Shown: positions 1-64,000 of the stretch, piece by piece
Position numbering within the stretch: the stretch's first letter is position 1
Layout: every line of letters starts with the position of its first letter
Source: Hyphomicrobiales bacterium
Lineage (GTDB): Bacteria; Pseudomonadota; Alphaproteobacteria; Rhizobiales; Xanthobacteraceae
NCBI GenBank assembly: GCA_017305715.1
Contig: JAFKKG010000011.1
Span: 186,001-250,000, forward strand
DNA length: 64,000 bases
Direction: 5' to 3'
The notes under the pieces: model-generated
What the model saw: the letters and a program-made list of their open reading frames with translations, nothing else
Database searches by the model: none
What the model was told of the DNA's origin: nothing
Program-made: the position numbers and the translations under genes

Positions 1-628
1 TACCGCCGCCGGTCAGTGCCGCGCGCGGCACGGTCTCGCCCGGGCTCAGGCTCAGGATGCGCAGCATCTCGCGTTCGCGGTCGGTGAGGTGGATGATCTC
101 TTCGCCCTCGCGCAATTCGCCGCGCTCGAGGTGATAGATGTAGGGTCCGAACGCGATCTGCTCGAGCGTCTCGACCGGCGGCGCCGCGGTGCGCTTGAGG
201 ATGTTGCCGATCCGCAGGACCAGTTCGCGCGGCTCGAACGGCTTTGCCACATAATCGTCGGCGCCGATCTGCAGGCCTTCGATCCGGGCTTCCGCCTCAT
301 GGCGCGCCGTCAGCATGATGATCGGCACCGACGAGGACGAGCGGATGAACCGCGCGAGGTCGAAGCCGGTTTCGCCGGGCATCATGACGTCGAGGATGAG
401 CAAGTCGAAATGCAGGCCGAGCAATTTGGCACGGGCATCGGTGGCGCTCGCCGCGGTGGTGACGCGATAGCCCTCGCCGGAAAGGAACCGCGACAGCAGG
501 TCGCGGATGCGGCGGTCGTCATCGACCAGCAGCAGATGCGGCGCATCGTCGGCCATTTGCCGCGGCGTCCGTATGGCGGCGGTGACGGTCGCTGCGTTGG
601 CGGTTGCGCTGACAGTTCCTTGGGCCAC
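1..628 (-). CDS. OmpR/PhoB-family response regulator, 3' end cut by window edge
   Basis: The visible N-terminal part is a receiver domain: an acidic pocket (LLLVDDD), the phospho-acceptor Asp in LILDVMMPG, the switch Thr in IIMLTAR and the Lys in VAKPFEPREL. The beginning of a winged-helix output domain (LTDREREMLRIL) follows before the window ends. The frame opens with GTG at 628, two bases after the stop of the upstream MarR gene, so the two are probably translationally coupled; an internal ATG at 556 (MADDAPHLL) is the alternative start. A MarR gene followed at once by this kind of regulator recalls petP-petR of Rhodobacter capsulatus, which influences cytochrome expression; that parallel is inference. 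A sensor kinase may lie beyond the window. Confidence 0.9.
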   Translation of the reverse strand, partial: MAQGTVSATANAATVTAAIRTPRQMADDAPHLLLVDDDRRIRDLLSRFLSGEGYRVTTAASATDARAKLLGLHFDLLILDVMMPGETGFDLARFIRSSSSVPIIMLTARHEAEARIEGLQIGADDYVAKPFEPRELVLRIGNILKRTAAPPVETLEQIAFGPYIYHLERGELREGEEIIHLTDREREMLRILSLSPGETVPRAALTGGG

Positions 629-630
629 GG

Positions 631-1173
631 TTACTCCCTGGGTTTCTTGCTGCTGCCGAAGATCGTCTCCAGCACCTTGTCGGGATCGTCGCGATCGATC
701 ATCGCGCGCAGGAATTGCCGCACCGCTTCCTGGCCGGCCGGATCGATCTCCTGCACGGCGCGGTTGATGCGATCGGTCTGCAGCCCGGCGAGTTTCGCGA
801 CCAGCGTTTCGCCCTTCGGCGTGGCGTAAAGCAGGCGCTGCCGGCGGTCGTTATTGCCGGTCTTCTGCACGATGTAGCCTTCGTCCAGCAGTTGCTTGAG
901 CACCCGGCCCAGCGACTGCTTGGTGATGCGCAGAACGTCCAGGAGATCGGCGACCTTGAGGCCGGGATAGCGATGGACGAAATGCATCACCCGGTGATGG
1001 GCGCGGCCGAAGCCGAACGCTTCGAGCTCATGGTCGGCATCGCCGACGAAGTCGCGATAGGCGAAGAACAGCAGCTCGATGATATCCCAGCGCAGTTCAT
1101 TGGCGCGGCCAGCGGCGTCGCTTCCCTTCGAATCGGGGTCGCCGGCGGCCGTCGAGAAATTTATGTCAGTCAT
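631..1173 (-). CDS. MarR-family transcriptional regulator (PetP-like)
   Basis: A 180-residue winged-helix protein. The recognition region reads LDVLRITKQSLGRVLKQLLDEG and is followed by the MarR wing (NNDRRQRLLYATPKGE), the normal family layout. I chose the ATG at 1173 (MTDINFS) over one 14 codons upstream because a perfect inverted repeat sits across 1162-1182 and the longer form adds nothing MarR-like. The stop is two bases from the GTG of the response regulator, so the pair forms one operon. It is divergent from the branched-chain aminotransferase at 1527. MarR proteins usually repress their own promoter; the inverted repeat over the start codon fits this. The ligand is unknown. Confidence 0.9.
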   Translation of the reverse strand: MTDINFSTAAGDPDSKGSDAAGRANELRWDIIELLFFAYRDFVGDADHELEAFGFGRAHHRVMHFVHRYPGLKVADLLDVLRITKQSLGRVLKQLLDEGYIVQKTGNNDRRQRLLYATPKGETLVAKLAGLQTDRINRAVQEIDPAGQEAVRQFLRAMIDRDDPDKVLETIFGSSKKPRE

Positions 1174-1182
1174 GTTGACATA
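1162..1182. promoter_or_regulatory. Inverted repeat over the MarR start codon, candidate autoregulatory operator
   Basis: TATGTCA and TGACATA form perfect 7-bp arms separated by 7 bases that contain the MarR start codon (1171-1173). On the plus strand the right arm overlaps a plausible -35 (TTGACA at 1175-1180), followed 17 bases later by TACAAA, so a bound protein could affect transcription in both directions. This is a sequence pattern only; no binding is shown. Confidence 0.5.
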
Positions 1183-1526
1183 TCTTGGGTTCAATGTTAC
1201 AAAACTGCCAGCCACGACGAAACTTTAAGTCGTTTCGACCTGGGCGACGTTTGAGGCGACCTGAAAAGCCAGCGATGGCGGCATGGGCCGCGAATTGGAC
1301 TACCGTGCGATTGTCGAGCGGCATTTGCGCAAACATACTGGACTTCGGCATTCCGCAAAAGCATGTCCTGTGGACGTGTTGGCGATGGAAACCGGCTGTG
1401 AAGCAGGTGTAGCTGACGTCGAGACCAATCAAGCCAGCGGGCCGGGAAAAACGGGCCGGCGCCAGGGATCGCGCCGGCCGGGCTGGCGGCAGCCAAGGAA
1501 GCAGGAAAAGGGCGGGAAGCAGGAAG
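1174..1526. other. Divergent promoter region between the MarR gene and ilvE
   Basis: No credible gene is seen here. It must hold the promoters of both flanking operons. A plus-strand sigma70-like candidate is TTGACA-N17-TACAAA at 1175-1203. A strong GC hairpin with 9-bp perfect arms (GGCCGGCGC at 1454-1462 and GCGCCGGCC at 1471-1479) lies about 50 bases before the ilvE start in its leader. I found no leader peptide rich in Ile, Leu or Val, so attenuation is not supported. Confidence 0.5.
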
Positions 1527-2603
1527 ATGAGTTTGAAATTCGATATCCGTCCGACCACCAGTCCGACGTCAGAACAGGATCGCACGGCCAAGCTCGCGGA
1601 TCCCGGCTTCGGCCGGGTTTTCACCGATCACATGGCGATCGTCCGCTACAACCAGGCCAAGGGCTGGCATGACGCGCGCATCGAATCGCGGGCGAACTTC
1701 CCGCTCGATCCGGCCGCCGCCGTGCTGCATTACGCGCAGGAGATTTTCGAGGGCCTCAAGGCCTACAAGCGCGACAACGGCGTCAACCTGTTCCGCCCCG
1801 ACGCCAATGCCAGACGCTTCAGGGATTCGGCCGAGCGCATGGCGATGGCGCCGCTCCCCGAATCCGTGTTCATCGAAGCGGTCGAACAACTCGTGCGCAT
1901 CGACAGCGCCTGGATTCCGGGCGGCGAGGGCAGTCTCTATCTGCGCCCCTTCATGATCGCGAGCGAGACCTTCCTCGGCGTCAAGCCGTCCTCGGAATAC
2001 ATCTTCGCTGTCATCGCTTCGCCGGTCGGTTCCTATTTCAAGGGCGGACCCGCGCCGGTCTCGATCTGGGTCTCGGAGAACTACACGCGCGCCGCGGTCG
2101 GCGGCACCGGCGCCGTCAAATGCGGCGGCAACTACGCCGCCAGCCTGCGCGCGCAGGCCGAGGCCATCCAGCACGGCTGCGATCAGGTGGTGTTCCTCGA
2201 TGCGGTCGAGCGCCGTTACATCGAGGAACTCGGCGGCATGAATGTCTTCTTCGTGTTCGACGACGGCTCGCTGCTGACGCCGCCGCTCGGCACCATCCTG
2301 CCGGGCATTACGCGGGATTCGATCATCGCGCTGGCGAAGGATTCCGGTACCCGCGTGCGCGAGGAGCTCTACACGATCGAGCAGTGGCGCGCGGATGCCG
2401 CCAGCGGCAAGCTCAAAGAGGCCTTTGCCTGCGGCACCGCGGCGGTGATCTCGCCGATCGGCAAGGTGTGTTCGGCGAGCGGTGATTTCCTGATCAGCGG
2501 AGGGGCCGCCGGCCCCGTCGCGATGGGGATGCGCAAGAAGCTGGTCGACATCCAGTACGGCCGTGCGGCCGATCCGCACGAATGGATCCGAAAGGTCCTG
2601 TAA
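1527..2603 (+). CDS. ilvE: Branched-chain amino acid aminotransferase, long (BCAT2-like) form
   Basis: A 358-residue PLP fold-type IV enzyme that transfers the amino group between Leu, Ile or Val and 2-oxoglutarate, the last step of branched-chain amino acid synthesis and the first of breakdown. HYAQEIFEGLKAY near residues 68-80 and the PLP-lysine motif KCGGNYAAS (Lys198) are typical, with the conserved EELGGMNVFFVF and GTAAVISPIG blocks behind. The length matches the eukaryote-like BCAT subgroup (about 350-370 residues). A purine-rich Shine-Dalgarno (GGGAAGCAGGAAG) precedes the ATG. A second aminotransferase of a shorter subtype follows 123 bases downstream, so the pair may be cotranscribed. 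Confidence 0.95.
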   Translation: MSLKFDIRPTTSPTSEQDRTAKLADPGFGRVFTDHMAIVRYNQAKGWHDARIESRANFPLDPAAAVLHYAQEIFEGLKAYKRDNGVNLFRPDANARRFRDSAERMAMAPLPESVFIEAVEQLVRIDSAWIPGGEGSLYLRPFMIASETFLGVKPSSEYIFAVIASPVGSYFKGGPAPVSIWVSENYTRAAVGGTGAVKCGGNYAASLRAQAEAIQHGCDQVVFLDAVERRYIEELGGMNVFFVFDDGSLLTPPLGTILPGITRDSIIALAKDSGTRVREELYTIEQWRADAASGKLKEAFACGTAAVISPIGKVCSASGDFLISGGAAGPVAMGMRKKLVDIQYGRAADPHEWIRKVL

Positions 2604-2726
2604 CCGGCGGCGGGTAACTCCGCCACGCTTAAGACTGGCAGCGTTTTTTCGACTTGAGCACGGGGCCATGCGCGCCTCGCGGAGTCGCGCGCCTGCGCGT
2701 TTGATGAACCGAAAAGGAGAACGGCC

Positions 2727-3617
2727 ATGGGAGTTTCGTTCGACAAGATCGATGGTTTGATCTGGTACGACGGCGCGCTGGTGCCGTGGGCCGACGCCAA
2801 CGTCCATGTGCTGACCCACGGCCTGCATTACGCGAGCTGCGTGTTCGAGGGCGAGCGCGCCTATGGCGGCAGGGTGTTCAGGAGCACGGAACATTCGGAG
2901 CGGCTGAAGAACTCGGCCAATATCCTCGATTTCGAGATTCCCTATTCGGTCGCCGAGATCGATGCCGCCAAGCAGCTCGTGATCGACAGCAACAATCTGC
3001 CGAACGCCTATCTGCGCCCGATCGCCTGGCGCGGTTCGGAGATGATGGGCGTCTCGGCGCCGTCCAACACCATCCATCTGGCGATCGCGGCCTGGGACTG
3101 GCCGAGCTATTTCGATCCGGCCGCCAAGATGAAGGGCATCCGCATGTGCCTTGCCGAGTATCGACGTCCCGATCCGGCGACGATCCCGGCGATGGCGAAG
3201 GCCTCCGGCCTCTACATGATCTGCACGATCTCCAAGCACAAGGCGGAGCGCGCCGGCTATGCCGATGCGATGATGCTGGATTGGCAGGGCAGGGTTGCCG
3301 AATGCACCGGCGCCAACATCTTCTTCATCGCCGACGGCAAGCTGCACACGCCGATCGCCGACTGCTTCCTCGCCGGCATCACCCGCGCCGCCGTCATGGA
3401 TCTCGCGCGGCGACGCGGCATCGAGGTGATCGAACGCCGCATCATGCCGGACGAGCTTGATGGCTTTTCGGAGTGCTTGATCACCGGCACCGCCGCCGAA
3501 ATCACACCGGTAGCTGAGATCGCGAATTGGAAGTTCACGCCCGGCAAAATCTCCGAGCAACTGATGGCGGATTTTGCCGCCGAAGTGCAGCCGAAGGGCA
3601 AGGCGGTCGCGGCGTGA
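2727..3617 (+). CDS. Branched-chain aminotransferase-family protein, short (type I) form
   Basis: A 296-residue fold-type IV aminotransferase closer to enterobacterial IlvE and D-amino-acid transaminases than to the neighbour at 1527. THGLHYASCVFEGERAY (residues 30-46) is the substrate-domain motif, MAKASGLYM carries the PLP Lys (Lys158; the family usually has KVGGNY here), and LITGTAAEITPV is the phosphate-binding loop. The start follows AAAAGGAGA. Substrate preference cannot be read from sequence: branched-chain amino acids are most likely, but aromatic or D-amino acids are possible given the unusual residues after the Lys. Confidence 0.88.
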   Translation: MGVSFDKIDGLIWYDGALVPWADANVHVLTHGLHYASCVFEGERAYGGRVFRSTEHSERLKNSANILDFEIPYSVAEIDAAKQLVIDSNNLPNAYLRPIAWRGSEMMGVSAPSNTIHLAIAAWDWPSYFDPAAKMKGIRMCLAEYRRPDPATIPAMAKASGLYMICTISKHKAERAGYADAMMLDWQGRVAECTGANIFFIADGKLHTPIADCFLAGITRAAVMDLARRRGIEVIERRIMPDELDGFSECLITGTAAEITPVAEIANWKFTPGKISEQLMADFAAEVQPKGKAVAA

Positions 3618-3626
3618 GGCGGTGTG

Positions 3627-3673
3627 CTCCCTCGCCCCGCTCTTGCGGGGGTTCGGGGTGAGGGGCTCTCTCC
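3627..3673. repeat. Intergenic palindromic repeat (family D)
   Basis: A C-rich arm (CTCCCTCGCCCCGCTCTTGC) followed by a complementary G-rich arm makes an imperfect hairpin. A close relative occurs inside the uvrB reading frame at 35167-35198. The type is familiar from rhizobial intergenic DNA; function unknown. Confidence 0.55.
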
Positions 3674-3752
3674 GCGAACGCTGAATTCTTGGGAGCCTCG
3701 GTGCCATGTGGGCGCTTGCCGTGCGGGGCACCGGCTGGTAACTCGGCGTAAT

Positions 3753-3780
3753 GTCTGTAAGTCAACATTGACTTACAGAC
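3753..3780. promoter_or_regulatory. Perfect 13-bp palindrome just upstream of hisS
   Basis: GTCTGTAAGTCAA and TTGACTTACAGAC flank a 2-base centre (CA), 28 bp in total, ending 16 bases before the hisS start. There is no T-run on either side, so an operator is more likely than a terminator. The size and symmetry resemble TetR-family operators, but no TetR gene lies close by. Function is inferred. Confidence 0.5.
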
Positions 3781-3796
3781 CTGACAACGAGCGCCC

Positions 3797-5269
3797 ATGG
3801 CCGACAAACCCAAAAAACCCCAGAAGCTGAAGGCGCGCCTGCCGCGCGGTCTGGAAGACCGCGGCCCTGCCGCGATCTCCGCAACGCGGCAGATGGTCGA
3901 GAAAATCCGCGAAGTCTATGAGCGCTACGGCTTCGAGCCGGTCGAAACCCCGGCGATGGAGTTCACCGACGCGCTCGGCAAATTCCTGCCCGACCAGGAC
4001 CGGCCGAACGAGGGTGTGTTCTCGTTCCAGGACGATGACGAGCAGTGGATCTCGCTGCGCTACGATCTGACCGCGCCCTTGGCGCGCTATGTCGCGGAAA
4101 ATTTCGACGCGCTGCCAAAACCCTATCGCAGCTATCGCGCGGGCTACGTCTATCGCAACGAGAAACCCGGCCCCGGCCGCTTCCGCCAGTTCATGCAGTT
4201 CGACGCCGACACGGTAGGCTCGGCTTCGCCGGCGGCCGACGCCGAGATGTGCATGATGGCGGCCGACACGATGGAAGCGCTCGGCATCCCCCGCGGCAGC
4301 TATGTGGTGAAGGTGAATAACCGCAAGGTACTCGATGGGGTGAGGGACGCGCTCGGCATCAGCGATGATGGCCAATGGCTGACCGTCATGCGTGCGATCG
4401 ACAAGCTCGATCGTCTTGGCATTTCCGGCGTTCAGCAACTGCTCGGCGACGGTCGCAAGGATGAGTCCGGCGACTTCACCAAGGGGGCCGGATTGAAGGC
4501 TGACGACATCGCTTTGGTCGTGGGAGCCGTCGAACAGGGCGCCGCGATCGACGCACGGCTGCGAGACAGCAAGATCGGACAGGAAGGTCGTGAAGAGCTG
4601 GACGCGATCGGCAAGCTCGTGACTGCATCCGGCTACGGCCCGGATCGGATCAAGATCGATCCCTCCGTCGTCCGCGGCCTCGAATACTACACCGGCCCCG
4701 TCTACGAAGTAGAACTCACGCTCGAAACTCGGGACGAAAAAGGCCGCCCGGTGCGCTTCGGCTCGGTCGGCGGCGGCGGTCGTTATGACGGCCTCGTCTC
4801 GCGCTTCCGCGGCGAGCCGGTGCCGGCGACCGGTTTCTCCATCGGCGTATCACGGCTTCAGGCGGCGCTGACGATGCTCGGCAAGGTCGATACCAAGCCG
4901 GCATACGGCCCCGTCGTCGTCACCGTGTTCGGCGGCGAAATCGCCGACTACCAGAAGATGGTCGCGGCGCTGCGCAACGAAAATATCCGCGCCGAGCTTT
5001 ATCTCGGGAATCCGAAGCACAGCATCGGCCAGCAGATGAAATATGCCGACCGCCGCAACAGCCCCTGCGCGATCGTGCAAGGGTCGGACGAGCGGGCGAA
5101 AGGCAAAATCCAGATCAAGGACCTCATCCTTGGCGCGGGCCTGACCGAGATCAAGGACCGCGAGGAATATCTCAAGAAGCAGTCTGAGGCCCAATACGAG
5201 GTCGATGAGAGCAAGCTCGTCGAGGCCGTGCGCGAAGTGCTCGCGCGCCATGCCGTGAAGTGGGGATAG
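3797..5269 (+). CDS. hisS: Histidine--tRNA ligase
   Basis: A 490-residue class II synthetase that charges tRNA-His with histidine in the cytoplasm. Motif 2 reads [17 protein letters not shown] with RQFMQFDAD behind it, the HisA signature is [13 protein letters not shown], and motif 3 is GFSIGVSRL after the Gly-rich [15 protein letters not shown]-terminal anticodon-binding domain follows (VVVTVFG...). The protein is longer than the roughly 420-residue bacterial norm and looks like the alphaproteobacterial/eukaryote-like type; part of this class is known to have lost the G-1 base of tRNA-His. A striking palindrome sits in the leader. The next gene is 114 bases away across a repeat, so hisS looks monocistronic. 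Confidence 0.96.
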
Positions 5270-5284
5270 CTATTCATTCCAGCC

Positions 5285-5362
5285 GTCGTACCCGGCCTTG
5301 TGCCGGGCATCCACGTCTTGTTTGATGGATCGTGGATGGCCGGGACAAGCCCGGCCATGACG
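5285..5362. repeat. Intergenic hairpin repeat (family E)
   Basis: CCCGGCCTTGTGCCGGGCAT and GCCGGGACAAGCCCGGCCAT, together with internal CCACG/CGTGG segments, fold into a long imperfect stem. The tail CCCGGCCATGACG recurs at about 26699-26711. It lies between hisS and the tautomerase gene and could act as a transcript-end hairpin. Confidence 0.55.
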
Positions 5363-5383
5363 AAAATAAAGAGGGAGACGAAG

Positions 5384-5587
5384 ATGCCTGAAATCACCGT
5401 GAGCATGGCCGCCGGCCGCACCGACGAGCAGAAGGCCGGCATGATGCGCGACATCACGCAGGCGCTGGTGAAAAACCTCGGCGTCGATGCCGATGCGGTC
5501 GTGATCCAGATCAACGAAGCCCCGCTCCATCACAAGATGAAGGGCGGCAAGACGTTTGTTGAGCGCGCCGCGGCGGCGAAGAAGTAG
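5384..5587 (+). CDS. 4-oxalocrotonate tautomerase-family protein
   Basis: A 67-residue protein. After Met removal it begins with the catalytic amino-terminal Pro (PEITVSMAAGRTDEQKAGM), the hallmark of the 4-OT family, which interconverts enol and keto acids. ALVKNLGVDADAVVIQIN is the conserved beta-alpha-beta core. The start is placed at 5384 because it exposes Pro-1 and follows GAGGGAGACGAAG; the frame is open upstream, but only through repeat DNA. No aromatic catabolic genes surround it, so the true substrate is unknown. Confidence 0.88.
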   Translation: MPEITVSMAAGRTDEQKAGMMRDITQALVKNLGVDADAVVIQINEAPLHHKMKGGKTFVERAAAAKK

Positions 5588-5596
5588 GCCGCCTTT

Positions 5597-5721
5597 CGTC
5601 CCGGCGAACGCCGGGACCCAGACCGCGTTGTGCTCTCGGTCGGAGCAAGGTGGCAGATACCCTCCACAGCAACAACGCTCGGTGGGCATGGGTCCCGGAT
5701 CGCGCTTCGCTTGTCCGGGAC
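5597..5721. repeat. Intergenic repeat (family A), copy 1
   Basis: The left end CGTCCCGGCGAACGCCGGGA is itself a hairpin, and the right end is CCCGGATCGCGCTTCGCTTG followed by TCCGGGAC. Copy 2 at 7101-7231 has nearly the same ends around a divergent centre; copy 3 at 54157-54300 shares one end. It sits immediately upstream of the thioesterase-like gene. Confidence 0.65.
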
Positions 5722-5750
5722 CACGGCTTGTTGTTTTGGCGGGACCCCCC

Positions 5751-6143
5751 ATGGACGCACGCGACTTCCTCACGACAGGCATGTCGGCCGAGCGCACGCT
5801 GGTGGTGCCGGCGGAGCGCACGGTCGGGCATTTCGTGCCGGGCATGCCGATGGTCTATGCGACGCCGATGATGATTTTGGAAATGGAGATGGCGTCGGGC
5901 GATGCGATTCGCGGCCATCTGCAGCCGGGCTGGGTCACGGTCGGCACCGAGGTCGACATCCGCCATATCGGCGCCGCGCTGGTCGGCTCGTTGGTGCGGA
6001 CCACGGCGAAAGTGATTGCGGTGGAACCTCGCGTGATCCGCTTCGAGGTCGAGGCTTTCGAGGGCACACGCAAGATCGGCGAGGGCCGCCACGCCCGCGG
6101 CCTCGTCAATGTCGAGCGTTTCAACAAGCGGCTGGCGAAATAG
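5751..6143 (+). CDS. FlK-like thioesterase (hotdog-fold) family protein
   Basis: A 130-residue single-domain protein whose pattern (TVGHFVPGMPMVYATPMMILEMEMA, then LQPGWVTVGTEVDIRHIGA and GEGRHARGLVNVERF) matches the fluoroacetyl-CoA-thioesterase-like branch of hotdog proteins. Such enzymes hydrolyse small acyl-CoAs; the substrate here is unknown. The start at 5751 has a poor Shine-Dalgarno, and the ATG at 5781 (MSAERTL) is a possible alternative giving 120 residues. It stands alone between two repeat elements. Confidence 0.75.
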   Translation: MDARDFLTTGMSAERTLVVPAERTVGHFVPGMPMVYATPMMILEMEMASGDAIRGHLQPGWVTVGTEVDIRHIGAALVGSLVRTTAKVIAVEPRVIRFEVEAFEGTRKIGEGRHARGLVNVERFNKRLAK

Positions 6144-6162
6144 CCGCGCACGCAGAACCGCA

Positions 6163-6248
6163 GGGTGGGCAAAGGCGCCCTTGTGCCGTGCGCATCATCT
6201 TTCCACGGTCATGCTCTGAATGGTGGGCACGCTTCGCTTTGCCCACCC
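6163..6248. repeat. Intergenic repeat (family B), copy 1
   Basis: Terminal inverted repeats GGGTGGGCAAAG and CTTTGCCCACCC bracket a short centre. Copy 2 (10000-10089) has the same ends in the reverse relative orientation, judged by the internal GGCGC and GCTTCG segments. Confidence 0.65.
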
Positions 6249-6260
6249 AACGGACGCCAG

Positions 6261-7091
6261 CTACTTCGCCAGATCCTTCGAGCGCTGCGTCGCGGCCGCG
6301 ACCGCGCGGGTCAGCAGCTTTTCCATGCCGTCAGGGCCCATCAGCACGTCGAGCGCGGCCGCGGTCGTGCCGCCGGGCGAGGTGACGTTCTGGCGCAGCG
6401 TGGCCGAGGAAAGGTCCGAGCGGTGCAGCAACTCGCCGGAGCCGGCGACGGTTTCGCGGGCGAGCTTGGTCGCAAGCTCGGCCGGCAGCCCGGCGGCGAC
6501 GCCGGCGCGCGCCAGTTCTTCGGCGAGCAGGAACACGTAGGCCGGGCCCGAGCCGGACACCGCCGTCACCGCATCCATCAGGCTTTCCTTGTCGACCCAC
6601 TCCACCGAGCCGGTCGCGCGCAGCAGCGCATCGGCGATGGCGCGCTGCCCGGCGCTGACTTTTTTGGCCGCGACCGCCACCGTGATGCCGCGGCCGATCG
6701 CGGCCGGCGTGTTCGGCATGGCGCGCACCACGCTGCCGCCGACGATGGCCTCCAACGAAGCGATCGGCGTGCCCGCCATGATCGAGACCACCAGCGTCGA
6801 CGATCCCACATAGGCCTTCAGCGTAGCACCGGCTTCGCGGAACGATTGCGGCTTCACCGCCACCACCAGCGTGTCGACCTCGCCGGCTTCCTTCGCCGTC
6901 GGGTTGAGGCGGATGCCCGCCAGCGCCTTGATCTCGTCCGCAGGGTGCGGCTCGATCACGACGACGCGTCGGGGATCGAGCCCCTGCGCCAGCCAGCCGG
7001 TCAGCATCGCGCCGCCCATCTTGCCGGCGCCCGCCAGCGCAATGGTGCCGTGGACGGATTTCAGTGCGTTGGTCGTGCTCAAGGTGATCAC
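6261..7091 (-). CDS. proC: Pyrroline-5-carboxylate reductase
   Basis: A 276-residue enzyme that reduces 1-pyrroline-5-carboxylate to proline with NAD(P)H, the last step of proline synthesis. The N-terminal Rossmann loop is IALAGAGKMGGAM (residues 17-29), VVAVKPQ and RAMPNTPAAIGRG form the cofactor and substrate core, and the C-terminal dimerisation domain contains AVSGSGPAYVFLLAE and VTSPGGTTAAAL, the ProC signature. It is transcribed in the same direction as the YbjN gene upstream, but a family-A repeat separates them, so coupling is uncertain. Confidence 0.96.
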   Translation of the reverse strand: MITLSTTNALKSVHGTIALAGAGKMGGAMLTGWLAQGLDPRRVVVIEPHPADEIKALAGIRLNPTAKEAGEVDTLVVAVKPQSFREAGATLKAYVGSSTLVVSIMAGTPIASLEAIVGGSVVRAMPNTPAAIGRGITVAVAAKKVSAGQRAIADALLRATGSVEWVDKESLMDAVTAVSGSGPAYVFLLAEELARAGVAAGLPAELATKLARETVAGSGELLHRSDLSSATLRQNVTSPGGTTAAALDVLMGPDGMEKLLTRAVAAATQRSKDLAK

Positions 7092-7100
7092 CTGCGCTGT

Positions 7101-7231
7101 CGTCCCGGCGAAGGCCGGGACCCATAACCACAGCCGGTTCTAGTGAAGCGAGGGGAGGGCCACAAGCAGTTTGCTTAAACCACGGCCGTCACGACGTATG
7201 GGTACCGGATCGCGCTTCGCTGGTCCGGGAC
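7101..7231. repeat. Intergenic repeat (family A), copy 2
   Basis: It begins CGTCCCGGCGAAGGCCGGGA and ends with ACCGGATCGCGCTTCGCTGG then TCCGGGAC, matching copy 1 at 5597-5721 at both ends while the middle differs. It separates ybjN from proC. Confidence 0.65.
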
Positions 7232-7244
7232 GGAGGAGACGGCC

Positions 7245-7745
7245 CTACGCCTCGCCCTCGGTATCGAACATCGCCGCGCTCATGGCCTCAGCGGCGGTCT
7301 TGCCGGCCCAGACCACGAACTGGAATGCCGGATAATAGCGCTCGCAGGCATGGATAGCGCCGACCAGCATGGCTTCGCATTGCGCGGTCGAGGCGGTGAG
7401 CCCGCCCGGCAGCACCAGCGCCTGCCGGTACATGATCATGCCGGTGTGGGTCCAGATGTCGAAATGGCCGATCCACAATTGCTCGTTGATCGCGGCGACC
7501 AGCCGCTGCACCTCGCCCCGCCGTGCCGGCGGAATCTTCATGTCGAAGGCGCAGGCCAGATGCAGCGCCTCGATCTCGGCCATCCAGGTGAAGGAGAGCT
7601 GATAGTCGGTCCAGTCGCCTTTGGAGACGATGGTCACTTCATCTTCGCCGGAACGCTCGAACGCCCAGTTGTTGTCGGTGGCGATGTCCTCGACGACCGC
7701 GAGCGGGTTGTTCGGGGAATCGATCATGCCTTCGAGGAGGGACAT
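7245..7745 (-). CDS. YbjN domain-containing protein
   Basis: A 166-residue protein whose ENxWxFxR-like segment (DNNWAFERSGEDEVTIVSKGDW) and type-III-secretion-chaperone-like alpha/beta pattern match the YbjN family. E. coli YbjN is linked to motility and stress control; the role in alphaproteobacteria is not settled. The start at 7745 (MSLLEGM) is preceded by GAGACGGA, whereas the longer frame begins in non-conserved Pro/Ala-rich sequence. A CtrA-type site lies about 310 bases upstream in the shared divergent region. proC follows downstream. Confidence 0.8.
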   Translation of the reverse strand: MSLLEGMIDSPNNPLAVVEDIATDNNWAFERSGEDEVTIVSKGDWTDYQLSFTWMAEIEALHLACAFDMKIPPARRGEVQRLVAAINEQLWIGHFDIWTHTGMIMYRQALVLPGGLTASTAQCEAMLVGAIHACERYYPAFQFVVWAGKTAAEAMSAAMFDTEGEA

Positions 7746-8253
7746 TCCGTCTCGACCTTGCCATTTCACATGAGTTGATACGCACGCGGGGCCCGGCGCG
7801 CGCGAAAACGGATGCGTCGCTGCCGGCTGCAATCCCCTGATCGTTCCTTGTTCTTGATCGTCCCGGAGCTTGCCGGCTCAAGTGATGTGATTTGCGGAAT
7901 CTGCGCAACCGACCCCGGAGTCCGTCCACAGCCAATGCGCCGTGCTGTCCACAGCTCTTCGGCGTCACAATTGTTAATTTGAGAACAAACCGGAATCGGA
8001 TTCGAAAGGGGCGGACTCGGCTACCCCGGCACGTGCACCGTCCCGCCATAATGGTTAATTATTCGTTAACCCGAATTGACAGCCGCTTCGGCACGGGCGC
8101 ATATTTTTGCCGGGTGGATACGACCCGCTGCTTGCGCCCGTTGAGGGTATGGTGAACGTATCGAGCCGTTCGAGGCCTCCTTTGCCCCGCGAACGAGTCA
8201 GTAACGCAAGCGCCTGACAGAAATCTCGTTCGCCAATGCAGAGGACTTATCCC
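7746..8253. other. 508-bp divergent intergenic region
   Basis: No convincing gene is seen. The region is less GC-rich than its surroundings. It holds the TTAA-N7-TTAA site at 8055-8069 and two direct copies of GTCCACAGC (7924-7932 and 7947-7955) that loosely resemble DnaA boxes but are two or more bases off the consensus. The size suggests elaborate promoter control of the YbjN gene, the Lon-N fusion gene, or both. Confidence 0.5.
8055..8069. promoter_or_regulatory. CtrA-box consensus (TTAA-N7-TTAA)
   Basis: TTAATTATTCGTTAA is an exact match to the alphaproteobacterial CtrA full site, 185 bases before the Lon-N fusion start and 310 bases before the ybjN start. In GC-rich DNA a chance match is unlikely but possible. 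Whether CtrA binds, and which gene it would control, is not shown. Confidence 0.5.
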
Positions 8254-9063
8254 ATGCGCGATTTTCGCGATGCTAAAGCCATGGCGCACTCGCTGCGCGA
8301 GGCGCTCAAGACCAAATCGGTCTCCCTGTCCCACAGCGAAAGCCTTGAACTGGTGGCGAGGACCTTGGGCCTGCCCGACTGGAATCATCTTGCGGCGCAA
8401 ATTCAGTCGAGCCAGCCGCAGCCCGCGGCGTCCGCGTTGCCGGCTTTATCTGTCGGTGGCGGCATCCCGATCGTGCCGATGCGCGATCTCGTGGTGTTTC
8501 CGCAAATGGTCGTTCCGATTTTCGTCGGGCGCGAAAAGACAAGGCGCGCGATCGAGCGGGCGCTGGCGACGGACCGCCGCGTGTTCGTGCTGACGCAACG
8601 GCGCGGTGCCGACGATGATCCAGCGTTGGATGCCCTGCATTCGGTCGGCGTTACCGCGAACGTGATCCATAACGCCACGCTGTTGGATGGTAATCTCAAG
8701 CTTTTCATATCCGGCATCGCGCGCGGCGTGATCGTCAGGCCCGTGGAGGAAGAATTCCTGATGGCCGAGGTCGCGCCAGTTGACGAGACAAACCGCGGAA
8801 CGGTCGAGGCCGCCGCACTGTTCAGCGCCGTTCTCGAGGCTTATCAGACGTGGACGAACGTGCATTTCTCTGTCCCGCCGAGGGGCCATCATGTCGCTCC
8901 GGGTCTCCCCAATACCGACGATCCCGGCATGTTGGCCGACGCGATCGCGCCTCTGCTGCCGCTCACCATCGAACAGAGACAACAGCTTCTGGAAAGCCGT
9001 GACGTGGTGGGGCGTCTTGGCACGATCCTCGAGCTGATCAAGGCCGCTCAACAGGCGGCTTAG
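8254..9063 (+). CDS. Glyoxalase-related N-terminal domain fused to a Lon substrate-binding (LON-N) domain
   Basis: A 269-residue protein with two parts. Residues 1-50 (DAKAMAHSLREALKTKSVSL then HSESLELVARTLGLPDWNHL) match the small helical Glyoxalase_8-type domain often found at the front of alphaproteobacterial proteins. From about residue 70 comes a Lon N-domain: IPIVPMRDLVVFPQMVVPIF, then VGREKTRRAIERAL and VFVLTQRRG. There is no AAA+ ATPase or Ser-Lys protease after it, so this is not a Lon protease; it may be a substrate-recognition or adaptor protein. AGAGGA stands 8 bases before the ATG at 8254, which I prefer over 8236. A CtrA-type site lies upstream. Confidence 0.8.
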   Translation: MRDFRDAKAMAHSLREALKTKSVSLSHSESLELVARTLGLPDWNHLAAQIQSSQPQPAASALPALSVGGGIPIVPMRDLVVFPQMVVPIFVGREKTRRAIERALATDRRVFVLTQRRGADDDPALDALHSVGVTANVIHNATLLDGNLKLFISGIARGVIVRPVEEEFLMAEVAPVDETNRGTVEAAALFSAVLEAYQTWTNVHFSVPPRGHHVAPGLPNTDDPGMLADAIAPLLPLTIEQRQQLLESRDVVGRLGTILELIKAAQQAA

Positions 9064-9203
9064 GCCGGCAACGATCGCCGGGAATCTGCCTGCCCTGTTC
9101 CACCGTCATGGGGATCATGCAGATTCCCGGTGCGGAAGGCGCTTGCCGATGCCGCGACCTTTGGTCATATTTCGTGTCAGGTCGTCCATTCCGGGCGGCC
9201 GAT

Positions 9204-9346
9204 GTTCTCAGGGCGGGGTGAAAATCCCCACCGGCGGTAAGGGTGACGTAGCCCAAGCCCGCGAGCGCCTTCCTCCTCCCGGAAGAAGGGTCAGCAGATT
9301 CGGTGTGATTCCGAAGCCGACGGTTACAGTCCGGATGAAAGAGAAC
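9204..9346 (+). ncRNA. FMN riboswitch (RFN element)
   Basis: All the landmarks of the RFN aptamer are present in order: TGTTCTCAGGGCGGGGTG, AAAATCCCCACCGGCGGTAA, then GATTCCGAAGCCGACGGTTA with CAGTCCGGATGAAAGAGAAC closing the P1 stem. It senses FMN and lowers expression of the downstream lumazine synthase gene when flavin is plentiful. The 140 bases before it (9064-9203) hold no gene and presumably the promoter. Confidence 0.97.
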
Positions 9347-9355
9347 GGTTGCGGC

Positions 9356-9377
9356 GACCCACGCTTTGGCGTGGGTC
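9356..9377 (+). terminator. Hairpin after the FMN aptamer (expression platform)
   Basis: Perfect 9-bp arms GACCCACGC and GCGTGGGTC around a TTTG loop directly follow the aptamer. No U-run follows, so it could act with Rho, or as a structural spacer that changes access to the ribH2 ribosome site about 45 bases on. The mechanism is inferred. Confidence 0.5.
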
Positions 9378-9424
9378 AATCGTCGTTCCGTGAGCCCTGA
9401 TTCTGGTCCTGAAAGAGGAAAGCC

Positions 9425-9994
9425 ATGAATCAGATGTTGCAAGAGCCTGAAGCCCAAACCCAGCTACCTCAACCCCCCGACACGCCCGAGCCTCCGCTGC
9501 GGCCGGCGCATCCGCGTTTCGTCAAGCCGCAGCGGGTCGCCTTCGTGCAGGCGTCCTGGCACCGCGACGTGGTCGAGGAGTGTCGTATCGCGTTCCTGGA
9601 AGAGATCGAGGCGCGGCACATCTCGCGCGCGCAGGTCGATCTGTTCGAGGTGCCGGGTTCGTTCGAGATTCCCCTGCACGCGCAATTGCTCGCCAAGACG
9701 CGGCGCTACACCGCGATCGTGGCGGCGGGGCTGGTGGTCGATGGCGGCATCTACCGCCACGAATTCGTCGCCGACACCGTGATCAAGGCGCTGATGGACG
9801 TGCAATTGAAGACCGAGGTGCCGATCTTCTCGGCGGTGCTGACGCCGCAGCAGTTCCACGAAAGCGCCGTGCACCACGATTTCTTCCGCAAGCACTTCGT
9901 CATCAAGGGCATCGAGGTCGCCGAAGCCTGCGCCAACACGCTGCACAGCCTGGAGCGGCTGCGCGGCCAGGTCGCAGCGGGGATTACGGGGTAG
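9425..9994 (+). CDS. ribH2: 6,7-dimethyl-8-ribityllumazine synthase, type II
   Basis: A 189-residue lumazine synthase that condenses 5-amino-6-ribitylamino-uracil with dihydroxybutanone phosphate in riboflavin synthesis. Core motifs are FVQASWHRDVVEECRIAFLE, VPGSFEIPLHAQLLAKT and AAGLVVDGGIYRHEFVADTV. The sequence resembles the Brucella and Mesorhizobium RibH2 type, with a Pro-rich N-terminal extension of about 35 residues. The gene stands alone behind an FMN riboswitch, which fits the usual picture of a second, separately controlled lumazine synthase in Rhizobiales. AAAGAGGAAAGCC precedes the ATG. Confidence 0.94.
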   Translation: MNQMLQEPEAQTQLPQPPDTPEPPLRPAHPRFVKPQRVAFVQASWHRDVVEECRIAFLEEIEARHISRAQVDLFEVPGSFEIPLHAQLLAKTRRYTAIVAAGLVVDGGIYRHEFVADTVIKALMDVQLKTEVPIFSAVLTPQQFHESAVHHDFFRKHFVIKGIEVAEACANTLHSLERLRGQVAAGITG

Positions 9995-9999
9995 GATGG

Positions 10000-10089
10000 T
10001 AGGGTGGGCAAAGCGAAGCGTGCCCCCCCTCTTCTGCGTCTTCAAAAAAAGTGGTGGGCACGGCGCAAACGCGCCTTTGCCCACCCTAC
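10000..10089. repeat. Intergenic repeat (family B), copy 2
   Basis: Perfect 14-bp terminal inverted repeats TAGGGTGGGCAAAG and CTTTGCCCACCCTA enclose GCGAAGCGTGCC on the left and GGTGGGCACGGCGC on the right. It follows ribH2 directly and may serve as its transcript-end structure. Confidence 0.65.
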
Positions 10090-10116
10090 AAAACAAAATG
10101 AAAAGGGGAGGCCATC

Positions 10117-10926
10117 ATGACCGGACAAAATCCACCCGACTGGCTTGGCCTGTCAGGCCGCATCTGCGTGGTGACCGGCGGAGGCGGCGGCATCGGCCGC
10201 GCCACCGCGCTGAGCCTGGCAAAGGCCGGCTCCCGCGTCGCCGCTGTTGATCTCGATGAACGCGGCCTCGAAGGCACCCGCGCCGCCTTGCGCGAACTCG
10301 GGGCCGAACATTTCATCGCCCGCTGCGACACCGCGAATGCCGAGAGCGTCGCCGGCGTGTCCGGGGCGGTCGAGCAATCGCTCGGCCCTTGCAACGTGCT
10401 CGTCAACACCGCCGCCGTGCTGCGGCCCGGCGGGCTGGAAAATTTGACGCTGGCCGAATGGAACGCGGTGCTGGCGGTCAATCTCACCGGTTATTTCCTC
10501 TGCGCGCAGAGCTTTGGCCGGCAGATGCGCAAATCCGGGCGCGGCAGCATCGTGCACGTGTCGTCGATCGCCGGCAGCCACGCGCAGGGGCAGAGCGGCG
10601 CCTACAGCGTCAGCAAGGCCGGCGTCATCATGCTCTCGCGCCAGCTTGCGAGTGAATGGGGACCGGCGGGCATCCGCAGCAATGTCGTCAGCCCCGGCAT
10701 GGTGATCACGCCGATGAGCCAGGCGTTCTACGACACGCCGGGCGTCACCGAACGCCGCTCCGCCGTGGTGCCGCTCCGGCGTGTCGCCGTGCCGCAGGAT
10801 ATCGCCGACGCCATCCTGTATCTTGCCAGCGACCGCTCGGCCTACGTCAACGGCGACGAAATCACCGTCGACGGCGGCTATGCCAACATGCTGATGAATC
10901 TGGTGCCGCGGCCGGGATTCGAATGA
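10117..10926 (+). CDS. Short-chain dehydrogenase/reductase (classical SDR)
   Basis: A 269-residue NAD(P)-dependent oxidoreductase. It has the cofactor loop VTGGGGGIGRATALSLA, Asp following beta-2 (VAAVDLDE, which favours NAD), a variant NNAG motif (VLVNTAAV), the catalytic Ser in VHVSSIAGS and YSVSK as the Tyr-Lys pair, and a C-terminal YVNGDEITVDGGY typical of FabG-like enzymes. AAAAGGGGAGGCC precedes the ATG. The substrate is unknown; no pathway partners flank it. Confidence 0.9.
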   Translation: MTGQNPPDWLGLSGRICVVTGGGGGIGRATALSLAKAGSRVAAVDLDERGLEGTRAALRELGAEHFIARCDTANAESVAGVSGAVEQSLGPCNVLVNTAAVLRPGGLENLTLAEWNAVLAVNLTGYFLCAQSFGRQMRKSGRGSIVHVSSIAGSHAQGQSGAYSVSKAGVIMLSRQLASEWGPAGIRSNVVSPGMVITPMSQAFYDTPGVTERRSAVVPLRRVAVPQDIADAILYLASDRSAYVNGDEITVDGGYANMLMNLVPRPGFE

Positions 10927-11001
10927 TGTGACTGAGCGATTCCCGAACCCGCTCTGCCGACGGCCGGATGCAGGCGCGTAGCCGGGCCGGCGCGGCGTCG
11001 G

Positions 11002-12513
11002 TTACGCCGATGCCGGCGCTCCGAACCAGATCGTCAGCGCATCGATGAGTCCCTGCCCGCTTGAATCGCCGACCCAGGCCACATATCCGTCGGGCCGGAT
11101 CAACACGGCGCCGGGAGCAGGGACCGCGCCCAGCGCCGGCAGCTCCCACGCGCCGTCATAGCTGGCGTCGACCACCTTCACCCGGTTCGCCCACGGCGTG
11201 ATGTCGAAGTCGCCGGGTTCGCCGAGATTGAGCAGCACCGGCCGCCCCGCGTGCAGCAGGGTGAACATCCGCAGCGGGCCGTTTTCGGTGACCAGGTCGA
11301 GATCGGGCATCCGGCGTCCCAGCAGTCCGTGTCCCTCGCCGAGGTCGTAATGAATGCCGAGGCCGGACATCCCTGCGGCCATCCGCTTGCGCGGCGCATC
11401 CATCGCAAGCAGTTCGGAGATGGTTTCGCGCAAGGCGTTGGTGCGGTCGTCGGCGCGCTGCAACGCGACTTGCGCCATGGTGTTGCGCAATGTGGCGGCG
11501 GCGACCGGGTGCCGCTCGGCATGGTAGGTATCGAGCAGGTTGTCCGGCGAGGTCTGCTTGACAACCTGCGCCAGCTTCCATCCCAGGTTCACCGCATCCT
11601 GTACGCCGAGGTTGAGGCCTTGTCCGCCCACCGGGTAGTGCACATGCGCGGCGTCGCCGGCCAGCAGCACGCGTCGGTCGCGGTAGCAAGCGGCCTGCCG
11701 GGTCATGTCGGTGAAGCGGGAAACCGAGGTCGGGCTGTGAATGCCATAGTCGGTCCCGTAGATGTCGATCAGCGCCGCGCTGAGATCGCCCAAGCCAGGC
11801 TCGTCTCCGGACCCGACATGCCGTTCGGTCACCGTCACGCGCAACGGGCCGCCATCCAGATAGACCACCTCGCCGTCCCTGATCTCGTAATTCAATTTGC
11901 TGAAGCCATGGACACCAAACTCATTGCGGTGGATGCCCAGTTTCGGCTGCCCGGCCACCTCGACCTCGGCGATCAGATTGCTGATGGTCGGTTCCCATCC
12001 GGGAAAGGCGATGCCGGCGGCTTTGCGGACCAGGCTGCGACCTCCGTCGCATCCGACAAGGTATTGCGCCCGCAGCAACCCTCCGTCCGATAGCGCGACG
12101 TCGACGCCGTTGTCGTCCTGCGCGAAGCCGGTCACCTCACGGCCGCGATGGATCGTGATCGGCAACTCGCCGACCCAGCCGGCCAGGATGCGCTCGATGT
12201 GGTTTTGCCAAAGCCCGAGCCCGTAAGGGTGACGGGTGGGAAAGTCGCTGATGTCCAAACGGATCGACGCGAAGGCGGCGACCTGGGCAATCTGTCCCTG
12301 GCTAAGGAAGCGGTCGGCGATGCCGCGCTGATCGAGCACCTCGATCGTGCGTGCGTGCAGCCCGCCGGCGCGCGAGCCGGCGAGTTCCTGGCTGTCGCGC
12401 CGCTCCACAATGGCGACGTCGACGCCGGCCAGCGCCAGTTCGCCCGCCAGCATCAGCCCGGTCGGACCGCCGCCCGCGATCACCACCGCATGAACTGTCG
12501 TTGCCGCACCCAT
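11002..12513 (-). CDS. FAD-dependent monooxygenase (aromatic/rifampicin-type hydroxylase family)
   Basis: A 503-residue class A flavoprotein hydroxylase. It shows the N-terminal ADP-binding loop VIAGGGPTGLMLAGELALAG, the DG motif LVGCDGGRSLVRKAAGI that contacts FAD and NADPH, and the GD motif LLAGDAAHVHYPVGGQGLNL, then a C-terminal thioredoxin-like domain common in the phenol-hydroxylase/RdmE/Rox branch. It hydroxylates an aromatic substrate with O2 and NAD(P)H; the substrate cannot be told. It is convergent with the SDR, with a 75-base gap. It could be a polyketide, phenolic or antibiotic hydroxylase. Confidence 0.88.
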   Translation of the reverse strand: MGAATTVHAVVIAGGGPTGLMLAGELALAGVDVAIVERRDSQELAGSRAGGLHARTIEVLDQRGIADRFLSQGQIAQVAAFASIRLDISDFPTRHPYGLGLWQNHIERILAGWVGELPITIHRGREVTGFAQDDNGVDVALSDGGLLRAQYLVGCDGGRSLVRKAAGIAFPGWEPTISNLIAEVEVAGQPKLGIHRNEFGVHGFSKLNYEIRDGEVVYLDGGPLRVTVTERHVGSGDEPGLGDLSAALIDIYGTDYGIHSPTSVSRFTDMTRQAACYRDRRVLLAGDAAHVHYPVGGQGLNLGVQDAVNLGWKLAQVVKQTSPDNLLDTYHAERHPVAAATLRNTMAQVALQRADDRTNALRETISELLAMDAPRKRMAAGMSGLGIHYDLGEGHGLLGRRMPDLDLVTENGPLRMFTLLHAGRPVLLNLGEPGDFDITPWANRVKVVDASYDGAWELPALGAVPAPGAVLIRPDGYVAWVGDSSGQGLIDALTIWFGAPASA

Positions 12514-12761
12514 TTCGTCCCTCCGTCTGATCCGGTTTGGGCGGGCGTTCTACGGGATGACCGGGATCTTGAAGCAAGCCCCTTGTGCGCTACATATCAG
12601 TGTGGGGAGACGCCGTTCTGTGTTCTGTCCAGACGGTTCCGCTCCGCCCGGGCCAGGTCGCCTCCATCGCAACAAAGATCTGGATTTATCGTGCGCGCCC
12701 TGCACATGGCACGCGCAATCGCGGATGCAGCGGCGCGCGGTCTACGAAGCGGCAGCGCTGC

Positions 12762-13715
<954 letters not shown>

Positions 13716-13895
13716 CGACGCTTCTCCCCGCGCCTTGCTGGATACGACGTTGAGCATCTCAGATACCTGTAAACCGGCGGGTTTCGATGCGCGAGGAGAT
13801 ATCAGGGTGGTGGCGTGGCTGGCAACCCATTGGCCCGGTTTTCGGCCTGTTTTTCCCTGGCAAAAAGACGCCAATACCGGACAAGGCGGGGTGTC

Positions 13896-14513
13896 TCAAT
13901 GCCCGCTGAAGCTCAGCGCCGCGACGCCAAACGCACCCTCGGCGGGTGGCGCCTGCTCCACACTCGCGACCGCGGAGCCGCGCAGGCTTGGGGCCGGCGC
14001 AGGCTGCGGCGCGTCCGGCGCGCCGTTGACCATGCCGCTGAGCCCGGCAAGGCCGGCCTGCGCGATCTTCCGCAGCACCAGATCGTCGGCCGCCGCCCAG
14101 GCGTCACGCCCGGCCTTGCCTGCGGGTTCCGTGCCGGACAGCCGCAATGCGCGTTGCTGGTTGCCGTCATAAACGTCCCATACCCAGGCGATCACGGTCT
14201 TGCCGCGTACCACCTGCGCCGAGAGATAGCTCCGCACGCGGTAGGAGGCGCCGCCTTCGCGGGACACGATCTGCAGGTTTCGCAGCTTCGATTCGCTGTC
14301 GAGGACACCCACCATGCGGTCGAACACGGCCGGCGGCGGACCGTCGATCGATTCGAAAGCCACGGTCGAACCGCCGCCCGGGGCCATCGCGAACGATCCG
14401 CTCGCGGCGCCGCCTCCGGCGCAGCCGCCGAGCCCGCAGGCCACGACGAACAGCGCCGCAGCGATCATCGCGCGCGGGGTTTTGTGGCAGGAGGCTGGGA
14501 TAACGTCCCTCAT
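13896..14513 (-). CDS. Putative lipoprotein of unknown function
   Basis: A 205-residue protein with an N-terminal signal peptide (MIAAALFVVACGLGGC) whose lipobox LGGC predicts diacylglyceryl-modified Cys31 after cleavage. The mature part has an alpha/beta stretch (AVFDRMVGVLDSESKLRNLQ then IVSREGGASYRVRSYLSAQV) and a Pro/Ala-rich C-terminal tail. I recognise no named domain; homologues are typical of Bradyrhizobium-type genomes as far as I can recall. lgt, the enzyme that lipidates such proteins, is encoded nearby at 17.6-18.5 kb, but that is likely a coincidence. Confidence 0.75.
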   Translation of the reverse strand: MRDVIPASCHKTPRAMIAAALFVVACGLGGCAGGGAASGSFAMAPGGGSTVAFESIDGPPPAVFDRMVGVLDSESKLRNLQIVSREGGASYRVRSYLSAQVVRGKTVIAWVWDVYDGNQQRALRLSGTEPAGKAGRDAWAAADDLVLRKIAQAGLAGLSGMVNGAPDAPQPAPAPSLRGSAVASVEQAPPAEGAFGVAALSFSGH

Positions 14514-14655
14514 TGCCTCCTGCGATATCGTTAAAATGGATTAAGGTCTAGGGCAGGAAATGGCGGCCCCGTCAGAAAGCCCGGCGCTCTGGCAGGACCG
14601 CCACACCCTGACCATGGCCGCGGCCAGCTTTATCGCGTGGCCGATCGCGGCATTT

Positions 14656-15603
14656 TCACGACGGGAATGCCGCATCGGCGAGATGGTGCTTCATGGCCGC
14701 GGCCATCCATTCCCATTCGCGGTTCGGGCTGCTGCAGGGCGGTTGCCCGCGCAGGATCGCAACCAGTTCCCAATAGCGGGTCGCGCGGACGTCGTGCAGC
14801 GCATATTTGGCACGCAGCCAGATGCGGAAATCCGCGTCGGGCTTCCGCTCCAGGAGCCGGGCCGACGTTTCCAGCCACTCCCGCGCCAGCGCGTGGCCGG
14901 CTGCCGACGTCGGCTCGAGGCCACGTGCGATGGCGTCGGTGGCCTTGACCACCACGGCATCGCTTTCAACTCGCCAGGCCTGGGGATCGAACGTCGCGCC
15001 GTCCCAGATGTCCTTGGCATTGTTGCGCATGCTGGCCGCAAATCCGGGATCGCCAAGTATGCTGGAGAGTTCGATCCAGGCGTCACATTGTTCGGGCGTC
15101 GGGTCGTCCGGCAATTCGGGAACGCTGGCTTCGATCATCTGGCGCATCCACTCGGGATCGATGTTCACGCCGTCAGACGCCCGTTCGTAAAAGGCTTCGA
15201 CGACGCTGCGCCGTTCATCACGCGACAATGTGGTCATGGTCCAGAATCTCCTCAGATCGGCTTCGGTCAGTTCGGGCGAACGAAGCGCCGCACGCAGCGC
15301 GGCTGCGATCCGGCGCTGGGCTGCGATTTCGGTCTCGAGTGTCCGCAGCCGAAGCGTCAGGGCCTCGGTCAGCGAAAGTTCCTTCGACAACACCTCGCGA
15401 ATGGTGTCGAGGCCGAGGCCGACGTCCCGCAGGCAGCTGATAAGGTCGAGCCGGACGAGTTCGCTATCGGTGAACACACGATAGCCGCTCCCGGTTCGCC
15501 CGGCCGGCGGCAGCAGGCCCTGATCCGCATAGAAGCGCAGTCGCCGAACGGAAACGCCGCTGAGGCGCGACGCCTCGCCGATGCTGTAGGTCCGATGTGT
15601 CAT
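14656..15603 (-). CDS. MerR-family transcriptional regulator with large C-terminal effector domain
   Basis: A 315-residue protein. The MerR winged helix is at the N terminus (YSIGEASRLSGVSVRRLRFY, then DQGLLPPAGRTGSGYRVF), followed by the dimerisation coiled coil (TLRLRTLETEIAAQRRIAAA) and an unusual, mostly helical domain of about 200 residues in place of a short metal-binding tail. That suggests a small-molecule rather than a metal sensor. I place the start at 15603 (MTHRTYS) because a MerR-type promoter lies directly upstream, within what would be the coding region of a longer form. No target operon other than itself is evident. Confidence 0.85.
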   Translation of the reverse strand: MTHRTYSIGEASRLSGVSVRRLRFYADQGLLPPAGRTGSGYRVFTDSELVRLDLISCLRDVGLGLDTIREVLSKELSLTEALTLRLRTLETEIAAQRRIAAALRAALRSPELTEADLRRFWTMTTLSRDERRSVVEAFYERASDGVNIDPEWMRQMIEASVPELPDDPTPEQCDAWIELSSILGDPGFAASMRNNAKDIWDGATFDPQAWRVESDAVVVKATDAIARGLEPTSAAGHALAREWLETSARLLERKPDADFRIWLRAKYALHDVRATRYWELVAILRGQPPCSSPNREWEWMAAAMKHHLADAAFPS

Positions 15604-15610
15604 GCCGCAG

Positions 15611-15641
15611 CTTGTGCAGCCTCCACCGGGTGGAGAGTCAA
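15611..15641 (-). promoter_or_regulatory. MerR-type promoter/operator with 19-bp spacer
   Basis: On the minus strand TTGACT (15641-15636) is followed by a 19-base spacer containing a perfect 7-bp inverted repeat with a 1-base centre (CTCCACC and GGTGGAG, 15621-15635) and then CACAAG as -10 (15616-15611). The long spacer with a centred dyad is the hallmark of MerR-activated promoters. Transcription would begin at or within a base or two of the ATG at 15603, predicting a leaderless mRNA. Confidence 0.75.
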
Positions 15642-15693
15642 GGCTGTCGTTCAACGCCCTTCCGCGGCGTTTCCGGAATGCCGCCAGCGGAAC

Positions 15694-16458
15694 TCAGTCG
15701 ACCAGTGCGATGGCGTGGACGTGGCGGCCGTAGTCCGGCTCTTTCCGGTGCACCGAGCGGCGGTAGCTGTAGAATCGCTCGTCGGAATAGGTGTCGACGC
15801 CGATATCGTCGATCATCAGGACGCCGGCGTTTTCCAGCCGCATCCGGATATAGCCGGCGAGGTCGAACATCGAATGGCCGGCGCGGTCTGCGGCGATGAA
15901 GTACGCGGCATTTTCAGCGTCGGCATCCAGAAAACGTTCGACGAATTCACCGCCGACTTCGTAGGAATGCTGGCGGATCAGGGGGCCGATCGACGCCACC
16001 ACGCCGCTGCGCTCGGCGCCCAGCTTCTCCATCGCGTCCACGGTGGATTCGATTACCCCGGTCAGCGCGCCCTTCCATCCCGCATGCGCCGCGCCGATCA
16101 CGCGGGCGGTGGGATCGACGAACAATATCGGTCCGCAATCGGCGGCGGTGACGCCGATCGCAAGTCCCTCGGTGCGGGTCACGAGCGCGTCGGCGCGCGG
16201 TTTGTCGCCGACCCATGGGCCGGTGACGGCCACAGCATCGGGCGAGTGGATCTGGTGCACGCTGAGAAGGCGATCTGGCGCCACTCCCATCTGCTCGGCC
16301 ATCCGCCGGCGGTTTTCCGCGACATGAGCGGGGTCATCGTTGGAGCCGAGGCCGCCATTGAGGCCCTGGTAGATTCCGCCGGACACGCCACCCTCGCGGC
16401 TGAAGAAAGCATGGCGCAGGCCTGGAATGGCCGAAAGCAACGATGATCCGAATGTCAT
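15694..16458 (-). CDS. pgeF: Peptidoglycan editing factor PgeF / laccase-domain (YfiH) protein
   Basis: A 254-residue DUF152 protein. Zinc-ligand motifs are all present: VHQIHSPDAV, AADCGPILFVD and GAAHAGWKGAL. Family members have been described both as purine nucleoside phosphorylase-like enzymes and as factors that keep the third stem-peptide position of peptidoglycan correct. Its ATG overlaps the stop of the midA-like gene by 4 bases, so it is the last gene of the lgt-midA-pgeF unit, an arrangement common in alphaproteobacteria. Confidence 0.92.
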   Translation of the reverse strand: MTFGSSLLSAIPGLRHAFFSREGGVSGGIYQGLNGGLGSNDDPAHVAENRRRMAEQMGVAPDRLLSVHQIHSPDAVAVTGPWVGDKPRADALVTRTEGLAIGVTAADCGPILFVDPTARVIGAAHAGWKGALTGVIESTVDAMEKLGAERSGVVASIGPLIRQHSYEVGGEFVERFLDADAENAAYFIAADRAGHSMFDLAGYIRMRLENAGVLMIDDIGVDTYSDERFYSYRRSVHRKEPDYGRHVHAIALVD

Positions 16459-17582
16459 TGCGTGTCATCTCCGGACTCGGCCTGTCCGTCGCTCAGGCCC
16501 GCCACCGAGGTGAGGTTTGGTTCCGATATAGCGAGCACCTTGAACATCGAGCCCATGCCGCCGCGGCCGCTGTCGGTCAGCCGCTTTAGCGCGTTGGAAA
16601 TATCGGCGGATACTTCCGGCGTGGTCTTGCCCATCAGCGTGATGGCGCGCGTTTCGATGCCGAGTCGTTTGAGGAATTCGCCCTGCGTCACCGGACCATG
16701 GGCGCGGGCGCCCATATCCTCGGCGGCGCGCACCAGCGCCTGGAAATCGACATGGGCGGTCACGTCGGCCTGGCCCGGATTCTTCAAGGGATCGGTGAAG
16801 CTGTGACGGGCGATGGCTTGAAACGTGTCGCCGGCATCGCTGCGCAGATGGCCGTAATCGATGATCAGCGCGGCACCGTCCTGGTCGCGCACGCGGCGGG
16901 CGATCTTCATGATCTCCGCATCGGGCCGCCATTCGTACACGGCCCCGACCGGGGCGGCGCGCACCAGCGGCGGCAGCAGCACCTCGAAGCGCGGCGTCGG
17001 CTCGTCGGCGGCCGCGAAAACCAGCTTGCCGCCATCGTCGATCTTGATCACGCGCTCGTGCCAGCCGGTCTCGCGCCTGACCACCTGATGGATCGGCAGC
17101 ACGTCGAAATACTCGTTGGCGAAAATCACCGCAGGCCCTTCGGGCACCTCATCGATGCTGTTGTGCCACTCGATGTGCCGCACGCCGGCCAGCGTCGCCC
17201 GCTGTTTTTCGCGCAGCACCGGATTGATCTCGACCATATGGACGCTGAGTGACTGATAGAGCGGCGGCAGCACCCGCAGCGCGCGCAGCGCATCCGCCAT
17301 CATGGTGCCGCGGCCGGGCCCGAGTTCGATCACCCGCAGCATCGGCGGCGAGCCGATCGCCTTCCAGACCGAGGCGGCCCACAATCCGAGCAATTCGCCG
17401 AACATCTGGCTGACTTCGGGGGCGGTGGTAAAATCGCCCTCGCGGCCGAGCGGATCGCGCGACACGTAGTAGCCGTGCTCGGGATGCATCAGGCACAATT
17501 CCATATAGCGCCAGACCGGCATCGGCCCGGACGATTTGATCAGCTTCCTGATCTCGGACTGCAGCGGCGAGTATTCGGTCAC
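16455..17582 (-). CDS. SAM-dependent methyltransferase, MidA/NDUFAF7 family
   Basis: A 375-residue DUF185 protein. It carries the YMELCLMHPEHGYYVSRDP motif near the N terminus, the SAM loop VIELGPGRGTMMADALRA, and the family segment FANEYFDVLPIHQ. The mitochondrial homologue NDUFAF7 dimethylates an Arg of the complex I NDUFS2 subunit, so a role in complex I maturation is reasonable here but not shown. It starts 13 bases after lgt and overlaps pgeF by 4 bases. Confidence 0.9.
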   Translation of the reverse strand: MTEYSPLQSEIRKLIKSSGPMPVWRYMELCLMHPEHGYYVSRDPLGREGDFTTAPEVSQMFGELLGLWAASVWKAIGSPPMLRVIELGPGRGTMMADALRALRVLPPLYQSLSVHMVEINPVLREKQRATLAGVRHIEWHNSIDEVPEGPAVIFANEYFDVLPIHQVVRRETGWHERVIKIDDGGKLVFAAADEPTPRFEVLLPPLVRAAPVGAVYEWRPDAEIMKIARRVRDQDGAALIIDYGHLRSDAGDTFQAIARHSFTDPLKNPGQADVTAHVDFQALVRAAEDMGARAHGPVTQGEFLKRLGIETRAITLMGKTTPEVSADISNALKRLTDSGRGGMGSMFKVLAISEPNLTSVAGLSDGQAESGDDTQ

Positions 17583-17595
17583 GGTTGGCCCTGCC

Positions 17596-18459
17596 TTAAA
17601 CAGACTTCTGCAAATGCTCCGGCGCCTTGCGCCATGCCATCATGATCAGGATCGCTCCGGCAACGATCATCGGCACCGACAACAGCATACCCATAGTCAG
17701 CCCGCCCCACAAAAATCCAAGCTGCGCGTCGGGTTCGCGGAAGAATTCGCCGATAATACGTGCAATTCCGTAGATCGCGATGAAACTGCCGAGGATCAGG
17801 CCCGGCCGCTTCAGGGCGCCCATCCGAATCATGACCGCTAGTATCGTAAACAGCAGGATGCCCTCGAGGGCTGCCTCGTAAAGCTGGCTGGGGTGGCGCG
17901 GCTCCGGTCCGCCGGTGGGGAACACCATTCGCCACGGCACGCTGGCATCGGCCGGCCGGCCCCACAATTCGCTGTTGATGAAATTGGCAAGCCGGCCGAG
18001 GAACAAGCCGATCGGTCCGACGCCGGTGGTGATGTCGCCGAGCGAGAGGATCGAAATATCGTTCTTGCGGCAGAACAGCATCACCGCGGCGACGCAGCCG
18101 AGGAAGCCGCCGTGAAACGACATGCCGCCCTTCCACAATTCGAAAATCTCGGCCGGGTGCTGCGCGAAGAAGGCCGGATTGTAGAACAGCACGTAGCCGG
18201 TGCGGCCGCCGACGATGATGCCGATGGTGACCCACAGGATGAAATCGTCGAGTTGCACCAGCGTGATCGGCGCCGGCCCGCCCCACAGTCTCTCGTTCTT
18301 GACCAGCGATCGGGCATAGAGCCATCCCAGCACGATGCCGCCGATATAGGCCAGCGCATACCAGCGGATCGCGATCGGCCCGAACGAGATTGCGATCGGA
18401 TCGAATACCGGAAAGGCGATGGTCAGGAATGGCATCGGGCTCACAAGGTTGGGACTCAC
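17596..18459 (-). CDS. lgt: Prolipoprotein diacylglyceryl transferase
   Basis: A 287-residue inner-membrane protein with about seven transmembrane segments that attaches diacylglycerol to the lipobox Cys of prolipoproteins. The Lgt signature [17 protein letters not shown] (catalytic Arg and Asn), [12 protein letters not shown] and the [12 protein letters not shown] motif with its essential His are all present. A second in-frame ATG (MPFLTIAFP) eight codons on is the alternative start. It overlaps the GNAT gene upstream by 4 bases and is followed closely by the midA-like gene and pgeF. Confidence 0.96.
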
Positions 18460-18944
18460 AGGGCTTTGGTGTAGACGGCGTAGGCCACGCCATGGATCGG
18501 CGGCGCGTCATGGGCTTTGACAAAGCCCATCTTGAGATACATCGGCAGCGCCACCGCCATGATCGGGCTGGTGTGCAGCGCGATCAGCAGCGACCCATCG
18601 CGTCTGGCCCTCGCGATACATTCGTTGGTCAAGGCGTGCCCGATCCCTTTGCCACGAAACGCGGGATCGACCACCAGCATGCGGATAATCGGCCAACTCG
18701 GATCGAAGAACGGCGCCTTGGGGCGGTTCGGCCCGAAATAGGCGACGGCGCCGGCGAACCCGTCGTCAAGTTCGGCAATGATGATTTCTCCGCTGGCGCT
18801 GAGATCGGAGGTCTTCGACAGGCCGGCGAGCATCGCCGGCCAATCCTGGTAGTGGTCGCGAAACTGGCCAAAGGCCGCGATGGCTGTCCGATTGAGGTTG
18901 TCCGCATCCGCGCCTTCATAATCCCTGATTCGGATGTCAGCCAT
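18456..18944 (-). CDS. GNAT-family N-acetyltransferase
   Basis: A 162-residue acetyltransferase with the acetyl-CoA loop [20 protein letters not shown] (R/Q-x-x-G-x-G/A) and a C-terminal beta-bulge segment YLKMGFVKA. The substrate is unknown. It overlaps the start of lgt by 4 bases and so probably heads the lgt-midA-pgeF unit. Confidence 0.88.
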
Positions 18945-18971
18945 TGCAGCCCTGCATGGGAACCTTTGCGA

Positions 18972-19706
18972 TCAGGTGGCGAGGTTGCGGCGATACAGCG
19001 CCAGCAGCCTCTCCCAGTGCCGCTCGGCGGCGTCGCGATGATAGACCGGCCGTTTCGGGAAGGCGAAGCCGTGATGGGTGCCGGGGTAGATTTCGACCTC
19101 GTTGTTCGATCCCTTCATGCCCTGCTGCAGCTTCTCGATGATCTCGGCGGGCGCGTAGATGTCGGTCTCCGCGCAGGCGAAATACAGCTCGGCCTTGGTC
19201 TTGCCGGCGGCGAGATGCGGGCTGTCGGGCTGGTCGGTGGCCAGATGCGTGCCGTAGATCGAGGCCGCGGCTTTGACCTGCGACGGAAAATGCGTCGCCG
19301 CGTTGACCGCATAACGGCCGCTCATGCAGTAGCCGACGGTGCCGACGATAGCGGTGTTCGCCGCCTTCTGGGTCGCGGCATAGGCGAGCAGGGCCTTGGT
19401 GTCTTCCATCACCATTGGAATGTTGATCGAGGCCATGTACTCGAACATCCGCTTGCGCTCGGGCGCATCCGGATCCGGCGGGATCGGGCCCAACTCCATG
19501 ACGCCGGAGCGGTAGTACATATTGGGTAGCATCACGTAATAGCCCGAGGTCGCGAGCCTTCGTGCCATATCGCGCAGCTCCTCGCGGATCGCCGGTGCAT
19601 CCATGTAGAACAGGATGACGGGAAACGGTCCGCCGCGCTCGGGATGGGTGATGAAAGTGGTGGTCTTGCCGTCCTTGGTCTGAATGTCGATTTGCTGGTC
19701 GATCAT
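18972..19706 (-). CDS. Dienelactone hydrolase-family protein
   Basis: A 244-residue alpha/beta hydrolase. The triad is legible: Cys127 in GTVGYCMSGRYAV (the family's Cys nucleophile), Asp182 in CAETDIYAP and His212 in GTHHGFAFP. Dienelactone hydrolases open the lactone ring in chloroaromatic breakdown, but many relatives act on other esters. No catechol-pathway genes surround it, so the natural substrate is open. It is in the same direction as the GNAT-lgt unit, 27 bases upstream. Confidence 0.92.
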   Translation of the reverse strand: MIDQQIDIQTKDGKTTTFITHPERGGPFPVILFYMDAPAIREELRDMARRLATSGYYVMLPNMYYRSGVMELGPIPPDPDAPERKRMFEYMASINIPMVMEDTKALLAYAATQKAANTAIVGTVGYCMSGRYAVNAATHFPSQVKAAASIYGTHLATDQPDSPHLAAGKTKAELYFACAETDIYAPAEIIEKLQQGMKGSNNEVEIYPGTHHGFAFPKRPVYHRDAAERHWERLLALYRRNLAT

Positions 19707-19892
19707 GAGGCGTTTCGATTCTTTTTTTGGGTTGGGCGTTCAGCACGATTGCAAGGAAAGGCGGGCCTGACAAGGCGAGCGGACATCACCCTGGCGCTCG
19801 GCGGCACGGTTGAACCGGGCCCTTGAACCTTGTCCTCGGGATCGCCATTGTCTTGGTTCAGACCCAGTTGTCGCGACCGGAGCGTTTTTGAG

Positions 19893-20183
19893 ATGACCCA
19901 GACCAGCAATCGGTTTTTCGATGAGATTGGCCGCTTGATGAACGACGCCGCCGGCGCCGCCCAGGGCGTCAAGCGCGAGGTCGATGCGGTCGTCCGCAAC
20001 CAGGCTGAACGCATCCTGCGCGACCTCGACCTCGTCAAGCGCGAGGAGTTCGACGCGGTCAAGGATATGGCCCGCCTGGCGCGCGAGGAAAACGAGACGC
20101 TGAAGATCCGGATCGAGGCGCTGGAAGCCAAACTCGGTATGTCGCCCGCACCTGGTGCGGACAAGCCGAAGACGGACTTCTAG
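19893..20183 (+). CDS. ubiK: UbiK/BMFP-family accessory protein (YqiC)
   Basis: A 96-residue helical protein: FFDEIGRLMNDAAGAAQGVK and REEFDAVKDMARLAREENET, then LKIRIEALEAKLG forming a C-terminal trimeric coiled coil. This is the layout of Brucella BMFP and E. coli UbiK (YqiC), the latter an accessory factor for aerobic ubiquinone synthesis. The start is set at 19893 (MTQTSNRFF), where the family begins. It is divergent from the dienelactone hydrolase. Confidence 0.85.
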   Translation: MTQTSNRFFDEIGRLMNDAAGAAQGVKREVDAVVRNQAERILRDLDLVKREEFDAVKDMARLAREENETLKIRIEALEAKLGMSPAPGADKPKTDF

Positions 20184-20391
20184 GGCGACCCCGGACTGTA
20201 GGGCGCCTCGGACCTGCCTGCCCGGTGCGAGCAAACCGGGCAGAAAAATCCCCTGATTTCCTTGTCATTTCGGCGCTTTGGGGCTAAAAGCCCGCCACGT
20301 CCGCAGCCCCCGCACCCCTGGAGGCTTGCTGTCGGACGCTACCGGGCCGCGTTGCGGCCTTTAACTTTTTAGAAAACAAGGACTTAGAACG

Positions 20392-21138
20392 ATGGCGACC
20401 GTCAAGGAATTGAAGGCGACCGCGCGTCCGCAGAGCGGCAAGGGGGCCGCCCGGGCAGAGCGTCGCGCCGGGAGAGTTCCCGGAGTGATCTACGGCAACA
20501 ACCTCCCCCCCGTGACCATCTCGGTCGACGATGCCGAACTGCGCCAGCGCATTCTGGCCGGCCGGTTCCTCACCACGATTTACGACATCGACCTCGAGGG
20601 CAAGAAGCACCGCGTGATTCCGCGCGACTTCCACCTCGATCCGGTGCGTGACTTCCCGCTGCATGTCGATTTCATGCGGCTCGGCGAAGGCGCCACCATT
20701 CGCGTCAGCGTTCCGCTCCATGTGGTGAACGGCGAAACCTCGCCCGGCGTCAAGCGCGGCGGTACGGTCAACATCGTCACCCACACCATCGATCTGGAAT
20801 GCTCGGTCGACAACATTCCGCAATATGTCGAGGCCGATGCCGGTGCGCTGGAAATCAGCCACTCGCTGCATCTGTCCGACATCAAGCTGCCCGCCGGCGT
20901 GAAGTCGCTGTCGCGTGAAGACGCGACGCTGGTGACCATCGTGCCGCCGTCCGGCTACGCCGAAGAATTGAAGGCGGCTGCGGCTGCTGCTGCCGGCGGC
21001 GCTGCTGCGGCTCCCGGTGCTGCTCCGGCGGCAGGTGCGGCTGCTGCTCCGGCAGCGGGTGCTGCTGCTCCGGCGGCTGGTGCGAAGGCGCCTGCGGCTG
21101 GCGCCAAGGCACCGGCTGGCGGCGACAAGAAGAAGTAA
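20392..21138 (+). CDS. rplY: 50S ribosomal protein L25/general stress protein Ctc
   Basis: A 248-residue Ctc-type L25 that binds 5S rRNA. The N-terminal L25 domain runs from ELKATARPQSGKGAARAERR through FHLDPVRDFPLHVDFMRL; the C-terminal TL5-like domain (VPLHVVNGETSPGVKRGG to the IKLPAGVKSLSR region) follows. The last 55 residues or so are an Ala/Pro/Gly-rich tail built from repeated PAAGA units ending in KKK, variable in this family. It leads directly into pth, 21 bases away, a conserved pairing. Confidence 0.96.
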   Translation: MATVKELKATARPQSGKGAARAERRAGRVPGVIYGNNLPPVTISVDDAELRQRILAGRFLTTIYDIDLEGKKHRVIPRDFHLDPVRDFPLHVDFMRLGEGATIRVSVPLHVVNGETSPGVKRGGTVNIVTHTIDLECSVDNIPQYVEADAGALEISHSLHLSDIKLPAGVKSLSREDATLVTIVPPSGYAEELKAAAAAAAGGAAAAPGAAPAAGAAAAPAAGAAAPAAGAKAPAAGAKAPAGGDKKK

Positions 21139-21159
21139 GCGAACGCGGGATGCCGCGTC

Positions 21160-21765
21160 ATGCGACTGTTTGTCGGCCTCGGTAATCCCGGCGCAAAATA
21201 CGCGAACAACCGGCACAATATCGGTTTTTCGGTCGTCGATGAAATTGCGCGGCGTCATGGTTTCGCACCGTGGCGCCGCCGTTTTCAGGGCGAGACGTCG
21301 GAAGGCACGCTCGAGCGCGAACGCGTCGTCCTGCTCAAGCCTACGACCTACATGAACGAGTCCGGGCGCGCGGTGCAGGAAGCCGCGAATTTCTTCAAGC
21401 TCGGGGTTGGCGAGATCATCGTGTTTCAGGACGAGCTCGAACTGCCGCCGGCGAAAGTACGCGTCAAGGTCGGCGGCGGCATTGCCGGCCATAACGGGCT
21501 GCGCTCGATTTCCTCGCATATCGGCAACGACTACCGCCGGGTGCGGCTCGGGATCGGTCATCCCGGCGTCAAGGAACTGGTGCACAGCCACGTGCTGTCG
21601 GATTTCGCCAAGAGCGACCGGCCCTGGGTCCAGGCATTGTGCGAGGTGATCGCCGACAATGCCGGCCTGCTCACGACCGATCGCGACTCGACGTTTCAGA
21701 ACAAGGTGCATCTGGCGCTGCAGGCCAAGGGTTTTTTTGACAAGGGCGATGACGGCGCGGCGTAA
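21160..21765 (+). CDS. pth: Peptidyl-tRNA hydrolase
   Basis: A 201-residue enzyme that frees tRNA from peptidyl-tRNAs that drop off the ribosome. It shows [20 protein letters not shown] with catalytic His19, [32 protein letters not shown] and AGHNGLRSI. It lies 21 bases after rplY and 38 bases before ychF; rplY-pth-ychF is a conserved bacterial cluster, probably one operon here. Confidence 0.97.
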
Positions 21766-21803
21766 CGCGCACCGATCGCCAGCAACGGACTTTAGGACAC
21801 GTC

Positions 21804-22901
21804 ATGGGATTCAAATGCGGTATCGTAGGCCTGCCCAATGTCGGCAAGTCGACGCTGTTCAACGCGCTGACCGAAACGGCTGCAGCACAGGCGGCGAATT
21901 ATCCGTTCTGCACCATCGAGCCGAATGTCGGCGAGGTCGCGGTGCCTGATCCCAGGCTCGACAAATTGTCGGCGATCGCCAAATCGGCGCAGATCATCCC
22001 GACGCGGCTGACCTTCGTCGATATCGCTGGGCTGGTGCGCGGCGCTTCCAAGGGCGAGGGCCTCGGCAACCAGTTTCTCGCCACCATCCGCGAGGTCGAC
22101 GCCGTCGCGCATGTGGTGCGCTGCTTCGAGGATTCCGACATCACCCATGTCGAGGGCAAGATCGCGCCGCTCGCCGATATCGAGACCATCGAGACCGAGC
22201 TGATGCTCGCCGACCTCGACAGCCTCGAGAAGCGCGTCGACAACCTTTCCAAGAAGGCCAAGGGCAACGACAAGGATGCCAAGGAACAGCTCGATCTCGT
22301 CAACCGCGCTCTGGTGCTGCTGCGCGACGGCAAGCCGGCGCGGTTCCTCGAACGCAAGCCGGAAGAAGAGCGTGCGTTCGGCATGCTGGGCCTCCTGACG
22401 TCGAAGCCCGTTCTCTATGTCTGCAACGTCGAGGAAGGCTCGGCCAAGGACGGCAACAGCTTCTCCAGGCAGGTGTTCGAACACGCCAAGAAGGAGGGCG
22501 CGGTCGCGGTGGCGATTTCGGCCAAGATCGAATCCGAGATCGCAACGCTGTCACGCGAGGAGCGCGCCGAGTTCCTCGATACGCTCGGCCTCGAAGAGGC
22601 CGGCCTCGACCGGCTGATCCGCGCCGGCTACCAGCTGCTCGACCTCATCACCTATTTTACGGTCGGCCCGAAGGAAGCCCGCGCCTGGACCATCAACCGC
22701 GGCACCAAGGGGCCTGCGGCGGCCGGCGTGATCCATACCGATTTCGAAAAGGGTTTTATCCGCGCCGAGACCATCGCCTATGCCGATTATGTCGCGCTGG
22801 GTGGTGAAGCCGGCGCCCGCGATGCCGGCAAGCTGCGGCTGGAAGGCAAGGAATACGTCGTCGCCGATGGCGACGTCATGCATTTCCGGTTCAACACTTA
22901 A
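21804..22901 (+). CDS. ychF: Redox-regulated ATPase YchF (Obg-family)
   Basis: A 365-residue translation-linked P-loop protein that prefers ATP over GTP. It has the G1 loop GIVGLPNVGKSTLFNAL, the switch-II DIAGLVRGASKGEGLGNQFL, a coiled-coil insertion (DSLEKRVDNLSKKAK) and a C-terminal TGS domain (YFTVGPKEARAW to GDVMHFRFN). The stop overlaps the convergent small gene at 22898 by 4 bases. It is the third gene of the rplY-pth-ychF cluster. Confidence 0.97.
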   Translation: MGFKCGIVGLPNVGKSTLFNALTETAAAQAANYPFCTIEPNVGEVAVPDPRLDKLSAIAKSAQIIPTRLTFVDIAGLVRGASKGEGLGNQFLATIREVDAVAHVVRCFEDSDITHVEGKIAPLADIETIETELMLADLDSLEKRVDNLSKKAKGNDKDAKEQLDLVNRALVLLRDGKPARFLERKPEEERAFGMLGLLTSKPVLYVCNVEEGSAKDGNSFSRQVFEHAKKEGAVAVAISAKIESEIATLSREERAEFLDTLGLEEAGLDRLIRAGYQLLDLITYFTVGPKEARAWTINRGTKGPAAAGVIHTDFEKGFIRAETIAYADYVALGGEAGARDAGKLRLEGKEYVVADGDVMHFRFNT

Positions 22902-23191
22902 CGCATATGCCCCTCGTCGCGGATCGCGCCGAGGTGCTCGTTGATGCGGAACACGATCAGGATGAATTCGGCGGCGATGCGCGTAAACACCACGCCGACC
23001 ACGACGCTGGCGATCGATGACAACAGCACGATGAAGCCGCCGAACGGGCTGATCGCCATCGCGGCAAGCCCGGAGAAAATGCCGGAGATGCCGAACAGCA
23101 CGATCAGTCCGATCATCAGCCAGTAAAAGGTCTTGATGATCGTGGGCGTAATGAAACGGTCCCACTGAAACAGATCCTGAAAATCGAACAT
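22898..23191 (-). CDS. DUF4282-like small membrane protein
   Basis: A 97-residue protein with two transmembrane helices (TFYWLMIGLIVLFGISGIF and IVLLSSIASVVVGVVFTRIA) and a conserved ending RIAAEFILIVFRINEHL, the DUF4282 pattern. The start at 23191 (MFDFQDLFQWD) follows a GGGAGAACCACCG ribosome site; upstream codons in the same frame are not protein-like. Function unknown. It is convergent with ychF. Confidence 0.8.
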   Translation of the reverse strand: MFDFQDLFQWDRFITPTIIKTFYWLMIGLIVLFGISGIFSGLAAMAISPFGGFIVLLSSIASVVVGVVFTRIAAEFILIVFRINEHLGAIRDEGHMR

Positions 23192-23402
23192 CGGTGGTTC
23201 TCCCGGCAAGTCGAAAAGTGATTCGCGTCCAACCTGGCTCCTGAAAGCACAGGGCCTATCTCCGAATGGGGTCCCGAGCAACCCGGGGGCGGGCACCGGT
23301 CGCGTCGGCCTTCGTCCGTCGGGCAAGAGCCATGCGGGGCGGCGGGTTGTGATTGCCGCAAATAACGGCCACAATCAGGCTCCTTCACCGTAAATCCCCA
23401 TC

Positions 23403-23861
23403 ATGACAACGCTGACCTTCGAAGATTTCAAACCCGGCCATTTCGGCACATTCGGACCGCGCCACGTCACGCGCGAGGAGATCCTGGCTTATGCCAGGGA
23501 GTACGACCCGCAGCCGATGCATCTGGACGAGGCGGCGGCCGCCAAGTCGATGCTGAAGGGCCTCTCCGGCTCGGGCTGGCACCTCTGTTCGCTGATGATG
23601 CGGATGATGTTCGACGGCTTCATCGGCCGCACCGCGTCGATGGGCTCGCCGGGAGTCAACGAGATGCGCTGGCTCTCGCCGCTGCGGCCGGGCGACGATC
23701 TGATGCTCGACATCGAGGTCGAGGAGGCGCGGGTTTCGAAGAGCCGTCCCGAGACCGGCATCGTGACGTTCAAGGGCGTGGTCAAGAACGCCGCCGGCGT
23801 GACGCTGGGCGAAATGGTGTCGCCGATCCTCGTGCGCCGTCGCGCCGATGCCGCGGAGTAG
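23403..23861 (+). CDS. MaoC-like dehydratase (R-hydratase hotdog fold)
   Basis: A 152-residue hotdog-fold protein. The hydratase motif is ILAYAREYDPQPMHLDEAAA with the catalytic Asp and His, then GSGWHLCSLMMRMMFDGF and LRPGDDLMLDIEVEEARVSK. Such enzymes hydrate enoyl-CoA to R-3-hydroxyacyl-CoA. A second MaoC gene follows after 8 bases and the two probably form a heteromeric or paired product. Confidence 0.9.
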   Translation: MTTLTFEDFKPGHFGTFGPRHVTREEILAYAREYDPQPMHLDEAAAAKSMLKGLSGSGWHLCSLMMRMMFDGFIGRTASMGSPGVNEMRWLSPLRPGDDLMLDIEVEEARVSKSRPETGIVTFKGVVKNAAGVTLGEMVSPILVRRRADAAE

Positions 23862-23869
23862 GATGTTCG

Positions 23870-24352
23870 ATGCGCTTCTTCGAGGACATTGAAATCGGCT
23901 CGCGGCGCGAGCTCGGATCGTTCACCTTCACCGCCGAACTGATCAAGCAATTTGCCGCGCAGTTCGATCCGCAGGCCTTTCACCTCGACGAGGAGGCCGG
24001 GCGCAACTCGCTGTTCGGCGGACTGGCGGCGTCGGGATGGCATGTCGGTTCGGTCTGCATGAAGCTCCTCGTCGCCGACGGCCAGCGCCTGACGCGGGAG
24101 GCGATGGCGCGCGGCGAGGAGGTTGCGATCTGGGGTCCGTCGCCGGGCTTTCGCGAACTGCGCTGGATCAGGCCGGTACTGGCCGGCGACACCATCAGTT
24201 TTTCGAGCGTCGTCGAAACCAAGCGCACCTCGGACAAGCGTCCCGAATGGGGCATCCTGCAGGCCCGCAACACCGGCACCAACCAGCGCGGCGAACAGGT
24301 GTATTCGTTCCTGGCCACCGCCTTCGTGCCGCGGCGGAGCGCCGGCTCCTGA
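23870..24352 (+). CDS. MaoC-like dehydratase, second copy
   Basis: A 160-residue paralogue of the preceding gene: LIKQFAAQFDPQAFHLDEEA carries the Asp-His pair, ASGWHVGSVCMKLLV and RELRWIRPVLAGDTISF align with the neighbour. Eight bases separate the two, so they are cotranscribed and perhaps act together. Substrate unknown; candidates are short or medium enoyl-CoAs. Confidence 0.9.
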   Translation: MRFFEDIEIGSRRELGSFTFTAELIKQFAAQFDPQAFHLDEEAGRNSLFGGLAASGWHVGSVCMKLLVADGQRLTREAMARGEEVAIWGPSPGFRELRWIRPVLAGDTISFSSVVETKRTSDKRPEWGILQARNTGTNQRGEQVYSFLATAFVPRRSAGS

Positions 24353-24483
24353 CCCGCACGGACATGGTTAGCGGACTGCTTCGAGGAGTTGGCGCAATTT
24401 ACCATTCCACGAAGCAATTTATTTGCTAACGCATTTTGAACTTTCTGCCCGCCATATGAGACCCAGGGGAACATACCGAGGGC

Positions 24484-24630
24484 ATGGCCATGGCGGATCG
24501 CAGTCACCTGAAATTTGTCGGCTTTATTTTCGCGACCGTCACGCTTTGCGTGATGCTGACGACCGCCATGGTGGTGAAGGGCTATGCCGACGGCGCCTAC
24601 ACGCTGGAGAGCGCGTCGTCCGTCCAATAA
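24484..24630 (+). CDS. Small single-span membrane protein
   Basis: A 48-residue frame (start 24484, or 24490 two codons on): MAMADRSHLKFVG, then a hydrophobic helix FIFATVTLCVMLTTAMVV, then a short polar tail ending SSVQ. It has no recognisable family. Spacing, composition and a signal-anchor-like pattern suggest a real gene, but there is no homology evidence. It is convergent with another small membrane gene at 24701-24832. Confidence 0.55.
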   Translation: MAMADRSHLKFVGFIFATVTLCVMLTTAMVVKGYADGAYTLESASSVQ

Positions 24631-24700
24631 GGTCAGATTTTGCTAACCATAGCGCCGGATCATGCCGGCGCCCGGAATCCGGGCGCGTTCCGTCGCCGGG

Positions 24701-24832
24701 TCAGACGCTCCAGATCAGCGTCATCAGCACGACCGCAACCGTCAGCAGCCCGACGAACCGGATCATGAGTGTGCCCATGCCATGGGACGATTGCTGCAGC
24801 GGATGAATGTCGTTCGGCTGACTGTTTTGCAT
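24701..24832 (-). CDS. Small single-span membrane protein
   Basis: A 43-residue frame read on the minus strand: MQNSQPNDIHPLQQSSHGMG followed by a transmembrane helix LMIRFVGLLTVAVVLMTLIW and a two-residue end. AGGGAT lies 6 bases before the start. It faces the small membrane gene at 24484. Family and function unknown. Confidence 0.5.
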   Translation of the reverse strand: MQNSQPNDIHPLQQSSHGMGTLMIRFVGLLTVAVVLMTLIWSV

Positions 24833-24926
24833 CTCGTATCCCTGGAAGTTTGCCTATCGTTGGGCATCCGTCCCTTGATCCCGACGCGCTGCTTATAAGG
24901 TTTTCGGCAGTCACACACCAAACGAA

Positions 24927-24957
24927 ACCGCCGCCTTCCGGTAAAGAAGACGGCGGG
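24927..24957 (-). terminator. Terminator-like hairpin downstream of the 24993-25412 gene
   Basis: ACCCGCCG and CGGCGGT-type arms plus CTTC/GAAG pairing form a GC-rich stem on the minus strand, followed by TTTCGTTT. The U-tract is imperfect, so this is a moderate candidate. Confidence 0.45.
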
Positions 24958-24992
24958 TGTAGGATTTTTGCAACGGTCTTGCAGATGCTGAA

Positions 24993-25412
24993 TCAGCTGT
25001 TGCGCAGACCGTCCGCGGCGCGCTTCCACTGTGTGACGTTGTCGGCGATCATCCGCGTCGATTTCATCGCGGCCTGGCTGAGCTGCGCGTAGCCGGAGAT
25101 TTCGCGCTGAACGCGCTGGCCTTCGGCATGCAGCAGATCGCGCAGGCTTTCGAGTTCCGAAATCAGCTTCTCGATTTCGGCCAGCGAAGTTCCGGCGACG
25201 CGCTGGATCAGCGAGTTGACGTTGTTGACGGTGGCTTCCGCGCTGGCATCGAGCGGCACGGTTTCCGGGCTCGCGACCGACGGACGGCGCAGATAGGCAA
25301 TGTCGTTGCGGACGAAGTCGCGGATCCCGGCCTCGACCTCCGAGACCGCAGCGAGATTGCTGTCGACTTCCGTAGTTGAATCGATTTCATCGGATCGAAT
25401 GGTAGCGTTCAT
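24993..25412 (-). CDS. Conserved hypothetical helical protein
   Basis: A 139-residue protein with no signal peptide or membrane span. It is largely alpha-helical; the segment VNNVNSLIQRVAGTSLAEIE and ELESLRDLLHAEGQRVQREI looks like an amphipathic coiled coil, and the C-terminal KSTRMIADNVTQWKRAADGL continues it. I do not recognise a family. A terminator-like hairpin lies 40 bases downstream. Confidence 0.7.
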   Translation of the reverse strand: MNATIRSDEIDSTTEVDSNLAAVSEVEAGIRDFVRNDIAYLRRPSVASPETVPLDASAEATVNNVNSLIQRVAGTSLAEIEKLISELESLRDLLHAEGQRVQREISGYAQLSQAAMKSTRMIADNVTQWKRAADGLRNS

Positions 25413-25557
25413 CGGCTATTCCTCTGTTTCGCGATAAGCGAGCGCGGACGTCCCCCGCACGACGAAGTGAACGGCGCCATCTGGACTGCCGATTTTGACC
25501 GCATCTGGGCCGATATGCGGCAATGCTGCATCATTATGCCGACTGGTGAAGCGGGGC

Positions 25558-26487
25558 TTACCAGCTGCGCTTGAAGCCCGCGCCAAAACTCTTGTTGACG
25601 ACGCCCGACGGCGTCTCGCCGACGGAACCCGAGATGGTGATGCCGTCGAACAGTCTTTGCTCGGCGCCGACCCTGCGCAGCCATTTGTCTTCCGCGCTCG
25701 ACAGCGTCTGGCCGGCCATGAAGCTGGTTCCGGTGTCCGTGAGGCTCAATCTCGCCGACTGGTCGGTTTCGTAGCTGCGGGCCGGGTGGTTGACGATGCC
25801 GGGCACCGGCACGAAGCCCTGCTGGATCAGATTGTAGCCGTTCTGCAGCGTCAGCGAATATTGCTCGTTCAGCGGCAGCGACTTGCTGAGGGAGGTGCCG
25901 AGTCTGCTCTGGTCCGCCCCGGGATCGATGCGGGCTTCGACCGAGGTCTTGTCCCAGATCGAGCCGACGCCGGGGGCGGTGATCGCGGCCCAGGCGGTGC
26001 CGGATGATTGCGGTACGCTGCCGCCATTGGCGAGTTTCTCCGACAGCAGCTCCTGGGCGGTCAGCGTGCCCTGGCGGGCGACCGTCATGTCGGCGCCGAT
26101 CCGCGTATCCCAGAACGGGCTCAGCGACTGCTTGACCGATACCGCGGAGCTGCCGTTGGCCGCCCGGTTCGCCGACCATGTCGCCTCGGCGCTGGCCGCG
26201 GCTTTCGATGCGGCGCGACTCTTCGCGACCGGCCCGTCCAGCGGCGAGGCGTCGAGATCGAGCTGGCTCCAGTCGAGCTTGCTGACGTCGATGTCCTTCA
26301 TGATGTCGGGGTCATTGACGTCCACTGACGCGACGTCGGGCGCCACCGCGGATTCCTCGACCGACTCCTCCGCATCGTCACCAGCGGCGGGCGGCGTCTG
26401 CGCCGCTGCGGCCAGCACCGCAGCCAGGCTGAAGCCGGCCACCAGCATTGGCAGCCTCGTCCAGCCAAATCGTGTCGTGGAAGTCAT
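25558..26487 (-). CDS. Exported protein, possible outer-membrane beta-rich protein
   Basis: A 309-residue protein starting at 26487 (MTSTTRFGW) with a signal peptide (LPMLVAGFSLAAVLAAAAQT), an acidic spacer (DDAEESVEESAVAPDVASVD) and then about 200 residues of alternating beta pattern that ends in a Trp (GAGFKRSW), as many outer-membrane barrels end in an aromatic residue. I recognise no Pfam family. The open frame continues far upstream but through repeat DNA, so the shorter start is preferred. Confidence 0.65.
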   Translation of the reverse strand: MTSTTRFGWTRLPMLVAGFSLAAVLAAAAQTPPAAGDDAEESVEESAVAPDVASVDVNDPDIMKDIDVSKLDWSQLDLDASPLDGPVAKSRAASKAAASAEATWSANRAANGSSAVSVKQSLSPFWDTRIGADMTVARQGTLTAQELLSEKLANGGSVPQSSGTAWAAITAPGVGSIWDKTSVEARIDPGADQSRLGTSLSKSLPLNEQYSLTLQNGYNLIQQGFVPVPGIVNHPARSYETDQSARLSLTDTGTSFMAGQTLSSAEDKWLRRVGAEQRLFDGITISGSVGETPSGVVNKSFGAGFKRSW

Positions 26488-26798
26488 CACCCGCCCGCAT
26501 TCCAAATCGGGCGCAGAATGCGTTGGCGGTGGTGCGAAATTATGGCGAGGGCGCATTGGCGCGCCCTCGCGCTCCGTCATGTCCGGGCCACAGCGTGAAG
26601 CGCTGCATCGCTGCTCGATCAAGCGCGAAGCGCGCCGTCGCGCTGTTGTCGCGACCACGTCTTCCAGGGGCTGGTGAAGAAGACGCGGGTCCCCGCGACG
26701 CCCGGCCATGACGAAACCAATTGATCGGCTGCAGCTACGGTCAGAACCGAAGCTCCAGATTCTTGTTTTGACGCGTTTCAACTTCGCTCGAAGACGCT
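26488..26798. other. Repeat-containing spacer
   Basis: No gene is supported here. The stretch contains GCGAGGGCGC/GCGCCCTCGC arms at about 26548-26572 that form a hairpin, and the tail of a family-E-like repeat (CGGGTCCCCGCGACGCCCGG then CCATGACG, 26691-26711). It presumably holds the promoter of the exported-protein gene. Confidence 0.4.
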
Positions 26799-27233
26799 CT
26801 AAATCGCCATCCGCGGCAGGTGGATGGGATAGCCCACGGTCTGCTCGACGAGATCGAATGTGTCGACCAGCACGCGGAAGTTGGTCAGCTTGCCGGCCTT
26901 GAACTGCGCGAAATGCGCGATCCGCAGGCTGATCGGCTTGTTGGAATCCAGCGCGGTCAGCGAATAGCGCATCATCGAGGCGGCGGAATCGACCCCCAGC
27001 ATGATCGACTCGCGGTCGAAGCGATGGACGCGAACGTTTTCGGCGATCTGGCGGATCACTTCCATCACGGCCGGCTTGCCCTTGCGCGAGCCGAAGAACG
27101 GGAACATGTCGATCGGGCCATAGATCGCCCAATCGACGTCCTCGTCGACCAGGGCTTCGAGATCGGCGGGCTGGCGCTCATTGATCGCACGATGCAACGC
27201 GCGCGAAAAACGCCAGAGACTATGCTCTGTCAT
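26799..27233 (-). CDS. NTF2-like (SnoaL-type) protein, copy 1
   Basis: A 144-residue alpha+beta protein: HRAINERQPADLEALVDEDV, VDWAIYGPIDMFPFFGSRKG and FRVLVDTFDLVEQTVGY follow the nuclear-transport-factor-2 cone fold. Such proteins are isomerases, hydrolases or ligand-binding domains; no catalytic set can be assigned. It resembles the protein at 27843 along its whole length (IDTFDMVEQ in both C-terminal parts), so the pair arose by duplication. Confidence 0.85.
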   Translation of the reverse strand: MTEHSLWRFSRALHRAINERQPADLEALVDEDVDWAIYGPIDMFPFFGSRKGKPAVMEVIRQIAENVRVHRFDRESIMLGVDSAASMMRYSLTALDSNKPISLRIAHFAQFKAGKLTNFRVLVDTFDLVEQTVGYPIHLPRMAI

Positions 27234-27400
27234 TTCAGGTCGTCCTTGAAAGCTGGATTTCAAAAGCAACGGCCCAGGGGGCGTCAACAATGGCGCCGTG
27301 CCCGATTGCTTCACTCAATTATTTGAAGTCTGAAATAGGCGTGTTTCGCCAAAGCACAACCGGCGTTTTTGCATTGCACAAATGCGGGAATCCGGTGTTT

Positions 27401-27655
27401 TTACCGGTCCGGCTGGCGTTCGACGGCGATTGCGGTGTCCTTGATGGCGATCACGCCGAACAGCAGGGCGCCGGCGATCCCGCCGATGGCGGCGCCGATG
27501 GGCATGAAGGTGAAGAACACCAGCATGCCGCTATAGCCTTCAAAATTCGTGGTTTTGAAGATTTCGACCCAGGCCAGTCCGGCCCCGATGCCCAGGGCTG
27601 CACCGCCCAGAGTTCCCAACGCCAACCCCAGCAAAGCCAGCAACGCGATCTTCAT
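27401..27655 (-). CDS. Small two-span membrane protein
   Basis: An 84-residue protein with two glycine-rich hydrophobic helices (LLALLGLALGTLGGAALGIG and GMLVFFTFMPIGAAIGGIAG then ALLFGVIAI). The start at 27655 (MKIALLALL) follows AGAAGAAGCC. It lies between the two NTF2-like paralogues. No family is recognised. Confidence 0.7.
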   Translation of the reverse strand: MKIALLALLGLALGTLGGAALGIGAGLAWVEIFKTTNFEGYSGMLVFFTFMPIGAAIGGIAGALLFGVIAIKDTAIAVERQPDR

Positions 27656-27740
27656 GGCTTCTTCTTGTCCGCAAAATGCCTTGTGGTGTGTCTTGCCGGG
27701 CGCGCCGAGGTTCAATGATGCCCACAAATAACTGGCGCGC

Positions 27741-27835
27741 GTCATTCCGGGGCGCGAAACGAATCCGGAATCCCGGGATTCTCCGATGTGCACGTGCACA
27801 TCGTGGTTCGATGCTTTGCATCGCCCCGGAATGAC
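27741..27835. repeat. Intergenic repeat (family C), copy 1
   Basis: Outer inverted ends GTCATTCCGGGGCG and CGCCCCGGAATGAC enclose GGAATCCCGGGATTC and a perfect 20-bp palindrome centred at 27793 (CGATGTGCAC/GTGCACATCG). Relatives occur at 30760-30838, 31339-31378 (partial) and 63548-63643. Confidence 0.7.
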
Positions 27836-27842
27836 TGCATCT

Positions 27843-28286
27843 CTATTCCGGTCTATCGCCCTTCAGCACCGCGCTGATGTCGCGCTCGAGCACCTGCTCG
27901 ACCATGTCGAAGGTGTCGATGACCTCGCGGATCTGGGCGATGCGGCCGTCGCGAAAGCTGTAGAACGCCGCGATGTCGAACTGCACCATCCGCCCGTTGC
28001 TGCGCTTGCGGAAGAACACCCGGAGGTTCGCTGCCACCCGGTCGCCCTCGGCGACCAGGATCGGCACGTCGCAGCGCATCTCGGAATAGCGGCTGTGAAC
28101 GGTGGTCCACATCTGCCGCATCGCGTCCTTGCCCTGACGGTGACCCATATGGGGGAGGAGATCGACCGGCGCGTTGGCGATGAATTCGATGTCATCGGTG
28201 CAGCGCGACAGTGCGCCTTCGACATCGCCGGAATAAAAGATGTCGAGGAAATTCAGCACGCGCTGCCGATGCAGGTCCTCGGTCAT
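27843..28286 (-). CDS. NTF2-like (SnoaL-type) protein, copy 2
   Basis: A 147-residue NTF2-fold protein: VLNFLDIFYSGDVEGALSRC, NAPVDLLPHMGHRQGKDAMR and REVIDTFDMVEQVLERDISA. The start at 28286 (MTEDL) has GGAG at a good distance; a GTG five codons upstream is possible. It is a diverged duplicate of 26799-27233. Function unknown. Confidence 0.85.
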   Translation of the reverse strand: MTEDLHRQRVLNFLDIFYSGDVEGALSRCTDDIEFIANAPVDLLPHMGHRQGKDAMRQMWTTVHSRYSEMRCDVPILVAEGDRVAANLRVFFRKRSNGRMVQFDIAAFYSFRDGRIAQIREVIDTFDMVEQVLERDISAVLKGDRPE

Positions 28287-29345
28287 CCCGTCTTTCTCCA
28301 CTGCTGTCCGGCTCTCGCGGCGCCGGCTGTCTTGTCAACGCCGCAGCGCGGCCGCGGATCCGCAAGGGATCGCAGGGATATGACGTCGTGGGTGCGCAAA
28401 TGGTTCACTACCATGAGGTGTAGTTATCCGAATGCACGTGTCTTGGCCGGTTCCCTGGCTACGCCGTGAAGCAACACCATCTGCAAGTGGCGCCGGCCAG
28501 TTCGACTCACTTGCTGGTTGCATTGTGAGCCGATGCGCTGGTTTCGCAATGCGCTGAAATACGGAGGACCGCTGGCACAGACTGCATGGTGACGTTGCCG
28601 GCAGGCGGTGCGTTCGCGAGCGAATTGCGACGGATTCGAATTTCAAACAGCCGGGATGACGGGTAGACGCATGGGTTCGCATTCTCGCGACGCTTTGCGC
28701 CCGAAGTTTTTCAAAATCATCCGCCCTCTTCAAATGGAGGGCGCAGGGAATGCCGGATGCGCGCTGCACCCGCGGTCTCATGTGCAATGTGCACAAGGAA
28801 GTGCGCACATGAGCATACACGGCAGCGGAGAACATCCGACATTCCCTGCGCGATGGCTTTACGGCTTATCACGTGCTCTCCCCGGAGAACGGCTCTTTTG
28901 CCTCCGTTGCGCCCTGGGAAGTCAGACGCCTCCCAGGTGCATGGACGCCAGCATCGCGGCGTCAGGACCACACGCTTTTGCCGTACGCCTTTGTCGCGCG
29001 CGTCAAGCGCCACATCAGCGTCCACCGCTCCCCGCCCAACGTCCGTGACGACGGCCGACGCCCTTCTGACCAGGGCGGGATGGGCAAGATCGTAGCCCTG
29101 ATTTGCCATTTCGGAAAAGCGAAATATTTTTCGATTTGGGCCTTGACATCAATTCCGAAAATCATAAATGGCGGCCCCGGCTTTCCGCCTTCGCGCTTCG
29201 AGTTGCGGCCGGGCGCGTTTCTCGATGACGTCACGGAGCGGGAAGACGTTGAACTGACGGAACGGGCGGGCCTGCACGATGGAACCCGATGAGGGCACCG
29301 CCGTTATCTGGCCTGAAGTCATCGACCATCGGAAGGACCGTCGCC
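28287..29345. other. Gene-poor region of about 1 kb dominated by a structured repeat
   Basis: Many overlapping open frames exist in this GC-rich stretch on both strands, none with protein-like conservation or a good start. The part from about 28721 to 29140 is a structured repeat (separate entry). The flanks 28287-28720 and 29141-29345 show no recognised feature beyond a plausible promoter near TTGACATC (29143) for the small gene at 29346. Confidence 0.5.
28721..29140 (-). repeat. Structured repeat element with nested inverted repeats
   Basis: Successive inverted repeats are legible: CGCCCTC/GAGGGCG (28722-28743); GCGCAGGGAATGCCGGATG at 28741-28759 against its complement at 28833-28851, 18 of 19 matching; nested inside it CTCATGTGC/GCACATGAG (28777-28813); CCTGGGA/TCCCAGG (28913-28937); and GACGCC/GGCGTC (about 28944-28963). 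The series covers most of the element. From general familiarity, similar sequences recur in Bradyrhizobiaceae genomes and are often mis-annotated as short hypothetical proteins. It could encode a structured RNA or be a non-autonomous mobile unit. Confidence 0.6.
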
Positions 29346-29582
29346 ATGAAAGTCCGAACTCTGTTGCTTGCCGTTGCCGTGCTCACCCTTGCTGCGGGGG
29401 CGGCCGATGCGAAGGGCTGCCTGAAGGGGGCCGTGGTCGGCGGCGTGGCCGGCCATTACGCGGGCCATCATGGCGTGGTCGGCGCGATCGCCGGATGCGC
29501 TTATGGCCGCCACCGCGCCAATGAGCAGGAAAAACGTCAGACCCAGGGCGGCCAGCCGCCGGCGGGCCAGGAAAAGCTGTAG
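29346..29582 (+). CDS. Small exported glycine-zipper protein
   Basis: A 78-residue protein with a cleavable signal peptide (MKVRTLLLAVAVLTLAAGAA, DA) and a glycine-rich hydrophobic mature part (GAVVGGVAGHYAGHHGVVGA, IAGCAYG) in glycine-zipper spacing, then a Gln-rich polar tail. Glycine-zipper proteins of this kind are periplasmic or outer-membrane associated; the function is unknown. The gene that follows on the other strand ends 5 bases away. Confidence 0.75.
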   Translation: MKVRTLLLAVAVLTLAAGAADAKGCLKGAVVGGVAGHYAGHHGVVGAIAGCAYGRHRANEQEKRQTQGGQPPAGQEKL

Positions 29583-29586
29583 CCGA

Positions 29587-30404
29587 TCAATTCTGCGGCG
29601 TCACCTTGCGCGTCGCGAGGTCGACCATGAAGGTGCCACGCTTCTCTGAACCTTCGGGCACATAGGCGTCGCCGCGCGCGAGCTTTCCAAAGGTCTGCTT
29701 CGGTTTCGGGAAGCCCTTGTTGCAGGCCTTCCTGATCGTCTCGGCATCGGCATAGCCGGCTTTCACGGTCACGGTCTGCGGCCGCGGCCCGGCCTTGATC
29801 TCGGTGAACTCGAAATTTTTCGAACTCTCCTTGCAGGTGCGACATTGGCGCCGAACGCGCCGCTGGAATCTTCGGCCGTCACGAGCATGTCGGTCGCGAT
29901 GCTGATGTCCTTGTTGAAGTCGTGCGTGAACACCAGCTGCGCGACGCCGCTTTCCAGAATGCCCTGACCCATATGGCCGGTGAGGCAGGCCAGTTGATCC
30001 TGCCGTTCGCTCTTCAGCACCACGCAATCCCTGGCCTGCGAGCCCGGCGCAAAGCCCCGGAAAATGCTGTTGCCGCCGCTCTGCTCAAACACGACAGCGC
30101 CGCCATTGTCGGTCGCATGCGCTTCGCATCCGCTCTCGTAACTGACCACCAGCAGTGGATTGCCGGCGGCGACGAACCGGCCGCTATAGCGATTCTCGGT
30201 CAGCTTGACATCGCAGGCGCGGTTGCCGGCGTTTGGATATCCCTTTGCCTTGGTGCAGGCCGATCCCTTGATGTTGGCCGCCTCGCAGAACGCCAGGAGC
30301 AGCGCGCGGTCGGCATCTTGCGCATGGGCCAGCGATGGCAGGCATGCGCCGGCAAGGACCAGCATCAGGAGAGCATGGAGGGGTTTCGGCATCGGGAGGA
30401 TCAT
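29587..30404 (-). pseudogene. Secreted protein gene of unknown function, interrupted by a one-base frameshift
   Basis: The N-terminal half reads on from MPKPLHALLMLVLAGACLPS (signal peptide) through TENRYSGRFVAAGNPLLVVS to SSGAFGANV, then runs out of frame. The C-terminal half (RTCKESSKNFEFTEIKAGPR to DLATRKVTPQN) continues in another frame. Adding one base near 29840-29844 joins them as GANV-RTCKESS, so a single-base deletion explains the break. The intact product would be about 270 residues, Cys-containing and periplasmic. I do not recognise the family. It could be a true mutation or a sequencing error. Confidence 0.65.
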
Positions 30405-30563
30405 GGGTTCACGGAAGGTGAATGATCGGCATGATTTGATCAATATTGGTCGGCGCTGGAAGCGGAAGCGTTCAATCTCTCGTGCAAGGCATTTTGGGGC
30501 AGGGCCTGTGGGGAACGGGTGCCGCCGGTGCCGCGTTTGTCCTTCACGGCAATGGAGAACCCG

Positions 30564-30755
30564 ATGACGAAACCGCTGGAAAAGACCATCACGCCCGTTC
30601 CCGACGACAACCAGAGCCACAAGGGGCCGGGCAGCGCGCCGATGGTGCCGATCGACACCACCAAGGGCCACCGCGATGACGAGAAGCGCAACATCCGCGA
30701 ACAGGGCGATCACGGCAACATGGTGCAGAACACGAGCAACAAGAGGTCAGGGTGA
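30564..30755 (+). CDS. Small hydrophilic protein
   Basis: A 63-residue, strongly polar protein without Cys (MTKPLEKTITPVPDDNQSHK to NIREQGDHGNMVQNTSNKR). GGAGAA stands 4 bases before the ATG at 30564; an ATG four codons earlier is possible. Its composition suggests an intrinsically disordered, perhaps stress-related protein. No family is recognised. Confidence 0.55.
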   Translation: MTKPLEKTITPVPDDNQSHKGPGSAPMVPIDTTKGHRDDEKRNIREQGDHGNMVQNTSNKRSG

Positions 30756-30759
30756 TCTG

Positions 30760-30838
30760 TCATTCCGGGGCATCGCGAGCCGATGACCGCGGAATCCCGA
30801 GATTCCGGATTCAGCCCGGTCGGGCTGCCCCGAATGAA
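30760..30838. repeat. Intergenic repeat (family C), copy 2
   Basis: It begins TCATTCCGGGGCATCGCGAG and ends CCCGGTCGGGCTGCCCCGAA followed by TGA, with the inner GGAATCCCGAGATTCC hairpin, as in copy 1 at 27741. Confidence 0.6.
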
Positions 30839-30943
30839 GGCCTAATGACGTGACGCCCGTCACGTTGCCTGTCGGAGCGCGCAGCTAAATTGGCGGCATC
30901 GGATGACGTCTCCGCCGGGGACGCTCCTCGAGGAAACGCCGCC

Positions 30944-31330
30944 ATGAACGCGATCTCCGTGCCGAAATCCCGCCGGTTCAACCGCCTCGAAGGCATGGTG
31001 CTGACCGCCATCCTGCAGGGCCTTCCGACCTTCACCGCCGCAGCGCTGCTGCTCAAGCTCGCCGGCAGCGCCCAGATCGTGAAACCCCCGGGTGGCGCCG
31101 TGACCTTCGTCGTGATGGCGTCGCTGTTTCAGGCGCTGTTGATCCCCTGGCTGGCACCGAAATTCCCGAAGCTGTTCAAGGCCAGTTACACGCCGCTGTT
31201 CTTCGATGCCAGCCTGTCCTTTGCAGACAAGATCCTTCGCTGGCGCACCGAGCCGGTGGCCTCGTTGCAACTGCTCTCGCAGGTGGTGATGCTGTCGCTG
31301 CTGGCGGTGGCGGTGTTGAGCGTGGGGTGA
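30944..31330 (+). CDS. Small multi-span membrane protein
   Basis: A 128-residue protein beginning MNAISVPKSRRFNRLEGMVL with three likely hydrophobic helices (LTAILQGLPTFTAAALLLKL, TFVVMASLFQALLIPWLAP and LLSQVVMLSLLAVAVLSVG). GAGGAAACGCC precedes the ATG at 30944. No named family is recognised; homologues appear confined to related rhizobia as far as I can judge. Confidence 0.7.
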   Translation: MNAISVPKSRRFNRLEGMVLTAILQGLPTFTAAALLLKLAGSAQIVKPPGGAVTFVVMASLFQALLIPWLAPKFPKLFKASYTPLFFDASLSFADKILRWRTEPVASLQLLSQVVMLSLLAVAVLSVG

Positions 31331-31338
31331 GGGTGTCC

Positions 31339-31378
31339 GTCATTCCGGGGCGATGCGAAGCGTGAGCCCGGAATTGAC
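31339..31378. repeat. Intergenic repeat (family C), partial copy
   Basis: GTCATTCCGGGGCGATGCGA and AGCGTGAGCCCGGAATTGAC resemble the left half of the family C repeat; the right half is missing. Confidence 0.5.
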
Positions 31379-31478
31379 CTGTGCTGATGGGCACAAGCCG
31401 GCCTTGGAAGCAAAACGACGGTGATCCCGATCCGCAATGATGGTATATACGGCATTCTCATCTTATGTCGGGTGGTCC

Positions 31479-31697
31479 ATGAATATTCGCTCCGCCAAGG
31501 TCGATCAGCTCGCGCAACGGCTTGCCCGGCTGACCGGCGAAGACGTCGAAACCGCACTGGAGCGTGCGATTGAGGAACGGCTGTCTCGTGTTGCGCCGCC
31601 AGCACCCGCCGATCGAAAGGCGGCGCTGGATACGTTCTTCGAGCGGGCATCCCGCATGCCTGTCCTGGACGAGCGGGGTAAGGGGTGGTTCTGCTAG
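31479..31697 (+). pseudogene. vapB: VapB-family antitoxin, C-terminally truncated, without its toxin
   Basis: A 72-residue frame that matches the PSK/VapB antitoxin family (PF07704-like): MNIRSAKVDQLAQRLARLTG, EDVETALERAIEERLSRV and RMPVLDERG. Family members normally continue with a segment such as DEILGYDE and overlap a downstream vapC PIN toxin. Here the frame ends GKGWFC and a restriction-modification island begins at exactly this point, so the tail and the toxin gene appear to have been replaced by the insertion. This is a probable insertion scar rather than a working toxin-antitoxin pair. Confidence 0.65.
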
Positions 31698-32479
31698 TTG
31701 CCGCTTTCATCGATAAGCTGCTGTACTACTGCTTGGCTCTCACCAAACGTGACTATCGATGACGGTAGTCCGATTAGAATGAGTGGACATGGATTGCCAA
31801 CTCCACGCTGAACGCGGTCCTGCAGCTTGCTCCAATGCGTTGTCGCCATGCCGAACTTGTCGGAGACGAATTGATCGGTCCACGCGTCGCGGAACGGAAT
31901 TGGGTTTCGATCACGCGTGACGCGCTTCATCACCTCTCGAATTTGACGACGTGTGGGGTTGAGCCCAAGCCGATCCATGTCGTCGTGGGAGTTTACGTTG
32001 TTGTCCTCGGCAAAGCGCCGAACGAGAGAACTTATGGACTCCTGAAGGGTCGCCCCCCTCGTAATGATAATGCCTAGGGAAATGCCGCCGTCTGCATGAA
32101 GGCGTTTGAAGTTTTCGAGGTCGCGATCAAAAAAGGGGTCTTTATTATTCCACTCGATCTCAAGGGCAATCGTACCTGCGTCAAACGTCTTTACGTGATC
32201 GATTTCGTGGGACTGCGCCTCGCGTTCCACTCCATCGATAATCCGCTGCACCACGAAATTGTGTTTGCGCCAGTCGTGGGCAGCTAAAGCATTGCGGAGC
32301 CGTTGTGTTCCCTTGGTCTCTCCGCCGCCCGAACCAATGATTTCCTCAATGGGGATGGTCGAGGAAAGCAGGACACCCTCAAGTTGCTGAGCGACTTCCG
32401 GAAAGTCGACACCAAGAATGGCCTCAGCATGAGACCGAAATTCAATCTCGAAGCCGCGTTCTTTTAGGCGATCAAACAT
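31694..32479 (-). CDS. BglII/BstYI-family type II restriction endonuclease
   Basis: A 261-residue protein beginning MFDRLKERGFEIEFRSHAEA. The core ALEIEWNNKDPFFDRDLENF matches the signature EW-NNKD-FF-RDL of the BglII/BstYI endonuclease fold, with surrounding LHADGGISLGIIITRG. BstYI cuts R^GATCY and BglII A^GATCT; a GATC-centred target is a fair guess but not readable here. I start at ATG 32479, which has AGGAG about 11 bases upstream; a TTG start at 32509 is possible. It is divergent from the methyltransferase. Confidence 0.88.
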   Translation of the reverse strand: MFDRLKERGFEIEFRSHAEAILGVDFPEVAQQLEGVLLSSTIPIEEIIGSGGGETKGTQRLRNALAAHDWRKHNFVVQRIIDGVEREAQSHEIDHVKTFDAGTIALEIEWNNKDPFFDRDLENFKRLHADGGISLGIIITRGATLQESISSLVRRFAEDNNVNSHDDMDRLGLNPTRRQIREVMKRVTRDRNPIPFRDAWTDQFVSDKFGMATTHWSKLQDRVQRGVGNPCPLILIGLPSSIVTFGESQAVVQQLIDESGN

Positions 32480-32611
32480 TGGTTTCGGCGTCTCCTGTCC
32501 CAGCCTCAATATTTATCCACCATCCATCTTGAGAACGTAACGTGAACATGATATTATGTGTTGAGCATAACGCGTATACCGCCAGTCATGCCTAACGTCT
32601 TGGAGTCGCCG

Positions 32612-33250
32612 ATGCTTTCCGCCGGACAGGATTTGCTGCGTTTTGCGGATAAGCGACGGTTCGGGACGATCATGGCCGATCCACCGTGGCAATTTACCAA
32701 CAAGACCGGGAAGGTCGCGCCCGAGCACAAGCGCCTTGCTCGCTACGGCACCATGAAACTCGACGAGATTTGCGCACTTCCTGTGCCAGAGATCGCGGCT
32801 CCAACAGCCCATCTGTACCTGTGGTGCCCGAATGCGATGTTGCCGGATGGCCTCGCTGTCATGAAGGCGTGGGGCTTCACCTACAAGTCCAACATCGTCT
32901 GGCACAAGGTGCGGAAGGATGGTGGGTCGGATGGACGTGGCGTTGGGTTCTATTTTCGTAATGTGACTGAACTGATTTTGTTTGGTGTTCGCGGCAAGAA
33001 CGCGCGGACGCTTGCGCCGGGGCGGCGGCAGGTAAATCTGCTGGCAACGCGCAAGCGCGAGCATTCGCGCAAGCCCGATGAACAGTACGATATTATTGAG
33101 GCCTGTTCGCCGGGGCCGTTCGTTGAATTGTTCGGGCGTGGCACGCGTAAGGGTTGGAAGACGTGGGGCAATCAAGCCGATGATGGCTATGCCCCGACAT
33201 GGAAAACCTATGCCAATCATTCGCAGTCGGGATTAGTCGCGGCGGAGTAA
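32612..33250 (+). CDS. MT-A70-family DNA (adenine-N6) methyltransferase
   Basis: A 212-residue methyltransferase with the catalytic DPPW in GTIMADPPWQFTNKTG, HLYLWCPNAMLPDGLAVMKA, and WHKVRKDGG with GFYFRNVTELILFGVRGK. The MT-A70 class makes N6-methyladenine; bacterial members usually protect DNA beside a restriction enzyme. GGAG sits 6 bases before the ATG at 32612, which is preferred over in-frame ATGs at 32558 and 32588. It is the partner of the divergent endonuclease and lies 2 bases before the AIPR gene. Confidence 0.88.
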   Translation: MLSAGQDLLRFADKRRFGTIMADPPWQFTNKTGKVAPEHKRLARYGTMKLDEICALPVPEIAAPTAHLYLWCPNAMLPDGLAVMKAWGFTYKSNIVWHKVRKDGGSDGRGVGFYFRNVTELILFGVRGKNARTLAPGRRQVNLLATRKREHSRKPDEQYDIIEACSPGPFVELFGRGTRKGWKTWGNQADDGYAPTWKTYANHSQSGLVAAE

Positions 33251-33252
33251 GT

Positions 33253-34912
33253 ATGGCGGAAATCCAGCACTCACAGATTAAGAGTAAGCTGATCGAGTTA
33301 GTGGTGCCCCTTGTCGAACAATCCGACATTTTGGCTGCAGCCGATGCGGACAAGGAAGTGCACGCCCTTTCGCGCTCGATGGCAGCCGCGGCAATCAAAA
33401 TCCTGGCGGACGTTGACTATGATATCGCGTGCGCGGCTATCGTTGATGGGGGGAAAGACAACGGTATTGATGCCATTCACTATGACGCACAGGCCAAGAG
33501 CTTGTTTCTTGTTCAATCAAAGTGGAGCAGTTCGCATACGAGCTCCATCGCTAGTGGCGAAGTGCTGAAATTTCTGCAGGGAGTCCAAGATCTCGTTTCG
33601 CTGAAGAAGACTAGATTTAATGAGAAGATCCAAAGGCGCTGGAGTTTAATCGACGATGCCCTTAAGCGACTAACTAGCGTCCGGCTGGTGATCGCCTATC
33701 CGGGTTCTGGAAAAGTTGATCCTGATATCCAGGAGAAAATTGATGACTTTGTAAAGAGTCAGAACGACACCTCGGAATTGTTCTTCTTTACGCCTGTCAC
33801 TCAACGCGAGCTTTTTCAGCACTTTGTACATGAGGCGGCGCCGCCGCAAATCAATTTGGCGATCAGGCTCTCGCACTACGGCGTAGTGGAGAGTCCGCTA
33901 AGAGCGGTTTACGGCCAAGTCTCTGCAGCAGATGTTTCATCTTGGTATAAGAGTTATGGAAACAACCTATTTGCAGGGAACATCAGAAATTTCTTGGGAT
34001 CGTCTGAAGTAAATAAGGCTATCGAAACGACGCTTTTGTCTGACCCGGGACACTTTTGGTTCTACAACAATGGAATTACCATTATTGCGGTAGGCCTAAA
34101 GAGACAAGCTATCGGAGGGCATGACCGGTCCGTTGGTATTTTTGATTGCACAAATGTCACGATCGTGAACGGCGCCCAAACTGTGGGTACGATTGGCCGG
34201 ACGTTGCCAGGCGATGAAAGTGCGGCCTTTTTGCAGGCGCGCATTATCGAAGTTAGCGATCCGGAATCTTCATTGGGAAAGCTTATCACCCGTGCGTCGA
34301 ATACCCAGAATAAGATCGATGCGAGGAATTTTGTGGCGCTCGATCCAGAGCAGGAGCGCATCCGCACCGAACTGTTGATCGAGAAGGTCGTATACGAATA
34401 CAGAGAGGGTGAGCCCTTAGAGTCGACTGTTGATGGCTTTGAATTCATTTGAAGCCGTGACGACATTGGCTTGCGCAAGCGAAGAAATGTCTTATGTCGC
34501 TTTGTCCAAGGGGCATGTCGGTGGTCTTTACGCAGACATCACCATTACACCCTACAAAGCGTTGTTTAACCCATCGACGTCGTCGCGGAGCCTTTGGAGT
34601 CTCGTACAGTTAGCGCGTAGGATCGACAAAACTATTAAAGCGAAAGTCGACCAATCGTCGCCGACTCAGCGAGGGCTTGTTGTTCATGGCAACAGGTTTA
34701 CGTTGCATTGCATATTTCGACGTATCGGGAAGACTGACGATTTAAAAGTGAGCGATGAGATAGCGGATGCCGTTGTAGACGACGCTGTGGCCCATGTTCT
34801 CTCTGAGGTCGGAAAAATAATCGATAGCGATTACGAAGATGCCTATCTCGCACCGCTCTTCAAGAATGTGAAGAAGTGCTCGGATATTCGCTTGAAGTAC
34901 GAAATGCTGTGA
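33253..34912 (+). pseudogene. AIPR-family (abortive phage resistance) protein gene with a one-base frameshift
   Basis: The first frame (residues 1 to about 400) shows a PD-(D/E)xK-like nuclease pattern near residues 68-90 (VDGGKDNGIDAIHYDAQAK, then LFLVQSKW) and the AIPR core (FYNNGITIIA, then VNGAQTVGTIG and ITRASNTQNKIDARNF). It stops at VDGFEFI (34452). Removing one T from ATTTGAAG near 34449-34452 restores VDGFEFIEAVTTLACAS and continues to the natural end (SDIRLKYEML) at 34912. AIPR proteins were first linked to Lactococcus abortive infection (AbiR-type systems). Two bases separate it from the methyltransferase stop, so all three genes form one defence locus. Confidence 0.75.
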
Positions 34913-34934
34913 CGGCTTTCGCTGCTAGTCTACC

Positions 34935-37916
<2,982 letters not shown>

Positions 37917-37990
37917 GGGGCGAATATGGGGCTAATCGGCCCGTGAAAAAAGGGCAAAGCGGCGCGGATCGTCAGGATGCCACGCGGTGG

Positions 37991-38224
37991 TCAGGCGAAG
38001 ACGTCGTTGAAATTCGGCGCGGCGGCGGCGGGCGAATCCGGCTTGACGATGTCGAGATGGATGCCGCCACATTTCGTGCAGCGCATGGTCCAGTATTCGG
38101 CGCCGGCCTTGCCGGGAATGATGCGCAGCACCACCAGCGAGGCGCTGCATTGCGGACAGTTCGACATCACCTGCCGCGAAGAGGACGACGGCCGGCTGTC
38201 CGGGTGCGGCGCGGGCGGGGTCAT
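37991..38224 (-). CDS. Small zinc-ribbon protein
   Basis: A 77-residue protein. CPQCSASLVVLRIIPGK and MRCTKCGGIHLDIV supply two CxxC knuckles with the spacing of a zinc ribbon. Start at 38224 (MTPPAPHPD), 2 bases after the stop of the preceding small gene; an internal Met (MSNCPQC) gives a 58-residue form. Function unknown, possibly nucleic-acid or protein binding. Confidence 0.7.
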   Translation of the reverse strand: MTPPAPHPDSRPSSSSRQVMSNCPQCSASLVVLRIIPGKAGAEYWTMRCTKCGGIHLDIVKPDSPAAAAPNFNDVFA

Positions 38225-38226
38225 GA

Positions 38227-38463
38227 TCAGGCCGCCAACGAGATTGCGGCCGGCGCCGTCATGTAACGCTGCCGGTTCTGGTCGATATGCGCTTTCGCGT
38301 CCGCGATCGCCGCGTCCGGATCGGACCACGCAAAGCCGACTTCGAGCGTCCGAAACGACATGCCATCGATGACGACCGGCGCGAGATCGACGCGTTGAAT
38401 CCTGGCGTGCCATAGCCCCCTCCCTGCTTCGAACGACTGAATCTCAAAGCCGCCGTGAATCAT
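38227..38463 (-). CDS. Conserved hypothetical protein
   Basis: A 78-residue protein (MIHGGFEIQSFEAGRGLWHA to NRQRYMTAPAAISLAA) with an alpha+beta pattern and a segment ADAKAHIDQNRQRY near the end. No signal peptide or membrane span. A perfect 16-bp palindrome lies 54 bases upstream, in its likely promoter. It leads into the zinc-ribbon gene, so the two form a small operon. Confidence 0.65.
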   Translation of the reverse strand: MIHGGFEIQSFEAGRGLWHARIQRVDLAPVVIDGMSFRTLEVGFAWSDPDAAIADAKAHIDQNRQRYMTAPAAISLAA

Positions 38464-38516
38464 GCCAAAACTCCCCGGATGATCCGAAGAGCAGACCATG
38501 ATTGCGGCAGTGCCAA

Positions 38517-38532
38517 TGTGAACCGGTTCACA
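38517..38532. promoter_or_regulatory. Perfect 16-bp palindrome, LacI/GalR-like operator
   Basis: TGTGAACCGGTTCACA reads the same on both strands, with the central CG and TGTGAA half-sites seen in LacI/GalR-type operators. It lies between the flavin monooxygenase stop and the small conserved gene on the same strand, so it would control the latter. No LacI-family gene is in the window. Confidence 0.45.
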
Positions 38533-38560
38533 TCTGCCGCCTTTATTCGGCCGGGGAGGG

Positions 38561-39778
38561 TCAGCGGCGGGCGGCGATATGATCGGCGAGCACCGCGGCG
38601 TCGTCGCCGACGCCCGACAGGAAGGCGGAATAGAGTTTCGACAGATAGGGCAGGCCGAGGAAATAGAGCCCCGGCACCTCCGAGATGCCGTCCCGATGCA
38701 GCGGCTCGCCATCGCCGTTCCTGACCGGAAGGTCGATCCAACTGAAATCGACGCCATAGCCGGTGGCCCAGACCACCGCATGGATTTTCTCCTGGCCGAG
38801 GTCGAGGCGACGGATCGGATCGATGAGGCAAGGCGGATCGGCCAGCACGGCCCGGGCGGCGGGGTCATCGGGCAGATGAAGGCCGTGCTGTTCGACATGC
38901 GCGTCCAGCATGTCGAGGAAGCCGGCGTAATAGACATCCCCGGCCGCGATGCTCCCAGCGAGACCGGGGGCGATGTCGAGCACGCCGTCACGCGCCGTCT
39001 GCACCCGGCCCAGCAGCGTGACGCCATCGGCGGCGAAGCGGCGGAAGTCGATGGTATAGCCGCCATAGGCGCCCGTGATGGAGGGATTGACCCGGATCGG
39101 CCCGCGCTGCTCCGCCGTCATGTCGAACAGGCGGAGCGCTGCGAACCACCAGGTCAAATCCCGTCCGCGGTAGCGCCGGGGCATGCGGGTATGCTGGCCG
39201 ACCGCAAGAAAGACGCGGCGGCCGGCGCGATTCAGCTCGTCGGCGATCTGTGCTCCCGAGGCGCCCGCGCCAACCACCAGCACGGCGCCTGACGGAAGCT
39301 GGCCGGGATTCCTGTAGCCGCTGGCATGGACCTGAAACACCGGATGGCCGCGCAGCAGATCCGGCGCCACTGCGCGCTGATAGGGGCCGGTCGCGACCAC
39401 GACATTGCTGGCCTTGATGATGCCTCCAGGCGTCATGGCGATAAAGCCATCGTTGCCGCGCTTCAGGCTGATAACCTCGACGCCGCTGCGGATCGGCGGC
39501 GCCACGAACGCCGCAAAGGCGTCGAGGAAGTCCACGATCTCGCCGGTGCTTGCAAACGCATCCGGGTCGGTATGCGGAAAGGCAAAATCGGGAAGCTGCA
39601 CCGACCAGTTCGGAAACTGGAATTTCAGCCCGTCCCAGCGCTCGCTGCGCCAGCGTTCGGCAATCCGCGCCCGCTCCAGCACGAGATGCGCGATGCCGCG
39701 CTGCTTCAGCCGGTAGCTCATCACGAGCCCGGCCTGGCCGCCGCCGATCACCAGCGTGTCGATCCGTTCAGCCGGCAT
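38561..39778 (-). CDS. Flavin-containing monooxygenase/NAD(P)-binding oxidoreductase
   Basis: A 405-residue two-dinucleotide-fold flavoprotein: LVIGGGQAGLVMSYRLKQRG near the N terminus for FAD, VLVVGAGASGAQIADEL in the middle for NADPH, and ATGYGVDFSWIDLP near the end. The layout is that of the CzcO/FMO-like group. Substrate unknown. The start at 39778 lies inside the 3' end of the LysR gene (11-base overlap), so the two are coupled and the LysR protein is a likely regulator of this gene. Confidence 0.87.
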   Translation of the reverse strand: MPAERIDTLVIGGGQAGLVMSYRLKQRGIAHLVLERARIAERWRSERWDGLKFQFPNWSVQLPDFAFPHTDPDAFASTGEIVDFLDAFAAFVAPPIRSGVEVISLKRGNDGFIAMTPGGIIKASNVVVATGPYQRAVAPDLLRGHPVFQVHASGYRNPGQLPSGAVLVVGAGASGAQIADELNRAGRRVFLAVGQHTRMPRRYRGRDLTWWFAALRLFDMTAEQRGPIRVNPSITGAYGGYTIDFRRFAADGVTLLGRVQTARDGVLDIAPGLAGSIAAGDVYYAGFLDMLDAHVEQHGLHLPDDPAARAVLADPPCLIDPIRRLDLGQEKIHAVVWATGYGVDFSWIDLPVRNGDGEPLHRDGISEVPGLYFLGLPYLSKLYSAFLSGVGDDAAVLADHIAARR

Positions 39779-40673
39779 GGCGCGCGGCCTTGCGGCGGGC
39801 GGCGGGCTCGGCCGCGGACCGGATGATCCAGCGCCGGAACGCGGCAAAGTCGCGCTGGCCGGTGCGGAAGTCGCGATAGACCAGATACCAGCGCATGCCC
39901 TTCGGCACGCTCTGTGCAAACGGTGCGACTAGCCGCCCGGCGGCGAGGTCGTCGTCGATATAGGGCCGGATGCCCATCGCGATGCCGAGGCCGTCGACCG
40001 CGGCCTGCAGCGCCTGGCCGTAGAATTCAAACTCCGGCCCCCGCGCGGTCACGCGGGCGACGCTTGCCGCCTTCAGCCAGGACGGCCAATCGTCGGGCGA
40101 ATGCGCGACGCGGAGCAGCGCCGGTCCCTTCAGATCGGCGGGGCGCTTGAGGGCGTTGGCGAGCCGGGGCGCGCAGACCGGCAGCAGGTCGGCGGCGAAT
40201 AACGGCTCGGCGACGAGCCCCGGCCATTTGCCGTCGCCGAGCTGGATGCCGCAGCTCCAGTCGTCGCCGAACGGGGCCGCCGCGCCGCCGGTGGTGATGC
40301 GGACGTCGATATGGGGTTCTTCCTTGTAGAAATCCGCCAGCCGCGGGATCAGCCAGCGCATCGCAAATGTCGGCCCGACGCCGATGGTCAGCACGCGCAC
40401 GGACGAGGACGCGGTGACCTGCGCGGTGAGGCTCGCCAGCGCATCGAAGATCGGCGTCAGCCCGCTCTGATAGGCGCGTCCCGCCGCCGTGGTGACCAGC
40501 CGGTTGGCCTTGCGCTCGAACAAGGCGACGCCGAGACGTTCTTCCAGCAGATGCACCATCCGGCTGATCGCCGCTGCCGAGACGTTGAGCTCGTGGCCCG
40601 CCGCAGCAAAGCTGCCGCTGCGCGCCGCGGCCTCGAACGCCTTGATGCCGTTGAGAAAGAGCAGCCGCCGCAT
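39768..40673 (-). CDS. LysR-family transcriptional regulator (GcvA-like)
   Basis: A 301-residue regulator. The helix-turn-helix is FEAAARSGSFAAAGHELNVS, AAAISRMVHLLEERLGVALF, followed by a periplasmic-binding-protein-like sensor domain (VLTIGVGPTFAMRWLIPRLA). The 11-base overlap with the flavin monooxygenase suggests joint transcription, unlike the usual divergent LysR layout. It is divergent from the TauE-like permease at 40753, which could also be a target. Confidence 0.92.
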   Translation of the reverse strand: MRRLLFLNGIKAFEAAARSGSFAAAGHELNVSAAAISRMVHLLEERLGVALFERKANRLVTTAAGRAYQSGLTPIFDALASLTAQVTASSSVRVLTIGVGPTFAMRWLIPRLADFYKEEPHIDVRITTGGAAAPFGDDWSCGIQLGDGKWPGLVAEPLFAADLLPVCAPRLANALKRPADLKGPALLRVAHSPDDWPSWLKAASVARVTARGPEFEFYGQALQAAVDGLGIAMGIRPYIDDDLAAGRLVAPFAQSVPKGMRWYLVYRDFRTGQRDFAAFRRWIIRSAAEPAARRKAARHAG

Positions 40674-40752
40674 ACCAACCCTCAGGAAAACTTATGGCAG
40701 GGCAAGATAAACCAGTTTGCGCGGCAACGCCAAGCGCGGCAGAACTATCCCC

Positions 40753-41514
40753 ATGACGCCGCTTGTGATTGCCGCGCTGGGCCTGTTGATGGTCGCGACA
40801 GCTTTTCTGTCGGGCCTGTTCGGCATGGCCGGCGGCATGATCCTGATCGGCGTGCTGCTCGCCTTGATGCCGCTGCCGACCGCGATGGTGCTGCACGCGA
40901 TCACGCAGATGGCGTCCAACGGCTGGCGCGCCTTCCTGTGGCGCGCGCATATCCGCTGGCGGCCGGTGTTCGTCTATCTGATCGGCTGCGCGCTGGCGCT
41001 CGGCGTCTGGTCGCTGACCCTCTACGTGCCGGACAAGCCGATCGCGCTGCTGCTGCTCGGGATCACGCCGTTCATGGCGCGGCTGATGCCGAGGAATCTG
41101 GAGCCGAACCCCGACAGCATCTGGCAGGGCAGTTTTTACGGCTTCATCTGCATGGGCCTGATGCTGATGACCGGCGTGTCCGGTCCGTTGATGGATACGT
41201 TCTTCCTCGGCGGCAAATTCGACCGCCGCGAGATCGTCGCGACCAAGGCGACCTGCCAGGTCGCCAGCCACCTCACCAAGCTCGCTTATTTCGGCGGCAT
41301 CATCGACCAGGCTGCCACCCTCGATCCGGTGCTGGAGGCGGTCGCGATCGCCGCTTCCATGCTCGGCGCCACGCTGGCGCGGCGCATCCTCGAGGCGATG
41401 AGCGACGCGCAGTTCCGCACCTGGGCGGGACGGCTGATCACCACGGTCGCCAGCTATTACATCCTCTATGGCGGCTGGCTGCTGGTCACGCGCTCCAGCG
41501 CCATGGCTTTTTGA
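40753..41514 (+). CDS. TauE/SafE-family sulfite or anion permease
   Basis: A 253-residue membrane protein with about eight hydrophobic helices and the family pattern FLSGLFGMAGGMILIGVLLA at the N terminus and TGVSGPLMDTFFLGGKFDRR in the middle. TauE-type proteins export small organic or sulfur anions. The start is taken at 40753 (MTPLVIAAL). Its last codons fall in a triplicated 16-base repeat (41503-41550). Confidence 0.85.
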   Translation: MTPLVIAALGLLMVATAFLSGLFGMAGGMILIGVLLALMPLPTAMVLHAITQMASNGWRAFLWRAHIRWRPVFVYLIGCALALGVWSLTLYVPDKPIALLLLGITPFMARLMPRNLEPNPDSIWQGSFYGFICMGLMLMTGVSGPLMDTFFLGGKFDRREIVATKATCQVASHLTKLAYFGGIIDQAATLDPVLEAVAIAASMLGATLARRILEAMSDAQFRTWAGRLITTVASYYILYGGWLLVTRSSAMAF

Positions 41515-41550
41515 GAACGTGGCCTTTTGAGAACATGGCTTTTTGAGAGA
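41503..41550. repeat. Three tandem 16-base repeats at the permease stop codon
   Basis: ATGGCTTTTTGAGAAC, GTGGCCTTTTGAGAAC and ATGGCTTTTTGAGAGA are adjacent. The first contains the stop codon of the permease gene. Each unit encodes Met/Val-Ala-Phe and then a stop in its own frame. The tandem is probably a slippage duplication. Confidence 0.8.
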
Positions 41551-41567
41551 GAGAAGGGAGACCGCCG

Positions 41568-41807
41568 ATGACCGAGACGACAGACGCGCTGGTGCTCGAT
41601 CTCGTCGAATGGGTGGCGCGCGAGCCCAGGCCTTATGCCGAAGTGATCGAGACCTGGCGCACCTCATGCCCGCGCCTGACGATCTGGGAAGACGCGGTCG
41701 ATCGCGGCTATGTCGCGCGCCAGGCGGTCGAAGGCCTCGGTGTACATGTAGCGATCACCGAAGGCGGTCAGAAATTCCTGCGCGAGCATGGCCGCACGGG
41801 TTTCTAG
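41568..41807 (+). CDS. Small hypothetical protein, winged-helix-like
   Basis: A 79-residue protein: ALVLDLVEWVAREPRPYAEV, IETWRTSCPRLTIWEDAVDR, GYVARQAVEGLGVHVAITEG. The last part has the beta-turn-beta pattern of a winged helix wing and the first part fits two helices, but no family is certain. AGAAGGGAGACCGCCG precedes the ATG. The stop overlaps the convergent LysR stop by 4 bases. Its relation to the permease upstream (53 bases) is unclear. Confidence 0.65.
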   Translation: MTETTDALVLDLVEWVAREPRPYAEVIETWRTSCPRLTIWEDAVDRGYVARQAVEGLGVHVAITEGGQKFLREHGRTGF

Positions 41808-42700
41808 GACGGCGCTCCAGCGAGCTTGCCGACCCTGGATAGCAGCAGCTTCAGGATCGGCGACTTGTTGGCCTTGTGGTAGGCAATGACCAGATCGAGT
41901 GTCGGCACCTCTCCCTTCACCGGCCGGGTGGTGATCGACGCCGGCAGATATTGCCTGGTGTAGGCCGGCAGCATCATCACCGCGCGCGTCGACGTGATCA
42001 TCGAGATGGCGTGGACCACATTGTGCACTTCGTGTTCCGGCTTCAGATCGATACCGGCCCGCTTGAAATAGTCCAGAACGACCCGGCGCACCGCGGGGGC
42101 GGCCCTGGACGGAAGACAGAAATTCTCGTTCGCGATCTCCTGCGGCGCGATGGCCGTCTGCGAAGCCAGCTTATGGTCGCTCGGAAAAACGAAAACCAGG
42201 GGATCCGTGCGCACGCGCCTGCAGGCCAGATCTCCCATCGGTTCTTCCGGCCGGATGAAAGCCGCGTCGAGCTTGCGCCGCATCAAGGCTCTGGCGAGCA
42301 CCGGGGAGTAATCGCTCGACAGGCGGATTTCGATGCCGGGAAACTCGTCACGCAGGATGCGCTCCACCTCCGGCAGCAAACCGATTTCGGCCCCCGACAT
42401 GAAGCCGAGCGCAAAGCTCGGCTTCGCCGGCTGGGCGGCGCGCAGCGCGGCTTCCTTGGCGGCTTCTGCCTGAACCAGCGCCATGCGCGCATGTTCGAGA
42501 AAGGCCTTTCCGGCCGGCGTCAGTTCGACACCTTGCGCGCTGCGATTCATCAGGGGAACGCCGACCTCCTGTTCGAGATCGCGGATTTGCCGGCTCAACG
42601 ATGGCTGGGACGTGTGAAGCTTTTGCTCGGCGGCGACCGTCAAACTGCCGGCATCGGCCACGGCGATGAAATAGCGGAGGTGCCGGAGCTCCATCACCAA
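41804..42700 (-). CDS. LysR-family transcriptional regulator
   Basis: A 298-residue regulator. LRHLRYFIAVADAGSLTVAA, EQKLHTSQPSLSRQIRDLEQ, EVGVPLMNR is a canonical LysR helix-turn-helix of the CbbR/CatR-like branch; the effector domain contains FALGFMSGAEIGLLPEVERI. The ATG at 42700 could also be the next one at 42694 (MELRHL). It is divergent from the secreted protein at 42852 across a 151-base region that probably holds its target promoter. Confidence 0.92.
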   Translation of the reverse strand: MVMELRHLRYFIAVADAGSLTVAAEQKLHTSQPSLSRQIRDLEQEVGVPLMNRSAQGVELTPAGKAFLEHARMALVQAEAAKEAALRAAQPAKPSFALGFMSGAEIGLLPEVERILRDEFPGIEIRLSSDYSPVLARALMRRKLDAAFIRPEEPMGDLACRRVRTDPLVFVFPSDHKLASQTAIAPQEIANENFCLPSRAAPAVRRVVLDYFKRAGIDLKPEHEVHNVVHAISMITSTRAVMMLPAYTRQYLPASITTRPVKGEVPTLDLVIAYHKANKSPILKLLLSRVGKLAGAPS

Positions 42701-42851
42701 TTCCCATATCTCGCAAGCATGGGGTCAGCTTACAAAGTCTTTTTCAAGCCGGCCAGCGCGTTCTACCAGCAGGAGGCCGGGGTGGGCGAGGCCTGCCTGG
42801 CAGGCAGATCGCGTCCGGAGCGAACGCGTGGACGCTTATCGGGGTGCACGC

Positions 42852-43520
42852 ATGCGCAAAGCCATCGGAGCGTCGCTGTTGTTCGTGCTGGTCACGACAG
42901 GCCTTGGCGGAGCCGCAGCGCAGTCTCCCGGCAATCAACCGAGGGCAAACGCCATGGAAGCAGATGTCGCGAAGATCAAACAGGGCTTGCTCGGAAACTG
43001 GGAGAGCATCGCTCCGGAGATACGGCCAAGCAAAAACCCGGACGGCTCGCTGAAACCGTTCTACCTCAAGCGCGCCTTCAAATATCTGCCGGCCGACCGG
43101 TTCGAACTCGAGGTCGTCAACTCGGCCGATCCCTACGGGGCCGTGCCGCTGGCGCGGATCAAGATTGGCGGCCACATGCTGTGGCAGGGCGCCCACCCCA
43201 TCGCGCCGGGCGCGCAAAAGGTCGATTTCGTTGCCGACGAGAGCTACGAGGTGACGCCGCTCGTGCAGGGATTTGCCGATGTGCTCAACAAGGTCGCGTC
43301 GGCGGGATATGCCCCCTGGGCGGTCAATGCGCCCCAGAGCATATTTGGCAAGAGCTTCGCTCCTTTCGCGCTGAAGGAAGGGGTGAATTTCATGGAGTAC
43401 GACCTCGTCTATCTCAGGGGTGATCTGCTGTTCTGGGGCGCCCGCAATATCGATGGCCGCGGTTTCGATACCGAGCAGAACCGTCCGACCAACTTGCAGA
43501 TTCCGCTGGTCCGGAAGTAG
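42852..43520 (+). CDS. Secreted protein of unknown function
   Basis: A 222-residue protein with a signal peptide (MRKAIGASLLFVLVTTGLGG, AAAQ) and a mature domain with NWESIAPEIRPSKNPDGSLK, RFELEVVNSADPYGAVPLAR and YLRGDLLFWGARNIDGRGFD. It has a lipocalin-like beta alternation, but I recognise no family. An upstream in-frame ATG (42828) only adds a polar octapeptide. It is divergent from a LysR gene that may control it, with an SDR gene 42 bases downstream. Confidence 0.75.
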   Translation: MRKAIGASLLFVLVTTGLGGAAAQSPGNQPRANAMEADVAKIKQGLLGNWESIAPEIRPSKNPDGSLKPFYLKRAFKYLPADRFELEVVNSADPYGAVPLARIKIGGHMLWQGAHPIAPGAQKVDFVADESYEVTPLVQGFADVLNKVASAGYAPWAVNAPQSIFGKSFAPFALKEGVNFMEYDLVYLRGDLLFWGARNIDGRGFDTEQNRPTNLQIPLVRK

Positions 43521-43562
43521 CGCCGGGCCTACGGAGTGAACTGACCCCTTGGGCGAGGTGCT

Positions 43563-44468
43563 TTGGTGGGACAGGCCGAAATTCCTTCGCAACGCGGCAA
43601 GACCGTCGTTGTCACGGGCGCCACGGGCGGTCTCGGTTACGAGACGGCGCTGGCTTTGGCCAAAGCCGGTGCGGACGTCATCCTGACCGGCCGCGACGAC
43701 CGGAAGGGGCAATCGGCGATCGAGAAGATCAGCCGCGACGTGTCCGGCGCGAGGATCATTTTCGAATCTCTCGATCTGGCCAACCTGGCATCGGTCGCGG
43801 GCTTCGCGCAGCGGATGCAGGCCCGGCCGTCGCTCGATCTGTTGATCAACAATGCGGGCGTCATGGCGCTGCCGCGCCGGCAGACCACGGCGGACGGTTT
43901 TGAGATGCAGTTTGGCACCAACCATCTCGGCCACTTCGCGCTCACGGCCCGCCTGATGCCGCTGCTGCGCCGGGCGAGCGGCCCAAGAATTGTCAGCGTC
44001 AGCAGCCTCGCGCACCGCACCGGCTTCATCGATTTCTCTGATTTGCAGGGTGAGCGCGTCTACGCGCCATGGAAGGCGTATGGGCAATCCAAGCTTGCGA
44101 CGTTGATGTTCGCGCTTGAACTGCAACGTCGGAGTGATGCGGCCGGCTGGAACCTGATCAGCAATGCGGCCCATCCGGGATTTGCGCGAACCAATTTGTT
44201 CGCGGGCGGTCCAGGCGGTCTTGTTTCGCTCGCGACCGATTTCGCCGCACCCTTTTTCGGTCATTCCGCGGCTGACGGCGCCCGGCCGATCCTGTTCGCG
44301 GCGACCAGCGGGGAAGCAAAGCCGGGCGCCTATTACGGCCCCGGCGGGCTAGGCGAATTGCGCGGGGCGCCGGCGCGCGCGCTGATCATGCCGCAGGCGC
44401 GCGATGCGGCGACGGCGGCGAAGCTCTGGGAAGTTTCCGAAAAGCTGACGGGAGCCTCGTTTAACTAG
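43563..44468 (+). CDS. Short-chain dehydrogenase (retinol-dehydrogenase-like SDR)
   Basis: A 301-residue SDR: VVVTGATGGLGYETALALAK cofactor loop, LLINNAGVMALP, VSVSSLAHRTG for the Ser and YGQSK for the Tyr-Lys pair. The extended C-terminal part and the NAG-VMA pattern match the retinol dehydrogenase/WW-oxidoreductase-like group. The reading frame opens at TTG 43563 or GTG 43566; there is no ATG nearby. It probably belongs with the secreted-protein gene just upstream. Confidence 0.88.
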   Translation: MVGQAEIPSQRGKTVVVTGATGGLGYETALALAKAGADVILTGRDDRKGQSAIEKISRDVSGARIIFESLDLANLASVAGFAQRMQARPSLDLLINNAGVMALPRRQTTADGFEMQFGTNHLGHFALTARLMPLLRRASGPRIVSVSSLAHRTGFIDFSDLQGERVYAPWKAYGQSKLATLMFALELQRRSDAAGWNLISNAAHPGFARTNLFAGGPGGLVSLATDFAAPFFGHSAADGARPILFAATSGEAKPGAYYGPGGLGELRGAPARALIMPQARDAATAAKLWEVSEKLTGASFN

Positions 44469-44500
44469 CGGCGCGGTAGGAACCGCATCGCGCGCGCCGC

Positions 44501-45121
44501 TTATCGCGCCGGCTCAGTCAGCCTCGGCCGGATGATTTCCACCATGCGGTCGGCGGTGGTGCCCGGCGGAAAGAAGCCGAGATAATTGCCGTCGCGGTCC
44601 ATCAGATAGATGAACGCGGTGTGGTCGACGGTGTAGTCGCCGGCTTCCTTGCCGATCGGCACCTTGGCGAAATAGACCTTGTAGGCTTCGGCGGCTTTCC
44701 GCACGGCATCAACGCTGCCGGTCAGTCCGATCAGGCGCGGGTGAAACAGGGGGACGTATTCGGCCAGATGTTGCGCGGTATCGCGCTCGGGGTCGACGCT
44801 GATGAACAGCGGTTGCACGCGCTCGCCATCGCGGCCCAATTTGTCGAGCGCCTGGCCGATCGCCTGCAGATCGGTCGGGCAGATGTCGGGGCAATAGGTG
44901 AACCCGAAATAGACCAGCATCAATTGGCCGCGAAAATCCCGGTCGGTGCGAACGTGTCCGGTGTGGTCGGTCAATTCGAACGGGCCGCCGACCGGCTCCC
45001 GATTCCACATCAGGATGTCCATGATTTCCGCCGGCGACCGGGCAGGGGCGTCGGCCGCGCAGGCCGGCGCCAGCAGCAGCCACAGGCCGAACCCGGCGCG
45101 GCAGGCGGCGCGTGAAATCAT
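44501..45121 (-). CDS. SCO1/SenC/PrrC-family copper chaperone
   Basis: A 206-residue thioredoxin-fold protein with a signal peptide or anchor (CRAGFGLWLLLAPACAA). The copper-binding motif is FTYCPDICPTDL (Cys77 and Cys81) with the partner His in DYTVDHTAFIYL near residue 168. SCO proteins deliver copper to the CuA site of cytochrome oxidase or act as thiol-disulfide factors. The ATG overlaps the stop of the metallo-beta-lactamase-fold gene upstream by 4 bases, an uncommon partner for SCO. Confidence 0.92.
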   Translation of the reverse strand: MISRAACRAGFGLWLLLAPACAADAPARSPAEIMDILMWNREPVGGPFELTDHTGHVRTDRDFRGQLMLVYFGFTYCPDICPTDLQAIGQALDKLGRDGERVQPLFISVDPERDTAQHLAEYVPLFHPRLIGLTGSVDAVRKAAEAYKVYFAKVPIGKEAGDYTVDHTAFIYLMDRDGNYLGFFPPGTTADRMVEIIRPRLTEPAR

Positions 45122-46233
45122 GCGCCGAAGGAGAGCGCGCTGCCGGTCGTGGTGACGAGGACCTTGTCGCCCATCTGCGCGGTCGCCTCCTGGACGAAGT
45201 TCAGCCCGCTGCAATGCATCGGGATCAGCACGTCCGGTTCGAGCGCCTTGATCTCGCCGACGACCTGTTTGAGGTAATCCGCCGGTGCGGGCCCGAGATG
45301 AAAACCACCGACGATGGCATGAACCTTCTGGATGCCGGAGACTTCCTGCGCCTGCTTTACCGAATTGACGATGCCGACATGGCCGCAGGAGCTGATCACC
45401 ACGAGGCCCTTGTCCCTGATGTTGAAGCAGGTCGCATGCTCATGAATGTGCTCGTCGGGAACGATCTTGCCGTCCATCTCGGCGGGCAGATAATGGCCGG
45501 CGTTGCAGCCGAGGCCGTCCTTGATGCCGAATTCGACCCAGGTCTGCGGCAGGATGCGCTCGCCGCTGCGGCGCGTGATCTTGCCGGTCGTGAAGGCGTG
45601 CCCGGCGATCACGGTCGGCGTTTCGCACAACACGGTCGTGACTTTCTGCGATGCGAGCTGACGGCGATCGAGCGCGCCGAAATCGGCGAACTGGCCCTTG
45701 GTCGGTGTAGGACTGACGCGGTGGCAGAAATTGTCCTCACCGCCGGCATAGAGCTTGACGTCGGCCGGCAGCTTGTTGCGGAACTTGTCGAGGAAGCCGA
45801 GCAGACCGCCGAAATGATCGTAATGCCCGTGACTGACGATCAGCGCATCGAGTTTCGAAGGATCGACGCCGACCAGCTCCATGTTGTTCAACAGGACTTC
45901 GGGCGTATAGCCATAGTCCAGCATCAGCGTGCGCTGGTTGCCCGCGCCCTGCGATTCCAGCCACAGCGACAGGCCCCATTCATTGTGCAGCGTCTTGCGG
46001 AAATCGGCGCCCCGCGCCGCCGGCGCGATCGAGACGCCATTGGCCTGCTTCGGGCGGAAGAACTGGTCGAAGCTGGAGTCGACCAGGACCCTGATCGAAA
46101 GCTTGTCCACAACAGGCACGGCGATCGGCGCTGCGCTCGCGATCTCGACGCATGAAAACGCGTTCGCCGCGGCAGCGCCGGCCAATGCAGCAGATCCCTT
46201 GAGAAAATCCCTTCGCGCCAGCTCCGTCGTCAT
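45118..46233 (-). CDS. Tat-exported metallo-beta-lactamase-fold hydrolase
   Basis: A 371-residue protein. The N terminus has a twin-arginine signal (LARRDFLKGSAALAGAAAAN). The MBL zinc-binding motif is IVSHGHYDHFGGLL; further His residues are GCNAGHYLP, EHIHEHAT, CGHVGIVNS and MHCSGL. The domain resembles the Methanocaldococcus-type dihydropterin-phosphate synthase MBL subgroup. It is presumably folded with metal in the cytoplasm and exported. The start at 46233 (MTTELARR) is where the Tat motif fits. It is coupled by a 4-base overlap to the SCO gene. Confidence 0.85.
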   Translation of the reverse strand: MTTELARRDFLKGSAALAGAAAANAFSCVEIASAAPIAVPVVDKLSIRVLVDSSFDQFFRPKQANGVSIAPAARGADFRKTLHNEWGLSLWLESQGAGNQRTLMLDYGYTPEVLLNNMELVGVDPSKLDALIVSHGHYDHFGGLLGFLDKFRNKLPADVKLYAGGEDNFCHRVSPTPTKGQFADFGALDRRQLASQKVTTVLCETPTVIAGHAFTTGKITRRSGERILPQTWVEFGIKDGLGCNAGHYLPAEMDGKIVPDEHIHEHATCFNIRDKGLVVISSCGHVGIVNSVKQAQEVSGIQKVHAIVGGFHLGPAPADYLKQVVGEIKALEPDVLIPMHCSGLNFVQEATAQMGDKVLVTTTGSALSFGA

Positions 46234-46363
46234 GAATGTCTCCCCGGCCTCGTTGGCCAAAACCATTAAAAGAATGCAGCCAGCCTAGGCGTAATCATGC
46301 GTCTGCTCAATGCGCACAGCGTGCCGGCAGGTGATCACTTTCGCGCGCGTTGCGGCAATTGGA

Positions 46364-46392
46364 TTGACTTGGCGGCGTGGCCTGCCAGAATT
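46364..46392 (+). promoter_or_regulatory. Possible sigma70 promoter for the glutathione S-transferase gene
   Basis: TTGACT (46364-46369), a 17-base spacer and AGAATT (46387-46392) lie 56 bases before the start at 46449. Pattern only. Confidence 0.35.
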
Positions 46393-46448
46393 CATGCATC
46401 CGCATCCTTTTTTGCGATGCGATCATTTCCTCACAGCGGGAACGCCCC

Positions 46449-47156
46449 ATGATCGATCTTCATTACTGGACCACGCCGAACGGCCACAAGATAACGATCT
46501 TCCTCGAAGAGACCGGGCTGAAGTACAAAATTTTCCCGGTGCAGATCGGCAAGGGCGAGCAGTTCAAGCCGGAGTTTCTGGCGATCTCGCCGAACAACCG
46601 GATTCCGGCGATGGTCGATCACGAGCCGAAGGGCGGGGGCAAGCCGATCTCGGTGTTCGAGTCGGGGGCGATGCTGCTGTATCTTGCGGAGAAGACCGGC
46701 AAGTTCCTGCCGTCGGATCTCCACGGCCGTTACGACGCGATCCAGTGGACGTTCTGGCAGATGGGCGGGCTCGGGCCGATGGCGGGCCAGAACCACCATT
46801 TCCGCAACTACGCCGTGGAAAAAATCAAATACGCTATCGACCGCTATGTGAACGAGACCAATCGGCTCTACGGCGTGCTCAACAAGCGCCTCGCCGATCG
46901 TGAGTTCATCGCCGGCGATTACTCGATCGCCGACATGGCGAGCTATCCCTGGATCGTGCCCTACAAGAACCAGGAGCAGAACATCGACGATTTCCCGCAT
47001 CTGAAGCGCTGGCTGGAGACCATCGGCGCGCGGCCCGCCACCCAGCGCGCCTATGCGCTGGCCAAAGAGATCAATCCGAACTTCGGCCAGCCGGTCAACC
47101 GCACCGAGGAAGAGCGCAAGATTCTGTTTGGACAAACCGCCTCGGTGGTGAGGTAA
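46449..47156 (+). CDS. Glutathione S-transferase (YfcG/Gst-type)
   Basis: A 235-residue GST. The thioredoxin-like N domain reads MIDLHYWTTPNGHKITIFLE with SPNNRIPAMVDH and ESGAMLLYLAEKTGKFLP; the C domain has the N-capping-box region REFIAGDYSIADMASYPWI. It conjugates or reduces substrates with glutathione; the YfcG-like branch has disulfide-bond reductase activity, but this is only a similarity. Start taken at 46449 (MIDLHYW). Confidence 0.92.
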   Translation: MIDLHYWTTPNGHKITIFLEETGLKYKIFPVQIGKGEQFKPEFLAISPNNRIPAMVDHEPKGGGKPISVFESGAMLLYLAEKTGKFLPSDLHGRYDAIQWTFWQMGGLGPMAGQNHHFRNYAVEKIKYAIDRYVNETNRLYGVLNKRLADREFIAGDYSIADMASYPWIVPYKNQEQNIDDFPHLKRWLETIGARPATQRAYALAKEINPNFGQPVNRTEEERKILFGQTASVVR

Positions 47157-47226
47157 TTCGCGGGCCTGTTCGCGTGACGCTGATCGGGTTGGCCAAAAGC
47201 TCGCACCAACCCGATCGGTGGCGGCG

Positions 47227-47439
47227 TCAGTTCGCCGCGCCCGGCATGCAGGGCGGCATACTGTAAGGTGCAGTGGCGAATGCGCCGACATTTGGCGCCC
47301 GCTCGCAGTCGGCCGGCGCGTTGGTCGTCATTTTCGGCTGGCCATGCCGCGGCGCAGCGTTGTTGCGCGCGTCCGAGGGCTCGGCCGCGTAGGCGGCCGC
47401 GGCAACCAGAGCGGCCGCCACGAAGGTCATTTTGGTCAT
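47227..47439 (-). CDS. Small secreted protein
   Basis: A 70-residue protein with a signal peptide (MTKMTFVAAALVAAAAYAAE) and a polar, Cys-containing mature part ending YSMPPCMPGAAN. GGAGAA lies 6 bases before the ATG at 47439; an upstream ATG at 47457 is possible. Family unknown. Confidence 0.6.
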   Translation of the reverse strand: MTKMTFVAAALVAAAAYAAEPSDARNNAAPRHGQPKMTTNAPADCERAPNVGAFATAPYSMPPCMPGAAN

Positions 47440-47650
47440 TGGTGTTCTCCACATCATGATTGAAGCCGAACAAGTTCGACCTCACTGACAAGTGTGCGGA
47501 ACGGCCGGATTTATTTCATCACCTGCAATCACAGGGACGCGAGCGTGCTTTGATCGAGCCGCGCGCTTGTCCGGGAATATCGAAGGCCGCGACCAAGGTC
47601 TGTCCATCATGAGCGCTGGCAAGCGCGGCTGATAGGACACGGAGGCTTCG

Positions 47651-47908
47651 ATGTTCAATTCACGACTTGGTCGGGCTGCAATTGTTTCCGCGGCAACACT
47701 ATTCAGGGTACTCGTACAAGCGCCGGTTCAGGAACCGCGCGTATACGCCTCAAATGAAATGGCAACCAAGCCGTGGTCGGCGCCGGTCGGTCACCGCCAG
47801 CCACGCGCGAGTGATATTCCCTCATCGACATCCCCATCTCGGCAGATCGTCGATCCGGAAGATGCGTACGTCGATCGGAAGATCAGCGGCGTTTGCCGGG
47901 GCTGTTGA
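47651..47908 (+). CDS. Small secreted protein
   Basis: An 85-residue protein with a signal-like N terminus (MFNSRLGRAAIVSAATLFRV), a middle segment KPWSAPVGHRQPRASDI and a Cys pair at the end (GVCRGC). Proteins with the PVGHxQPRA and CRGC features are familiar in Bradyrhizobium, but no function is known. CACGGAGGCTTCG precedes the ATG. Confidence 0.6.
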   Translation: MFNSRLGRAAIVSAATLFRVLVQAPVQEPRVYASNEMATKPWSAPVGHRQPRASDIPSSTSPSRQIVDPEDAYVDRKISGVCRGC

Positions 47909-47992
47909 ATTTCGATGTTTTGGCGAAGCCACGTGTCTGTCGACGGCGTGATCGCTCTTGTCTGGTCGCCATCGCTCGCGCAAAATGCCCGC

Positions 47993-48688
47993 ATGACCCT
48001 CAAACTCTTCGAACTCGTCGGCACCGATCCCGCCCGCCCATTTAGCCCGTTCTGCTGGCGGACACGGATGGCGCTGGCGCATAAGGGGCTTTCGGCGCAA
48101 ACCATTCCGTGGTGTTTTACCGAAAAGGACGCGATCGCGCCGCACGGATCGGAGAAAGTGCCGGTGCTGCTCGACGGCGATACTTCGATCGTCGATTCCT
48201 GGACCATCGCGAACTATCTCGAAGACAGCTATCCGGACCGGCCATCGCTGTTCGGCGGCGAGGGCGGCCGCGCCATGGGCCGCATGCTGAACTGGTGGGG
48301 TGATGTCATTGTCATCGGCGGCATGTTCTCGATGATCGTCGCCGACATCCCGGCGCATCTGAAGCCGGTGGATGCCGCCTATTTCCGCCAATCGCGCGAG
48401 GCGCGTTTCGGCAAGCCGCTGGAGGAGGTCGTGGCCGGCCGAGACAAGGCCGTCGAAGGCTTCCGCAAATCGCTCGACCCGTTGCGATTGACCTTGAAGA
48501 CGCAACCCTTTCTCGGCGGCGAGCGGCCGAACTATGCTGATTACATCGTGTTCGGCCCGTTCCAGTGGGCGCGCGTGGTCAGCCCGTTCAGGCTGCTCAG
48601 GGAAGATGACCCGGTGTACGCCTGGCGCGACCGGCTGCTCGATGCGTTCGACGGCATGGCGCGGAAGTCGCCTGGATATCCGGTGTAG
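47993..48688 (+). CDS. Glutathione S-transferase, beta-etherase (LigE)-like
   Basis: A 231-residue GST. MTLKLFELVGTDPARPFSPF, CWRTRMALAHKGL and KVPVLLDGD plus DSWTIANYLEDSYPDRP are the N domain; the C domain has YADYIVFGPFQWARVVSPF. The pattern is close to sphingomonad beta-etherase-type GSTs that cleave aryl ethers with glutathione, but the natural substrate is not known. Start at 47993 (MTLKLFE). Confidence 0.88.
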   Translation: MTLKLFELVGTDPARPFSPFCWRTRMALAHKGLSAQTIPWCFTEKDAIAPHGSEKVPVLLDGDTSIVDSWTIANYLEDSYPDRPSLFGGEGGRAMGRMLNWWGDVIVIGGMFSMIVADIPAHLKPVDAAYFRQSREARFGKPLEEVVAGRDKAVEGFRKSLDPLRLTLKTQPFLGGERPNYADYIVFGPFQWARVVSPFRLLREDDPVYAWRDRLLDAFDGMARKSPGYPV

Positions 48689-48857
48689 ACGCGCGACGGC
48701 CTTGGCCCGCGCAGGTGTTTCCGGTCACGCGTTCGTTCCTGACCACCGCCGCGGCCGATCTCGCTGCGCCGATCTCTGACAGGTGAAGACGGGATCGCTC
48801 CGGAGAATTTGAGCGGCCTTTGCCGCGAGGTTTCGCCGGCCGTGATCGGCATGACGG

Positions 48858-49649
48858 CTAGCGACCGCCATAGCTCGGTGGCCGCCGCTCGCTCCACGCG
48901 GCGAGGCCTTCGCGGAGGTCGCTGGTGGGGACCATCGCGGCGAACTGCTCGCTCTCGACCTGCAACCCTTCGCCGATGGCCATGTTCAATCCGCGCGTGA
49001 CGGCGCTGATGATGCTGCCGACCGCCAGCGGCGAGTGACGCATGATCCGGTCAGCCAGTTCGCGCGCCGCCGGCAGCAGTTCATCATGCGGCACGATGGC
49101 GTTGACGAGACCGATCTCCCGCGCCCACGCCGGCGAGAAGGGATCGCCGGTCAAGAGCAGTTCGAGCGCGCGCTTGCGTCCGGCGAGCCGTGGCAGGCGT
49201 TGTGTTCCGCCGAAGGTCGGCGGCATGCCGAGATTGATTTCCGGTTTTGCAAATTGCGCCCGGTCGCTGGCGATGGCCAGGTGCACCGCCTCGGTGATCT
49301 CGCATCCGCCGCCGAACGCAAGGCCGTTGACGGCGGCGATGACAGGTTTTCGGAACGCTTCGAGCCGTGCGGTCATGGCCTGTCCGCGCCGCACGAAGTC
49401 GCGTATCGCCGCATTCGGACCGCGCTTGACGCTGTCCGAGAATTCGCTGATGTCGGCGCCGGCCGAAAAGGCGCGCTCGCCTGCGCCGGTCAGGATCACG
49501 GCGCCAATGCTTGCGTCGGTCTCGATGGTGTCGAGCGCTGCCATCAAGCGATCGATCAGGTCGTAATTCAGCGCGTTGAGCTTGTCGGGCCGGTTCAGTG
49601 TGATCAGCGCAATCCGGTCCCTGGTTTCGAGCAGCACGGCGTCGGACAT
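48858..49649 (-). CDS. Enoyl-CoA hydratase/isomerase
   Basis: A 263-residue crotonase. The oxyanion-hole loop is AFSAGADISEF, the catalytic Glu is in NGLAFGGGCEITEAVHLAI and the second Glu in FAKPEINLGMPPTFGGTQRL. It hydrates enoyl-CoA in fatty-acid or branched-chain breakdown. It is divergent from a TetR regulator (49728) that probably controls it through the site at 49705-49728. Confidence 0.92.
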   Translation of the reverse strand: MSDAVLLETRDRIALITLNRPDKLNALNYDLIDRLMAALDTIETDASIGAVILTGAGERAFSAGADISEFSDSVKRGPNAAIRDFVRRGQAMTARLEAFRKPVIAAVNGLAFGGGCEITEAVHLAIASDRAQFAKPEINLGMPPTFGGTQRLPRLAGRKRALELLLTGDPFSPAWAREIGLVNAIVPHDELLPAARELADRIMRHSPLAVGSIISAVTRGLNMAIGEGLQVESEQFAAMVPTSDLREGLAAWSERRPPSYGGR

Positions 49650-49704
49650 GGGGGTCTCCGCAAGTTTCGGTTTCGGTCGCTACCGTAGCCGCGGCGCCAC
49701 ATTG

Positions 49705-49728
49705 TGTATATTCACTGGTCGGTATACA
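49705..49728. promoter_or_regulatory. Inverted repeat in the TetR/enoyl-CoA hydratase intergenic region
   Basis: TGTATA and TATACA are perfect 6-bp arms 12 bases apart, the right one touching the TetR start codon. The central ACTGGTCGG resembles half-sites of TetR-family operators. A bound TetR protein could shut off both divergent genes. Confidence 0.5.
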
Positions 49729-50330
49729 TGAGCGTCATGGCAAGATCGGAAATTTCCACTCGCGAACGGATCGTTTCGGCCGCAAGCGCGCTATTCTACG
49801 CCGACGGTATCAGGGGCGTGAACGTCGATGCGGTGGCGGCGAAGGCCGGCGTCACCAAGCGGACGCTATATTATCATTTCAAGAGCAAGGATGACCTCGT
49901 GGCGGCCTATCTCGCCGGCCGCGACCAGCCCAACCTCGCTTTGTTCAAGCAATGGTTCGACGAGGCCGAGGGCGGCCTGCCGGCAAAGGTCGAGCGGATT
50001 TTTCGCAATCTCGCCCGCTCTGCCCGGCATCCCAAATGGAAGGGGTGCGGGTTCCTGCGCACCTCGGCTGAGCTTGCCAACATGCCCGGTCATCCCGCGA
50101 TCAGGATCGGCGCCGCCCACAAGAAGAAGTTCGAGGACTGGCTGCGCGTGACGTTCGAGGCCGCCGGAATCGCCGAAGCCGCACAACTCGCGCGGCAGAT
50201 ATTGCTGCTGCTCGACGGCTCGTTCGCCGTCGTGCTGCTGCATCGTGATCCCAGTTATATGGAGACCGCGGGCCATGCCGCGCATGCGCTGACCAAAGCG
50301 GCGCTGCCGGTACGCAAGAAGCGGCAGTGA
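49728..50330 (+). CDS. TetR-family transcriptional regulator
   Basis: A 200-residue regulator. The HTH is RERIVSAASALFYADGIRGV, NVDAVAAKAGVTKRTLYYHF, followed by the helical ligand domain (GHPAIRIGAAHKKKFEDWLR and RQILLLLDGSFAVVLLHRDP). The start is ATG 49728, with ATG 49737 (MARSEIS) also possible. It is divergent from an enoyl-CoA hydratase, a common context for acyl-CoA- or fatty-acid-responsive TetR proteins. Confidence 0.92.
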   Translation: MSVMARSEISTRERIVSAASALFYADGIRGVNVDAVAAKAGVTKRTLYYHFKSKDDLVAAYLAGRDQPNLALFKQWFDEAEGGLPAKVERIFRNLARSARHPKWKGCGFLRTSAELANMPGHPAIRIGAAHKKKFEDWLRVTFEAAGIAEAAQLARQILLLLDGSFAVVLLHRDPSYMETAGHAAHALTKAALPVRKKRQ

Positions 50331-50333
50331 CGG

Positions 50334-51023
50334 TCACGATGAGCGGCGCACCAGCCCGCTGCGTTGATTCAGCATCTTCAGCACCGCGCCAAGATCATCC
50401 ACCACCGCCACGCACCGCGCGCGCGACTCGTCGCTCGGCGGTACCATGTCCGGCACCATGATCGTGATCGCGCCCGCGGCATGCGCCGCCGCCACGCCGT
50501 GGTTGGAATCCTCGATGGCGACGCAGAACTGCGGGTTCACGCCAAGTGTCGACGCCGCCAGCAGATACAGGTCCGGGCTCGGCTTGCCGCGCGTGACGTC
50601 GTCGCGGGTCAGGATGGTGTCGAAGCGGTTGCGGATGCCGGCAAGCGTCAAATGGGCTTCCGCCGTTCGCCGCGAAGACGAGGTCACGATCGCCTTCGGG
50701 CATTTGCCATTCCCGAGCGCATCCAGCAATTCGACGGCGCCCGTTTTCAACGGCAGGCCCGCCTCGAACATTTCGTCGCGCCGTGCCATGAAGACTTCGT
50801 TGACATCGGCCAATGGAAAGCTATCGCCGTAGCGGGCGAGAAGCATGGCCTCGCATTCCGGCGCGGGCAGGCCGACCATCGCATGGCACAGCGCCTCGGC
50901 ATCGTCGGTATAGTTGAACGCGTGAAGCGCTGCGACCAGGCTGTCGAAGTACACCCGCTCGGTATCGAGCAGCGTGCCATCCATGTCGAGCAGGACGGCC
51001 CTGATGTCCCAGATGTCAGTCAC
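50334..51023 (-). CDS. HAD-superfamily phosphatase (beta-phosphoglucomutase-like)
   Basis: A 229-residue HAD protein: nucleophile Asp13 and Asp15 in LLDMDGTLLD, Ser/Thr motif II in IVTSSS, Lys and Asp pair in GKPSPDLYLLAASTLGVNP and CVAIEDSNHGVAAAHAAGA. The helical cap between them indicates a sugar-phosphate phosphatase or mutase subclass. Its substrate is unknown. The ATG overlaps the stop of the CWC gene by 4 bases. Confidence 0.92.
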   Translation of the reverse strand: MTDIWDIRAVLLDMDGTLLDTERVYFDSLVAALHAFNYTDDAEALCHAMVGLPAPECEAMLLARYGDSFPLADVNEVFMARRDEMFEAGLPLKTGAVELLDALGNGKCPKAIVTSSSRRTAEAHLTLAGIRNRFDTILTRDDVTRGKPSPDLYLLAASTLGVNPQFCVAIEDSNHGVAAAHAAGAITIMVPDMVPPSDESRARCVAVVDDLGAVLKMLNQRSGLVRRSS

Positions 51024-51223
51024 GTCGCAGCCGCGCTTGCGGTATCAGCCGCCGCCTTGCGCAGGCAGTCCGGACACAGGCAATCGCCGCCGTCCACCGG
51101 CATCGGCATGCGAAATTCTTCCGCCATGCACCAGCACGGCCCCGACAGGTTGCAACCGAACTCGATGCCGCAAGCGGCGCAGGCGAGGCGGCGCGAAGAG
51201 GAAGTTTCTAACCGATTTGTCAT
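51020..51223 (-). CDS. Small cysteine-rich CWC-family protein
   Basis: A 67-residue protein: CAACGIEFGCNLSGPCWC with DCLCPDCLRKAA, the CWC-type set of Cys residues, likely a zinc-binding module. It is read through the start of the HAD gene (4-base overlap) and so is cotranscribed with it. Function unknown. Confidence 0.75.
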   Translation of the reverse strand: MTNRLETSSSRRLACAACGIEFGCNLSGPCWCMAEEFRMPMPVDGGDCLCPDCLRKAAADTASAAAT

Positions 51224-51325
51224 GAAACGGACGGTTTTCTGGCCCGGTTTTAATGCGGGGTTCATCTGGAAGGGCGTTATGCTTTGCGTCCGATCATATA
51301 CCTGACACGGCACGAGGGAAATCCG

Positions 51326-52909
51326 ATGGCCCGTGATTCGCAAGCAGCATTGGTGGCACTCCATCGCTTCGGATTCGGCGCGCGGGGCGGCGCATCGGGC
51401 GATTTCATCAACGCGGCCTCCGATCCCAGGGGGTTCGTCAAGGCCGAGCTCAGCCGTCCGAACGGCGTGCTGCTCGAAGTGCCCGGCCTGCTGTCGACGC
51501 CGGCGCTGGGCAAGGCGGTGTTCGACTATCAGTTCGAGGTTCAGCAGGCGCGCAACGCCGCTTCCCAATCGGCGGCCAAGCCGGCGGCGATCGGACCATC
51601 CGCGCCGGCGGACGAAAAAGCACAGCGGCGAAACCTGTCGCTCAACAGCATCGCCATGGACATGGCACCAAGAGAACCACCAAGAGAGCCGCCGGCAAAA
51701 TCAGCGGACAATGCCAACGCGTCGATGGGCAATCCCCCAGCGCCGTCGCCGGAGACCATGCAGCCCGCCGCGCCAAAGCCGCCGCCGCAGCCGCTCAACA
51801 TCATCCAGAAGACATTTCGCGCCGAAGCGCTGGCGCGGCTGCAACGCGCCATCATCGCCGATGGCGGCTTCACCGAGCGGCTCGTCGTGTTCTGGTCCAA
51901 TCATTTCTGCATCTCCGCCAACAAGGGCGGGCTGGCGCGGATGTGGGCGGGCTCGTTCGAGCGCGAGGCGATCCGGCCCCATGTGCTCGGGCGGTTCGGC
52001 GACATGCTGAAGGCGGTCGAGCAGCATCCGGCGATGCTGTTCTTTCTCGACAATCAGCAATCGCTCGGGCCTGACTCGCGGGCCGGGAAGAACCGCAACC
52101 GCGGGCTGAACGAAAATCTCGCGCGCGAGATCATGGAGCTGCACACGCTCGGCGTCGGCGGCGGCTATTCGCAGGACGATGTGACGGCGCTGGCGCGTGT
52201 CATCACCGGATGGACCTATGCCGGACGGCAGGGACAGCTCGGCGCGCCCGGCAGCTTCGTGTTCAACGCCAATGCGCACCAGCCGGGCGCGCATCGCGTC
52301 ATGGGCAAGATCTACGAAGCGGACGGTGTGGCGCAGGGCGAGGCGGTGCTGTCGGATATCGCGCGGCATCCCTCGACGGCGAAATTCATCGCCACCAAAT
52401 TCGCCCGCCACTTCGTCGCCGACGAGCCGCCGCCGGCGCTGGTGGCGCGGCTGGCGGACGTGTTCACGCGGACCGACGGCGATCTCAAGGCGCTGGCGAC
52501 GGCGCTCACGGATTCCGACGAAGCCTGGAAGACCCCGCTGACCAAGGTGCGCAGCCCTTACGAATTCCTGGTCGCGACCGGCCGCCTGCTGGCGCAAATC
52601 CCTTCCGATCCCGGTCGCTATCTCGGCGGCCTCAACGCGCTGGGCCAGCCCCTGTGGTCGCCCGCCGGCCCGAACGGCTTTCCCGACAGCAACGCGGCGT
52701 GGGCGGCGCCGGAAGGCATGAAGCTGCGGCTCGATATTTCGGCGCAGATCGCCTCGCGCCTTGGCGACGGCATCGATCCGCGCGACCTGCTCGAACTGGT
52801 CGCGGCCGATGCGGCGTCGGTGGAAACCAGGCGCACGGTCGAGCGCGCCGAGTCGCGGCAGCAGGCGCTGGCGCTGCTGCTGATGTCGCCGGAATTCCAG
52901 AGGAGATGA
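51326..52909 (+). CDS. DUF1800 family protein
   Basis: A 527-residue protein. ALVALHRFGFGARGG at the N terminus and the family core (VFWSNHFCISANKGGL, NENLAREIMELHTLGVGGGY, YSQDDVTALARVITGWTYAG) are clear, as is FVADEPPPALVARLADVFTR later. A Pro/Ala-rich linker (about residues 90-160, with two REPP units) interrupts the N-terminal part. No clear signal peptide is seen at the chosen start (51326). DUF1800 genes almost always stand beside a DUF1501 gene, as here. Their joint role is not established. Confidence 0.9.
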   Translation: MARDSQAALVALHRFGFGARGGASGDFINAASDPRGFVKAELSRPNGVLLEVPGLLSTPALGKAVFDYQFEVQQARNAASQSAAKPAAIGPSAPADEKAQRRNLSLNSIAMDMAPREPPREPPAKSADNANASMGNPPAPSPETMQPAAPKPPPQPLNIIQKTFRAEALARLQRAIIADGGFTERLVVFWSNHFCISANKGGLARMWAGSFEREAIRPHVLGRFGDMLKAVEQHPAMLFFLDNQQSLGPDSRAGKNRNRGLNENLAREIMELHTLGVGGGYSQDDVTALARVITGWTYAGRQGQLGAPGSFVFNANAHQPGAHRVMGKIYEADGVAQGEAVLSDIARHPSTAKFIATKFARHFVADEPPPALVARLADVFTRTDGDLKALATALTDSDEAWKTPLTKVRSPYEFLVATGRLLAQIPSDPGRYLGGLNALGQPLWSPAGPNGFPDSNAAWAAPEGMKLRLDISAQIASRLGDGIDPRDLLELVAADAASVETRRTVERAESRQQALALLLMSPEFQRR

Positions 52910-52914
52910 CAGCC

Positions 52915-54150
52915 ATGGAAACCAATGTGGAGTGCTGCGAAAGCCTGACATCATCCGCCGCCTCGCGCCGTGCCGTGCTGCTCGGCGGCGCGTCGTTTGC
53001 GGCCTGGGCCTATTTGCCGAAATTCGCGCGCGCCGCCGACGGCCGCGATCCCCGGCTGGTCGTCGTCATCCTGCGTGGCGCGCTGGATGGCCTCGCCACC
53101 GTGGCGCCGATCGGCGACCCCGATTATGCCGGCCTGCATGGCTCGATCGCGCTGACCTCTTCCGGACCGAACGCCGCGCTGATGCTGGATTCGTTCTTCG
53201 CGCTGCATCCGGCGATGCCGGAATTTGCGCGGATGTACCGCGAGAAGAAGGCCGCGGTGGTTCATGCGGTCGCGACCTCCTATCGCGAGCGCTCGCATTT
53301 CGACGGGCAGGACGTGCTCGAAAGCGGCTTTGCCGGTCCGGGCCGGGTGCAATCCGGCTGGCTCAACCGCGCGCTGGAAGGCTTGCCGAAGGGCGAGCGG
53401 GTGATGAGCGCGCTGGCCGTCGGCCCGACCACGCCATTGGTGCTGCGCGGCGCCGCGCCGACCGTCGGCTGGACGCCGGTGGCGTTGCCGCAGGCCGCCG
53501 ACGATACCGCGATGCGTCTGGTCGATCTCTATCGCCACCGCGATCCCGCGCTGGCATCGGCGCTGACGCAGGGCCTCGCGCTCGACAAGGCGGCGCAGGG
53601 CGACGACATGAAACCGAAGCCCGGCACCAATGGCATCGCTGCGATGCGGCTGGTGGCGCGCGGCGCCGCCAAGCTGATGGCGGCCGACGATGGTCCGCGG
53701 ATCGGCGCGCTGGCCTTCGACGGCTGGGACACCCATGCCAATGAAGGCGGCCCGGTCGGCCGCCTGGCGCAGCTTTTGGGGGGCCTCGATGGCGCGCTGG
53801 CGGAATTCGAAAGCGGCCTCGGCGCGCGCTGGCGCGACACGGTCGTCGTGGTCGCCACCGAATTCGGCCGTACCGCGCGCATCAACGGCACCGAAGGCAC
53901 CGACCACGGCACCGGCACCCTTGCTCTGCTCGCCGGCGGCGCGGTGAAAGGCGGAAGGGTAATCTCGGACTGGCCGGGGCTCAAGCCCGCCAGCCTCTAC
54001 CAGGGCCGCGACCTCGCTCCGACCACGGATCTGCGCGCCGTCATGAAAGGCGTGCTGCAGGATCAGTTTGGTCTTGCCGAGCGCGTGCTGGCGGAGAGCG
54101 CATTTCCGGACAGCGCATCAGTGAAGCCGATGAAGGGGCTGGTGGGGTGA
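52915..54150 (+). CDS. DUF1501 family protein, Tat-exported
   Basis: A 411-residue protein with a twin-arginine signal (AASRRAVLLGGASFAAWAYL) and a sulfatase/phosphatase-like fold pattern (VVVILRGALDGLATVAPIGD, HFDGQDVLESGF, FDGWDTHANEGG, VVVATEFGRTARINGTEGTD). The His and Asp residues in these blocks may bind a metal. The start lies 5 bases after the DUF1800 stop. Joint operon with the DUF1800 gene; function unknown. Confidence 0.9.
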   Translation: METNVECCESLTSSAASRRAVLLGGASFAAWAYLPKFARAADGRDPRLVVVILRGALDGLATVAPIGDPDYAGLHGSIALTSSGPNAALMLDSFFALHPAMPEFARMYREKKAAVVHAVATSYRERSHFDGQDVLESGFAGPGRVQSGWLNRALEGLPKGERVMSALAVGPTTPLVLRGAAPTVGWTPVALPQAADDTAMRLVDLYRHRDPALASALTQGLALDKAAQGDDMKPKPGTNGIAAMRLVARGAAKLMAADDGPRIGALAFDGWDTHANEGGPVGRLAQLLGGLDGALAEFESGLGARWRDTVVVVATEFGRTARINGTEGTDHGTGTLALLAGGAVKGGRVISDWPGLKPASLYQGRDLAPTTDLRAVMKGVLQDQFGLAERVLAESAFPDSASVKPMKGLVG

Positions 54151-54156
54151 TGGTGT

Positions 54157-54300
54157 CGTCCCGGCCTTGAGCTCAGATGTGCGATTGCACATCGGGGGAC
54201 CCGTACGCCATGGCCCGCGTTGTCGAAAAGCAAGATAACGACCAGCGTGCAAAATAACTACCGCTGGTGGCTATGGGTCCCGGCGTTCGCCGGGACGACG
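54157..54300. repeat. Intergenic repeat (family A), copy 3, rearranged
   Basis: CGTCCCGGCCTTGAGC on the left and GGGTCCCGGCGTTCGCCGGG then ACGACG on the right recall family A ends at 5597 and 7101, with a GATGTGC/GCACATC hairpin inside. The right end is in the opposite orientation to copies 1 and 2. Confidence 0.5.
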
Positions 54301-54319
54301 CCGCGGATATTTCGGCATC

Positions 54320-55261
54320 TCACCCCTTCGTAATCGCATCGATCTCCGCCAGCTCCTGCGGGCTCAATTCCCAGCTGATCGCTTTCACGTTCTGCTCGAC
54401 CTGTTCGACCCGGGTGGCACCCGCGATGACGCTGGAGACTTGCGGGCGCGAGGCGAGCCAGGAGAAGGCGAGTTCGAGCATGCTATGGCCGCTCTTTTCA
54501 GCAAAAGCCTGCAACTTGTCGACGATGTCCTCGTTGCGCGGCGTGACGTAGCGTTCTTTCAGCGCCGGCGCTTTCGCAAAACGGGTGTCCTGGGGCGCGG
54601 CGGCGCCGCGCTTGTATTTGCCGGTCAACAGGCCGCTCGCCAGCGGGAAGAACGGCAGCAGGCCGAGCTTGTATTCCTGCGCCGCCGGCAGCAGATCCTT
54701 TTCGATGTCGCGCACCACGAGGCTGTATTCGTCCTGGCAGGAGACGAAGCGGTTGACGTTCATCTGCCGGGCGACCAGTTCGGCCTCGGCGAGGCGCCAG
54801 GCCGGAAAGTTCGAATTGCCGATGTAGCGGACCTTGCCCTGGCGCACGAGATCGTCGAGCGCGCGCAGCGTCTCCTCGATCGGCGTCAGGGGATCGTAAT
54901 CATGCTGCTGGTAGAGATCGATATAGTCGGTCTTCAGCCGGGTCAGGCTGGCTTCGACCGCGGACATGATGTAGCGGCGCGAGGCGCCCTGTTTGGTGCC
55001 GTCGGTGCTCATCGGCTTGGAATATTTGGTCGCCAGCACGATGTCCTTGCGGCGGTCGCCGAGCACGGTGCCCAGCACGGTCTCGGAGCCGCCCATCCCG
55101 GCATAGATGTCGGCGGTGTCGAACAGGGTGATGCCGAGGTCGATCGCCTTGTGGATGACCTTGCGCGAGGTTTCCAGGTCGGTGCGCTGGCCGAAATTGT
55201 TGCAGCCGAGGCCGACGGCGGAAACGCGCAGGCCGGAGCCGCCGAGATTGCGAATTTGCAT
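54320..55261 (-). CDS. Aldo/keto reductase
   Basis: A 313-residue (beta/alpha)8 oxidoreductase. The catalytic tetrad is legible: Asp and Tyr in FDTADIYAGMGGSET, Lys in VLATKYSKP and His in YQQHDYDPLTPIEE. NADPH-binding residues follow near the C terminus (SSVIAGATRVEQV). The group resembles YajO/Tas-type reductases acting on small aldehydes. Start at 55261 (MQIRNLGGSG). Confidence 0.9.
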   Translation of the reverse strand: MQIRNLGGSGLRVSAVGLGCNNFGQRTDLETSRKVIHKAIDLGITLFDTADIYAGMGGSETVLGTVLGDRRKDIVLATKYSKPMSTDGTKQGASRRYIMSAVEASLTRLKTDYIDLYQQHDYDPLTPIEETLRALDDLVRQGKVRYIGNSNFPAWRLAEAELVARQMNVNRFVSCQDEYSLVVRDIEKDLLPAAQEYKLGLLPFFPLASGLLTGKYKRGAAAPQDTRFAKAPALKERYVTPRNEDIVDKLQAFAEKSGHSMLELAFSWLASRPQVSSVIAGATRVEQVEQNVKAISWELSPQELAEIDAITKG

Positions 55262-55419
55262 GAGAGATCCTGTGGGGGTGGGCGCGGAACGGGCCGCATT
55301 GTGGCCCGCGCGGCCCCGGCCCCGCAAGGTGTGGTCTTACCGTGACCGGCATGCCTGAGCAGCGAGAGGCGCGTAGCTCAACGACAAGGGGGTTGAAGGC
55401 GGGGGCGCGAAAACGGCTG

Positions 55420-55466
55420 CAAAAAAGATGCGGCCCCGGTCAGACGCGGCGACTGACGGGGGCCGC
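55420..55466 (-). terminator. Strong intrinsic terminator
   Basis: On the minus strand a 14-bp stem with one mismatch (GCGGCCCCCGTCAG with CTGACCGGGGCCGC) and a 9-base loop (55430-55466) is followed by ATCTTTTTT (to 55421). This is a textbook Rho-independent terminator. It lies about 135 bases beyond the GNAT stop at 55601, leaving room for a 3' UTR or a short RNA. Confidence 0.8.
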
Positions 55467-55600
55467 TTGGGGGCGCGTGATCTGAGACGGGGGGCCTGAT
55501 CAAACGCAGGCGCAAGCTAGCCGGGCTTTGTTACGCCCCGGTGACATCCGGATTTATCCACAGGCCTTGTCGGCCCGGGGCGCCTTGCGGACGAGCCCTC

Positions 55601-56062
55601 TCAAAACACCTTGCGATAGACCACGATGCCGGTCTTTTCCGCCACCTTGTCGTACAGTTGCATGGCGGTGTGATTGGTGGTGAAGGTGAACCAGTATACC
55701 CGCGGCGATCCGGCCAACTTGGCCTGCTCGTAGACGGCGTTGATCAGCGCGCGGCCGACGCCCTTGCCGCGGGCGGCCTGGCTGGTGAACAGATCCTGCA
55801 GATAGATCGTCGGCGCGATCGCGGTGGTCGAGCGGTGCAACAGATAATGCACGAGCCCGAGCAGTTCGCCATCGCGCTCGGCCACCAGCGCATGCACCGG
55901 CTCGTAGGCATCGAAGAAGCGCGCCCATGTCATCGCGGTGATGGCGGGATCGAGCGCGGTCGGTCCGGTGCGCTCATAGAACGCGTTATAGCCGTCCCAC
56001 AGCGGCAGCCATTTGGCGTAATCATCGCGGCTGATAAAGCGAATCGTCAGATCGCCGGGCAT
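55601..56062 (-). CDS. GNAT-family N-acetyltransferase
   Basis: A 153-residue acetyltransferase with the acetyl-CoA loop LFTSQAARGKGVGRALINAV and a C-terminal YWFTFTTNHTAMQLYDKVAE, FYEKVGF-like strand-helix. Substrate unknown. Start at 56062 (MPGDLTIRF). The next signal on the strand is the strong terminator at 55420. Confidence 0.88.
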   Translation of the reverse strand: MPGDLTIRFISRDDYAKWLPLWDGYNAFYERTGPTALDPAITAMTWARFFDAYEPVHALVAERDGELLGLVHYLLHRSTTAIAPTIYLQDLFTSQAARGKGVGRALINAVYEQAKLAGSPRVYWFTFTTNHTAMQLYDKVAEKTGIVVYRKVF

Positions 56063-56178
56063 GTTTGAAATCCGTGTCGGGGCAAGGGGGCGCCGTCGCG
56101 CGGGCTGATCATTTCAGCCTATCGCCGCCATCGCAACGGATCAATTGCGTGGGAAACGCGCATGCGCGGTCGCTGCGG

Positions 56179-57006
56179 TCATTCCGCGGCGCGCAAATGC
56201 CGGGCCAGGCTGCGCTCGCCGCCGCCGCGCAGCGAGCGGTAGTAGTCGGCGTGGGCAGGATCGTCGGTGTGACGGACGAGGTCGGTGACCGGCGTATAGC
56301 TCAGCATGCGTCCGCCATCGGGCAGCGCGGTGCAGGAAAAGCGCAGCACCTGTCCGTCCGCGAGGTTGATGTTGATCGGCGTGGAATCACCGGCCCGCAT
56401 CATCTCGGTGCGCTTGGCGATGAACAGGCTCAGCTCGTCTTCCGGCAGTTCGTACACGCCGGTGTCGCGGCCGTGATACATCAGCGCGATGAAGGGCGGC
56501 TTGGCATCGGCCTGTTCGTCCGACAGCGAAAAATAATCGCGGAAGGCGCGGTTGATGAATTCGGCACGGGTGTCGGAATCCAGCAGCACGATGCCGATAT
56601 CGACCTGGTCGAGCGCCGACGACAGCCGCATCGCGGTGGCGTGGTGCTTCTGCTCCCAGGCAAAGGCGTCGATCCATTTCTGGCGCAGCAGTCCGGTGAT
56701 GATGGCGGTGCCGACGGCGGTCGCGGCGAGCAGCAGCATGCGCATCAGATCGGAGGCGTCGTAACCGGGCGTCGCGCGGTGATTGAGGAAGAACAGCGCC
56801 GAAGACACCACGGCAATGGCGGCGCTGGTCAGGCCGGAGGCGAGGCCGCTGATGGAGCTGGCGAGCGCCACGATGCAGACGAACAGCGGCGCGGGGTTTG
56901 GGATGCCAATGACATAGCGGTCGACAAAGAAGGCGATCAACGCCGTCGCTGTCGTCAGAGCTGGACCCAGAATGGCGCGCCAGTTGAACTGCATGCCCGC
57001 TCTCAT
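56179..57006 (-). CDS. Orphan sensor: membrane DUF4118-like domain plus PAS domain, no kinase
   Basis: A 275-residue protein. The N-terminal 110 residues have four hydrophobic helices similar to the KdpD-type DUF4118 module (FFVDRYVIGIPNPAPLFVCI, LASSISGLASGLTSAAIAVV). A PAS domain follows from about residue 120 (ALDQVDIGIVLLDSDTRAEF, INRAFRDYFSLSDEQAD). There is no histidine kinase, GGDEF, EAL or HTH after it, so it may be a decoy or a partner of another sensor. Start 57006 or 56994 (MQFNWRA). Confidence 0.75.
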   Translation of the reverse strand: MRAGMQFNWRAILGPALTTATALIAFFVDRYVIGIPNPAPLFVCIVALASSISGLASGLTSAAIAVVSSALFFLNHRATPGYDASDLMRMLLLAATAVGTAIITGLLRQKWIDAFAWEQKHHATAMRLSSALDQVDIGIVLLDSDTRAEFINRAFRDYFSLSDEQADAKPPFIALMYHGRDTGVYELPEDELSLFIAKRTEMMRAGDSTPININLADGQVLRFSCTALPDGGRMLSYTPVTDLVRHTDDPAHADYYRSLRGGGERSLARHLRAAE

Positions 57007-57238
57007 TGCCGCCGAAGGCCGGTTACGAGGCCTTCTTCGGGCCGTTCCTCGCTGCGTCGAGAATAAGGCGCGCAGTGTGACGGATGTTCAGGATTGCGGC
57101 GGGCTTTCTTTTTCCGTCGTTAAGGCGGGCTTGAACGGGTACACAGAGCTTTCGCGTTTTTGAATTCAAATGATATTCAAAGCCCATGGAACCGGGTTCC
57201 GTGCCCGGTCGTTAGCGCATGAATTTCGCAAAGAGGAC

Positions 57239-57595
57239 ATGATGCCGAGCGTTTCCCCGCAGCTCCTGCCGATACTGATGCTGTTTGCCTCCAACGTGTT
57301 CATGACCTTCGCCTGGTACGGCCACCTCAAATTCAAGCAAAGCCCGCTGGTGCTCGTGATCCTCGCGAGCTGGGGGATCGCGTTCTTCGAATACTGGCTG
57401 GCGGTGCCGGCCAACCGCTGGGGCAGCGCGGTGTATTCGGCCGCCCAACTCAAGACCATGCAGGAGGTGATCACGCTGGTCGTGTTCGCCGGCTTCTCGG
57501 TGCTGTATCTGAAGGAGCCGCTGGGGTGGAATCACGCCCTCGGCTTTGCGTTCATTGCCGCGGGTGCGTTTTTCATTTTCCACAAATGGACGTGA
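57239..57595 (+). CDS. DUF486 (DMT-like) small membrane protein
   Basis: A 118-residue protein with four hydrophobic helices (LLPILMLFASNVFMTFAWYG, PLVLVILASWGIAFFEYWLA, VITLVVFAGFSVLYLKEPLG, ALGFAFIAAGAFFIFHKW). It matches DUF486, related to half-size drug/metabolite transporters. Start is taken at ATG 57239, with ATG 57242 next. Substrate unknown. Confidence 0.9.
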   Translation: MMPSVSPQLLPILMLFASNVFMTFAWYGHLKFKQSPLVLVILASWGIAFFEYWLAVPANRWGSAVYSAAQLKTMQEVITLVVFAGFSVLYLKEPLGWNHALGFAFIAAGAFFIFHKWT

Positions 57596-57609
57596 GTTAG
57601 TGCGAGCCG

Positions 57610-58773
57610 TCACTTCGAGGAAGGCGCCACCCGCAATATCCGCCCCGAGGAGCTGTCGGTCAGCAGCCACAGCGCGCCGTCCGGGCCCTGCCGGACGTCG
57701 CGGATACGCTCATGCAGGTTCTGCAGCAGGCGTTCCTCGCCGGTTACGGTATTGCCGCTCAGTTGCAGCCGCACCAGCATGGTGCCGGCCAGCGCGCCGG
57801 TGAACAGGCTGCCGGACCATTTCGGGAACAGCTTTCCGGTATAGAACAGCATGCCGGACGGTGCGATCGACGGCACCCAGTATTTCACCGGCTGCTCCAT
57901 GCCGTCCTTGGCCGCGCTCGCGTGGATCTTCGCGCCGTTGTAATCGATGCCGTAGCCGATCACCGGCCAGCCATAGTTCTTGCCCTTGCCGATGATGTTG
58001 ACCTCGTCGCCGCCGCGCGGGCCGTGTTCGATTTCCCAGAGCTCGCCGGACGCCGGATTGATCGCAAGCCCCTGTCCGTTGCGGTGGCCGTAGCTCCAGA
58101 TTTCCGGCCTGGCGCCGGCGCGGCCGATGAACGGGTTGCCGGCGGCTGCCGATCCGTCCGGCGCGATCCGGATCAGCTTGCCGAGATGGTTGCCGAGCTC
58201 CTGCGCCTGGTCGCGATAGGCAAAATGTTCGCCCAGCGTGACGAACAGATTGCCGTCGTCGGCCTGCGCGATCCGGCAACCGTAATGATTTCCCGATGAC
58301 GGCGGCCCTTCCTGACGGAAGATGATTTTTGTTTCGTCGAGGCGGCCATTGCCGTCGTTCAGCTTGGCGCGCGCGATCGCGGTGCGGCCGCCGCCGCTGG
58401 TTCGCTCGGCAAAGCAGAAATAGATCGTCTTGTTCTGCGCATGGGATTTGTCGACGATGACGTCGAGCAGGCCGCCCTGGCCTGACGCCCACACCTCGGG
58501 CACGCCCTTGAGCGGCGGCGACAATTGTCCTTCCGTGGTCACGATGCGCATGCGTCCCGGCCGCTCGGTCACCAGCATCCGGCCATCGGGGAGGAACGCC
58601 AGCGACCATGGATTGACCAGGTCGCGCGCGAAGGTGCGCACTTCGAGGCCGCCGGCGGACGACCGAAACTCGGTCTCCTGGCCGCGCGTGCCGGTGGCAA
58701 TCACCAAGGTCGCGGTCAGCAGGATCGCTGCGGTCAGCACCGCGGTCACAAGTCCGACAGGTGTCTTCATCAT
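57610..58773 (-). CDS. PQQ-dependent soluble aldose sugar dehydrogenase (YliI-like)
   Basis: A 387-residue beta-propeller enzyme with a signal peptide (VGLVTAVLTAAILLTATLVI). DLVNPWSLAFLPDGRMLVTE, GNHYGCRIAQADDGNLFVTL, YGHRNGQGLAINPASGELWE and GPRGGDEVNIIGKGKNYGWP are hallmarks of the GDH/YliI family, and the HRNGQG and GP-GGDE blocks contact PQQ and calcium. It oxidises aldose sugars in the periplasm. The start is 58773 or the next Met. A small membrane gene lies upstream. Confidence 0.93.
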   Translation of the reverse strand: MMKTPVGLVTAVLTAAILLTATLVIATGTRGQETEFRSSAGGLEVRTFARDLVNPWSLAFLPDGRMLVTERPGRMRIVTTEGQLSPPLKGVPEVWASGQGGLLDVIVDKSHAQNKTIYFCFAERTSGGGRTAIARAKLNDGNGRLDETKIIFRQEGPPSSGNHYGCRIAQADDGNLFVTLGEHFAYRDQAQELGNHLGKLIRIAPDGSAAAGNPFIGRAGARPEIWSYGHRNGQGLAINPASGELWEIEHGPRGGDEVNIIGKGKNYGWPVIGYGIDYNGAKIHASAAKDGMEQPVKYWVPSIAPSGMLFYTGKLFPKWSGSLFTGALAGTMLVRLQLSGNTVTGEERLLQNLHERIRDVRQGPDGALWLLTDSSSGRILRVAPSSK

Positions 58774-58839
58774 CGTCCGCCTGCGATGCCAATCATCGCA
58801 AATTGCGCCTGGAAAAGATGCCAACAGGAAATGTGCTGA

Positions 58840-59016
58840 TCACGCCGGGATCGGCAGCGCCATGGATACCTTGATCGAGAGCACGGTCAGCGTGACGACG
58901 AGGCACAGCGACAGCGCACCGATCGCCAGCGAAGCGGCGATGGCGTTGGTCAGTCGGGAAGACGCAACTGGTGCAGGGCGGCTGATGAAGCCAACCGTGC
59001 CGGGCGACCGTATCAT
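58840..59016 (-). CDS. Small single-span membrane protein
   Basis: A 58-residue frame (MIRSPGTVGFISRPAPVASS, then a hydrophobic helix NAIAASLAIGALSLCLVVTL and TVLSIKVSMALPIPA). GAAGGATTTAGACC precedes the start at 59016. The stop is 67 bases from the dehydrogenase start, so they could be cotranscribed. No family is recognised. Confidence 0.5.
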   Translation of the reverse strand: MIRSPGTVGFISRPAPVASSRLTNAIAASLAIGALSLCLVVTLTVLSIKVSMALPIPA

Positions 59017-59125
59017 GGTCTAAATCCTTCAGGACGCGGGCGAATCACCCGCGACGCCGGGCAAACTGACAATCCCGGCCGGCAACATTGCGGCGCTCGT
59101 TGCGCGAAAACGGCGAAACCGCGGC

Positions 59126-59160
59126 AAAGGTTAACGGTATCCCCGCTGTCCTTAACCTTT
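59126..59160. promoter_or_regulatory. 9-bp inverted repeat containing TTAA half-sites
   Basis: AAAGGTTAA and TTAACCTTT are perfect arms with a 17-base spacer, located between the GST and the small membrane gene. There is no U-run, so it may be an operator for the membrane gene, or a transcript-end hairpin of the GST. The TTAA spacing does not fit the CtrA full site. Confidence 0.4.
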
Positions 59161-59199
59161 GGGCCAATGTTCAAGCGAACGTGAAGAGCCCGAGCGCGA

Positions 59200-59868
59200 T
59201 TATGCTCCGGCCGCGATGCTGGCGGGATCGTCGACCTCGGTTCCCGGCTGCCAGTCCATGGCCACGAAACCGGGGCTCTGTTCGATCCGCCGCAGCCAGG
59301 CGCGGATCGCGGGGAACGTCGCCAGGTCGAAGTCGCAGCGGTCGGCGACATGGGTGTAGCCGTACAGGGCGATGTCGGCGACCGTGAGCTGGTCGGCGGC
59401 GAAATAGGCCCGCGTCTTGAGGTGGTTTTCCATCACCTGCAACGCCGCGTAGCCGCGCTCCATCCAGTCTTCCAGCGCATGGGTCTGCAGGTCGCGGCCG
59501 CCCTTGACCAGCGACAGCCAGAAATAGGCGGCGCCGATATTGGGCTCCAGCGCATGCTGTTCGAAGAACATCCATTGCAACGCTTCGGCGCGCTCGATCC
59601 GGGATTCCGGCGCCAGCGAGGTGCCGCCGGCGACATACCAGAGGATGGCGTTGGACTCGGCGAGGTAGCGTCCTTCGGCGACTTCCAGCAGCGGCACCTG
59701 CCCGCTCGGATTCTTCGCCAGAAAATCCGGCGTGCGGCTTTCGCCGCGCAGGATGTCGACCTCAACAGCGCAATACGGCGCATCAAGCAGCGCCAGCGCG
59801 AGGCGAACCTTGTAGCTGTTGCCGGAGCGCTGCATCGAATAGAGCTTGTACATCGTGTCGGATTTCAT
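59200..59868 (-). CDS. Glutathione S-transferase family protein
   Basis: A GST-fold protein: MYKLYSMQRSGNSYKVRLAL, KNPSGQVPLLEVAEGRYLAE, ESNAILWYVA and a C domain with DQLTVADIALYGYTHVADRC. The active-site Ser of the SGNS type is near residue 10 of that core. The start may be 59868 (MKSDTMYK) or 59853 (MYKLYSM), giving 222 or 217 residues. It is the third GST of the window; substrate unknown. Confidence 0.88.
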   Translation of the reverse strand: MKSDTMYKLYSMQRSGNSYKVRLALALLDAPYCAVEVDILRGESRTPDFLAKNPSGQVPLLEVAEGRYLAESNAILWYVAGGTSLAPESRIERAEALQWMFFEQHALEPNIGAAYFWLSLVKGGRDLQTHALEDWMERGYAALQVMENHLKTRAYFAADQLTVADIALYGYTHVADRCDFDLATFPAIRAWLRRIEQSPGFVAMDWQPGTEVDDPASIAAGA

Positions 59869-60030
59869 TCGATCGGTTGGCCGCAATTCGCGCGCGGATC
59901 GCCGCAACGCGCATAAACAATGATGCTGTTGGGGTTGCGTCGCAAGAGGCGCACAATGGAAAAAGTCGAAAACCTCTACCGCACTGCACGCGTGCAGAAT
60001 GATTCTATCGACACGCCGGAACAAATCGGA

Positions 60031-61260
60031 TCACGCTTGCGCGACGCCTCGTGCGGCGATCGTGATGTCGGCGCGATCCTGCGCCGCGCGGCGCAACACG
60101 GCGCCATATAAAGCCAGCAGCACCATCAGCCCGAGGGGTGCGCCGGTGGCGTCGGCGATGATGCGCGACAGCAGCGGCGCGATCCAGGCCGCCGCCAGCA
60201 GGCTGATCTCGAAATCGCGAAAACCCTGGCGCAGCCCGTGCCGGGCGAAGAATCCGATCGCGACCGCGAGCACCATGAGATCGTAGTCCATCACGTAAGG
60301 CGTCGCGAGCAGGCTCGCCACGGCGAGTGCGGCGATCTTGAGATCAAAGGCGGCATCGCTGTGCCAGAGCCAGGCGAGCGTGGCGGCGAGCACCGCAAAC
60401 AGCGCGGCCTGCGCCGCATAGGCGGTTTGAATGCTGGCGTCCCACATCCGCGCCGCCGCGAACACCGACTGGATCTTGTGCCAACCAGTGGCGCCCTGTT
60501 CGAGGATGATCGTTTGCGTGAAATTCATCGAGTCAAAGAATGCCTGCCAGATGCCGCTGCCCATGGCCGCGAAACTGACCGCGACCAGGACGGCGACGGT
60601 TGCCGTAGCGGCACCGATCGTGCGCCACCGTCCGCTTACGACGAGCGCGATCGGGATCAGCACGCCGAATTGCGGCTTGTAGGCGAGCAGACCGATCAGC
60701 ACGCCGGCAAGCCAGGGCCTGCGATCGAGCCACAGCATGGCGCCGCCGAACAGGGCCGCGGTGAGGAAGCCGTTCTGGCCATGGCCGATATTGACGAGCA
60801 CCGCCGGAAAGGCCGCCGCGACCAGCCAGGTTTCCGGCCGCGGCAGGATTGCGCGCATCACGGCGAGATAGGCCGCAAGACTGGCGATCAGCCAGGCCGC
60901 AAGGCCCCAGATGTAGGGAAGGGCGGCCACCAGAACCGCGACCGCAAAGAAGAAGGGCGGATAGTGCCAGCCATAGAACGGTAGCCTGCGGCCCTCGAAC
61001 AGCGCCTCCTCGGCGGCGCGCTGCAACTTGGGCGAATAGGCGTCGGCGGCGCGGCCCTGCCAGGTTAGCGCGCCGGCGGCGTAGACATTGACAAAATCGG
61101 TGCCGATCGGCCTGCCATTGCGGTCGATCAGGCGATCGGAAGCGGCGATCCAGCCGGCGAAGACCAGCGTGAACAGGGCGAGCAGGATCAGGCTGTAGCC
61201 GCGCATCCGCGCCGCCGTCAGCCATTCGCCCGATCGCAGGCCTTGCCAGATATGAGTCAT
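60031..61260 (-). CDS. GT87/DUF2029-family integral membrane glycosyltransferase
   Basis: A 409-residue protein with about ten transmembrane helices, starting MTHIWQGLRSGEWLTAARMR. GTDFVNVYAAGALTWQGRAA and YGWHYPPFFFAVAVLVAALP with the acidic Asp in the first loop are typical of the DUF2029 (GT87) polyprenyl-phosphate-mannose transferases. A role in cell-envelope glycan assembly is likely, with unknown acceptor. It is divergent from aspartate aminotransferase. Confidence 0.85.
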   Translation of the reverse strand: MTHIWQGLRSGEWLTAARMRGYSLILLALFTLVFAGWIAASDRLIDRNGRPIGTDFVNVYAAGALTWQGRAADAYSPKLQRAAEEALFEGRRLPFYGWHYPPFFFAVAVLVAALPYIWGLAAWLIASLAAYLAVMRAILPRPETWLVAAAFPAVLVNIGHGQNGFLTAALFGGAMLWLDRRPWLAGVLIGLLAYKPQFGVLIPIALVVSGRWRTIGAATATVAVLVAVSFAAMGSGIWQAFFDSMNFTQTIILEQGATGWHKIQSVFAAARMWDASIQTAYAAQAALFAVLAATLAWLWHSDAAFDLKIAALAVASLLATPYVMDYDLMVLAVAIGFFARHGLRQGFRDFEISLLAAAWIAPLLSRIIADATGAPLGLMVLLALYGAVLRRAAQDRADITIAARGVAQA

Positions 61261-61375
61261 TTCGGCGCAGAATTTTTCCAAATATTGCGCCGACCGTAGC
61301 GGCTGCCCTTTAAGGTTCCCTAAAATTCCGAACTTTCGGGTCAAGCTTCTTGCGATGCAGCGCTCCGCGCTTTAG

Positions 61376-62665
<1,290 letters not shown>

Positions 62666-62970
62666 AGCGTTTTTCGGGCGAAGCGGAATCCGGTTTGCGT
62701 TGAGAAATCGCGTCGGAAAAATAGCCCGTTTTTGTAACCAGGCCTGTCCCGCGTGCAGCGGGACGGGTTCCGGTTTGTGTCCAAAAATTTCCGTCACGCA
62801 AAACGCGCGAACAAAACGCGTCAGAAAAAAGGCGTGTCAAATCACATCACGCGCGAGCTGTTTGATGTTTTGAAGTCTTCTTTTGGAAGCGCCTTGTTTT
62901 GGACACGGCGCTTCCTTCCTGTCCTCCGCACATCCAGTACATCCATCAGTACATCAAGTGGGGACAGCAT
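62666..62970. other. Intergenic region with rhizobial repeat and leader hairpin
   Basis: No gene is seen. From 62669 it reads GAGCGTTTTTCGGGCGAAGC then GGAATCCGG, a motif common to Bradyrhizobiaceae intergenic repeats. A GTCCCGC/GCGGGAC hairpin (62746-62764) and a 9-bp one (GGAAGCGCC/GGCGCTTCC, 62885-62915) follow; either may end the aatA message or belong to the DUF992 leader. CAGTACATC occurs twice just before the start codon region. Confidence 0.5.
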
Positions 62971-63498
62971 ATGCTTTTCGTTAGACGCCTTACGACACTC
63001 GGCATCGCCATCGCGGCGCTGATCGCGCCGATCGCGAGCGCCGATGCGATGCCGCCGACGCGCGCCGGCATCCTGCAATGCCAGGGCGGCCAGAATGTCG
63101 GCTTTGTCGTCGGCTCCGTGACCAGCCTCGAATGCGTGTTCAAGAGCGAGGGCCGCCGGCCAGAACCCTATATCGCCACCGTGCGCCGCTTCGGCCTCGA
63201 TCTCGGCATCACCGCGCAGACGCAACTGGCCTGGGCGGTGAACGCACCGAACAGCCGGGTCAGCCGGGGCGACCTCGCCGGCAGCTATGGTGGCGTCGGC
63301 GCCAACGCGTCGGTCGGCATCGGCGGCGGCGGCAATTTCCTGGTCGGTGGTCCGGCCAATTCCTACGCCCTGCAACCGCTCAGCGTGCAGGGCCAGACCG
63401 GGCTGAACGTCGCCGCCGGGATTGCCGATCTCCAGCTCGAGCCGTTCCGCGGCTACGGCGCGCCGCGCCGGCACGGGCGCCGGCATCATCGCCGCTGA
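62971..63498 (+). CDS. DUF992 secreted protein, copy 1
   Basis: A 175-residue protein with a signal peptide (MLFVRRLTTLGIAIAALIAP, IASADA) and the DUF992 core (RAGILQCQGGQNVGFVVGSV, TSLECVFKSEGRRPEPYIAT, VRRFGLDLGIT, GSYGGVGANASVGIGGGGNF, LVGG). The Cys pair C37 and C53 may form a disulfide. Family role unknown; typical of Rhizobiales. An intrinsic terminator follows at 63513 and a second DUF992 gene begins at 63767. Confidence 0.9.
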   Translation: MLFVRRLTTLGIAIAALIAPIASADAMPPTRAGILQCQGGQNVGFVVGSVTSLECVFKSEGRRPEPYIATVRRFGLDLGITAQTQLAWAVNAPNSRVSRGDLAGSYGGVGANASVGIGGGGNFLVGGPANSYALQPLSVQGQTGLNVAAGIADLQLEPFRGYGAPRRHGRRHHRR

Positions 63499-63512
63499 AG
63501 ACAATTTTAAGG

Positions 63513-63541
63513 AAAAAGGTCCGCGAGAGCGGGCCTTTTTT
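63513..63541 (+). terminator. Intrinsic terminator after DUF992 copy 1
   Basis: AAAAAGGTCCGC and GCGGGCCTTTTTT pair around a GAGA loop and end in a T-run, a clear Rho-independent terminator (one G-U pair). Confidence 0.85.
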
Positions 63542-63547
63542 ATTGCC

Positions 63548-63643
63548 GTCATTCCGAGGCGCGAAGCGAACCCGGAATCTCGAGATTCCCCAACGCGCAA
63601 TTGTGCATCTGAGGTTCGATGCCGCGCATCGCCCCAGAATGAC
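63548..63643. repeat. Intergenic repeat (family C), copy 3
   Basis: GTCATTCCGAGGCGCGAAGC at the left and GCGCATCGCCCCAGAATGAC at the right enclose GGAATCTCGAGATTCC, matching copy 1 at 27741-27835. It lies between the two DUF992 genes. Confidence 0.65.
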
Positions 63644-63766
63644 GGGAAGACCAAAATCTGGCACGGCGAACGATGTTGTGCCATAGAAAGGCGTACGCGC
63701 CCTTGGCTCGCGCTTTTGTTTTCTGTCCGCCTGCCGCATCACATCTTTTCAGCCGGAGATTTCTTC

Positions 63767-64000
63767 ATGCGCCGCTTCCTCCTCCTTGCCGCTACCGCCG
63801 CCACCCTGCTGGCCAGCTCGATCGCCGGCGCCCAGGCACAGCAGGTGCAAAGGGTGCAGGTCGGCGTGCTGGAATGCCGCGGCGGCGCCAGCATCGGCTT
63901 CGTCGTCGGCTCCGTGACCAATCTTGGCTGTGTCTTGCGCGCGGACGGCAGGCCAGAGGACCGCTATATCGCGACCATCCGCAAGGTGGGCCTGGATCTC
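63767..64000 (+). CDS. DUF992 secreted protein, copy 2, cut by the window end
   Basis: The first 78 codons are present: signal peptide (MRRFLLLAATAATLLASSIA, GAQA) and VQVGVLECRGGASIGFVVGS, VTNLGCVLRADGRPEDRYIA, TIRKVGLDL, aligning closely with copy 1. It is a tandem paralogue, separately terminated and promoted, to judge by the terminator and repeat between them. Confidence 0.9.
   Translation, partial: MRRFLLLAATAATLLASSIAGAQAQQVQRVQVGVLECRGGASIGFVVGSVTNLGCVLRADGRPEDRYIATIRKVGLDL

Follow-up and report, generated by a model that had tools for sequence, protein, structure and literature searches.

The window, the 64,000-nucleotide stretch of a Hyphomicrobiales bacterium genome analysed here, carries, at a variable site adjoining the 3' end of uvrB, a type II restriction-modification (R-M) pair together with a variable third gene, which here is a broken AIPR gene; we give this reading a probability of about 0.78. 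Comparison of the window between 25 and 38 kb with the 18 nearest same-genus sites (blastn) delimits an island at 31375..34934, between a conserved left flank and the uvrB stop. Left-flank homology breaks off between 31306 and 31374, at a point that differs among the relatives with an empty site, and homology in uvrB begins at 34933-34937. The uvrB gene (34935..37916, minus strand; NCBIfam excinuclease UvrB, 1071.9 bits against a cut-off of 743) is convergent with the island and is a flank outside the system, its 3' end being the insertion site. As the first-pass annotation had described, three genes sit in AT-richer DNA: GC is 0.48-0.57 across 31750-35000 (500-base windows) compared with 0.58-0.72 in the remainder of 24000-42000, and all three gene families are matched by Pfam. 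To their left is an 86-aa VapB/Rv0623-type antitoxin-like ORF (31437..31697, plus strand; PF07704, E 3.1e-13), which overlaps the 3' end of the endonuclease gene on the opposite strand.

The endonuclease gene (31694..32509, minus strand) belongs to the BglII/BstYI family, matching PF09195 over profile positions 1-162 of 163 (E 8.6e-24, above the cut-off). The TTG at 32509 merely opens the longest ORF; a possible alternative start is the ATG at 32479, the position at which L074, a close relative, opens its ORF. H101, D104, E117, E119, N121, N122, K123, and D124 are invariant among 15 endonuclease sequences. Searched against solved structures, the endonuclease profile had no match, and the best hit of the single sequence was a designed protein (E 0.49). 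The neighbouring predicted DNA adenine methyltransferase (32558..33250, plus strand; exact start uncertain) covers the whole PF05063 MT-A70 profile (1-172 of 172, E 5.7e-31) and has the DPPW motif, as ADPPW. It matches PADLOC MTase_II (E 4.7e-91) and, among solved structures, an MT-A70 family protein (E 2.2e-16) and METTL3 (E 4.5e-15). Of the 26 genomes that have the endonuclease, all but G219 and G234 were covered by retrieved loci, and in these 24 the methyltransferase adjoins it. Together with the two Pfam matches, this adjacency supports well the earlier assignment of a type II pair. The R-M pair also occurs on plasmids and viral contigs, and two plasmid relatives are annotated as "BglII/BstYI family type II restriction endonuclease" beside "MT-A70 family methyltransferase". 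The family match and the adjacent methyltransferase are thus those of known BglII/BstYI type II R-M systems, but the two plasmid pairs are convergent, with no AIPR gene within 2.6 kb, whereas the window pair is divergent and has a third gene behind the methyltransferase.

That third gene is of the AIPR/AbiU type and starts at 33253, 2 bases past the methyltransferase stop, exactly as first annotated. The gene had also been read as a single open frame to 34915, which it is not. Its first part (33253..34452, plus strand; PF10592, E 8.2e-36; PADLOC AbiU, E 2.2e-34) ends in a frame-breaking TGA at 34450-34452 and matches only positions 1-154 of the 308 in the PF10592 profile. The remainder, the C-terminal part, lies in another frame (34430..34912, plus strand) and is recognised by its identity to the C-terminal parts of two intact relatives. 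These relatives, in G397 (551 aa) and G183 (553 aa), are single open frames with no frame change. Each immediately follows the same methyltransferase, and the endonuclease at these loci, though BglII-type, differs from that of the window. The N-terminal part of the window AIPR is 86% and 83% identical to the G397 and G183 copies, which are 84% identical to each other; for the C-terminal part the values are 77% and 72-73%, and the intact copies share 73%. Synonymous sites were saturated and gave no dN/dS ratio, and amino-acid identity and codon-position differences were used instead. The intact copies are therefore about as far apart as either is from the broken copy, which makes the break either recent or an assembly error. 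It is quite unlikely, in our view, that a full-length protein is made, with the break being artefactual or reflecting programmed frameshifting: neither part shows relaxed constraint and an assembly in 51 contigs may contain a draft error, yet both intact relatives need no frame change, and no ribosome-binding-like or slippery signal was seen by eye before the stop. With the gene frameshifted, a second defence layer is probably not working in the window genome, most likely leaving the R-M pair as the only working unit there; were the break an assembly error, AIPR may work there too.

The first part of the broken gene encodes a predicted PD-(D/E)xK-like domain of about residues 1-182, followed by the N-terminal half of the AIPR domain. 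An Asp...QxK pattern had been noticed in this N-terminal region, and it is confirmed, with D65, D69, G71, I72, D73, Q88, and K90 invariant in 30 aligned AIPR sequences including that of the window. A model of the domain built from 30 sequences (mean pLDDT 79.2; 76-93 per ten-residue block over residues 1-180) has helices, strands 74-78 and 83-89, a helix at 101-115, a strand at 142-148, a helix at 157-170, and a strand at 177-182; D73 directly precedes strand 74-78 and Q88 is located inside strand 83-89. HEPN domains are all-helical. We take the modelled order of helices and strands to fit a PD-(D/E)xK core, unlike HEPN. A Foldseek search with this model returned no solved structure at E 0.001 or better, and neither did a search with the first model, built from five sequences (pLDDT 64.5). 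In profile searches, two of the 30 members matched Mrr_cat weakly (E 0.059) and one matched Mrr_cat_2 (E 0.062), with unrelated families scoring alike. In a viral structure library, the two best matches of the model come from one phage; one is a protein of 223 aa and the other an AIPR protein, so that this phage seems to encode the N and AIPR domains in separate genes. A PD-(D/E)xK-like nuclease fold, as suggested earlier, is thus a plausible and, with the modelled mixed alpha/beta architecture, likely assignment of this domain.

The site itself is variable. It is empty in seven of the 18 nearest same-genus genomes (G012, G002, G008, G005, G013, G011, and G007), with 4-77 bp between the left flank and uvrB (blastn). 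G011 carries two copies of the flank gene. Five of the 18 have other genes at the site, four of them with defence-type family names, and the remaining six are unclassified. The five comprise a DndB-like fusion with an MT-A70 gene (G003), a DndB-like gene with a D12 methyltransferase (G016), a DndB-like gene scoring 25.6 bits, below the 29.1 cut-off (G018), a DpnI-family gene with a further ORF before uvrB (G004), and a Ham1/AAA gene with a GHMP-kinase-like gene, which is not clearly defence (G015). The site thus has the marks of a defence hotspot: conserved flanks, emptiness in some relatives, and differing defence genes in others. Profile comparison gave no support for uniting AIPR and DndB-like proteins in one superfamily (probability 0.2-0.4%), and we therefore count them as separate kinds.

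Among 391 family genomes, 50 encode a methyltransferase at least 69% identical to that of the window (E 8.3e-79 or better); 35 more, with matches of at most 60% identity, were left out of the census. With G055 and G003 added, there are 52 chromosomal methyltransferase loci, for which we counted partners within 2.6 kb. A BglII-type endonuclease is present in 26 of them, whereas the sole partner is an HNH protein in two and a DndB-like protein in five. None of the searched partner types was found in 19 loci (six of these near a contig or locus edge), some of which may hold orphan methyltransferases or unrecognised partners. One of the six edge-near loci, in G088, has a short endonuclease-like match. 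The 26 BglII-type loci include five that also have AIPR, short form included (5 of all 52), one with HNH, two with a second BglII-type gene, and one with a 403-aa gene without a Pfam match; G258 has a Panacea antitoxin-like gene besides its BglII-type endonuclease.

Convergent uvrB lies downstream within the retrieved stretch in 23 of the 52 loci, and some of the other 29 stretches end too soon. In these 23 loci, the slot between methyltransferase and uvrB has at most 132 bp between the stops in six, long AIPR in three, short AIPR in two, HNH in one, a BglII-type gene in three (G204 has no other BglII-type gene), the 403-aa gene in one, a Panacea gene with a second ORF in one, and other or unclassified DNA in six. 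Beside one conserved methyltransferase, the endonuclease and the third gene therefore both vary. The variants comprise two BglII types, HNH, DndB-like, long or short AIPR, and Panacea. The endonuclease of G397 is 32% identical to that of the window and matches its Pfam family (E 1.6e-43); that of G183 is 27% identical. Within a single genus, G086 and G183 combine the same R-M layout with different third genes. Of ten sequences compared, the window methyltransferase is overall nearest to those of G389, G055, and G418. We looked for a crossover within the methyltransferase gene, and sliding identity did not resolve a breakpoint; our claim is accordingly one of module exchange and not of a mapped crossover.

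The first part of AIPR matches 30 of the 391 family genomes (E 1e-10 or better), at 83% identity or more only in G000, G397, and G183; the next best match is 42%. In these three genomes, AIPR lies 1-3 bases past the methyltransferase stop, on the same strand, at the uvrB site, so that the pair and long AIPR occur together in 3 of 391 genomes, though the endonucleases of the three are 26-32% identical. AIPR and a close methyltransferase coexist in five of the 391 genomes, compared with about 3.8 expected by chance (50 x 30 / 391), which is no genome-level excess; the genes are linked in three of the five and on different contigs in G086 and G137. The pair is absent near AIPR in G332 and G399, the two other family AIPR loci covered by wide stretches. 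In an order-wide draw of 357 genomes, 26 have the methyltransferase (E 1e-70), four have long AIPR (E 1e-40), and two have both, on the same contig only in the window genome. The search of other genomes that the first-pass annotation proposed thus gives the trio narrow support, with three genomes in the family and, order-wide, the window genome as the single instance of linkage between methyltransferase and long AIPR.

Beyond these genomes we gathered 43 AIPR loci (35 viral, four from other genomes, and four plasmid), and in the retrieved flanks of none of them is there a methyltransferase or endonuclease of the pair. The viral scans used two short peptide patterns each and are not exhaustive. 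The four loci from the contig scan of other genomes are distant (31-38%), and the window's nearest kin may lie outside the sample. A phage-borne trio was considered and rejected: the close AIPR set found no viral locus, and a wider profile found the 35 viral loci, none with the pair in its flank. Seen from the methyltransferase, the best 28 of 68 viral loci (at least 61% identity) have an endonuclease in 13, one of them with HNH in addition, and none of the partner types in 15; AIPR is absent within 2.6 kb in all of these 28 and in both plasmid loci. A short AIPR lacking the N domain occupies the same slot in G055 and G389, in opposite orientations and with 40-42% mutual identity, and profile comparison relates the short and long forms (probability 96.7%, E 3.3e-10).

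In the mechanism that these families suggest, the predicted MT-A70 enzyme would methylate adenine in a short site, thereby marking self DNA, and the divergently transcribed BglII-family endonuclease would cut that same site when it is unmarked. The AIPR/AbiU-type gene with its predicted nuclease domain is placed in the window as if in the methyltransferase operon. In the intact relatives, AIPR would probably be an extra phage-defence effector, co-expressed with the protective methyltransferase.

How closely the third gene belongs to the pair is where explanations diverge. A joint system, in line with the first-pass annotation, would rely on the endonuclease for initial defence and on AIPR as a back-up that acts by suicide or a second cut; AIPR would be expressed along with the methyltransferase and stay inactive as long as the DNA carries methylation. 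Such a system would account for the three long AIPR copies keeping their place behind the methyltransferase despite dissimilar endonucleases, for the short AIPR at the equivalent position in G055 and G389, and for published AIPR genes in R-M loci (PMC3506569, PMC2292703, and PMC5608340, in their accessible text). We nevertheless consider it rather unlikely: AIPR is missing from the viral loci (best 28 of 68) and plasmid methyltransferase loci, the pair is missing from the retrieved flanks of all 43 AIPR loci elsewhere, coexistence in genomes is close to the chance value, the slot is empty or holds other genes in 18 of the 23 uvrB-linked loci, and in the window it is AIPR that is broken while the R-M genes are open. 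The proposal thus has narrow support, from the linked set in the family, and the methyltransferase usually occurs without AIPR.

The third gene could instead be a mere passenger, one of several unrelated genes that pile up at a tolerant site next to uvrB without a functional link to the methyltransferase, an explanation to which we give slightly less than even odds. The DndB-like, DpnI-family, D12 methyltransferase, and Ham1/GHMP-type genes near the same uvrB end, the third genes on either strand, and the viral and plasmid AIPR loci examined, which are without the pair, all fit it. It sits less well with the placement of long AIPR immediately behind the methyltransferase on a shared strand in three genomes, or with the HNH family, which is the third gene in one genome and the sole partner of the methyltransferase in two others. 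In a further reading, one MT-A70 self mark would serve several unrelated, exchangeable effectors, with two-effector loci representing stacked restriction and AIPR a second nuclease checked by the same methylation; we hold this to be unlikely. The effectors would then be two BglII-type kinds, an HNH nuclease, a DndB-like fusion, and AIPR with its PD-(D/E)xK-like domain.

Parts of this picture are in print. AIPR/AbiU genes coupled to R-M loci are reported by Iyer 2008 (PMC2292703) and Makarova 2012 (PMC3506569), and the accessible text of both offers immunity plus suicide as a hypothesis for AIPR in R-M loci. The link and the two-layer idea are thus already published, and the earlier statement that the trio is undescribed can hold only for the exact gene set, of which, like the uvrB site, our literature search, conducted mostly without subscription journals, found no account. 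In its accessible text, Makarova 2012 (PMC3506569) states an N-terminal HEPN domain for AIPR and names type III R-M, whereas the N domain in the window is predicted to be alpha/beta and PD-(D/E)xK-like, and the R-M system is type II. In Prevotella intermedia, the type II R-M operon Pin25611FIII includes an AIPR gene (PMC5608340, accessible text) and so shares with the window locus an AIPR gene in a type II R-M context. AIPR also occurs in an island with type I R-M, according to the accessible part of PMC5379612. PrrC/PrrI, an anticodon nuclease tied to R-M, is named in the accessible text of PMC3506569. Like the locus described here, it would place a second effector within an R-M locus. It differs in R-M type, effector, and gene order. 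The window AIPR domain matches MzaE, the AIPR protein of the MZA system (E 9.1e-13), but at 47.6 bits against a curated cut-off of 1050, and the neighbours named in the window are the vapB-like, R-M, and uvrB genes; an MZA-like set appears in the accessible text of PMC9523054. Defence hotspots between conserved genes are described for, e.g., P2/P4-like phages (PMC9122126, accessible text), which have conserved flanks and alternative defence genes in one slot, as here, whereas the site in the window is chromosomal, next to uvrB, in a bacterial family with large genomes, and has a recurrent methyltransferase.

The type II pair itself is ordinary, and AIPR as a second R-M layer is, in its general form, an existing hypothesis. 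Out of the ordinary are the recurrent methyltransferase and the exchangeable endonuclease and third gene at one defence-rich site. One chromosomal site thus offers a natural test set, in which the same methyltransferase occurs with or without AIPR, with two endonucleases, and with other third genes. If the effectors do share one methyltransferase, restriction systems would have a more modular make-up than the fixed pairing of one endonuclease with one methyltransferase, and apparently orphan methyltransferases near unfamiliar genes would be places to seek new nucleases.

At the left edge of the island, the final 37 bases of the flank (window 31338-31374) match two places by blastn in G012, one of the near relatives with an empty uvrB site, so this edge may be marked by a short dispersed repeat. 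The island also contains an ORF resembling VapB/Rv0623-type antitoxins (31437-31697), which extends into the opposite-strand endonuclease gene. No toxin ORF lies between this ORF and the endonuclease gene in the window, and the VapB-like ORF is possibly the scar of a former toxin-antitoxin module.

Broken genes also occur in other loci. A second broken long AIPR gene, in two frames, is found in an uncultured Lacinutrix (L155, 8001-9696). In the short AIPR genome G055 (locus L043), the reading frame of the BglII-type endonuclease is broken in two (9121-9964), whereas the adjoining methyltransferase and short AIPR genes are both open.

The same MT-A70 methyltransferase has other neighbours. DndB-like proteins, some of them fusions of about 650-810 aa, adjoin it in AT-rich DNA at five loci (L137, L142, L146, L148, and L165); no BglII-type endonuclease was found within 2.6 kb at these loci, three of which end close by, and they possibly constitute a different restriction system. 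In L129 and L131 the methyltransferase adjoins a protein of the HNH family in which the motif GSFTKNF is conserved; this protein is the only methyltransferase partner found in the two genomes, and its relatives lie near the endonuclease/methyltransferase pair in L074, L040, and L192.

A long AIPR gene (970-2730) is carried by a small mobilizable Klebsiella plasmid of 5,627 bp (L035, NZ_CP070017.1), directly following the plasmid replication gene, and records of similar size are also among the matches listed. The nuclease-like and AIPR domains seem to exist as distinct proteins in a single phage (BFVD A0A8S5R4D7 and A0A8S5R496).
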